IMG/VR virus record: IMGVR_UViG_3300023507_000011
Span: 1 to 24,455 of that record
From: a virus
Length of the DNA: 24,455 nucleotides
Reading direction: 5' to 3' (one strand)
Shown: positions 1 through 24,455 of the stretch, in pieces
Layout of the letters: each line of letters starts with the position of its first letter
How positions within the stretch are numbered: the first letter of the stretch is position 1
The notes under the pieces: model-generated
What the model was told of the DNA's origin: nothing
Seen by the model: the letters and a program-made list of their open reading frames with translations, nothing else
The model's database searches: none
Made by a program: the position numbers and the translations under genes

Positions 1-61
1 CCCCACTTTCACAAATGCGCAACCTCAAATCTGAATGTCCAATCGTACTAATTTGCTAACC

Positions 62-88
62 ACGACATGAACGACGACATGAACGACG
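62..88. repeat. Tandem 12-bp direct repeat upstream of the packaging operon
   Basis: ACGACATGAACG occurs twice back to back (62-73, 74-85) and is followed by ACG and, a few bases later, another TATGAACG. It lies 30-50 bp upstream of the TATA box that precedes the packaging genes. Such direct repeats could be an operator or a terminase recognition (pac/cos-like) site, but nothing in the sequence decides between these. The rest of 1-145 shows no gene on either strand. Confidence 0.5.
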
Positions 89-110
89 TTGTATATGAAC
101 GAAGAGACCA

Positions 111-145
111 AAGCCTTTATATATAACTATAATTAAGAATATAGC
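111..145 (+). promoter_or_regulatory. Archaeal promoter (TATA box) for the packaging operon
   Basis: AAGCCTTTATATATAACT at 111-128 contains the archaeal TATA consensus TTTATATA preceded by a purine-rich element. The ATG at 146 is only about 20-25 bp downstream, so the transcript would have a very short leader or none. No clear Shine-Dalgarno precedes this ATG, which fits leaderless initiation. The core AAGC(C)TTTATATA recurs in the promoter at 12221-12232. Confidence 0.65.
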
Positions 146-289
146 ATGGAAGGCTACTGCGTAAAATGCAAGGAAAAGAAACAGATGAAGGACCCCAAGG
201 ACGTTACGCTCAAGAATGGCCAGAAGGCCGTTCAAGGCACATGTCCTGATTGTGGGACCAAGATGTTTGTCATGACGAAAAATGACTGA
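146..289 (+). CDS. Small zinc-ribbon protein (DUF5679-like)
   Basis: A 47-residue protein with two Cys pairs, CVKC near residue 5 and CPDC near residue 34, enough for one zinc ribbon. The order CVKCKEKK, a KDP.DVTLKNG.KAVQGTCPDCG core and a short tail matches the DUF5679 family of tiny zinc ribbons in archaea, candidate-phyla bacteria and their viruses, whose function is unknown. It is the first gene of the packaging operon and overlaps the next gene by 8 bp, which suggests translational coupling. It begins about 20-25 bp after the TATA box. A nucleic-acid or protein-contact role is likely by fold but not shown. Confidence is high that it is a gene, modest on role. Confidence 0.75.
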   Translation: MEGYCVKCKEKKQMKDPKDVTLKNGQKAVQGTCPDCGTKMFVMTKND

Positions 290-764
290 GTGCCCTTTTT
301 GTCTGTCGGCCGATCGGGAAGATCTCGAAGATCAGATCGGACAGGGAAGTTTGCAAAGGCGACAGGCGGCTATGATACTGCAAACTGACCTTGAGACAGT
401 TAACCGGCACATGAGGGACCACCTCGGCGTTGTGCATGTGCAGCCCGTCAAGGAGCCAGTGCCAAAGGAGTTGGGCGAGCTGTTTTCGAAACGCGATATC
501 CTGATGAATAGGATCGAGGCCTTGGCCCAAAGAGTCGACGCTTTTGAGAAGGGTGGCGTGGACTTTGAAAAGTCGACCACGGATCAAATTGTCTCAATGA
601 CTGAGGCGATCCGTAAGCTGGTTGTGGACTTGGCAAAGATTCAGGGTGAACTTAAGGAGGAGCAGCATATCACGTTCCAGTACTTCACGAACCTGAAGAC
701 CTTTGTGTTTAATAGCTTGTGCCCGGAGTGTAGGGCAAATCTCGAGAGGGAACTATGCCAATAG
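282..764 (+). CDS. Probable terminase small subunit (zinc-binding)
   Basis: A 160-residue soluble protein directly before the large terminase and overlapping it by 10 bp, the usual place of the small subunit that recognises viral DNA and regulates the motor. It has CPFC at residues 4-7 and CPEC near residue 148, which could form one zinc site joining the two termini. Residues about 25-47 (RRQAAMIL..DLETVNRHMRDH) read as a helix-turn-helix, and residues 65-135 are strongly helical with coiled-coil character. These features fit a DNA-binding oligomer. No family signature beyond this is recognised, so the call rests mainly on position and architecture. The start overlaps the upstream stop within ATGACTGA. 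Confidence 0.55.
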   Translation: MTECPFCLSADREDLEDQIGQGSLQRRQAAMILQTDLETVNRHMRDHLGVVHVQPVKEPVPKELGELFSKRDILMNRIEALAQRVDAFEKGGVDFEKSTTDQIVSMTEAIRKLVVDLAKIQGELKEEQHITFQYFTNLKTFVFNSLCPECRANLERELCQ

Positions 765-2638
765 ACAGTAAGACGTATCAAAAGGGGAGGGTACGGAGGG
801 AGAATCCGCTTGCTGAGCTGTTGGCGAAGGAGTTTAAGGCGCATAACGATGTGTTGGCTTTTGCGAAGGACATTTTGGAAATTGAGCTTTGGCCTAAGCA
901 AAAAGAGATACTTCGCAAGTTTTATGACCCTACGAAAAATTATCAAGAGCTTGTTTTATGTGCGGGGATGAGGTGCGTTGATAAGGATTCGTTGGTGATG
1001 ACGCCTGATGGCGAGGTTCCTATTAAGAGATTCAGAGGGAAGGTTGAGACGGGGAAGGGCGCACACGACGCCATCCGGATTGGGCCTGAGTGGCGATGGT
1101 GTATTGAGATTAAGACGGAGCATACGTCGTTGATTGCTTCGGCTGATCACAAAGTTCTTACGCCTGATGGATTTGTTAGGGTGGGTCAACTTTCGGAAAA
1201 CGCAAAAATCGCGACGGACGGGGGGTACGATACGCTAATCGAAAAAACCAATGCAGGACTACGGGAATGTTATGACTTGCACGTTCCGGCTGTTGAGCAG
1301 TACATTGTTAACGGCCTAATAACCCACAATTCAAGTAAGACGTTTCTTGCTTCGATAATTTCGACTTATGAACTTTATAAGCTTCTTCAGTTGCAGGACG
1401 TTCACAGGTACTTCGGGCTACCTAAAGGACAAGAGATCTTTCTAATCAACGTTGCAACTTCAGAGAGGCAGGCACGCGATACCGTGTTCGCGCACACTCA
1501 AGCACGCATAGAGAATTCTGAGTGGTTCCAGACGCAGAACTTTAAGCCCTTATACAACGAGTATAGGTTTAAGACTGGGAAGAGTCGTTCAGGTGATATT
1601 GTCATTAGATCAGAACACTCTAATTCAAGTTCTCTTGTCGGCAAAAGTGCTTTGCTCGTTATCTTCGACGAGTTGGCAAGATTCGTGGATACAAAGGGCA
1701 AGAGCTCTGCTGAGGCTGTTTACGATTCGCTATCACGTGCAACAAAGACGTTTGGACGGTACGGTAAGGTAGTGTCTATTTCGTCACCAATGTACGTGGA
1801 CGATTATATTATGAAGCTGTTGAGGTTGGCCAAAAGACCAGAGTTGCGACATCGTATGTTAGCGTTTCAGCTCGCAACGTGGGAGATTAACCCGAACATC
1901 ACGAGAGAAGACCTTGATGCTGACTTCATTAAGAATCCTGAGGCGGCAATGAGAGACTTCGGCGCTGTACCTTCACTTAGCATCGAGACATTCTTCAAAG
2001 AAGACTGGAAGATTGACCTGTGTCGCAATGAGACTATTGGTAATCCTCTTATCGAGTCAAACGGTAACTTGTACCTAAGAGACGATTGGACGCCACGGCA
2101 GGACTTCGATTACTACTTTGCAGGGGATCCGGCGTACAAAGGAGACGGTTTTGGAGTTGCGCTTGGACATAAAGACGATAATGGCGTGAAAATAATTGAT
2201 TTTGCAGGTCGCTTTCTGCCTCAACGTAAGGAGGGGAGACTTGAGATTGACGTCTTGAATGTGAGTCAGTTTATCATTGACACGATCACGAGAGCGCCTG
2301 TGAAGAAAGTTACATTTGACACTTGGAATTATCCTGAAACTGTTAAGAAGATACGTCTGCACGGTGTAGAGGTCGAGCAACACACAGTTAAGAAGAAAGA
2401 TTACGACGTGCTCAAGGAGCACATTTACAGTGAACCTCCGCTAATTAACTGGTACCCAAATGAAGTACTAGAGGAGGAGTTGAAATCCCTCGAAGCGTTT
2501 TCGAACAACAGGATTGATCACCCCAGAAACGGATCTAAGGACGTATCTGACGCTGTTGCGAATTGCTTGCGTTTAATGATGGAGAGTGAAAATGAAATTG
2601 CTGAGCCACCCGTTTGGTTTGTTTCGAAACGAGCCTAG
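755..2638 (+). CDS. terL: Terminase large subunit (packaging ATPase/nuclease), intein-containing
   Basis: A 627-aa precursor giving a mature protein of about 508 aa after splicing. It is the ATP-driven motor that translocates viral DNA into the procapsid and cuts concatemers. The P-loop is split by an intein: CAGMR (69-73) joins SSKT (193-196) to give AGMRSSKT. Walker B is LVIFDE (301-306, D305 E306) and the coupling motif is SISSP (341-345). The RNase H-like nuclease domain has acidic residues in AGDP (D458), FDTW (D522) and SKDVSDA (D596/D599). Start is the ATG after GAGAGG, overlapping the small subunit gene. The arrangement ATPase then nuclease and the mature size match the family. Function must depend on intein removal, since the ATP site is otherwise broken. 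Confidence 0.96.
   Translation: MPIDSKTYQKGRVRRENPLAELLAKEFKAHNDVLAFAKDILEIELWPKQKEILRKFYDPTKNYQELVLCAGMRCVDKDSLVMTPDGEVPIKRFRGKVETGKGAHDAIRIGPEWRWCIEIKTEHTSLIASADHKVLTPDGFVRVGQLSENAKIATDGGYDTLIEKTNAGLRECYDLHVPAVEQYIVNGLITHNSSKTFLASIISTYELYKLLQLQDVHRYFGLPKGQEIFLINVATSERQARDTVFAHTQARIENSEWFQTQNFKPLYNEYRFKTGKSRSGDIVIRSEHSNSSSLVGKSALLVIFDELARFVDTKGKSSAEAVYDSLSRATKTFGRYGKVVSISSPMYVDDYIMKLLRLAKRPELRHRMLAFQLATWEINPNITREDLDADFIKNPEAAMRDFGAVPSLSIETFFKEDWKIDLCRNETIGNPLIESNGNLYLRDDWTPRQDFDYYFAGDPAYKGDGFGVALGHKDDNGVKIIDFAGRFLPQRKEGRLEIDVLNVSQFIIDTITRAPVKKVTFDTWNYPETVKKIRLHGVEVEQHTVKKKDYDVLKEHIYSEPPLINWYPNEVLEEELKSLEAFSNNRIDHPRNGSKDVSDAVANCLRLMMESENEIAEPPVWFVSKRA
974..1330 (+). mobile_element. Mini-intein (119 aa) in the TerL P-loop
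   Basis: In-frame insertion of residues 74-192 of the TerL precursor. It begins with Cys74 (block A, CVDKDSLVMTPDG), has a block B with ASADHKVLT (His132), a block F YDLHVP..EQYIVNG, and ends in block G NGLITHN with the His-Asn pair. The +1 extein residue is Ser193. No LAGLIDADG or HNH endonuclease domain is present, so it is a splicing-only mini-intein, near the lower end of natural intein sizes. The insertion point lies inside the Walker A motif, a favoured type of intein site. Confidence 0.93.
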
Positions 2639-2650
2639 CTACGCCCCTGC

Positions 2651-2683
2651 TAGAGTTCCTCTGTGTGAGGGGAGAGCCCAAAA
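2651..2683 (+). other. Conserved intergenic hairpin element, copy 1
   Basis: In the 48-bp gap between terL and portal, TTCCTC (2656-2661) pairs with GAGGGG (2667-2672) around the loop TGTGT, followed by AGAGCCCAAAAG. The same hairpin, with the same loop and the same downstream AGAGCYCWAAAG, occurs at 12167-12194 in the gap before the scaffold gene. Base pairs differ between copies but are kept as pairs (for example C:G versus T:A), which favours an RNA structure. Role unknown. Confidence 0.55.
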
Positions 2684-2686
2684 GAG

Positions 2687-4954
2687 GTGAGTGAATTGGT
2701 AGGTTTTAGAGATGCGCTCGGACACACAATCAGAACGACTTTAAGATTAGATGACACTGGACGGCCTTTTGCCATTTTTACAGGATTTCAACTTGAAACG
2801 ATAGATCAAAGCTATACTCTTAAGGATTATCGTGAAGAATTTAGAAACAACGCTTTGGTTAAGCAATCAGTCTTGCTATTAGCAACAATGGCAATAAAAG
2901 GTGGGTTTGAGACGCAAGTACTGCCATACGACCCAAAAGACGATCCGGCCGAATTTTCGGACTTAAAGAGAAAGATCGACCGCAATAACAAGAAGATGAA
3001 TTTAGATTTATCACTGTTCATTGGGGAGGTAAAACGTAGAATTTACGGTTATTGTGGTTTTGAAATAGTGCCGTCTCAGAAGACCAAATTTTTTGATCTT
3101 TTGCCTCTTAGTTCCGAATTACTAGAACCTGATATAGCAGAAGATTACACATTGAAAGGTTGGAAGTACCAGTATGCTAAGGACGGATACTACAAACCTG
3201 ATCAGATATTTCATCTTCATAATACTCCTTTGGAACGAGACTACAGGGGTATTAGTGACATCGAACCTATTATGCAGACATTAGCAACACGCCGCAACTT
3301 ATGGTTCGACATCAAAGAAGCCGCAAAGCGCTTGTGGGCTCCCATCCTTATTTGCAAAATGGATACTTCAGGTTTGAAGAAAGCTGATGCGGAAACAGCA
3401 ATGCAGAAGTTCTCTGATGAGCTAAAACCTGGTCGTAATGTTGTTCATAACAGGTCGATTGATGTTCAGGTAGTCAATATCACACCAGATATTGGGGGGC
3501 TACTGCGCGCGATTGAAAAGTGTGATGAGGACATAATGGGGAACTTTTCAATCCCGCGCGCTTTACTTGGGCGCGAAAAGTGCTTTGACAAAGACACTCT
3601 CATTATGGACGCTGAGACGGGGCGACTAGTCACCATCAAAGAAGCTTATAAGACCGTGAAGAAAATCTTTACACTTGATGAAGATGGACAGTTTAAGATC
3701 ACGGATGATTTCGTAATTTTCCCAATGGGCAAAAAGCAATGTGTCAAAGTTACAATGTCTAACGGTCTGGATATAACTTGTTCTCTTGATCACCCCATAC
3801 TCACTTCACGCGGTTGGGTCTGTGCTGAAGACCTATTACCTGATGATTGGGTCTTTGCACCTATCTCGTTGGAACCTGAAAGTCAAGAGTCAATCGATCC
3901 TGACATAGCATGGATGACAGGTTTTCACCTTGCAGATGGTTCATTCAACACGTTCAAGCAACCCAATGGTGAATTAAGTATTAGATTTTCGTTATCGCAA
4001 GTTGACGGACCAGTAAAGGATCACGCTTCATCAATTCTTGATAAATTTGGCATTAATCATTCAAAAACTGAACAAGGATTATTCATTAACGGTTACGCCG
4101 CAAACAAATTTTATGATGTATTTCCTGTAAGTCTTTGTAAGGCGAAAGACAAGACAATTCCTGATGAGGTTTTTGGTTGGGACGATAATGGAAAGAATGC
4201 TTTTCTGGAAGGCTTTGAAGCAGGAGATGGTCATCGCCAATCAACCAGATTAACACTTTCGACTACATCGAGGAAGTTAGCTGAAGGTTTATATTGGCTT
4301 TTAATGTCGATGGGTAGACATGCAGGTATTTACAAGCATTCCGAGCGCATGTATAACGTTACAGAATATCGCTTCAAGAACAAACCGACACTCACTCATG
4401 TGCCAATCGAGTTGAGTTCACGATCTGCCAAATACCTGAACCAAGCGCTAAAACGTCACCAGGTTAGGGTGCAAAAATTACCTGGAGAATTTGAACATGT
4501 TAAGTTCTTGAAGGTAAAGAGCATCGATTACGTTGGAGAGCGTGAAGTCTGGGATCTAACAGTTAAGGGAACTCACAACGTTGTTGCTAATGGAATCGTG
4601 GCCTCTAACACGACCAACCGTGCAACGTTGGAGTACTCCATTAAAACAGTCTATGATGTGTCGGTAAAAGGAGCACAACAGTACTTAAAACGTGAGGTTG
4701 AATCTCAAATCTATACACCTCAAGTAAGAGAGGAAGGGTTGGAAGATCAAGTGCGCGTTTTGCATAAGTGGAATCCTCTTACTGTTGTGGATATGATTGC
4801 ACTTGTGAAACCCATTGTTGAGTTGATCAAGGTTAATGCCATTGATGTACCCAAAGCATGGGATCTTCTGGGACTGGACGTAACAGAACTTAAAAGTAAA
4901 AAGAAATTTGTAACACAATCAAAGATAGGCGAGTGGATTGAGGAAAATGAATAA
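2687..4954 (+). CDS. Portal protein, intein-containing
   Basis: A 755-aa precursor giving about 412 aa after splicing. The portal forms the dodecameric ring at one capsid vertex through which DNA passes and to which the neck attaches. Portal-like features are the early region LVKQSVLLLATMAIKGGF (57-74), a long helical and beta body, and FSIPRALLGREK (287-298) joined after splicing to TTNRATLEYSI, the conserved portal segment with NRAT. The C-terminus is acidic and helical. It follows terL as expected. The annotated start is GTG 2687 after GGGGAG. A TTG at 2696, five bases after GAGGTGA, is an equally good start and would remove three residues. The stop overlaps the next gene. Confidence 0.9.
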   Translation: MSELVGFRDALGHTIRTTLRLDDTGRPFAIFTGFQLETIDQSYTLKDYREEFRNNALVKQSVLLLATMAIKGGFETQVLPYDPKDDPAEFSDLKRKIDRNNKKMNLDLSLFIGEVKRRIYGYCGFEIVPSQKTKFFDLLPLSSELLEPDIAEDYTLKGWKYQYAKDGYYKPDQIFHLHNTPLERDYRGISDIEPIMQTLATRRNLWFDIKEAAKRLWAPILICKMDTSGLKKADAETAMQKFSDELKPGRNVVHNRSIDVQVVNITPDIGGLLRAIEKCDEDIMGNFSIPRALLGREKCFDKDTLIMDAETGRLVTIKEAYKTVKKIFTLDEDGQFKITDDFVIFPMGKKQCVKVTMSNGLDITCSLDHPILTSRGWVCAEDLLPDDWVFAPISLEPESQESIDPDIAWMTGFHLADGSFNTFKQPNGELSIRFSLSQVDGPVKDHASSILDKFGINHSKTEQGLFINGYAANKFYDVFPVSLCKAKDKTIPDEVFGWDDNGKNAFLEGFEAGDGHRQSTRLTLSTTSRKLAEGLYWLLMSMGRHAGIYKHSERMYNVTEYRFKNKPTLTHVPIELSSRSAKYLNQALKRHQVRVQKLPGEFEHVKFLKVKSIDYVGEREVWDLTVKGTHNVVANGIVASNTTNRATLEYSIKTVYDVSVKGAQQYLKREVESQIYTPQVREEGLEDQVRVLHKWNPLTVVDMIALVKPIVELIKVNAIDVPKAWDLLGLDVTELKSKKKFVTQSKIGEWIEENE
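3581..4609 (+). mobile_element. Intein (343 aa) with LAGLIDADG endonuclease in the portal
   Basis: Residues 299-641 of the portal precursor. Block A starts at Cys299 (CFDKDTLIMD), block B is CSLDHPILTSRGW (His369), and block F is EVWDLTVKGTHNVVANG. Block G ends VASN and the +1 residue is Thr642. Two dodecapeptide motifs, MTGFHLADGSF (410-420) and FLEGFEAGDGHR (506-517), mark a two-motif LAGLIDADG homing endonuclease between the splicing halves. The residue before the terminal Asn is Ser rather than the usual His. Both catalytic acidic residues of the endonuclease (LADG, AGDG) appear present, so it may still be mobile. Confidence 0.93.
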
Positions 4955-6224
4955 GTCAAAAAATCCTGCTGATATGGATAAGGATGAGTTGCTAAGAACT
5001 CATGAGGAATTGCATCGCGCGTTCAAAAAAGGTCTTGACGGCTGGACTAAAGAAGACTTTATCAATTATCACATTCTGGTTCTTGAAGCCATCAGAAGGA
5101 GAGGGTTTCAGCACACCCCAGCGGATGAGCTTGACGAGCTAACAATTAAGGCCAAACGGAAGACTTTTGAAGCCTCGTTGGGCATTGTTAAGATGAGCGC
5201 TGTTAAGGAAGACTTCTTCAAAGAATGGAATCCTGACATGGCATATATGGTTGGCTTCATTATGGCTGACGCCACTATCTTTGTAGCACCAGAAAAGTAT
5301 CAGTGGAGATTGTCCTTCGAAATAGGTCCAAAAGATCTTGATTTGCTTAAATGGTTTAAGGAAAAACTTCAATATGAAGGCGTGATAAGAAAGGTCGCCG
5401 ACAAAACTTCTCGGACGATGCAGATCAATAACAAAACCCTGGTGCAAGGACTTCTCGAAACTGGTTTGAAACCAGATAAGACCGGATTCCCGAAGGTACC
5501 GGACAATCTCATAGTTCATGCGGCACGCGGTTATTTTGATGCGAATGGTTCAGCGTGGACAGTTGGTAATTCATTGATGCTAAGATTTTCCGGTCGCTCC
5601 CCAGTTATTGAAAAATGGCAAAAGATCATAGAGGAAAAGACTGGTGTGAAGCACCGCAAAATCATCAGAACGGCTGGTACCAACATAATTGCTTTTTCCG
5701 GACAGGATGCATTAAAGGTTGCCGAATGGCTTTATAGCGAGGGTGGACATTATCTTGAAAGGAAAAAGGCCCCTTACGACACTGTGGTTACAAGAACTAA
5801 GCAATCAGAGGACCTTGCACCAATTGGACCATCTGGAATAGAGGAGGGTCCTGAAATCAAGTTGGAAGACATACTGCCTTACTTCAAGTCGTTCAAAATG
5901 AGCAAGCCTTTTATCTTTTTGACTGGTGGTTTGGTAAACAATATGAAGACGAAGGGGGATATTGATATACTTATCAGGTGCAGCGAAAATGACTCTTACG
6001 CTAAAGGGATTGTGTTCCGAATAGTACGAATGTTTCCCGAAGACCTGAGAGGTAGGTTGCATTTTATATTTGATGATTCCGGCGAAATGGACGGACATGG
6101 ACCGTTTACGAGTTACGTGCCTCTTTACGAATTCGTAATTGAGGCAAATCCTGGTGAACGGGTTGAAATGAGTGAAGGGCTAATTAAGGTTGGACCCGGG
6201 AGGTATAAAGTTGGAACCAAATAA
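4947..6224 (+). CDS. LAGLIDADG endonuclease fused to a minimal nucleotidyltransferase
   Basis: 425 aa from the ATG at 4947, which follows GAGG and overlaps the portal stop; a TTG at 4938 would add three residues. Three parts are visible. Residues about 12-60 form a helical hairpin (ELLRTHEELHRAF ... EAIRRRGFQH) that recurs in the large polyprotein downstream. Residues about 85-270 are a homing endonuclease with YMVGFIMADAT and ARGYFDANGSAW as dodecapeptide motifs. Residues about 300-400 contain FLTGGLVN..KTKGDIDILI, the GG...DxD signature of the nucleotidyltransferase (pol beta-like) superfamily. No intein blocks flank the endonuclease, so it is a fusion rather than an intein. The substrate of the nucleotidyltransferase is unknown. 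The endonuclease probably invaded a helical-NTase gene. Confidence 0.75.
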   Translation: MNKSKNPADMDKDELLRTHEELHRAFKKGLDGWTKEDFINYHILVLEAIRRRGFQHTPADELDELTIKAKRKTFEASLGIVKMSAVKEDFFKEWNPDMAYMVGFIMADATIFVAPEKYQWRLSFEIGPKDLDLLKWFKEKLQYEGVIRKVADKTSRTMQINNKTLVQGLLETGLKPDKTGFPKVPDNLIVHAARGYFDANGSAWTVGNSLMLRFSGRSPVIEKWQKIIEEKTGVKHRKIIRTAGTNIIAFSGQDALKVAEWLYSEGGHYLERKKAPYDTVVTRTKQSEDLAPIGPSGIEEGPEIKLEDILPYFKSFKMSKPFIFLTGGLVNNMKTKGDIDILIRCSENDSYAKGIVFRIVRMFPEDLRGRLHFIFDDSGEMDGHGPFTSYVPLYEFVIEANPGERVEMSEGLIKVGPGRYKVGTK

Positions 6225-7176
6225 ATTTCCTGCCAAGTTTACTAATGACCACGTGTCGTTATACCTAGTTGGAGCGGAAAAGAGACCGATAGCAGATCAC
6301 GTCGAAGGGGTCATGCTAAATGCTGTAACGGTCAACCCCAATCACGAATGGTTCCAGGAATACAAAGGTATAAAGGTGATGGATAATGGTATATTTGGCG
6401 GTACCGTGCTTTCTGTTGCCGAGCTCGCTGAGAAAGCCCGTCAGGTGCAACCAGACATTGTTGTTGGTCCTGATGTGCTTTATGATGATGATATCCACAT
6501 AAAATCAGTCGAAAGACAGAAAAGGTTTATGAAGGAAAAGTTGCCTGAGAGGACTAAAGTTCAATTGGTGCCACAAGGCAACACGACGGAACACTATGAA
6601 TGGTGCATTTCTCAAATCGTTAAGATGAACCCGGACTATATTGGATTAGGTCGCATGTCAATGAAACTCGCAGGTTATCCGCTAAAAGGTCACTTTCAAA
6701 GAGTGTATGCGCTTAACAGGTTTGAAGAGTTAGGATTGCTTGATGAGATCAGAGATAATGCGATCAAGATCCACGCTCTCGGAATTTCAAAACCATCCGA
6801 GTTCAAGTATCTTAATTACTTCAGCGTATCGTGCGCAGACTCAATGTCATATATTTATTCGTCAATTTATAATCAGATTGTTTGGCCAGGTGATAATTAT
6901 GAAGGCCAAACAAAGATAAATAAGGACGGTTCGATCGTTAGAAAGAAAACAGATACCGACGAAGTGTACGAAGCTAAGCAACGCTTCTTTGCAACTTATC
7001 CAGCAAGCGGTCCTCTTGATGAAAGGCAATTGTGGATTATTAAGAATGTATGGTTGCCTTGCAGAGCTGAGCTTGCAACTAAAAATCACATACGAGAGAT
7101 TGTTGAGGGCGTCGATTTCGAGAAAGAAAAGGACGATACGCCGATATTAGAGAAGCCAAATGGTAAGAAAGCTTAG
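6211..7176 (+). CDS. dpdA: DpdA/TGT-like 7-deazaguanine transglycosylase
   Basis: 321 aa from TTG 6211, chosen because GGGAGGT ends six bases upstream; an in-frame TTG at 6190 lacks such a site. The sequence reads as a TIM barrel of the tRNA-guanine transglycosylase/DpdA superfamily: KVMDNGIFGG (D58, likely catalytic pocket), IVVGPDVLYDD (D88), LVPQGN (119-124), YIGLGRMS, IHALGIS (187-193) and SCADSMSY with D210 in the position expected for the nucleophile. DpdA family proteins exchange guanine in DNA for preQ0 or derivatives. TGT relatives act on tRNA. The viral context, adjacent phosphoribosyltransferase and DUF6884-like domains favour DNA. No preQ0 synthesis genes are in the window, so the base would come from the host or from genes elsewhere. 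The symbol is tentative. Confidence 0.7.
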   Translation: MEPNKFPAKFTNDHVSLYLVGAEKRPIADHVEGVMLNAVTVNPNHEWFQEYKGIKVMDNGIFGGTVLSVAELAEKARQVQPDIVVGPDVLYDDDIHIKSVERQKRFMKEKLPERTKVQLVPQGNTTEHYEWCISQIVKMNPDYIGLGRMSMKLAGYPLKGHFQRVYALNRFEELGLLDEIRDNAIKIHALGISKPSEFKYLNYFSVSCADSMSYIYSSIYNQIVWPGDNYEGQTKINKDGSIVRKKTDTDEVYEAKQRFFATYPASGPLDERQLWIIKNVWLPCRAELATKNHIREIVEGVDFEKEKDDTPILEKPNGKKA

Positions 7177-7738
7177 TTGGGATGAAATTGAAGGTTACGT
7201 AAACAAGCTAGCCTTCATGATGAGAGGAAATCTGCCAGAGGACGCTGTTCTCATTGCTATTATGAGAGGCGGTGCTATCCCGATGGTACTTCTGTCTGAC
7301 AAGCTAGGCATTAAAGAAACAGGCGCAGTATGGATTGAGAGCTATGATGGCGTGACCAAAGGTGAAATCCGCTTTAAAGGAATGACAAGCTTTGATGGTA
7401 CTCCTGTATTTATTGATGATATAGCGGATACGGGGGCTACGATAGAGTACGTTCAAAAGGTTTTGGGCGGTTTCACAGCTATACTCGTTAAGAGACCGAG
7501 CTGTGCGATTCAACCAGATTTTTGCGCATTAGAAATTAATGATTGGGTTGAGTTTCCGTGGTGCAGAAAGGATTCTGAAGGTAAAGGAGAACTCATTTGC
7601 GAGTTCGTCGAAGATTGCAAGTATCCTTGGAAGAATAAAGATAGATGTAATAATTCACTTCGCAGTTTTAACTGTTCTATTTATGAGAAATTTGCCCTGA
7701 AAGCAGGTCGTGAAATAATCATAACGAAGGTGAAATGA
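7160..7738 (+). CDS. Type I purine phosphoribosyltransferase-like protein with Cys-rich tail
   Basis: 192 aa overlapping the transglycosylase gene by 17 bp. VFIDDIADTGAT (83-94) is the PRPP-binding loop of type I phosphoribosyltransferases. IAIMRGGAIP (32-41) is the PPi loop, and NDWVEFPW (127-134) matches the C-terminal segment of xanthine/guanine phosphoribosyltransferases. The family joins a purine base to PRPP. Next to a base-exchange enzyme it could salvage the released guanine or activate a deazapurine, which is inference. After the core, about 58 residues carry Cys at 135, 147, 153, 163 and 172, which may bind zinc or a cluster and is not usual for this family. The stop overlaps the next start as ATGA. 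Confidence 0.8.
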   Translation: MVRKLSWDEIEGYVNKLAFMMRGNLPEDAVLIAIMRGGAIPMVLLSDKLGIKETGAVWIESYDGVTKGEIRFKGMTSFDGTPVFIDDIADTGATIEYVQKVLGGFTAILVKRPSCAIQPDFCALEINDWVEFPWCRKDSEGKGELICEFVEDCKYPWKNKDRCNNSLRSFNCSIYEKFALKAGREIIITKVK

Positions 7739-10700
7739 TGGACGTAGCAGTTTTAATAGTATCCGCACCCAAATTCAATAAGCCTGAAGAAGGGACCCCG
7801 TCCGAGCTTTGGGGTTATTCCTCCAAGGTGATGGGATTCATTTCAGTTTGTGAGGAGAACAATATTCCGTGGGTTTTGATCGATTATAAACACGGCATAA
7901 TTAAGCCTGATCAAAAACTAAAGAACTACTCCAATCCTGAAGCAGAGATTACTCTTCGTGAGTGGCAAAAAATGATTGTTGAGCAGGCTGCAGATCTAGG
8001 TTTGGTCTTTCTTAACGGGGACGGGGGTATAGGAGATCTTAAGAAAAATGTGACTGTTGCCCATGATCACGACGAACTAGTCCAGTTCTTCAAAAACGGA
8101 GAACAGCTTAGTGATAAGAAGTATCCTTTTGCCAAAGAAGGTGCACAGGTTGGTGGCAAGAAAAGAGTTGCAGCCACTTTTTGTGCTGGTTCCAAAGTCG
8201 CTTTGGATGAGGGCACTCCTAAAGAGCTTTGGGCCTCTGCTTCACCCCGCATAGGGAAATTTATTGAACATTGTGAGCGCAACAACATCGATTATGTTAT
8301 ACTGTCATATAAGTACGGTGTTGTTGACAAGAACGAAGTGATCGATAATTACGATATCGGAAGAAGTCAACTCGATATGGATGAGTGGAAACGTCTAGTT
8401 GAATCACGTGCGACAGAACTCGGAATTAAGGAGATTATAGCTTTTGGAATGCTAGCCAAGAATAGTCCTGAGATTTCAAGCACGTTGGAAAATCTAGACG
8501 GTGTTACGCTGGTGTGGGCTGACTCATATGATGAGATCACAGAGTTCTTCTATAAAGACACAACCTTAGACGACTTCGCAAAGCAGAAGAGGAAAACAGA
8601 CGAGAAGGAACAGGAAAAGAAAGACTCATTAAAACTCTCCCCTCACACAGAAGGCACTAAAGCAGCTCTCATTGCGGATGTTGACTCTTACGATCCTGCG
8701 GATGTTAGTGATGAAGTGTTGAGGAATGATCACGCTATTGTTCATGCGTGGTGGGCTACTCTTCTTGCAGGTAAGGAGTTCAAATATACCAAAGAGCAAG
8801 TCAAGCATCTTCATGACTCCATAGCTAAAGAGATGGTTGCTAGAGGTATGGAACACAACTCACCTTTGGCAAATCTTCCTAACGTTAAACAGTTGCAGGA
8901 GATGCCTGAAATCGTGAAGACGTTGGCGTTAGATGAGCTTCAAGGTCTCGCTAAGGTCTTTGAAGAGTTAGGTGCTGACAATTCGATAATAATTAATGAA
9001 TTAAACAGAAGAGGAGGTGAAACAAGTGCCCAGGTACAAGACAGCAGAGGGAGTAGATTGGAGCTCGATTCAGGACAATCAAACTCCGACGTGCGCAGCG
9101 ACGACGAAGGCGGGGACGCCTTGCAAACTGAAGGCGCGACCAGGAAGCAAGTTCTGCGCGATCCATCAGTAGAAGCCAAAAAGAGTTTAGAGGAAGACAC
9201 GGTAGTGCCATCGCGCTTCTTCTATCCTCTTAAAGGTATTGTGGGATACCGCCGCACCGAGAGATACACACCTGAAGGAGTTAAGTCCTTCTTTAAGGAA
9301 ACAGATTACCCACTTATAGTTCAAAAGAAATACGATGGGGCCCGTCACATCATCTGGAAAGACAGTGACAAGGTCACTATTTTGTCTGATGGTGGGCTCG
9401 ATGTTACTGACAGGCTTCCAACTGTTGTAAAAGAGCTTCAGTCTTTTCCGCATCAGGTGTGCTTGGACACGGAGATCGAGCAGTGGGAAAAAGGAGTTCA
9501 TAACGGTAGAGAAATAGTTTCTGGGTACCTTCGGAGTAAGGACCAACCTGTTAATGATAAAGGAATCCTAGTCAATGTTTTCGATATTCTATACTTCAAC
9601 GATCCTAAGATCAAAAAACACGATCTCAACGGCCAGATAGGTGATTTACATAAACAACCTTATAGCTTGAGGCTTCAGTACCTGGAATTGTGTCCATTTA
9701 GGCAGAGCACTCTTGCCCAACCAGAAAGGAACCTGAGGATGAATTTGGCACCTTCATTTGTAGTTAAGAACGGCTCTGAGCTGGTTAAAGAGTTAAAGAA
9801 GGTCGCGAAAGCACCAGGTTCTGAAGGCGCGATGGTCAAGATGGCATCGTCTGACTACCCACTTGATGGTATGACCAATAAGTGGGTTAAGTACAAAACG
9901 ATGGCGGAGGTCCACGTCGTTGTGCTGAAAAGGATCGAAACGCGGACCAAAGGTGTTTATGTTTATGAGGTAGGTTTGGGTTTTACCAGCAACGATTCTG
10001 TGTTCGAAAACGACGTCAAGGAAGTCAAAGGACAGAGATATTTGTTTGTCGGTAAGACTTTGGCGACCAAGGCTTTTGCTGAACCAGGTGAAATCGCAAC
10101 TATTTCTTTCCACACCCTGTTCTTGTATACAGACAGGAAGTCAGGCGCAATACGCATCAGGCTTTACGAGCCTAGGTGGTATGAGCTAAGGAAGGATCAG
10201 ACAACTCCTGACAACATTAGAGAAGCTATCAATATTGCTGAGGGTGCCAAACTTCTGCAGGAGAAGGAACTAACATTGATGAGATTGAGTGGCGCTGATA
10301 TCGTTGATGACGAGCTTCTCCAAATGAAAGGCATGAAGAGATGGGCGGAACAAGGTGGTTCGCTTAGTGTTTCACTTGATGACGTTTACCTTGAAATACC
10401 GCCTGAAAATAAAGTTTACGAGTTTGTCTTTCAACACGAATATCACGGCAAAAGTGCTCATGGTGATCTGAGACTCGAGTTGCCTGACTACCTAATCGGT
10501 TGGACTTTGAATATTTTGCCTGAGGGTGCGATCAAAGAAGACATAACCACGATTGAACAAGCCAGAAAGATTTCTGAAACTGTTAAGTGGAAAGACTACA
10601 ACCAGGATGAAAAAATTCTTACTGAAAAGAAAGATGCAAAAATACCTAAGGGGTGGTTAAGTGTCGAAGGAGAAAGAGGGGACAGAGTATTCGTCATCTA

Positions 10701-12129
10701 CGACAAAGGAACAATCGAATACGGAGCCCAATTGCCGTACTTCCACGAATACTTCATCAAAGGAAAGAAGTTTAGAGGACGTATTGTATTTAGGATGGTT
10801 CCCAACCTAGATAAGGAACCCGATGACGAAAGGGAATTCCTGTGGATGACGTGGAAACCTAAGGACCAAACACCTTATGTGCTTACAAAGAGATCTATTC
10901 AAAAAGGATACAGAACAGATTTCGGAATTTCTGCCTTGCCAATCGAAGTTAGGAAGAAGATTCCGCGTAAGTACCACTATTGGAATGAGAGAGACGCCGA
11001 TAAACGCTTTGAAGTTCGGAAAGAACTAGTCGAAGCTATTGCGAACGGACTTAAGTTCTCGAAGCTTTATAAGGTGGTTGGTGGAAAACATCAGTGGATT
11101 GATGACGTGGATTACGATGAGGCCAAGTTCATCTATAACGCTGAGCTCGAGGATGGTACTTATAAACTGATACCTGTTAACTTCACACAACAGGGTGACA
11201 TTATGCCTACAGTGTTTGAAGTTAAAGACGGTAAGATAAAGATGGCTACTGCCAAGTTCGTTGTTCAGCACCACTGGTGGAAGGCAGCACGAGTGACGAA
11301 AAGACCTGAAGCTTCTGTTGAGCATTACGATATCAGATTTGATTTTGGTCCTAGCACAAAATCACTCGTGCAGTTCGTTTGTGAGAAGAACCCGCTGGTG
11401 ACCGACAGAACAGTTGCCCTGCGAAAACAAGACAGAAACAAATCGTCGTTTAACGCTGGTAGAGGTAAAGTCCAGCAGATTCGACCAGGCACAGCCTTGA
11501 ACCCAACAAAGGATACTCCTGCGTATATTGAGATCATCGATGAAGGAAAGGCCACAATTCACGTGTCAGAGAATGCTTTGATGAAAGTAGAGTTCTTCGG
11601 TAGCAAACTAAAAGGCTTTTGGACCTTTAGGCAGGTTAACAAAGGGGTTTGGGTTGTTGAAAAAGAGGTCTTATCTACTAACGTGAAACAAGCCATGAAA
11701 GTGGGCGAGAGCATTGAGCACGTTTTGCTTGCTGGTTCGGTTATTTCTTACGAAGAGACGAAAGACGGTTTGCTTGTGAAAGGTGGCGCGATTACACACG
11801 GCACCTGGAACGGGCTTTACTTCCCACCTGATGTTATTGAAGAGTCATACGATCTGTTTCCGGGTGTTAGGATCACACTCGAACATGATCAAAAGAGAAC
11901 TGTGGGTAAATATGTTGCTTCTGAATTTAAAGACCAAATGATTTACCTCTCGGCACTTGCAACTGAGCCCGACGTGATTAAAAAAATCAAGAACGGTGAT
12001 ATTTCCGGATTTTCTATTGACGCCTGGATCTCTGTTGACAGAACCAGGCGGATTGTACTCAGAATTGTTGAGTACAATGATGTGTCATTTGTGAAGAATC
12101 CAGCCTGTTCTATCTGTTTATTGACCTAG
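7735..12129 (+). CDS. Polyprotein: 2x DUF6884-like, DNA ligase, 2x 3'-phosphoesterase-like, prohead protease
   Basis: 1464 aa in one open frame. Residues 1-115 and 145-270 are two DUF6884/YaaA-like domains (WVLIDYKHGIIKPD, YVILSYKYGVVDKN). Residues 325-377 repeat the helical hairpin of the endonuclease-NTase protein. Residues 431-490 are a hydrophilic linker. Residues 525-830 are an ATP-dependent DNA ligase: KYDGAR with Lys532, CLDTEIE (576-582), FDILYF, SEGAMVK (696-702), WVKYK (717-721), then an OB fold with EPRWYELRKDQ. Residues 890-1025 and 1175-1310 resemble the LigD 3'-phosphoesterase (HGDLRLEL at 909-916, HYDIRFDF at 1197-1204). Residues 1333-1464 are an HK97-type prohead protease (LEHD His1384, GFSIDA Ser1427, DVSFVKNPA). 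The protease sits just before scaffold and capsid, as expected. It may cut itself free. Confidence 0.85.
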   Translation: MMDVAVLIVSAPKFNKPEEGTPSELWGYSSKVMGFISVCEENNIPWVLIDYKHGIIKPDQKLKNYSNPEAEITLREWQKMIVEQAADLGLVFLNGDGGIGDLKKNVTVAHDHDELVQFFKNGEQLSDKKYPFAKEGAQVGGKKRVAATFCAGSKVALDEGTPKELWASASPRIGKFIEHCERNNIDYVILSYKYGVVDKNEVIDNYDIGRSQLDMDEWKRLVESRATELGIKEIIAFGMLAKNSPEISSTLENLDGVTLVWADSYDEITEFFYKDTTLDDFAKQKRKTDEKEQEKKDSLKLSPHTEGTKAALIADVDSYDPADVSDEVLRNDHAIVHAWWATLLAGKEFKYTKEQVKHLHDSIAKEMVARGMEHNSPLANLPNVKQLQEMPEIVKTLALDELQGLAKVFEELGADNSIIINELNRRGGETSAQVQDSRGSRLELDSGQSNSDVRSDDEGGDALQTEGATRKQVLRDPSVEAKKSLEEDTVVPSRFFYPLKGIVGYRRTERYTPEGVKSFFKETDYPLIVQKKYDGARHIIWKDSDKVTILSDGGLDVTDRLPTVVKELQSFPHQVCLDTEIEQWEKGVHNGREIVSGYLRSKDQPVNDKGILVNVFDILYFNDPKIKKHDLNGQIGDLHKQPYSLRLQYLELCPFRQSTLAQPERNLRMNLAPSFVVKNGSELVKELKKVAKAPGSEGAMVKMASSDYPLDGMTNKWVKYKTMAEVHVVVLKRIETRTKGVYVYEVGLGFTSNDSVFENDVKEVKGQRYLFVGKTLATKAFAEPGEIATISFHTLFLYTDRKSGAIRIRLYEPRWYELRKDQTTPDNIREAINIAEGAKLLQEKELTLMRLSGADIVDDELLQMKGMKRWAEQGGSLSVSLDDVYLEIPPENKVYEFVFQHEYHGKSAHGDLRLELPDYLIGWTLNILPEGAIKEDITTIEQARKISETVKWKDYNQDEKILTEKKDAKIPKGWLSVEGERGDRVFVIYDKGTIEYGAQLPYFHEYFIKGKKFRGRIVFRMVPNLDKEPDDEREFLWMTWKPKDQTPYVLTKRSIQKGYRTDFGISALPIEVRKKIPRKYHYWNERDADKRFEVRKELVEAIANGLKFSKLYKVVGGKHQWIDDVDYDEAKFIYNAELEDGTYKLIPVNFTQQGDIMPTVFEVKDGKIKMATAKFVVQHHWWKAARVTKRPEASVEHYDIRFDFGPSTKSLVQFVCEKNPLVTDRTVALRKQDRNKSSFNAGRGKVQQIRPGTALNPTKDTPAYIEIIDEGKATIHVSENALMKVEFFGSKLKGFWTFRQVNKGVWVVEKEVLSTNVKQAMKVGESIEHVLLAGSVISYEETKDGLLVKGGAITHGTWNGLYFPPDVIEESYDLFPGVRITLEHDQKRTVGKYVASEFKDQMIYLSALATEPDVIKKIKNGDISGFSIDAWISVDRTRRIVLRIVEYNDVSFVKNPACSICLLT
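9026..9172 (+). CDS. Nested small zinc-finger protein overprinted inside the polyprotein gene
   Basis: A 48-aa frame, shifted +1 relative to the polyprotein, starts at GTG 9026, six bases after the strong Shine-Dalgarno GAGGAGGTGA (9011-9020). It encodes CAATTKAGTPCK then ARPGSKFCAIH: the Cys-x9-Cys ... Cys-x2-His pattern (C23, C33, C44, H47) of small phage and archaeal zinc proteins with CxxTTKxGxPC (DUF5763-like). In the polyprotein frame the same DNA gives a Ser/Asp/Gly/Arg-rich linker with no recognisable fold. The nested frame is therefore likely the older, conserved coding sequence, and the polyprotein has read through it. Function unknown; a nucleic-acid-binding role is plausible. Confidence 0.75.
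   Translation: MPRYKTAEGVDWSSIQDNQTPTCAATTKAGTPCKLKARPGSKFCAIHQ
9205..12129 (+). other. Possible internal translation start giving the ligase-protease half alone
   Basis: GTG 9205 lies in frame with the polyprotein, 33 bp after the nested zinc-finger stop, with AGAGGA at 9189-9194 upstream. Initiation here would give a 974-aa protein (MPSRFFYPLKG...) holding the ligase, phosphoesterase-like and protease domains without the DUF6884-like part. This matches the gene order expected if the two halves were once separate genes with the small zinc-finger gene between them. The full-length frame has no stop, so both products could be made. Confidence 0.35.
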
Positions 12130-12136
12130 CCTGGTT

Positions 12137-12204
12137 GACAAGCGATCAAATACGTTTCCGCCGGTGCTTTTCTGTGTGGAGGGAGAGCTCTAAAGTTGCT
12201 TGTC
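12137..12204 (+). other. Intergenic structured element with conserved hairpin, copy 2
   Basis: The 149-bp gap 12130-12278 holds an outer stem, GACAAGCGAT (12137-12146) with GTTGCTTGTC (12195-12204), ten pairs including two G:U. Inside it is CTTTTC-TGTGT-GGAGGG (12167-12183), followed by AGAGCTCTAAAG. The inner hairpin repeats the one between terL and portal at 2656-2683. There is no T-run after the outer stem, so a simple terminator is not obvious. It lies at the 3' end of the polyprotein transcript just before the next promoter. Confidence 0.5.
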
Positions 12205-12218
12205 CACTCCTGAGAATC

Positions 12219-12270
12219 AAAAGCTTTATATAGGGGGACAGAGGTATATATAACTAAACAAAAAAGGAGG
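12219..12270 (+). promoter_or_regulatory. Strong archaeal promoter and RBS for the scaffold-capsid operon
   Basis: AAAAGCTTTATATAG at 12219-12233 contains TTTATATA (12225-12232) with an A-rich element upstream. Initiation about 25 bp downstream would fall near 12255, leaving a leader of roughly 24 nt that carries GGAGG at 12266-12270 before the ATG at 12279. A second TATATATAACTA at 12245-12256 resembles the sequence at the first promoter. A separate strong promoter here makes sense because capsid and scaffold are needed in large amounts. Confidence 0.75.
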
Positions 12271-12278
12271 TTAGTTGC

Positions 12279-12878
12279 ATGCCAGATGAAGCTGAAGGAG
12301 ATGTAACGGAGCAGGAACTTCAGGAGAAGACCTATCCGCTACCCGACAGTTCAAGAGTACTGAAAGTAAGTGGCTCTGCAATCGACCACATCCTTATAGT
12401 GCCGAAGGGCGTTAAGGTGGAGAGCAAGTCTATTCCGCAGGATGATTCCAAGGATAAGGAGCTTGCTGAAGCCAAAAAGGAGGTCGAGGAAAAGAGCAAG
12501 GAGTTGGCAGCACTGAAGGAAGAACACAGCAAGCTGTCTGAGCAGTTCGAGCTTCTTCAATCGCGCCTCTCTCAGATCGAGGAGGATAAGAAGGTTGAAC
12601 TTGCGAAATCTATCGTCGAAAGCAGGGTCGAAAAAGGCCTAGTTTCCAAGGACGACGCCGAAGATGAAATTACCAAGCTTTCCAAACTGCCTGAGGAAGC
12701 GCTTGTTGTGATGAAGGAAGACACCGTTAAGCTTGCGGCCAAGATCAGTGAGCCTGAGAAGGGTTTCCCGAAAGCTACGGCTTCCGAGGAACAGATACAG
12801 CTTTCCGAGTATCAGAAGCAGTACAATGAGGAAAGGAAGAAGCTTGGTCTTCCGCCTGTTGACTGGGGGTCTGAATAA
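12279..12878 (+). CDS. Capsid scaffold protein
   Basis: 199 aa, very rich in Lys and Glu. Residues about 60-108 form a long coiled coil (KELAEAKKEVEEKSKELAAL and onward), followed by further helices to about 160. The C-terminus carries QLSEYQKQYNEERKKLGLP. Position between the prohead protease and the capsid genes, high charge and coiled coil are typical of scaffolds, which guide capsid assembly and are degraded by the protease. The N-terminal 45 residues look beta-like and may be a separate small domain. The start follows GGAGG. The stop TAA shares its last A with the next ATG. No sequence family is recognised, so the call is by position and composition. Confidence 0.75.
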   Translation: MPDEAEGDVTEQELQEKTYPLPDSSRVLKVSGSAIDHILIVPKGVKVESKSIPQDDSKDKELAEAKKEVEEKSKELAALKEEHSKLSEQFELLQSRLSQIEEDKKVELAKSIVESRVEKGLVSKDDAEDEITKLSKLPEEALVVMKEDTVKLAAKISEPEKGFPKATASEEQIQLSEYQKQYNEERKKLGLPPVDWGSE

Positions 12879-13333
12879 TGACACAGCTTGCAGGAGATAT
12901 AAACAAAACTTTTGAGTACCTCGTGGTGAAGACAACTTCGAAGACCAATACGGCCGTGACCAGAGGGCAGGTTCTTGCCTTCGACACTGATGGTTTTGCT
13001 CCTTGTTCTGCAGGAGATCAGGGACCGTTTCGTGTTTGCCTAGAAACCAAGGCGGCCGGCGGTGCTGGTGTGCAGACGGAGTTCCCTGCACTTGTATATG
13101 GCGTGGTGTCGGTAACCGCTAATGGTGCTGCAACCAATATCAATGTTGGCGACTACGTTGTTTCTGACGACAATGGGGCTGTAAAGGCCTTTGTGGCGCC
13201 TGACGTTGGAGCTACACCGACCCAAGCATCCATAAATGCGGCACTCCTGGACCTGCTTGAAATAGTAGGACAGGCAAATCAGGCTGCTACCACAGATGGT
13301 GCAGTTATTCAGATCTTCCTTGGAGGTAGGTAA
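12878..13333 (+). CDS. Capsid cement/decoration protein (DUF2190-like)
   Basis: 151 aa, Gly/Ala/Val-rich and predicted nearly all beta. Motifs such as VTRGQVLAFD, GPFRVCLETKAAGG, ALVYGVVSVTA and INVGDYVVSDDNGAVKAF match the pattern of small phage decoration proteins of the DUF2190 type, which sit on the capsid surface and stabilise the shell against internal DNA pressure. It is translated from an ATG overlapping the scaffold stop and ends two bases before the capsid gene, so capsid and cement are made together. Two Cys (about 43 and 53) are present but no metal motif. The exact family is not certain. Confidence 0.7.
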   Translation: MTQLAGDINKTFEYLVVKTTSKTNTAVTRGQVLAFDTDGFAPCSAGDQGPFRVCLETKAAGGAGVQTEFPALVYGVVSVTANGAATNINVGDYVVSDDNGAVKAFVAPDVGATPTQASINAALLDLLEIVGQANQAATTDGAVIQIFLGGR

Positions 13334-13335
13334 AA

Positions 13336-14169
13336 ATGGCCCCTGGAGCAGTATTCGATACAAGCAGAATAGCTGACATCACTACGAGAGTTGTGGTGGA
13401 CGAAGTCCTGGACCTTGCTCAGCCGGATCTCAATCTTCGGGATCTGTGTAAGATCGTAAAGGTTCCCAAGCTGGTTGGTGATATCAGCATCGCAGCCAGG
13501 CTGACCGGACAGGAAAAGGTTTCGGAAGCAGAGTCTGCTGACCTGTCCAACAATGAGTTCAGCAAGATCAGCTTTGACCTATGGAAAAACGTCGTGCATG
13601 TTGCCATCACAGATGAGTCCAAGATGAGGGCTAATATTGATGTGATGCAGATCAGCATGCAGGACGCTGGTAAGGAAATTGCCAGGATGGAAAACAAGCA
13701 GATCGCTGAAGCTCTGGAGGTCAGTGGTGGTATCTCTACTATAGCAGGTACCGACTGGGACGACGATACGAACGATCCTGCAAAGGACATCATGGCCGCT
13801 CAGGGTCAGATCCTAAATGAGAAGAAGGGCTACAAGCCTGACGTGATTGCCATGCATCCGTTGACTTACTCTTCACTAGTCGCAAACGAAAACGTGAAGA
13901 AGTTCATGGAGTATGGTACTATCATAAAGGATGGTGGCTTGCCCAACATTATGGGTCTGAAAACTGTGGTGGATCCGTATCTGACGGATGGTCAGGCTAT
14001 TGTGCTTACCACAAAGGCGCCTGTGTGCGTGCTCGGTATCGGGCCCACTGAAGGTGAAAAAATCAGGGACGGAAGAAGGGGCCTGAACGAGTACGTTATC
14101 AGGCAGTACCTGCAGCCTAAGCTCGTGATCCCAGACGCTGCCAGAATCCTGACAGGTCTGCACGGTTAA
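13336..14169 (+). CDS. Major capsid protein (HK97 fold)
   Basis: 277 aa, a compact HK97-fold size. After a short N-terminal arm the sequence has the elements of this fold: VSEAESADLSNNEFSKISFD (E-loop region, about 62-81), a long spine helix with ISMQDAGKEIARMENKQIAEAL (106-127), and P- and A-domain segments GYKPDVIAMHPLTYSSL and VVDPYL..GQAIVLTTKAPVCVLG. It ends with RRGLNEYVIRQYLQPKLVIPDAARILTG, typical of capsid proteins. It lies directly after scaffold and cement genes, has GGAGGT upstream of its ATG, and is followed by a terminator. The precursor shows no long delta domain, consistent with a separate scaffold. Confidence 0.92.
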   Translation: MAPGAVFDTSRIADITTRVVVDEVLDLAQPDLNLRDLCKIVKVPKLVGDISIAARLTGQEKVSEAESADLSNNEFSKISFDLWKNVVHVAITDESKMRANIDVMQISMQDAGKEIARMENKQIAEALEVSGGISTIAGTDWDDDTNDPAKDIMAAQGQILNEKKGYKPDVIAMHPLTYSSLVANENVKKFMEYGTIIKDGGLPNIMGLKTVVDPYLTDGQAIVLTTKAPVCVLGIGPTEGEKIRDGRRGLNEYVIRQYLQPKLVIPDAARILTGLHG

Positions 14170-14194
14170 GGGCACTCCGCCCTTTTAAATTTTA
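14168..14194 (+). terminator. Hairpin-T terminator after the capsid gene
   Basis: AAGGGC (14168-14173) pairs with GCCCTT (14179-14184) around ACTCC, followed by TTAAATTTTA. A short GC stem then a T-rich tract directly after the capsid stop fits an intrinsic-type terminator, which in archaea mainly depends on the T tract. It would isolate the abundant scaffold-cement-capsid transcript. Confidence 0.65.
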
Positions 14195-14195
14195 G

Positions 14196-14294
14196 ATGGC
14201 AAAAAATCCATTTGCTGCAGGCGGCTGTAACATGCCCGGACCTGCGTTCACTCTAGGAGGTGACAAACCAAATGGGACTAATAAAACTGGTTAG
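14196..14294 (+). CDS. Possible small protein after the capsid operon
   Basis: An ATG right after the terminator opens 32 codons (MAKNPFAAGGCNMPGPAFTL and on) ending in TAG at 14292-14294, overlapping the next gene's start by 23 bp. It is Gly/Pro/Asn-rich with one Cys and has no Shine-Dalgarno. It fills the only part of this 100-bp gap that lacks other features. No homologue is recognised, and the overlap plus missing RBS leave this weak. Confidence 0.25.
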   Translation: MAKNPFAAGGCNMPGPAFTLGGDKPNGTNKTG

Positions 14295-14715
14295 CAATAT
14301 CAAAGACGCTATTTACGATGTTTGGGATAGCGGCAATCAATCTATTCGAACTTCTGGTTCTTTGACGATTACTTCAGGTAAACTTTCACCAGTAACTCTG
14401 CTCAATGCCGTCAATGTTACTGATACAGTTGAGCATAACTCTACGTCACAGGACGTGACTGACTATCAAGAGAAAACAGTTTACGTGGGTATTGCTGTAA
14501 CAGGCACACCGACGTCACTAGATGTTTGGATTGACATAAGTCCTGACGGTGTGAACTGGTATCAGTTAGGTACACCGAAATCATATACAGCCGCTACGGA
14601 TGACGTTTTGGCGTTCACCACTCATGCTGAGTTTATGCGTGTGTCATACCAAGGTACCGGAACAGACGCTTCAAATTACTTCACTATAAGCGCTACCGTA
14701 TCTGCTAAATCGTGA
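14272..14715 (+). CDS. Beta-rich virion surface protein
   Basis: 147 aa from ATG 14272, which follows GGAGGTGA by nine bases; the upstream GTG at 14260 lies inside that ribosome site and is rejected. After a helical start (GLIKLVSNIKDAIYDVWD) the chain is Thr/Ser/Val-rich and alternates in beta pattern. LDVWIDISPDGVNWYQLG resembles the repeated WxxSxDGxxW-type beta-sandwich edge found in phage surface and fibre proteins. It has no signal peptide or membrane segment. Position after the capsid and before a beta-helix spike suggests a capsid- or fibre-attached sandwich domain. Family not recognised. Confidence 0.6.
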   Translation: MGLIKLVSNIKDAIYDVWDSGNQSIRTSGSLTITSGKLSPVTLLNAVNVTDTVEHNSTSQDVTDYQEKTVYVGIAVTGTPTSLDVWIDISPDGVNWYQLGTPKSYTAATDDVLAFTTHAEFMRVSYQGTGTDASNYFTISATVSAKS

Positions 14716-14725
14716 GGTCGTATCA

Positions 14726-16267
14726 ATGGCTCGAATCGATCAAGCATACGTTGATAAAGGAGTAACAGCTAACAACGTTGCTGTAAATGGAACAGACCTT
14801 GATACTATTCTCGACAGCAATTCAATAAACCTAAATGATGAACGCTGGACTGTCGTATCTAATGTTGAAGAGCTAGAAGAGGCTCTTGCACGTAAGGACA
14901 GGTACATCTTCCTTAGGAAAGGCCCAACATATAATTTAACAGGAACAATCACACCTTATGATGGTCTCAATCTCATTGGAGAGTGTCTGCCAAGTGATTC
15001 TGCAAATTCAAACAATGATGGGGTAATGCTGAAATATAATGGCAGTGTAATTAAATATATTGCAACAATAGAAGCTGCGGGGTTAGCATCTCTTCCGTCG
15101 AGATTTGATGGAACAATAACTCTTACAGCAGCAAAAACAGTTAATGCTGGTGATATAGTAATAGTCGATAGTCATGCATATCTAATTGACCAGAGTTCTA
15201 CGGGTACTGCCGTTTATCTCAGAGACTTTATTGTTAAAGACGGTGCAAGTACGTATATTGATTTCGTCAAAAACTCACTTAAAGATTTTGTAATGAAAAA
15301 TATACAACTCGATGATGGAGATACTGCGGAGAGTATATATATCTATGGTGCCGTCAACATTCGAATTGAAAATGTTAGGACAGTTGAGTATTCATATATG
15401 CTTGTCAATTTGAATTATGCTGTTGATGCATATTTTGATAACATAGAGGTTAATTACTATGACTACGGTGGTTTTGAGATAGTGTCTTGTAGTAATATAA
15501 CTATTAGAAACAATGGGAGAATATTTACAGGCATAGGAACAAATGAGATTGTTTATTCTTATTATCTTAGTCATTTTGTTGTTGAAAATTGCAGAGGAGA
15601 TATTAGATGCGAGGATAGTATATACGGTGTTATCGATAATTGTGTATCACCGACTATCATTTCATTAGGTGGCTCAGAGAATGTTATAGTTAAGAATTGT
15701 ATTGCCAAATCATCTTTTTATGCCGTATATACACAAGATTGTGTTTTAGATGGATGTGTTTCGTATTCAAGCTCTACACCATTTATTATATTTTATTCAG
15801 ATAATGCACTTGTGACAAAATGTGATGCACCAAACGCTTCGACATATATTGATGATACTGGTGCGACTAACCAGATGATATTTAACAACAGGTGGCAGCG
15901 TGATGATTTATATTGGGATTATTTAAACAATAGAATCGGTATTGGGACAACTTCGCCAACTTCGAAACTGCATGTAAACGGCTCATCTGCATTTAAGGTT
16001 GTAATGGTAACATCGGCAACATATACCGCTGGTGATGAAACAGTCATATTAGCAGATTGCACAAGTAATGCAATAACAATAACATTACCTGATGCGACAA
16101 CAGTTGCTGGCAGATTCTATTACATCAAAAAAATAGACTCCTCATCCAATGCTATTACTGTTGATGCGGGAACACAAACAATAGATGGTTCTCCCACAGT
16201 AACGATATCTGCACAAAATGATTCAATGATGATTGTGCCATATGGAAGTAATTGGTACATATTATGA
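14726..16267 (+). CDS. Beta-helix spike/fibre protein
   Basis: 513 aa. Residues 40-90 form a pectate-lyase-like entry (VVSNVEELEEALARKDRYIF ... LNLIGECLPS). Residues about 95-390 are a right-handed beta-helix with Asn/Cys ladders such as NIRIENVRTVEYS, NITIRNNGRIF, VVENCRGDI, VIVKNCIAKSS and CVLDGCVSYSS. GIGTTSPTSKLHVNG (405-419) is a signature of tail-fibre and spike C-termini. Residues 430-513 are a beta domain ending in PYGSNWYIL, of the type that caps fibres. Likely role: receptor or glycan binding on the virion surface. No catalytic residues could be assigned. The gene is more A/T-rich than its neighbours, suggesting exchange. It sits beside the capsid instead of after the tape measure, so it may be a head fibre. 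Confidence 0.8.
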   Translation: MARIDQAYVDKGVTANNVAVNGTDLDTILDSNSINLNDERWTVVSNVEELEEALARKDRYIFLRKGPTYNLTGTITPYDGLNLIGECLPSDSANSNNDGVMLKYNGSVIKYIATIEAAGLASLPSRFDGTITLTAAKTVNAGDIVIVDSHAYLIDQSSTGTAVYLRDFIVKDGASTYIDFVKNSLKDFVMKNIQLDDGDTAESIYIYGAVNIRIENVRTVEYSYMLVNLNYAVDAYFDNIEVNYYDYGGFEIVSCSNITIRNNGRIFTGIGTNEIVYSYYLSHFVVENCRGDIRCEDSIYGVIDNCVSPTIISLGGSENVIVKNCIAKSSFYAVYTQDCVLDGCVSYSSSTPFIIFYSDNALVTKCDAPNASTYIDDTGATNQMIFNNRWQRDDLYWDYLNNRIGIGTTSPTSKLHVNGSSAFKVVMVTSATYTAGDETVILADCTSNAITITLPDATTVAGRFYYIKKIDSSSNAITVDAGTQTIDGSPTVTISAQNDSMMIVPYGSNWYIL

Positions 16268-16276
16268 GGTGAGAGC

Positions 16277-16807
16277 ATGAGTTATTTTGGTTCTGTGACA
16301 GTTAAAGACGATGGTGGTAATAGAGCGTCTGTTGACCCTTATGGTGGGCAAGTGCTCATTGACATGCTGCACCATGAAGTTCATGAGGGTGGTGCTTTTA
16401 GTGCATCATTTATGCAGTCTGTTTTAGCTGGCAACAACCTGGATGTACTAATAGTTACTGGTGCTAATGAGCTTCATCTCAGGTTTAGAGTTGCGATACT
16501 AAAGAAACCAATGCATGTGCACTTGTATGAAGATACAACTGTATCCGCTAATGGCACATCAGTACCGATATACAATGCTAATAGAACATCATCAACTACA
16601 TCAACAACATCAGTTTACTATGGTCCAAGTGTAACTGGTGTTGGAACAGAGTTGGAGTTAGTTTACTTACCAAAAGAAGACATGCTTGGTGTAACACCAT
16701 TGCCGGAGTGGATATTGAAACCGAACTCAATATATATGCTGAGGGTTGAGAATGCATCAGGAAATGACGCAGACATTGGTATTGCTCTAACCTGGTATGA
16801 GGAGTGA
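16277..16807 (+). CDS. Conserved virion protein (head/fibre-associated, unknown role)
   Basis: 176 aa with GAGGTGA before the ATG. The opening SVDPYGGQVLIDMLHHEVHEGGAFS (residues 18-42, read in part) and later TVSANGTSVPIYNANR (about 90-105) and SVYYGPSVTGVGTEL are features seen in a widespread family of phage structural proteins next to fibres. The segment before the end (EWILKPNSIYMLRVENASGN) and ALTWYEE are beta-strand rich. Together these suggest a compact beta-sandwich oligomer. Neither the fold nor role is established here, but the location among surface proteins makes a capsid- or fibre-attachment role likely. The last codons overlap the ribosome site of the next gene. Confidence 0.65.
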   Translation: MSYFGSVTVKDDGGNRASVDPYGGQVLIDMLHHEVHEGGAFSASFMQSVLAGNNLDVLIVTGANELHLRFRVAILKKPMHVHLYEDTTVSANGTSVPIYNANRTSSTTSTTSVYYGPSVTGVGTELELVYLPKEDMLGVTPLPEWILKPNSIYMLRVENASGNDADIGIALTWYEE

Positions 16808-16809
16808 AG

Positions 16810-17049
16810 ATGATTAACGTAGCGTTTGAAAACAACAAGTTGACAGTTGAAGCTGACGTCGAGGGAACGATAGTACAATTCGAGATTGACGGTAACGTTG
16901 AGCGCATTAGTCCTTTGATAGCATTTATCAGATTAAAACATGAACTTGGTATTGATAAAGTTTTCAAACTAAAACAACAAGGAAAATTAATACCAAAGGA
17001 CGTAATAAAGGAACTCGAAACACAAATGAAATCTGTTGGAGCAATTTAA
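16810..17049 (+). CDS. Small hypothetical protein
   Basis: 79 aa from ATG 16810, five bases after GGAG; an in-frame GTG at 16804 would sit on that site. The N-terminal half (INVAFENNKLTVEADVEGTI) alternates as beta-hairpins and the C-terminal half is helical and Lys-rich. No family, membrane segment or metal motif is recognised. It lies between a virion protein and a coiled-coil membrane protein and is probably virion-related by context only. Confidence 0.5.
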   Translation: MINVAFENNKLTVEADVEGTIVQFEIDGNVERISPLIAFIRLKHELGIDKVFKLKQQGKLIPKDVIKELETQMKSVGAI

Positions 17050-17050
17050 A

Positions 17051-17338
17051 ATGACGCAAGACTGTAGCGAGTGTGTCCAAATAGCACTCATCAAAAAAGA
17101 CATAAAGAACTTGTGTCGAAAATTTGATGAGCACAGAGATACCATTGAGAAAGCTGTTGAGCAAATTGTAAATGCTAACGCTTCTCAGTGGAAAAACCTT
17201 AACCAGCTAAGGGTTGAGCAAGCTACTATTAAGGAGAGAACCGATGGTATGATCAAGATAGCTGGTGCAATGTTAATAATTGGTGCGCCCGTTATAGCCA
17301 CGCTCGTGTCGGTCTTCTTCAATTTGGCATTTAAATAA
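17051..17338 (+). CDS. Coiled-coil protein with C-terminal membrane anchor (XhlA-like)
   Basis: 95 aa from ATG 17051, nine bases after GGAG. The N-terminus has CSEC (residues 5-8) and a third Cys near 21. Residues 15-65 form an amphipathic helix or coiled coil with Lys/Glu/Gln. Residues 69-95 (MIKIAGAMLIIGAPVIATLV and on) are one membrane-spanning segment with a short polar end. This layout resembles XhlA/hemolysin-type small phage proteins that work with holins, but similar proteins of unknown role occur near fibre genes. A role in lysis or membrane attachment is possible and not proven. The gene ends the first post-capsid run. Confidence 0.6.
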   Translation: MTQDCSECVQIALIKKDIKNLCRKFDEHRDTIEKAVEQIVNANASQWKNLNQLRVEQATIKERTDGMIKIAGAMLIIGAPVIATLVSVFFNLAFK

Positions 17339-17552
17339 TCGGGCTCGACGTGGATGAGGGGGCTCGATGGATATGCCTCGGTCCTCGGGCCCCCTCGGTG
17401 CTGGAAGAGAACCTTCCGGAGAAAAAAGAAATGAAAGCGAGAACCGCGCTATACAACTATAAAACAACGTTTATTTTGATGAGCTTAACTGCTCTATATA
17501 ATTCCATTTACAAAATTTTCTCATTAATACCTATTATCCAGGAGGTTAATTG
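17339..17552. other. Noncoding gap with GC-rich hairpin and a downstream promoter
   Basis: 214 bp without a convincing gene. GAGGGGGCTCGA (17356-17367) pairs with TCGGGCCCCCTC (17385-17396), 12 pairs including one G:U, around a 17-nt loop. GGGCTCGA is repeated at 17341-17348 and 17360-17367. The GC-rich block contrasts with the A/T-rich remainder. CTATATAAT near 17491-17500 is a TATA candidate about 20-25 bp before a likely start, and GGAGG (17541-17545) serves the next gene. No T-run follows the hairpin. It may be a structured or small RNA, or a 3' end signal. Confidence 0.45.
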
Positions 17553-17963
17553 ATGACTGTTACAGAATCCGATATTCGTGAAAACCTGAATAATATCACT
17601 ACTGAAGAGCTTGCCGCCGAAACGATTGTGATGAAGATAGCAGACGCCGAACTAATCATCGGCCAATATGCCGACTCATCCGTTAGTGAGGAATTAAAGG
17701 ATTTTGCAATTAAGGCATGGGCCTCGTGGAAGAGTTTCGTTGTTTCAAAATCATACTCCAAAATGAAAATGGGTGATCTATCGGCGTCGCGAGAAATTAA
17801 AATGATTGAGGAGCGCCTGAAGCAAGAGGCCGAGGATGCGCTTTCGTTGGTTGCTGGCTCCGAGAGTCAATCATTCACAGTGGTGTCAGGCGACTTCACT
17901 GACGATAGGCCTGAAACTGAGGATAAGGTCGAAAGAGGACTGTACGATGGTACAGCAGTCTAA
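17553..17963 (+). CDS. Head-tail connector/adaptor protein
   Basis: 136 aa from ATG 17553, seven bases after GGAGG. Mostly helical: DIRENLNNITTEELAAETIV, ADAELIIGQYADSSVSEEL, DFAIKAWASWKSFVVSKSYS and EIKMIEERLKQEAEDALSLV. The helical-bundle start with repeated short helices and a flexible acidic tail is the layout of the gp6/gp15-type adaptors that bind under the portal. It is the first gene of the neck cluster, after its own promoter, and is followed by neck proteins. The family name is by architecture and order; individual residues are not diagnostic. Confidence 0.65.
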   Translation: MTVTESDIRENLNNITTEELAAETIVMKIADAELIIGQYADSSVSEELKDFAIKAWASWKSFVVSKSYSKMKMGDLSASREIKMIEERLKQEAEDALSLVAGSESQSFTVVSGDFTDDRPETEDKVERGLYDGTAV

Positions 17964-18429
17964 GGTTGAATTTAGTCTTAATGAACGACCTGTTGTTGAG
18001 ATCTTGCGCGAACTCGACAGCAAAATTACAGAGGACTTAGCGAATAAGGCAAAGGACATAGCTACGGCTATCATTAAAAAAGAAACTGTACCTGGTGTTA
18101 AGGCTATTCCTAAACTTGATCCTCTTTCGCCTCAGTACAGGAAAAAGAAAAAGAAGTATAAGGACAAGCCTCTTATGACGGACAGTCCAAATGCGTTGGT
18201 GGACTCTTTTGAGATTATCAGCACGGGCGCAGGGCACGCGCTAATAAATACAAATCCTCACATGAAGATTCATGAATTTGGAACGTTGAAGTCCAAGACG
18301 GGCTTCAAGATTCCGGAAAGACCTGTTATGCGTTTAACAGCGCATTTGTTAAAGGAAAATTTTGATGTAATAGTAGAGGGTTTGCCGCGGTTTAGGGATG
18401 CCAAAGGTCGATTTAGGAGGTATCGATGA
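17947..18429 (+). CDS. Neck/tail completion protein (HK97 gp10-like)
   Basis: 160 aa from ATG 17947, overlapping the adaptor gene by 17 bp; upstream in-frame codons to 17836 are only a shadow of the adaptor frame. The C-terminal half has the family pattern HALINTNPHMKIHEFGT ... IPERPVMRLTA, equivalent to the fIEfGT...pprPfl signature of gp10-like neck proteins. A Lys-rich loop (YRKKKKKYKDK) lies mid-chain. The protein is expected to join the head and tail by capping the connector. The stop overlaps the next start as ATGA. Confidence 0.75.
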   Translation: MVQQSKVEFSLNERPVVEILRELDSKITEDLANKAKDIATAIIKKETVPGVKAIPKLDPLSPQYRKKKKKYKDKPLMTDSPNALVDSFEIISTGAGHALINTNPHMKIHEFGTLKSKTGFKIPERPVMRLTAHLLKENFDVIVEGLPRFRDAKGRFRRYR

Positions 18430-18764
18430 TGGATTTTAGTGCCATGGTATCTCATTTCTTACAGGATCGTTTCGATAGGGTTCACTCAACATTTACAATA
18501 GTAGACGGTTATAAGGTTCCCACTGACGGTCCAACTGAGTCCTTTTTAGGAGTTTTAGTGCCACTTTCCACTGAGAATTTGAGACCAGAAGACAAAGGTC
18601 TAGTCAAAGAAGGAGATGCACAATTATTTATGCTTTCCTCTATTGACATCGAGCCTAACGACATAATTATGGATGAGTTGGGTGTTAAATATAAAGTAAT
18701 GGAAGTTATCAATTACTCGGTTAGGCAAGGAGTGAAGCAGTTTAGGCTTTCGAGGTTAAGATAA
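18426..18764 (+). CDS. Head-tail joining/stopper-like protein
   Basis: 112 aa. A helical N-terminus (FSAMVSHFLQDRFDRVHSTF) is followed by a beta-rich core: ESFLGVLVPLS, DAQLFMLSSIDIEPNDIIMD, VKYKVMEVINYS and KQFRLSRLR. The motif of a strand with a Asp-Ile-Ile turn and a final strand ending in RLR resembles head-completion stopper proteins (gp16/FII type), which seal the connector after packaging. ATG at 18426 overlaps the previous stop; a second in-frame ATG at 18429 cannot be excluded. Family assignment is by order and beta pattern. Confidence 0.55.
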   Translation: MMDFSAMVSHFLQDRFDRVHSTFTIVDGYKVPTDGPTESFLGVLVPLSTENLRPEDKGLVKEGDAQLFMLSSIDIEPNDIIMDELGVKYKVMEVINYSVRQGVKQFRLSRLR

Positions 18765-19537
18765 TGATGTCAGTGGACCTTAAAAAGGTAATCTATGACA
18801 GCATACCGTCAACATTTCAGGTACCTGATACTGGTGGTACAGATAGGACCGTTAACTGTACAAAAATTTATGTAAATCAGTTTGATGGTAACACTTTTCC
18901 TGTTATATTGCTCAACTACGCAATATCATCGACTCCCGAATTTGAACCTGTAACGAACAGAGTGAGAGGTGTGAATCCTGATTACGAGGAGCAAACTATT
19001 GAGCAATTTACTTCTAATGGTCCGGGCGATTATGCCCTGTATCATGGCGAAATAGTGAGCGTGAATTCAGTGACAGGAACAGTTCGCGGCGGGCCTTACA
19101 CATTTGTTGAAGGTACGGACTTCGAGGTTGTTCAGCCTAATATTATTAGGTTTGGAATTGGAGGAACAGACCCCGATAAGGGCACTTCTGTTACCGTAGA
19201 TTACACGCATTACATGATTGAAATTGAGCAGGGTATAATCTTTAATGATACATTATCAATAAATGTGGTCGCAAAGAACATTAAAGATTCGTACTATATC
19301 CCTGGACCAAGAATTGTGGACGTAATCGCGCAAGAAATTAAGAATTATTTCTTGTGGACTTTTGATAGGGACGATTTAGTGGTTGTTAGTGTTAGCGAAA
19401 TACGAGATCTTGACGAATTAGAGGAATCTGACTTCCACTATCGCAGGCAATTCGATGTTACGATCCGTTATAATATAGAAAATAGGTATACTGAGCCGCG
19501 GATCAAAACAATTGAAAAAACTACGGAGGTGAATTAA
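18764..19537 (+). CDS. Probable tail terminator protein with extra beta domain
   Basis: 257 aa, overlapping the previous stop by one base (TAATG). The second half (LSINVVAKNIKDSYYIPGPR, helix VDVIAQEIKNYFLWTF, then VVVSVSEIRDLDEL and RRQFDVTIRYNIENRY) has the beta-alpha-beta plan of tail terminators, which close the end of a tail next to the neck. The first half includes VILLNYAISSTPEFEPV and a segment with FVEGTDFEVVQPNIIRF and VTVDYTHY, a beta-sandwich insertion of the type seen in virion proteins. It sits immediately before the sheath, where a terminator is usual in contractile-tailed viruses. Size is larger than usual terminators (120-180 aa). Confidence 0.5.
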   Translation: MMSVDLKKVIYDSIPSTFQVPDTGGTDRTVNCTKIYVNQFDGNTFPVILLNYAISSTPEFEPVTNRVRGVNPDYEEQTIEQFTSNGPGDYALYHGEIVSVNSVTGTVRGGPYTFVEGTDFEVVQPNIIRFGIGGTDPDKGTSVTVDYTHYMIEIEQGIIFNDTLSINVVAKNIKDSYYIPGPRIVDVIAQEIKNYFLWTFDRDDLVVVSVSEIRDLDELEESDFHYRRQFDVTIRYNIENRYTEPRIKTIEKTTEVN

Positions 19538-19538
19538 A

Positions 19539-20795
19539 GTGCCTGTACAGGCAATAAACATAACGACTTCAGCTGAAATCGCAGCTCCTGCAGTAGCCTC
19601 CTACGGCGAGATTTGTATTCTCGGGCAGGATGCTGGCGGTACGGCTGCAGACGAGACTTTGGTAACTTGCAATAACCTTGCAGAAGTTGCCACACAATTT
19701 GGAAGCGGCACGGACATCTACAACGCTGCTGTCGAGGCCTTTGCACAAGGCGTAAGTAGCATTAAGGCTATCCGGGCTAAGACGACCAGTGTTGTTGGTG
19801 AAGTAGTGACCGAGGGGTCTGAACAGACCTTGACTGGAATACCTGCAGGTTCCAGACTGACGGGAAGAGTAACACCCACTGCTGGAGCTGCAACGTTCGT
19901 TGGATTTAAGTACGACGATCCTCTTACAGTGCCCGGAACTGGTGAGTTCGTCGTGAACTCGAAGACCGGTAAAGTTTTCTTTGAGGGTGCTAGCACGGAC
20001 ACAATCAACTACACTGTGGTTGACTGGGAAAGCGCGATTGCCAAGATGATCGATGATCCGACTATTGACATCGTGGTGCTGGCTAACAGTCCGGCCAACG
20101 CTGCTTACTACGGCGATCTTGACTACGTGTGGTCGAACTACGTGGACCCGTACAACGTAATCTTCCCGATACAGACGGATCCCACAGAGAGCGTTGCGGA
20201 TCAGGTGACTGGTGCCGGTAAGTATTCTTCCAAGAATGTGGTTGCTGTGGCACATAAGGACACAGGATCTGATGTTGCTGGTGGTGTTGCAGGAGTGATT
20301 TCCAAAACACAACCGTGGGACAAGCTTATGTGGAAGAGCATCGCAAGAGTAAGTATGGCGTCTTACTTTACACCTAGTGAGGTGGACAGCACGCTGGAAG
20401 CCAACAAGGTGAATGCTATCATCTCTAAGGTTGGTAGCGACGTACTGTCAGATGGCCTTACCACGTTTGGCGGCGACTACAAATTTGTCGACATCACCAG
20501 GACGCAGTACTACATTGAGGGTCTGATAGATTCGGCACTAACCGCACTAATAAAGAATGCAAGAGTTCCGTACACGCCTACTGGTGCGGCCTCTGTACAA
20601 AGCGCGATTGCAAGTGCACTCGATGTAGCTGTTGGTGTGGGTGCTCTCAGTGGGTACACAGTTCAGATGCCTGACTTCGACTCGATCCCGCAAGCTGATA
20701 AGAGCGCCAGGAAACTTCAGAACATCTTGGTGACGGCATATCTGGCGGGACACATACAGACGATTAGCCTAAGCTTGTCGCTACAACTGACATAG
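19539..20795 (+). CDS. Tail sheath protein (contractile tail)
   Basis: 418 aa from GTG 19539, five bases after GGAGGTGA. Sheath features are visible: an N-terminal SAEIAAPAVASYGEICILGQ, then a beta domain insertion (GRVTPTAGAATFVGFKYDDP) and a TIM-like core, DPTIDIVVLANSPANAAYYG, VAVAHKDTG and SYFTPSEVD. The conserved C-terminal region includes FVDITRTQYYIEGLIDSAL. The sheath surrounds the tail tube and contracts during infection, so this virus is a myovirus-type. It is compact, near the minimum for sheaths. Neighbours (terminator-like before, tube after) agree. The last 30 residues carry a beta-strand tail (HIQTISLSLSLQLT) as expected for sheath linkage arms. Confidence 0.9.
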   Translation: MPVQAINITTSAEIAAPAVASYGEICILGQDAGGTAADETLVTCNNLAEVATQFGSGTDIYNAAVEAFAQGVSSIKAIRAKTTSVVGEVVTEGSEQTLTGIPAGSRLTGRVTPTAGAATFVGFKYDDPLTVPGTGEFVVNSKTGKVFFEGASTDTINYTVVDWESAIAKMIDDPTIDIVVLANSPANAAYYGDLDYVWSNYVDPYNVIFPIQTDPTESVADQVTGAGKYSSKNVVAVAHKDTGSDVAGGVAGVISKTQPWDKLMWKSIARVSMASYFTPSEVDSTLEANKVNAIISKVGSDVLSDGLTTFGGDYKFVDITRTQYYIEGLIDSALTALIKNARVPYTPTGAASVQSAIASALDVAVGVGALSGYTVQMPDFDSIPQADKSARKLQNILVTAYLAGHIQTISLSLSLQLT

Positions 20796-20806
20796 GAGGT
20801 TGAAAG

Positions 20807-21268
20807 ATGACAGTAGTTTTTGATATCGATGACGTCCAACTTGAGATCTCGCTGGTAGATGATAGCATTACGCCAGATAACGATCCGCCTGCATCCGGTG
20901 CCATAACGGATATAGGTGAAGATGGTTTCGGTATAACGCCAGGTGGCGAGAATACCGTTATGCAAGGTCTAAACGGTCCGATCGGCTTCAATATTGATCC
21001 GGCGACGTCTGGTGAGGCGGCTCTCAATGTGAAGCCTTCCTCGAACGTGAATCCGTTTCTGTATGAAGCGTACCAGAAGAATTACGTGCTGAAGTTCACT
21101 ATACACGGAGATGTGAATAAGCATGGTTTCAAGTATAAACAGCTAGGTAAGTGCGTTGTACAGAAACCGCCTGAGATCTCAGTGCAAAAGGAATTCCCGG
21201 ACCTCACTTGGACCTTTGTAGGGTACGAGTACAAGGAGGTATTTACGGACACTGAAGGAGGAGTCTAA
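20807..21268 (+). CDS. Tail tube protein
   Basis: 153 aa, directly after the sheath with GGAGG before its ATG and ending one base before the next gene. Beta-rich: VVFDIDDVQLEISLVDD, FGITPGGENTVMQGLNG, AALNVKPSSNVNPFLYEAY, VLKFTIHGDVNKHGFKYKQL and TWTFVGYEYKEV. The core with a strand-turn, a helix (NVNPFLYEAYQ) and a hairpin matches the tube fold shared by contractile tails. Tube rings stack inside the sheath and form the DNA channel. Two loops are Gly/Pro/Asp-rich. Identification is strong by place, moderate by sequence. Confidence 0.8.
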   Translation: MTVVFDIDDVQLEISLVDDSITPDNDPPASGAITDIGEDGFGITPGGENTVMQGLNGPIGFNIDPATSGEAALNVKPSSNVNPFLYEAYQKNYVLKFTIHGDVNKHGFKYKQLGKCVVQKPPEISVQKEFPDLTWTFVGYEYKEVFTDTEGGV

Positions 21269-21598
21269 ATGAGTAATGAGACAGATGGGCAAACGGATAA
21301 TAATGTCAGCTCGCTTTACGTCTCTGAAAACGAACACGAGATCGACATTCTTGGAGTAAAGGTATATCTTAGAGAGATACCTGGCGAAGAGTACATGTCT
21401 ATTGTTGACAAGTGTACCGACAGTAGTCAGCGCCTGAACAGAAAAGCATACTTGAGGGCTTTGGTTGATAAGCTTGTTGTGAGACCGAAACTGGATCCTA
21501 GCAAACTAAATAGTCCTGCATCAGCTATCTTCCTATATGAGGCCGAAAAGTTGCTTGGAGTTTCAGAGGAAGCGATAAAAAACTTCGAAGGGAGGTAG
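21269..21598 (+). CDS. Tail assembly chaperone, short form
   Basis: 109 aa, start preceded by GGAGGAG. EIDILGVKVYLREIPGEEYM (about 29-48) is the beta opening common to chaperones of long-tailed viruses. LNRKAYLRALVDKLVVRP and a helical end EAEKLLGVSEEAIKNFEGR follow. The chaperone coats the tape measure protein before tube polymerisation and is absent from the virion. The gene sits between the tube and tape measure genes, and its 3' end holds a -1 frameshift signal, the standard arrangement for this protein pair. This zero-frame stop TAG (21596-21598) lies inside the frameshift hairpin. Confidence 0.85.
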   Translation: MSNETDGQTDNNVSSLYVSENEHEIDILGVKVYLREIPGEEYMSIVDKCTDSSQRLNRKAYLRALVDKLVVRPKLDPSKLNSPASAIFLYEAEKLLGVSEEAIKNFEGR

Positions 21599-21810
21599 AG
21601 AGAGACTGGCTTCTCTACCTCATCACTTTACATTTTAGCCAGTACACCTTGGACGACGTGAAGAAGTGGAGTTGGAAAGCAATCTATAAGCACAAAATTG
21701 CTATTGATAAGTACCTGAAAACGATGGTTCCTGTTAGTAATCAAACAACGGCACCTACAGTAAACCCCACCATTGCAAAACAAACTTATCAATTTAGGAA
21801 GTTGAGCTAA
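21269..21810 (+). CDS. Tail assembly chaperone, -1 frameshifted long form
   Basis: A 180-aa fusion made when ribosomes slip back one base at 21577-21583. The first 105 residues are those of the short form up to IKN, then 75 residues in the -1 frame start with LRREVERDWLLYLITLHFSQ and end in YQFRKLS at the stop 21808-21810. The extension has no plausible start or ribosome site of its own, and it fills the gap between the chaperone and the tape measure exactly. Its WxWK..YKHKI..DKYL segment is helical, as in other long forms that contact the tape measure. The tape measure ATG shares the last A of the stop. Confidence 0.85.
21577..21621 (+). promoter_or_regulatory. Programmed -1 ribosomal frameshift signal
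   Basis: The heptamer A AAA AAC (21577-21583) is in the correct zero-frame phase (codons ATA AAA AAC). After a spacer of 8 nt, GAGGTAGAGA (21592-21601) pairs perfectly with TCTCTACCTC (21612-21621) around a 10-nt loop. Slippery site, spacing and stem match the classical -1 frameshift cassette, and the extension frame continues open to 21810. Confidence 0.9.
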
Positions 21811-24455
21811 TGGCGATCGGTGTTAGTCTAGGATCGTTGGGCCTATCTTTCGGCACAACAGGTGCAAAACGCACTGAAAGCGAGATTGATCGAGTGATCA
21901 GAAGAATGAAAGCCGGTAGGCTTGCCGCTCTTCAGTACGTCGAAGCACAAAACAAAATATGGCGAATCAAAGCTCAACAGGGACCAGGTGGTGTTGGTTT
22001 TAGAGTTACGCAAGCTGTAGGTAAGTACTACACCGCTGGTAAAGAGCAAATTGAAGCTAGAAGACAAGCGGAAAGTGTTCAGCAGCTTGGTGACGCTATC
22101 TCTAGAATCCCTGTGGTCGGAGGGCCGGCCGCTCGAGCTATTGTTGATTTAGGAAAAGGTTTTAACTTTGCGGGTTTAGCGGCTGATGGTGCTACTGGCT
22201 TTTTGTTACCTCTAGGTTTTGCACTTTTCACCACCGGAGCTTTTATGAGAAGGTTGGGACGGCAATTTAAGAACGCTTTCTCATTAATGCAAACTTCATT
22301 TGCTACACTTCAGAAGCAAGCAGAAATAGTTAGGGTCGTTTTAGGGGATGTTGGAGTCACGACTAAAGATATAATGGAAGAAGCCATAAAGGTATCAAGA
22401 AAATTTTCAGTTTCGCAAATGGAAGTCGCAAATGCGATGGAAATTTTAGCTAAAGCAGGTAAGGACTGGAAAGAAATAGGAGATATTTTGCCTGCGCTCA
22501 TTAGATTTTCAACCGTAGCACAAATGGATATGGAGTCAGCCACAATGGCATTAACTTCTGTTATGGCTGACTTCAATTTGCAATCTGAAGAGGCTACTAG
22601 GACCGTTGCAATTTTAACACAAGCCCTAGATGCATCTAAATTAGCTGGTGAGGACTTGATGGAAACATTTAAGTTCATCGGTCCTGTAGCGAAGGAGTTA
22701 GGATTTGATCTTGTTGAAGTGGCTGCCGCTATGGAAGTTATTTCGGATGCTGGTATTCGTGGTTCGATAGCTGGCACAACTTTAAGACAGACTATGAATA
22801 GGATTGCCCTCGTTGCAGGTTCAACTGAAGGAAATATCATAACGGCAAGACAGGCTATTGCAAGCTTAGGTCTTGAATTTACAAACGCTGATGGAACACT
22901 CAAGTCCTTTGAAGAAATTATAGTTGATGTAGCAGAAAAGACGGCAAAACTCAGTGAAAAGGAGAGAGCCGCAATTATAGCCAGAATTTTTGGAACAAGG
23001 CAGATGGCAACTATTATGACTTTAATGAAGTCAGTCACCGAAGACTCAACCAAAACCATGAGTCAATACAAAGCGGAATTGCGTGCTGCCGCATTTGCTG
23101 AGGAATTTTTGACAGCTCAAGAAGCTTTAAGGACGGGACAGCTGAAGAACTTAAACGAGGAACAAGTTCTGCAGATACGTTCTGCGGAGGAGCTCGCCAA
23201 AACGAACAAAATTGTTGCGTTTGCTCTTGCAGCACGAACTGAAGCTCAACAACAGTTAACTGAAGGGACGTCTCTCACTGATCTCGACGCTGAACAAATA
23301 CAATTTTCTGAAGAACTGAGAAGACAGATTGAGGCGTCAGGAGTTTCTTTTGAGGACCTGAAGCACGCTATAATTATGACTGATGACGAATTTCAGTACT
23401 TCGCCAACTCAGTCAATAACCTTAACACTTCAGCACAAAAGCATCAAGCCATTATGCAAACACTTGCCCAGCGAACAGCTGAATTTAGAAATCAAATTAC
23501 TCGGTTTGCAACAGGTGCATTTGCGTCAATCGCTCCTATGATGACGGCCATCGTTAATGCTGGGATTAAAGTAGTTGGGGTCATAGATAGATTTAAGTTG
23601 TTAAAACCTGCAATTGCTCTGTTCACTCTGTTTGGGATTGCTGTAACGAGTTTAATTGTATTAATGACAGCGATTCTTGCGCCGATAGCCTTATTCGGTA
23701 ATTCTCTTGGTAAACTTGTAAGATGGTATACCCGATATAAGTTAGAAGCTGATAAAGCAACAGAAAGTACCATCTTGTTAGGTAGAAGTATTGAGTGGGC
23801 CGGTAGAACTAGCAAAAAAGTAGCTCTCAAGTTCGGAATGGTAGCTAGTGTGCTTGGTGTTTTATCGCTAGCAGTTTATGGTTTGCAAGGACCACTTGAG
23901 AGTTATCTTGGTAATGCTGAAGCTGCTGAAGTGTGGACAAATAGATTGGCATTAGCACTTACGCTATTATCGTTTGCACCAATGTTTCCTTTTGGGCTTG
24001 TTGCTGGAAAGATCGCTGCTTTTACAAGAGCGCTGATTGCGACTGAGGTGGCCATAGCTGGGTTTAGTGTTTCTTTGGGTCCTATAATTGCCGCCGCTGC
24101 TGCTTTGGCTGTTGGTGGTTATCTCATATATAAGAATTGGGACAAGGTTAAAGGACTGTTTTACACGTTAAAAGACGCTTTGGTGTCTGTTGGCAGTGCT
24201 GTACTTGATTTCTGGGCAAAGTTCAATCCACTATTTTGGGGTCTGAGACTTGCAATCAACCTTGTTGAGAGACTTACAAAGGCTTTCCATGGTTCGGGAC
24301 TTCATTGGGCTTTGGGAACAGTTGCTGATATGTTTAAGACCGTTTTTAGTGCGGCTGTTCCATTTCTGAATATAGCAAAAGGTATTACTGGCGCTATTTC
24401 AATGACGCTTGAAGGTGGCGCACAAGCTAGTACTCCAACAAATGCTCCTTCACAA
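21810..24455 (+). CDS. Tape measure protein (partial, runs off the window)
   Basis: 882 residues are visible with no stop before the end. It sets tail length and passes through the tube during infection. Residues about 165-340 match the phage minor tail/tape measure core (PhageMin_Tail): KVSRKFSVSQMEVANAMEIL, IRFSTVAQMDMESATMALTS, TVAILTQALDASKLAGEDLM, AAAMEVISDAGIRGSIAGTT and LRQTMNRIALVAG. Residues 350-560 are helical. Hydrophobic segments lie near 598-635, 674-692, 713-733 and 749-774 and could insert into the host membrane. An earlier hydrophobic stretch at about 128-145 follows a Gly-rich part. Start ATG overlaps the stop of the long chaperone (TAATG). The C-terminal part and its downstream tail genes are outside the window. 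Confidence 0.92.
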   Translation, partial: MAIGVSLGSLGLSFGTTGAKRTESEIDRVIRRMKAGRLAALQYVEAQNKIWRIKAQQGPGGVGFRVTQAVGKYYTAGKEQIEARRQAESVQQLGDAISRIPVVGGPAARAIVDLGKGFNFAGLAADGATGFLLPLGFALFTTGAFMRRLGRQFKNAFSLMQTSFATLQKQAEIVRVVLGDVGVTTKDIMEEAIKVSRKFSVSQMEVANAMEILAKAGKDWKEIGDILPALIRFSTVAQMDMESATMALTSVMADFNLQSEEATRTVAILTQALDASKLAGEDLMETFKFIGPVAKELGFDLVEVAAAMEVISDAGIRGSIAGTTLRQTMNRIALVAGSTEGNIITARQAIASLGLEFTNADGTLKSFEEIIVDVAEKTAKLSEKERAAIIARIFGTRQMATIMTLMKSVTEDSTKTMSQYKAELRAAAFAEEFLTAQEALRTGQLKNLNEEQVLQIRSAEELAKTNKIVAFALAARTEAQQQLTEGTSLTDLDAEQIQFSEELRRQIEASGVSFEDLKHAIIMTDDEFQYFANSVNNLNTSAQKHQAIMQTLAQRTAEFRNQITRFATGAFASIAPMMTAIVNAGIKVVGVIDRFKLLKPAIALFTLFGIAVTSLIVLMTAILAPIALFGNSLGKLVRWYTRYKLEADKATESTILLGRSIEWAGRTSKKVALKFGMVASVLGVLSLAVYGLQGPLESYLGNAEAAEVWTNRLALALTLLSFAPMFPFGLVAGKIAAFTRALIATEVAIAGFSVSLGPIIAAAAALAVGGYLIYKNWDKVKGLFYTLKDALVSVGSAVLDFWAKFNPLFWGLRLAINLVERLTKAFHGSGLHWALGTVADMFKTVFSAAVPFLNIAKGITGAISMTLEGGAQASTPTNAPSQ

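Follow-up and report, generated by a model that had tools for sequence, protein, structure and literature searches.

HK97-type prohead proteases are normally small stand-alone proteins, or are fused to portal, scaffold or capsid proteins. The locus described here raises the question of why such a protease should share one polypeptide with a DNA ligase and with phosphoesterases (PEs) of the LigD type, and what this set of enzymes would be doing among the head genes of a virus. The window that we have analyzed is an entire virus record of 24,455 bases. Judged from its relatives only, it probably represents a tailed virus with an archaeal (ANME/methanogen-related) host.

A single frame among the head genes

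The original prediction described a fusion at positions 9205-12129, with ligase motifs, two HxDxR motifs and a C-terminal His/Ser protease in the same frame. Pfam, family profiles and Foldseek all confirmed these domains (Table 1), but the span was too short. The open frame actually runs from 7735 to 12129 on the plus strand (1464 aa), and two DUF6884-like domains and a small helical domain at its N-terminal end had been overlooked. The second DUF6884 copy stayed just under the Pfam cut-off (E 9e-7), and the two copies match each other. The GC content by codon position is uniform over all domains of the frame, and no internal start with a well-placed Shine-Dalgarno sequence was found in it. 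The gene is placed between those for the terminase large subunit (TerL) and portal on one side and those for the scaffold and major capsid proteins on the other. The intein within the portal gene was also matched by the models for intein N- and C-termini. No Ku was found among the ORFs scanned in this 24 kb fragment.

Table 1. Features of the window, with their positions and the evidence for each.
Feature	Position	Strand	Evidence
Terminase large subunit (TerL), apparent intein near N-terminus	755..2638	+	phrog_17415 2e-39; Intein_splicing E 0.0016
Portal with LAGLIDADG intein (residues about 299-642)	2687..4954	+	Phage_portal 7e-7; Intein_splicing 1e-15
ORF with helical domain MIDB, LAGLIDADG-type endonuclease region and C-terminal nucleotidyltransferase	4938..6224	+	
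Minimal nucleotidyltransferase domain (GG..N..T.GDID)	5862..6134	+	HMM in 54 loci
TGT-like (queuine tRNA-ribosyltransferase-like) protein	6190..7176	+	phrog_887 E 1.6e-4
Phosphoribosyltransferase	7160..7738	+	Pfam Pribosyltran 5e-8
Whole fusion ORF, 1464 aa: DUF6884-DUF6884-helical-ligase-PE1-PE2-protease	7735..12129	+	Single uninterrupted frame
Two DUF6884-like domains (residues about 1-115 and 141-280)	7735..8574	+	Pfam DUF6884; mutual match of copies
Small helical domain (MIDA), recurrent in module proteins	8707..8856	+	Iterated HMM, 38 loci
ATP-dependent DNA ligase core (nucleotidyl-transfer domain and OB-like part)	9310..10230	+	Pfam; family profile
PE1, LigD 3'-phosphoesterase fold, family-specific PYFHEYF motif	10381..11031	+	Foldseek; profile to 3p43
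PE2, second LigD-PE domain (Q1178, H1180, H1197, D1199, R1201 retained)	11248..11646	+	Family profile; Pfam LigD_N
Predicted flexible linker, PE2 to protease	11668..11736	+	pLDDT <50, model residues 439-459
HK97/S78-type prohead maturation protease (H1384 at 11884-11886; S1427)	11752..12120	+	Family profile; alignment
Coiled-coil protein directly after fusion, candidate scaffold	12279..12878	+	Position and composition only
Head protein	12878..13333	+	phrog_673 2e-7, annotated head scaffolding
HK97-fold major capsid protein	13336..14169	+	phrog_1650 5e-26; Phage_capsid 2e-7

The enzyme domains

The ligase was matched by Pfam DNA_ligase_A_M at residues 516-721 (E 6e-19) and has the features of the ATP-dependent DNA ligase superfamily, namely motifs I (KKYDGAR, K532), III (E580), IV (SEG, E697) and V (KYK, K719 and K721) in a nucleotidyltransferase-OB architecture. 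The motif residues are conserved in 36 to 42 of 43 diverged family members (K532 in 41; E580, E697 and K719 in 42 each). The loss of active residues in close relatives, which would have spoken against the original prediction, is thus not what is seen in the ligase. When a profile built from 33 relatives was compared with the PDB, 43 of the 44 matches were DNA ligases, the remaining one being a capping enzyme (0.007). The best was the archaeal DNA ligase 4eq5 (E 4.6e-30), aligned over the full profile including the OB part, while the LigD ligase 1vs0 was matched more weakly (E 1e-13) and the NCBIfam model for LigD-type ligases gave the window protein only 45 bits against a cut-off of 228. The assignment of window and family to archaeal-type, and not LigD-type, DNA ligases is well supported. 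An RNA ligase identity is disfavoured, with DNA ligases matched across the OB part and not one RNA ligase among the PDB matches of the family profile. The ligase of one relative (contig L024) additionally matches Pfam RNA_ligase (3.6e-7).

Both PE domains have the fold of the LigD 3'-phosphoesterase superfamily. In a structure model of the PE1-PE2-protease part (pLDDT about 90 across the PE domains) the top seven Foldseek matches were LigD PE structures (3p4h, E 1.9e-6, TMt 0.81). The PE2 family profile matched 3p43 at E 1.5e-8 and that of PE1 did so weakly (9e-4), and Pfam LigD_N was found over PE2 in the window protein at 0.005. The HxDxR motifs are H909-D911-R913 in PE1 and H1197-D1199-R1201 in PE2. 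In LigD, His42, His48 and Asp50 bind the metal, whereas Arg52, His84 and Tyr88 bind the phosphate (PMC8656161). The PE1 domains of the family retain equivalents of Gln40, His42, His48, Asp50 and Arg52; in the window E902 replaces His42, with the metal-site residues H909 and D911 and also R913 present. In the alignment with 3p43, the position of His84 is occupied by I970 in the window and by Q or E across the family, and that of Tyr88 by tryptophan in 52/52 members (W974 in the window), while a new, nearly invariant HEY motif appears in the PE1 of the family (1004-1006 in the window). In the PE2 of the window the metal-site residues H1180, H1197 and D1199 are present, and no equivalents of His84 and Tyr88 were seen by motif reading. 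The LigD-type identity originally proposed therefore holds for the fold and most of the metal site, not for the canonical active site. Likewise, some active residues have indeed been lost among relatives: His84 and Tyr88 are replaced, and the middle PE of the layout with three PEs has no HxDxR in 23/23 copies. Since the equivalents of His84 and Tyr88 are missing in both PEs and Glu stands for His42 in the PE1 of the window, PE activity is unproven; catalysis is plausible in window and family, and the cleaning of 3' ends is a hypothesis.

A minimal nucleotidyltransferase had been reported nearby, and we located it at the end of the ORF at 4938-6224, in which a LAGLIDADG-type endonuclease region sits between MIDB and the nucleotidyltransferase. 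An iterated HMM tied this domain to the ligase/PE module in 54 loci. Most relatives have it on one polypeptide with the ligase, so the copy in the window belongs to the same system. The active-site pattern is G-[GS]...DxD, and its G and two D residues do not vary among 53 members. Known members of the class are matched only weakly (NTP_transf_2 in 4/39 members; Foldseek top match the nucleotidyltransferase 2rff, E 0.066), and from its sequence we classify the domain as a putative minimal nucleotidyltransferase of the Pol-beta type.

The C-terminal domain matches the profile of its relatives at E 6e-33, and these in turn match Pfam Peptidase_S78 (4.7e-13), XkdF (1e-7) and also DUF2213. H1384 and S1427 are invariant in the alignment, and the fold family, the catalytic His and Ser and the position of the gene just before the capsid gene are those of HK97-type proteases. 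Its assignment as an HK97-type maturation protease is well supported, with proteolysis and self-cleavage as predicted activities. The protease section of the structure model was built on two sequences and has lower confidence; mixed alignments of protease-only and long proteins were misaligned. As a separate observation, an 872 aa protease ORF in L016 (12660-15275) is matched twice by the protease profile (residues 53-182 and 536-641), and could be either a duplicated or an interrupted protease.

Relatives of the module and their coupling to the protease

A scan of viral contigs with the full window protein as single query retrieved zero relatives, and the family was found through a two-sequence alignment of the window protein with that of ANMV-1, a virus of methane-oxidizing archaea that was the sole annotated phage record matching. 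This way, 56 IMG/VR contigs were retrieved together with three from Methanosarcinales/Methanophagales MAGs. A second contig scan with the PE1 alignment added no contigs. Altogether the ligase-PE module is present in at least 58 contigs (ANMV-1, archaeal MAG contigs and IMG/VR), and additional copies were found in a few genomes of the Methanosarcinales/Methanophagales phylum.

Iterated profiles revealed four layouts: ligase-PE-PE, ligase and PE-PE-PE in adjacent genes, PE-PE-ligase, and a ligase in two ORFs. Further domains appear in some relatives. In 10 contigs (L040, L041, L043, L046, L047, L048, L051, L055, L058 and L016) the ligase polypeptide has an MBL-fold hydrolase with an intact, invariant HxHxDH motif at its N-terminus or close to it, and one contig (L019) adds a PNK-type 3'-phosphatase (PNK3P, DxDGT) and a 2H phosphoesterase with two HxT motifs. 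By their sequences, these enzyme domains all have predicted end-processing or end-sealing activities. The MBL-fold hydrolase is a nuclease candidate.

Several of these genes are interrupted. The ligases in two ORFs are split between motifs IIIa and IV by a stop and restart (L012, L013, L014, L015, L017 and L020), and these contigs form a supported clade, so that a two-piece ligase is possible. An in-frame TAG in L018 (5706-5708) falls exactly on the motif IV glutamate of the ligase, with pyrrolysine or a sequence error as possible readings both here and for the TAG of L004 described below. Inteins or large inserts interrupt the ligase in L048, L055 and L058, and PE1 in L009, L054, L055 and L058.

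Across contigs the module is mostly preceded by portal and terminase genes and followed by those of the maturation protease and the major capsid protein. Among the 55 contigs with informative flanks, the protease is fused at the C-terminus in 15 (the window and 14 others with an XkdF-type domain), follows as a separate gene within 1.6 kb in 28 and at a distance of 3-9 kb in eight, and was not found in four; these are counts of contigs, near-duplicates included, and not independent events. On the PE1 tree, no fewer than four changes are required for the fused state. The fusions comprise two domain orders and two protease subfamilies. The latter are homologous to each other (hhalign probability 97, E 4e-11); a profile from the window protease does not pick up the XkdF subfamily (L031 and 13 more fused contigs). 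Given this recurrence and these portal, protease and capsid flanks, the fusion is a recurring expression of a conserved neighbourhood and not an accident of one contig. Strict coupling is not universal, the distances being about 21 kb in ANMV-1 and 3-9 kb in the eight contigs mentioned. In L004, an in-frame TAG between PE2 and the protease (3218-3220) was considered as a read-through fusion and dropped, as a purine-rich sequence resembling a ribosome binding site and a TTG start are found there.

Comparison with known systems

The closest described protein is AJP62006.1 of ANMV-1 (KP703175), annotated merely as "ATP-dependent DNA ligase," to which the window fusion is 26% identical over 812 aligned positions. 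There nucleotidyltransferase, ligase, PE1 and PE2 are found in one protein directly after the portal. On the other hand, the ANMV-1 protease is a separate gene (27069-28388) at a distance of about 21 kb on the linear record, the PE2 motif is lost and the Arg of PE1 is replaced by Met. The main texts of the ANMV-1 and ANME-1 virome papers contain no mention of a ligase.

Bacterial LigD (POL-PE-LIG) also combines an ATP-dependent DNA ligase, a PE and, as in the relatives found here, a nucleotide-adding domain in one polypeptide. However, the module differs in its domain order, as had been proposed from the start, in having two or three PEs with an altered active site, in its archaeal-type ligase, in a nucleotidyltransferase of the Pol-beta type instead of a primase-type polymerase, in the fusion to a capsid protease and in that no Ku was seen. 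Pfam and NCBIfam scans of the 1464 aa protein detected no primase-type (AEP) polymerase domain. Polymerase type and ligase type exclude an identity with bacterial LigD. The stand-alone LigD-type PEs of archaea (3p43, 3p4h and 5dmp) share the fold and most metal-site residues; they are cellular, single-domain proteins, whereas the viral PEs have no equivalents of His84 and Tyr88 and PE1 adds the HEY motif.

By its kind the module resembles the polyvalent proteins of phages, large multidomain enzymes encoded among late genes and frequently fused to peptidase or structural domains (Iyer et al., 2017; PMC5512222), and it is indeed a multidomain enzyme among late genes. Polyvalent proteins are thought to be packaged and injected, and are scarce in archaea (PMC5512222). 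A word search of the text of that study found neither DNA ligase nor LigD-type PE among their domains. The C-terminal domain is like other HK97-type proteases (S78, XkdF, DUF2213) in its invariant His and Ser and its place before the capsid gene. The mycobacteriophages Corndog and Omega are tailed viruses that apparently use end joining on the ends of their incoming genomes (PMC4351075, PMC7719229), but they do so with a phage Ku and a LigD borrowed from the host, and no virion-linked ligase. In the literature that we searched, most subscription journals being outside it, there is no description of the module or of a prohead protease joined with LigD. The module thus appears to be a late enzyme of the polyvalent kind whose domain content and covalent tie to the protease are new.

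Possible function and alternative explanations

In tailed viruses the prohead protease assembles inside the procapsid together with the scaffold. The reading that we favor, with a probability of about 0.5, is that the frame encodes a polyprotein for healing and sealing DNA ends that is coupled to capsid maturation, goes into the procapsid together with the protease and is delivered along with the genome. The head operon would supply the nucleotidyltransferase, the ligase and two or three PEs, joined in some members by the MBL-fold hydrolase, the PNK-type 3'-phosphatase or the 2H phosphoesterase, either fused to the prohead protease or just upstream of it. The enzyme domains and the protease form one polypeptide in the 15 fused contigs and are neighbours in most others, as expected if a repair module travels into the procapsid with the protease. 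From this point, the protease domain would take the module inside along with itself, proteolytic maturation would release it at the linkers, and it would stay with the packaged DNA and enter the next host. There it could trim, fill and seal nicks, gaps or genome ends before viral gene expression, resulting in repair or circularization. There are precedents for parts of this scheme: multidomain enzymes that are delivered in virions have their genes next to late genes (PMC5512222), the prohead protease of SPN3US cuts head proteins (PMC10052503), and Corndog apparently uses end joining and a Ku of its own to close its genome again (PMC4351075). While the enzyme identities are well supported at the family level, virion delivery is inferred. 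Against delivery, a partner of about 150 kDa per protease copy would be a very large load for the procapsid, unless copy number is low or cleavage early. Besides, as ATP is not expected in a sealed head, the ligase would need to be active prior to packaging or once delivered, unless it is carried pre-adenylylated. The altered PE sites, the middle PEs that have lost HxDxR, the fact that no Ku was seen and the looser coupling in ANMV-1 and in the eight contigs also count against this reading.

The strongest alternative, although in our opinion an unlikely one, is that the module works at the site of packaging, within the producing cell, healing nicks, gaps or branched ends of the replicated concatemer to give the terminase intact DNA to package, and is removed or degraded on maturation, its fusion or adjacency to the protease merely positioning it at the procapsid and portal. 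The gene does lie between portal and maturation protease, ATP is present at that site, no injection step is required and cleavage by prohead proteases usually clears head propeptides (PMC10052503); what remains unexplained by packaging-site action itself is the repeated covalent fusion to a protease working inside the shell. We consider it quite doubtful that the ligase/PE region is mainly structural and hardly or not at all catalytic, serving as a large scaffold- or delta-like domain of the protease or as a DNA-binding organizer of the packaged genome. The PEs that have no His84 and Tyr88, the 23/23 middle PEs without HxDxR and a position like that of scaffold-type fusions would fit such a role, yet the ligase has hardly varied in motifs I, III, IV and V despite deep divergence, the MBL, PNK3P and 2H active-site motifs of relatives are intact, and a separate coiled-coil protein is already a scaffold candidate.

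Repair of RNA instead of DNA, for example of tRNAs that anticodon nucleases of the host have cleaved at an early stage of infection, is a still less probable explanation. We know of no RNA-repair set coupled to a prohead protease. Jumbo phages do have RNA-repair sets of nucleotidyltransferase, ligase and phosphatase (PMC7824862), comparable phage sets combine a ligase, a Pol-beta-type nucleotidyltransferase (RlaP), 2H and a PNK phosphatase, and the 2H and PNK3P of L019 and the RNA_ligase match of L024 recall them. However, the family ligase profile points to DNA ligases, OB part included, and LigD-type PEs are associated with DNA repair (PMC8656161). Finally, an artefact is very improbable, be it an assembly error or a frameshift, as the original prediction had itself foreseen, or a chance joining of ligase and protease genes. 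Searches turned up no second, near-identical copy of the window, but the frame stays open over 1464 codons of uniform composition, the 14 other contigs have the ligase/PE module fused to a prohead protease, and the gene order is conserved in unfused relatives.

Returning to delivery with the genome, the recurring coupling in relatives suggests that viruses of this kind bring along, inside the particle, a DNA-end repair kit of their own. The wider claim that a class of tailed viruses, probably archaeal, has in its virions a complete DNA end-joining machine (nuclease-like, nucleotide-adding, healing and sealing), brought in through covalent fusion to the capsid protease or assembly with it, for host-independent repair or circularization is more tentative, and we lean against it. 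To our knowledge, there is hardly any case of a tailed virus with host-independent DNA repair in its particle. The module bears on how archaeal tailed viruses protect and close their incoming genomes, and the repeated fusion or adjacency to the one enzyme that has to act within the procapsid makes the delivery hypothesis directly testable. If true, the idea of polyvalent proteins would come to include archaeal viruses, equipped with a kit for repairing DNA ends, and a LigD-like set of ligase, phosphoesterase and nucleotide-adding enzymes would have been assembled independently.

Base-exchange-like genes upstream of the module

The region 6190-8574 of the window, with the TGT-like protein, the phosphoribosyltransferase and the two DUF6884 domains, resembles a base-exchange set and is possibly related to DNA modification. 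HMM matches indicate that a TGT-like gene is also present upstream of the module in L018 and L059.

Follow-up and report, generated by a model that had tools for sequence, protein, structure and literature searches.

A zinc-knuckle gene nested in the linker of a viral ligase polyprotein and apparently gained by insertion

Introduction

Nested genes on the same strand are well known in viruses. Most viral overlaps are thought to pair an ancestral frame with a de novo one, and the proteins of de novo overlapping frames usually lack homologues (PMC8227390). Can an overlap also be made when a gene of a known family enters a gene that is already in place? This question is raised by the virus record IMGVR_UViG_3300023507_000011, a single metagenome-derived contig that was analysed over its whole length of 24,455 bases (hereafter, the window). 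A 48-aa open reading frame (ORF) with a zinc-knuckle pattern lies there in the +1 frame of a long polyprotein-like ORF, whose own frame is called frame 0. The features of the locus are as follows.

7735..12129, + strand: polyprotein-like ORF of 1464 aa, with two DUF6884 domains, helical repeats, an ATP-dependent DNA ligase, a LigD_N-like region and a protease-like C-terminus
8599..9015, + strand: helical repeat region, ending in IINELNRRG, delimited by frame-0 alignment with L078 and L079 (related IMG/VR contigs)
9012..9020, + strand: Shine-Dalgarno (SD) sequence AGGAGGTGA, a perfect 9-nt anti-SD match, predicted to be unstructured
9016..9171, + strand: frame-0 charged linker over the zinc ORF, most of it without an identified homologue
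9026..9172, + strand: +1-frame ORF of 48 aa, GTG at 9026 and TAG at 9170-9172, with the zinc knuckle C-x9-C-x10-C-x2-H
9172..9225, + strand: first part of the ligase N-terminal motif EAKKSLEEDTVVPSRFFYPLKG, conserved in frame 0 in relatives
9205..9207, + strand: GTG, earlier proposed as a separate ligase start; the SD-like sequence upstream is weak

Results

Virus record and gene map

The window matches ANMV-1, a Methanomicrobiales-associated virus and archaeal MAGs, which suggests that the host belongs to the methane-cycling archaea. The following genes precede the polyprotein-like ORF, and head and tail genes are also present in the window.

755-2638: terminase large subunit
2687-4954: portal-like gene
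4938-6224: gene with a nucleotidyltransferase-like C-terminus
6190-7176: DUF6610-like gene
7160-7738: phosphoribosyltransferase

By inspection, the gene at 4938-6224 has a LAGLIDADG-like stretch, flanked by a helical repeat and the nucleotidyltransferase-like domain, and this stretch is common to L078 and L079. In L079, a long, intein-like insert interrupts the DUF6610-like region (about 6530-7716); the near-identical L078 lacks this insert. Shine-Dalgarno sequences in the window are weak (3-4 nt) for the genes from 755 to 12129, which often overlap, and mostly 5-9 nt for those from 12279 to 21598. A slippery heptamer, A AAA AAC, occurs at 21577-21583, close to the 3′ end of the ORF 21269-21598, and the −1 frame after it is open to 21810, directly 5′ of a long tape-measure-like ORF; the region 21269-21810 has the appearance of the programmed −1 frameshift usual for tail chaperones (G/GT).

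The small ORF and its zinc knuckle

The ORF that the earlier note had described from GTG 9026 was confirmed. Its Cys and His codons fit the pattern C-x9-C-x10-C-x2-H (putative ligands C23, C33, C44 and H47), and its product has family matches. Starting instead at the GTG at 9017, which is in frame, would lengthen the ORF from 48 to 51 codons. Against zf-TRM13_CCCH (PF11722), with a gathering cut-off of 20.9 bits, the ORF scored 21.1 bits (E 2.3e-4) from the start at 9026 and 20.9 bits from 9017; this match is marginal, spans half of the profile (positions 14-29) and is no evidence on TRM13 function. The match to HGG_STG (NF041373) is weak, covers positions 1-25 of 38 and, at 18.8 bits (E 9.5e-4), falls below the curated cut-off of 29 bits; that to DUF5763 (PF19067) reaches 12.8 bits, below the gathering cut-off of 26.3. 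A PHROG terminase small subunit also matches weakly (E 0.006), and over these four families the E values range from 2e-4 to 0.09. Furthermore, the ORF falls within an informal group of phage TKAGTPC-type zinc-knuckle proteins, which is defined by C-x9-C with a TKxGxPC core, followed by C-x2-H, in a small protein or N-terminal domain.

The knuckle alignment consisted of the zinc ORF and five viral proteins. Because these five were fetched with the pattern TKAGTPCK, that core is common to them by construction; the last Cys and the His were not part of the fetch pattern. The viral proteins L063 and L064 end one residue past the His, as the zinc ORF does, and the phage knuckle proteins are encoded directly 5′ of the terminase or are annotated as terminase small subunit. 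From the six-row alignment, AlphaFold modelled the core of the zinc ORF product (residues 26-50) at a pLDDT of about 90, and 25 residues, chiefly over the knuckle, exceeded 90. Searching solved structures by sequence gave no match, scanning with the zinc peptide pattern gave matches in unrelated contexts only, and no phage DNA similarity to 9000-9215 was found.

The family matches indicate that the zinc domain is real and belongs to a recognisable family, whose members are standalone or N-terminal in terminase small-subunit-like phage proteins, and the putative ligands point to zinc binding by the 48-aa protein. Since related knuckles form the N-terminus of terminase small-subunit-like proteins, the product is probably a small nucleic-acid-binding accessory, whose predicted role most likely belongs to the module for head/packaging or to that for DNA processing; the terminase link is at most a suggestive clue to this function. 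A further zinc-knuckle-like motif, CQRSTSTPTGSPCSKVATLPFTVCSDH, was seen at position 10259 of locus L106, far from the ligase.

In the 1.19 Mb of loci that were examined, the tight knuckle motif occurred elsewhere only in L063 and L072, both of which had been fetched by searching for the knuckle motif, and in first-order Markov DNA it was absent (0 in 3.67 Mb and in 1.26 Mb), a simple null model. The GC content of the zinc segment differs from that of the window (57.8% vs. 43.7%) and ranks within the top 22 of 24,308 equal-size windows.

The start signal

The internal Shine-Dalgarno sequence claimed for this ORF is borne out by AGGAGGTGA, which stands 5 nt upstream of GTG 9026. The window has two 9-nt anti-SD matches, of which this is one; it ties for the best SD among 20 listed gene starts in the window, and its 9 nt are the longest match among 33 same-strand out-of-frame starts (ORFs of at least 40 aa), where the runner-up has 6 nt. 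The SD and the start are evidence independent of the Cys/His motif. The combined evidence supports the small ORF as a genuine coding sequence for a zinc finger, preceded by a real start signal. The small protein is probably translated from the polyprotein mRNA, with ribosomes initiating internally at GTG 9026.

The polyprotein frame across the overlap

Within the polyprotein, the ATP-dependent DNA ligase is well above its threshold (DNA_ligase_A_M, 69 bits; cut-off 26.2), the DUF6884 match falls below the cut-off and the LigD_N-like region is a weak match. The DUF6884-like domain (7735-8598) is present in two copies in the window and in one copy in L078 and L079. The C-terminal region is conserved in relatives; its protease label comes from position and inspection of the sequence and is named by no family library.

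Frame 0 is open across the whole zinc ORF, and both frames are therefore open over the common stretch. Homology in frame 0 ends at base 9015, inside the Shine-Dalgarno sequence of the zinc ORF, and restarts at base 9172, where the zinc ORF stops. The peptide EAKKSLEEDTV, which starts at base 9172, matches the pre-ligase motif of relatives (e.g., EAQKSYEEDAVKPLRFVVPLKG); its score exceeds that of shuffled linkers (P 2e-5) and is reached by 1 of 3,946 proteome 18-mers, a set that includes the query itself. The earlier note had placed a linker between the helical and the ligase halves; the charged linker stands, with its boundaries corrected to 9015 and 9172. The ligase half had been thought to begin near 9205, and this start was abandoned because frame-0 conservation extends upstream to 9172. 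No frame-0 start codon was found between 9172 and 9205; therefore, a ligase begun at GTG 9205 would lose the EAKKSLEEDTV motif. The frame-0 starts further upstream (9058, 9091 and 9121) lack a good SD.

Scans with single proteins, for the linker region and for the half upstream of it, gave no matches, and alignments were needed. Inside the overlap, EGATRKQVLRD resembles EYAPRIKILRD of L098 (shuffle P 0.007; 0.16 and 0.69 for two others), which hints that the old linker could reach into the zinc ORF.

Relatives of the polyprotein

In L078 and L079, the DUF6884-helix-helix-ligase protein is encoded by one ORF without a zinc finger, and the linker is 28 aa long, compared with 65 aa in the window. 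Gene order in the window is shared with L078 from the terminase to the major head protein, and with L079 as far as the ligase region, where the L079 contig ends. A survey of 37 ligase ORFs in relatives, in which some loci are one virus fetched twice, found 33 that extend more than 60 aa N-terminally; in the remaining four, the matched frame opens within the ligase. No relative with the zinc insert was found in the viral-contig scans or in one genome-contig scan.

Four lines of comparison, namely the single ORFs of L078 and L079, the alignment to 9015, the motif at 9172 and the ligase survey, indicate that frame 0 is really read through the zinc ORF. Because the zinc ORF appears genuine, with a start signal, and the polyprotein frame runs through it, the proposal that one DNA stretch codes for two proteins is supported as the best reading of the locus. 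Under simple null models, the open state of frame 0 is unsurprising by itself with the codon usage of the zinc ORF (P 0.26), but surprising with the virus's usual codon usage (P 0.0017).

A strong, in-frame Shine-Dalgarno sequence with a GTG, AAGGAGGTGAAACAGGTG, occurs between the helical repeats in L078 (4668-4684) and L079 (9200-9216), and it could yield an internally initiated helix2-ligase product. Common ancestry with the SD of the window was considered; because the two differ in the sequence past the start and in where they lie with respect to the helices, convergence on the SD consensus is likely.

Discussion

The gap in frame-0 homology between 9015 and 9172 holds the Shine-Dalgarno sequence and the complete zinc ORF, and insertion is therefore the simplest account. 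The starting state would have been a DUF6884-helix-ligase protein that was already fused. Its linker between the helical and ligase halves may then have gained an insert of about 155 bp, compact and GC-rich, that comprised the Shine-Dalgarno sequence and the 48-codon zinc-knuckle gene, with a length change that preserved the old frame. The old frame would have remained open through composition, and perhaps also through selection, with the insert now translated in that frame as a charged and flexible linker, and ribosomes starting at GTG 9026 on the same mRNA would produce the small protein. We consider this whole account, a mini-gene that arrived in the linker of a protein fused beforehand and is read in both frames, to be probable, with considerable room for doubt. 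The direction of the event looks like insertion, with the small gene as the newcomer. We suggest more tentatively that the mini-gene was inserted ready-made, with its own ribosome-binding site, and made the linker dual coding at once by a route opposite to overprinting.

The most serious alternative, although we judge it unlikely, is that the insert is a relic of a former zinc-finger gene that was recruited as a linker, so that the small protein is either not made or without function. The single occurrence of the insert agrees with such a relic, but the SD, the start, the four ligands and the stop are all intact, and the SD belongs to the strongest class in the window.

Still less probable is the history that the earlier note preferred, in which three genes (A, a zinc finger and a ligase) stood in a row until A lost its stop, so that translation of A continued across the zinc gene and into the ligase. 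This history would explain the layout of the zinc ORF, in which an SD, a start and a stop of its own are spaced as tightly as is typical of genes, and neighbouring genes do overlap. However, under this history the ligase should start at 9205 and relatives should be unfused or carry the zinc gene, and none of this was seen. Comparison of related viruses for separate A and ligase genes turned up one ORF in L078 and L079. Because these two are fused without a zinc gene, almost all ligases of relatives carry fused N-terminal domains, and a conserved ligase motif precedes 9205 without an intervening frame-0 start, stop loss through the small gene is not needed. As one lineage was compared closely, it is possible that the fusion did run through a zinc gene that the lineage of L078 and L079 later lost.

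We regard as very improbable a reading in which the knuckle is in truth a domain of the polyprotein, shifted out of frame by a pair of compensating indels, either biological or sequencing errors. The polyproteins of relatives are single ORFs, and frame-0 homology flanks the segment on both sides, as this reading would have it; nevertheless, it needs two indels and leaves the exact arrangement of SD, start and stop as a coincidence, and homologous knuckles such as L063 and L064 often end one residue past the His, like the zinc ORF. Finally, a spurious +1 frame that is open by chance is scarcely credible, since synonymous recoding of the frame-0 peptide, a simple null model, leaves a 51-codon +1 frame open in 24% of trials, but an open frame with even a loose Cys/His pattern has a chance of 1.9e-4, and the motif, the family match and the SD are jointly very unlikely.

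The insertion reading offers a concrete, testable example of a way in which compact viral genomes may gain genes without gaining intergenic regions, and it also serves as a warning, since ordinary annotation would overlook such a nested gene.

Among known systems, the polyproteins of L078 and L079 are alike in gene order, in the one-ORF DUF6884-helix-helix-ligase arrangement and in an internal strong SD; they differ in the single DUF6884, the 28-aa linker, the lack of the zinc ORF and an SD that is in frame and placed elsewhere. The ATP-dependent DNA ligase of ANMV-1 (AJP62006.1) is homologous and likewise has a C-terminal extension and a fused N-terminal domain, but that domain is nucleotidyltransferase-like, which in the window is found in the gene 4938-6224, and the zinc ORF is absent. 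The CxAxTKxGxPC...CxxH family (HGG_STG, DUF5763, zf-TRM13_CCCH and PHROG 10899) shares the Cys/His spacing and the TKAGTPCK core, and its members L063 and L064 are also small proteins ending just past the His; unlike these families, the zinc ORF lacks the HGG tail, is nested in another gene and scores below the HGG_STG and DUF5763 cut-offs. Viral overprinting (PMC8227390) resembles this locus in that one stretch encodes two proteins on the same strand, with the internal gene fully nested in the +1 frame. According to the classical criterion, however, the nested frame should be de novo and without homologues, and the host frame ancestral over the same stretch, whereas here the nested frame has a known domain with family matches and the host frame at 9016-9171 has no convincing homologue. 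The nested gene comes from a domain family already known, and relatives show its host gene in its absence; acquisition therefore seems to be the origin of this overlap, and the old frame seems to have taken up the inserted stretch as a linker. If this is true, the insertion of mini-genes would be a route to overlapping genes that is the reverse of overprinting.

Follow-up and report, generated by a model that had tools for sequence, protein, structure and literature searches.

We report here that a contractile-tailed virus, whose host is most likely an archaeon, very probably carries a programmed -1 frameshift signal in its tail assembly chaperone gene; on the sequences compared, we give this reading a probability of roughly 0.88. 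The window, that is the whole stretch of DNA analyzed, is a 24,455-nt metagenome virus contig (IMG/VR IMGVR_UViG_3300023507_000011). Its tail genes follow the order sheath, tube, chaperone and tape measure, and a matching order was observed in the relatives examined. The genes concerned are the following:

19539..20795, plus strand: tail sheath gene (phrog_205, E=1.5e-27; full-length tblastn match to the sheath of Halobacterium virus phiH).
20807..21268, plus strand: tail tube gene, directly 5' of the chaperone gene (phrog_280, E=5.4e-8; alignment of relatives).
21269..21598, plus strand: tail assembly chaperone frame-0 ORF (short product, 109 aa), between tube and tape measure.
21810..24455, plus strand: tape-measure gene, running off the contig end (phrog_1533, E=1.9e-48).

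The name of the tube gene rests on its position and on the ChaoS9 label. As for the gene that follows it, the window protein matches the XkdN-like chaperone family PF08890 (Phage_TAC_5) weakly, at E=0.013, which misses the cut-off, and phrog_344 weakly as well (E 0.0035). Among the relatives the best PF08890 match reaches 9.6e-6, and three of the eight members give a match when E values up to 1 are admitted. When an AlphaFold2 model of the window protein (mean pLDDT 81.6) is compared with BFVD folds, the ChaoS9 chaperone (a Halobacterium virus) ranks first, with E 1.2e-3 and a probability of 1.00; in the PDB the first rank goes to YqbN (3klu), with a probability of 0.89 but an E of 0.35. A second ORF overlaps the gene in the -1 frame and has no start codon where the two overlap. 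Altogether, the position between tube and tape measure and the family and fold matches identify this gene as a tail assembly chaperone of the Caudoviricetes.

The end of the chaperone ORF reads GAG GAA GCG ATA AAA AAC TTC GAA GGG AGG TAG, giving the C-terminus AIKNFEGR and a TAG stop at 21596-21598. The preliminary description of this DNA had reported at 21577-21621 an in-phase A AAA AAC, an 8-nt spacer and a perfect 10-bp stem closing a 10-nt loop, followed by a -1 frame open for 75 codons up to the tape-measure start. All these elements were confirmed:

21577..21583, plus strand: slippery heptamer A AAA AAC, in phase, kept in its AAC or AAG version in all eight lineages described below.
21584..21591, plus strand: 8-nt spacer, in the range (about 5-9 nt) of classical X XXY YYZ -1 signals.
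21592..21601, plus strand: 5' arm of stem 1, containing the frame-0 stop TAG.
21612..21621, plus strand: 3' arm of stem 1.
21577..21810, plus strand: extension in the -1 frame, running from the heptamer to a TAA, starting KKLRREVERDW; C-terminal part of the putative long product.

The loop of stem 1 spans 21602-21611, and the folding program adds an eleventh pair, a G-U between 21602 and 21611. Past the junction, the -1 frame runs over 75 codons (21583-21807) and ends on a TAA (21808-21810) whose last base, 21810, opens the tape-measure ATG (TAATG).

Relatives of the window virus were collected by several alignment scans. Single-protein scans with the chaperone, sheath or tape measure gave no usable close relatives. 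The terminase scan provided 80 virus-contig loci, taken from 121 confirmed; in the 40 records behind the terminase and other loci, a sheath was found in three and a tape measure in four. Further relatives came from sheath and tube scans. The sheath scan gave seven loci, of which L095 was dropped as it ends before the chaperone gene, as do L003 and L085. The four loci of a capsid scan either had no sheath or tape-measure match when searched or ended too early. G005 (L092) and G015 (L091) were left out of the analysis, as was the chaperone region of L009, a distant tape-measure match. We thus obtained 12 contigs with a tube-chaperone-tape measure stretch, grouped into eight lineages: the window, L088 (with the near-identical L097 and L099), L089, L090, L094, L143, L151 (with L150 and L152) and L153. 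Their tube proteins share 32-77% identity between lineages.

In all eight lineages the chaperone gene is split at the same place, and each gene displays one in-phase heptamer. This heptamer is A AAA AAC in five of them (window, L088, L089, L090 and L094) and A AAA AAG in the three others (L143, L151 and L153). The codon preceding its Lys codon is ATA in two lineages and CAA in six, so that the third base is always an A. As a control, in-frame Lys-[Lys/Asn] codon pairs were counted over the plus-strand genes of at least 150 aa in these viruses, and only 3 of the 214 pairs read A AAA AAN; some of the 26 pairs of L090, which partly overlaps L011, may have been counted twice. In the tube gene, the same codon is used at 682 of 1698 identical-residue comparisons between lineages, and 10 of 86 aligned Lys pairs have AAA in both sequences. 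Synonymous sites are therefore far from conserved there, and the identity of the heptamer cannot simply reflect codons shared by descent. The slip-site cassette is thus not a chance occurrence.

Two observations on codon usage can be added. The frame-0 stop is TAG in all eight lineages, versus 19 of 84 long genes ending in TAG; this bias may be trivial, as the -1 frame constrains those bases and the lineages share positions. The L088 virus encodes a tRNA-Lys(UUU) and a tRNA-Ile called as UAU (L101:12019-12093 and 13191-13266), which would decode the AAA and the ATA at the virus's slip site, ATA AAA AAC, and may represent a simple codon supply.

The extension is homologous in the eight lineages. 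In the three close pairs of relatives its dN values are 0.34, 0.26 and 0.57, against dS values that are saturated, 0.76 and 1.71, respectively, giving a dN/dS below 1 in each pair. The -1 extension is thus under purifying selection.

A stem can form 6-10 nt past the heptamer in most lineages. We compared the stability of the downstream RNA, at two lengths (40 and 65 nt) in each lineage, with that of background windows, which for the window were 600 other coding windows of its own contig; the fractions below are uncorrected for the two lengths tried. Over 40 nt past the heptamer, none of 600 background windows was as stable in each of three lineages, the window, L151 and L153, where the structure is strong. 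For the window at 65 nt, 64/600 background windows fold as well. The structure is moderate, and found at only one of the two lengths, in four lineages: L090 at 40 nt (22/600 background windows as stable) and L143, L089 and L088 at 65 nt (12/520, 25/600 and 44/600, respectively). L094 displays no notable structure at either length, with 231/600 and 197/600 background windows as stable. Dinucleotide shuffles reached the energy of the window hairpin in 3 of 200 cases at 46 nt and in 15 of 200 at 67 nt. Since the hairpin is significant only locally, the decisive evidence is conservation in relatives. As to the check on relatives that the preliminary description had proposed, namely conservation of both heptamer and stem, the heptamer is present in every lineage, and the structure is strong in three, moderate in four and absent in one.

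The downstream structure is not homologous across all lineages. In the register of the window stem, 73.3% of cells are paired over six lineages, a value attained by 4 of 500 shuffles, and three of ten pairs are doubly changed, which represents a modest covariation. L089 and L143 have in common a long branched stem, in which 95% of cells are paired versus 22-45% in slid versions and, between these two sequences, four of 20 pairs are changed on both sides. In the window, the ACTGGCT of the loop can pair with the AGCCAGT at 21637-21643, which would form the second stem of an H-type pseudoknot:

21605..21611, plus strand: 5' arm of the possible stem 2, window only.
21637..21643, plus strand: 3' arm of the possible stem 2, window only.

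The predicted geometry would comprise a stem 1 of 10 bp, a loop 1 of 3 nt, a stem 2 of 7 bp and a loop 3 of 15 nt. Seven Watson-Crick pairs for a second stem were obtained with 16 of 5000 shuffles and with none of 3329 other 40-nt windows; judged by energy, the figures are 28/5000 and 9/3329. A search for a pseudoknot shared by every lineage gave none, the seven lineages other than the window having no comparable second stem. The H-type pseudoknot is accordingly a prediction for the window virus only.

On the 5' side, the 18 nt preceding the slip site were scored for pairing with the anti-Shine-Dalgarno sequence of 16S rRNA. This pairing amounts to -11.4 to -12.7 kcal/mol in L088, L089, L090, L094 and L143, where 0 to 0.4% of background windows are as strong. 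L151 and L153 reach -7.6 kcal/mol, with 9-12% of the background as strong. The window has no strong stimulator of this kind, 17.8% of its background windows pairing as well as its only candidate:

21565..21570, plus strand: weak Shine-Dalgarno-like AGAGGA 5' of the slip site (-6.2 kcal/mol).

Could the split gene have another origin? The break falls within a run of six As in a metagenome contig, and one would wonder whether a homopolymer error of sequencing or assembly simply broke one continuous gene. The gene nevertheless breaks at one and the same codon, into the -1 frame every time, in eight lineages from different metagenomes; near-identical copies come from three metagenomes each (L088/L097/L099 and L150/L151/L152), and the frame-0 stop lies at three different distances (12, 24 and 39 nt). 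We consider the chance of such an error as practically nil. The runs of six or seven As found in every lineage could also let RNA polymerase, and not the ribosome, slip and make mixed products. Runs of this length are short for efficient transcriptional slippage, the phase relative to the codons is kept, and both the downstream structure at its steady spacing and the Shine-Dalgarno-like stretch of the relatives would be left without a role, all of which makes polymerase slippage very improbable.

The second frame could finally be a separate gene, translated from its own start or by termination-reinitiation without any fusion, and a TTG or GTG codon is indeed available in every lineage. This codon, the first possible start in the -1 frame, lies 63-78 nt 3' of the slip site, whereas the extension residues K1, K2 and V7, invariant over the eight lineages, precede any possible start codon. 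Moreover, the window has no -1-frame start codon within 60 nt of the GGGAGGT at 21588, and keeping the heptamer in phase would be pointless for a separate gene, which leaves this arrangement with hardly more than a slight probability. The assembly error, the transcriptional slippage and the independent start were each rejected on these grounds. The frameshift reading, for its part, survives the two observations that the preliminary description had named as speaking against it in relatives, a start for the second frame and an intact continuous frame, the latter being found in none of the eight lineages.

We therefore return to ribosomal frameshifting, for which the following mechanism can be proposed. 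Most ribosomes would read AAA AAC and terminate at the TAG at 21596, releasing the 109-aa short chaperone. A minority would be stalled by the structure whose foot stands 8 nt 3' of the heptamer, with an anti-Shine-Dalgarno contact on the 5' side adding to the pause in several relatives. The Lys and Asn (or Lys) tRNAs would then slip in tandem, both re-pairing one base back on AAA AAA, and translation would go on over a further 75 codons of the -1 frame. By analogy with the gpG/gpGT pair of phage lambda, the long and short chaperones would in this way be produced at a fixed ratio, and together they would coat the tape-measure protein and feed it into tail assembly. The TAATG overlap might in addition couple tape-measure initiation to the frameshifted ribosomes.

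A broader and more tentative hypothesis, which we would rather doubt than accept at this stage, is that the whole group uses in archaeal translation a tripartite signal resembling that of dnaX, made of an internal Shine-Dalgarno contact, a six-A heptamer and a downstream structure. In such a signal the A-site codon would switch between AAC and AAG, and the stimulator would be swapped between hairpins, the long branched stem and the H-type pseudoknot of the window. If this were true, archaeal ribosomes would answer both bacterial-type signals and those of the eukaryotic-virus type.

The preliminary description had called the virus probably archaeal. The window sheath matches that of Halobacterium phiH over 96% of its length and, among the 251 records hit, a coverage of at least 80% is attained only for three phiH records. 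The only match of the major capsid protein is a Methanomicrobiales virus. Other signals are found in the relatives. An ERCC4 nuclease is present in four of 12 relatives' records (G003, G007, G008 and G009); among 14 control genomes it was detected in four, all of them archaea. G007 encodes a tRNA-Pro(UGG) with a 59-nt intron adjoining the anticodon, which gives a clean cloverleaf once the intron is removed and was missed by the Rfam tRNA model and by the tRNA tool at its default settings. A family B polymerase also occurs in relatives. Within the 24 kb of the window itself there are no archaeal marker genes or tRNA features, PCNA is absent from the 12 records searched, and the sheath scan of species genomes gave no match to a provirus or relative.

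On the other hand, the frameshift could be real and the host bacterial. The terminase scan of species genomes gave 32 loci, all with bacterial titles (MAGs) and none archaeal, the best of them being 27-31% identical; the best terminase matches among the phages listed are Streptomyces phages; and the A AAA AAG of three lineages is the classic E. coli-type slip site. Against these observations stand the sheath coverage confined to phiH, the sole capsid match and the ERCC4 nuclease, family B polymerase and intron-bearing tRNA-Pro of the relatives, and we regard a bacterial host as unlikely. An archaeal host thus seems quite probable for the window virus, through signals carried mostly by its relatives; the earlier assignment is supported by these and by the phiH-like sheath, and stays a probable one for this contig.

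Some other features of these genomes deserve mention. In the window, the terminase and portal genes (755-2638 and 2687-4954) both appear to bear inteins, with a LAGLIDADG domain in that of the portal and weak matches for that of the terminase. In a 1464-aa ORF among the head genes (7735-12129), a region resembling DUF6884 is combined with the domain of an ATP-dependent DNA ligase and with other parts; L003 has a shorter counterpart of 1194 aa at the corresponding position. The region 6190-7176 of the window gives a weak DpdA-like match (E 7.4e-4), and QueC and FolE2 genes are found in relatives (L100:6376-7970), which suggests that 7-deazaguanine DNA modification may occur in these viruses. 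Such a modification has been reported for HVTV-1 (PMC8651126).

A parallel can be drawn with well-known systems. A frameshift conserved in the tail genes of dsDNA phages was reportedly described by Xu, Hendrix and Duda in 2004 (cited in PMC5009743). The g-gt system of lambda likewise makes a short and a long chaperone from one gene 5' of the tape measure; its host is bacterial, and its site and stimulator differ from those of the window. The dnaX cassette of E. coli, in a cellular gene, associates a Shine-Dalgarno-like stretch on the 5' side, the six-A heptamer A AAA AAG and a hairpin on the 3' side. The same heptamer is found in L143, L151 and L153; the Shine-Dalgarno-like stretch stands closer to the heptamer in the window group than in dnaX, and is weak in the window. 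The long/short rule of tail chaperones would now include a virus group that is uncultured and probably archaeal. Gene models could also be corrected, as gene callers easily miss the extension.

Three haloarchaeal viruses can also be mentioned here. In phiH and ChaoS9 from Halobacterium and in phiCh1 from Natrialba, a -1 extension lies 3' of the chaperone ORF and is not annotated as a fusion (L001:10041-10304, L154:2022-2345 and L155:2471-2788). Candidate sites are in phiH a G GGG TTT with a strong GC-rich hairpin after it, T TTT CCA with a hairpin in ChaoS9, and an in-phase G GGA AAT in phiCh1.

Among Archaea, frameshifting of the heptamer-plus-hairpin type had been called little documented in the preliminary description. 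This holds for experiments, which according to the excerpted text of PMC8211752 concern one cellular gene, fucA1 of Saccharolobus solfataricus, and does not hold for predictions, -1 sites having been proposed in the tail chaperone genes of HVTV-1, HCTV-1, HCTV-2 and HCTV-5 (PMC5009743, PMC8211752). Like the window, fucA1 displays a -1 heptamer and a putative stem-loop; it differs in being the gene of a cellular enzyme (PMC8211752). Other haloarchaeal viruses appear to shift in the opposite direction, with a +1 site in the chaperone gene of HSTV-2 (PMC5009743, PMC8211752) and probably also +1 in the HF1-group viruses (PMC7230728). Hardycor1 resembles the window in having a -1 heptamer where its first chaperone ORF ends; this heptamer, G GGA AAT, is different, and no stimulator is described in the excerpted part of its report (PMC7911831). 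In the open-licence literature we found no closer case, be it a pseudoknot- or Shine-Dalgarno-stimulated tail frameshift in Archaea or a slippery site in a methanogen virus or archaeal virus.

Among the closest systems are the HVTV-1/HCTV viruses. They have in common with the window group the -1 direction and the position before the tape measure, the HCTV-2 heptamer, A_AAA_AAC, is identical (PMC5009743), and their hosts are archaeal, as proposed for the window virus. They differ as siphoviruses of haloarchaea known from isolates, whereas the window group bears a sheath and is known from metagenomes; compared with the excerpted accounts of their sites, the window group has in addition a downstream structure and, in the relatives, the Shine-Dalgarno-like stretch. 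Chaperone -1 frameshifting is thus already known in kind for archaeal viruses, and what is new here is its tracing through a group of related viruses. As archaeal frameshifting rests on very few experiments, the natural versions of the signal (AAC or AAG, with or without a Shine-Dalgarno contact, hairpin or pseudoknot) are ready constructs for learning what makes archaeal ribosomes slip, and they form a series richer than those we found described.
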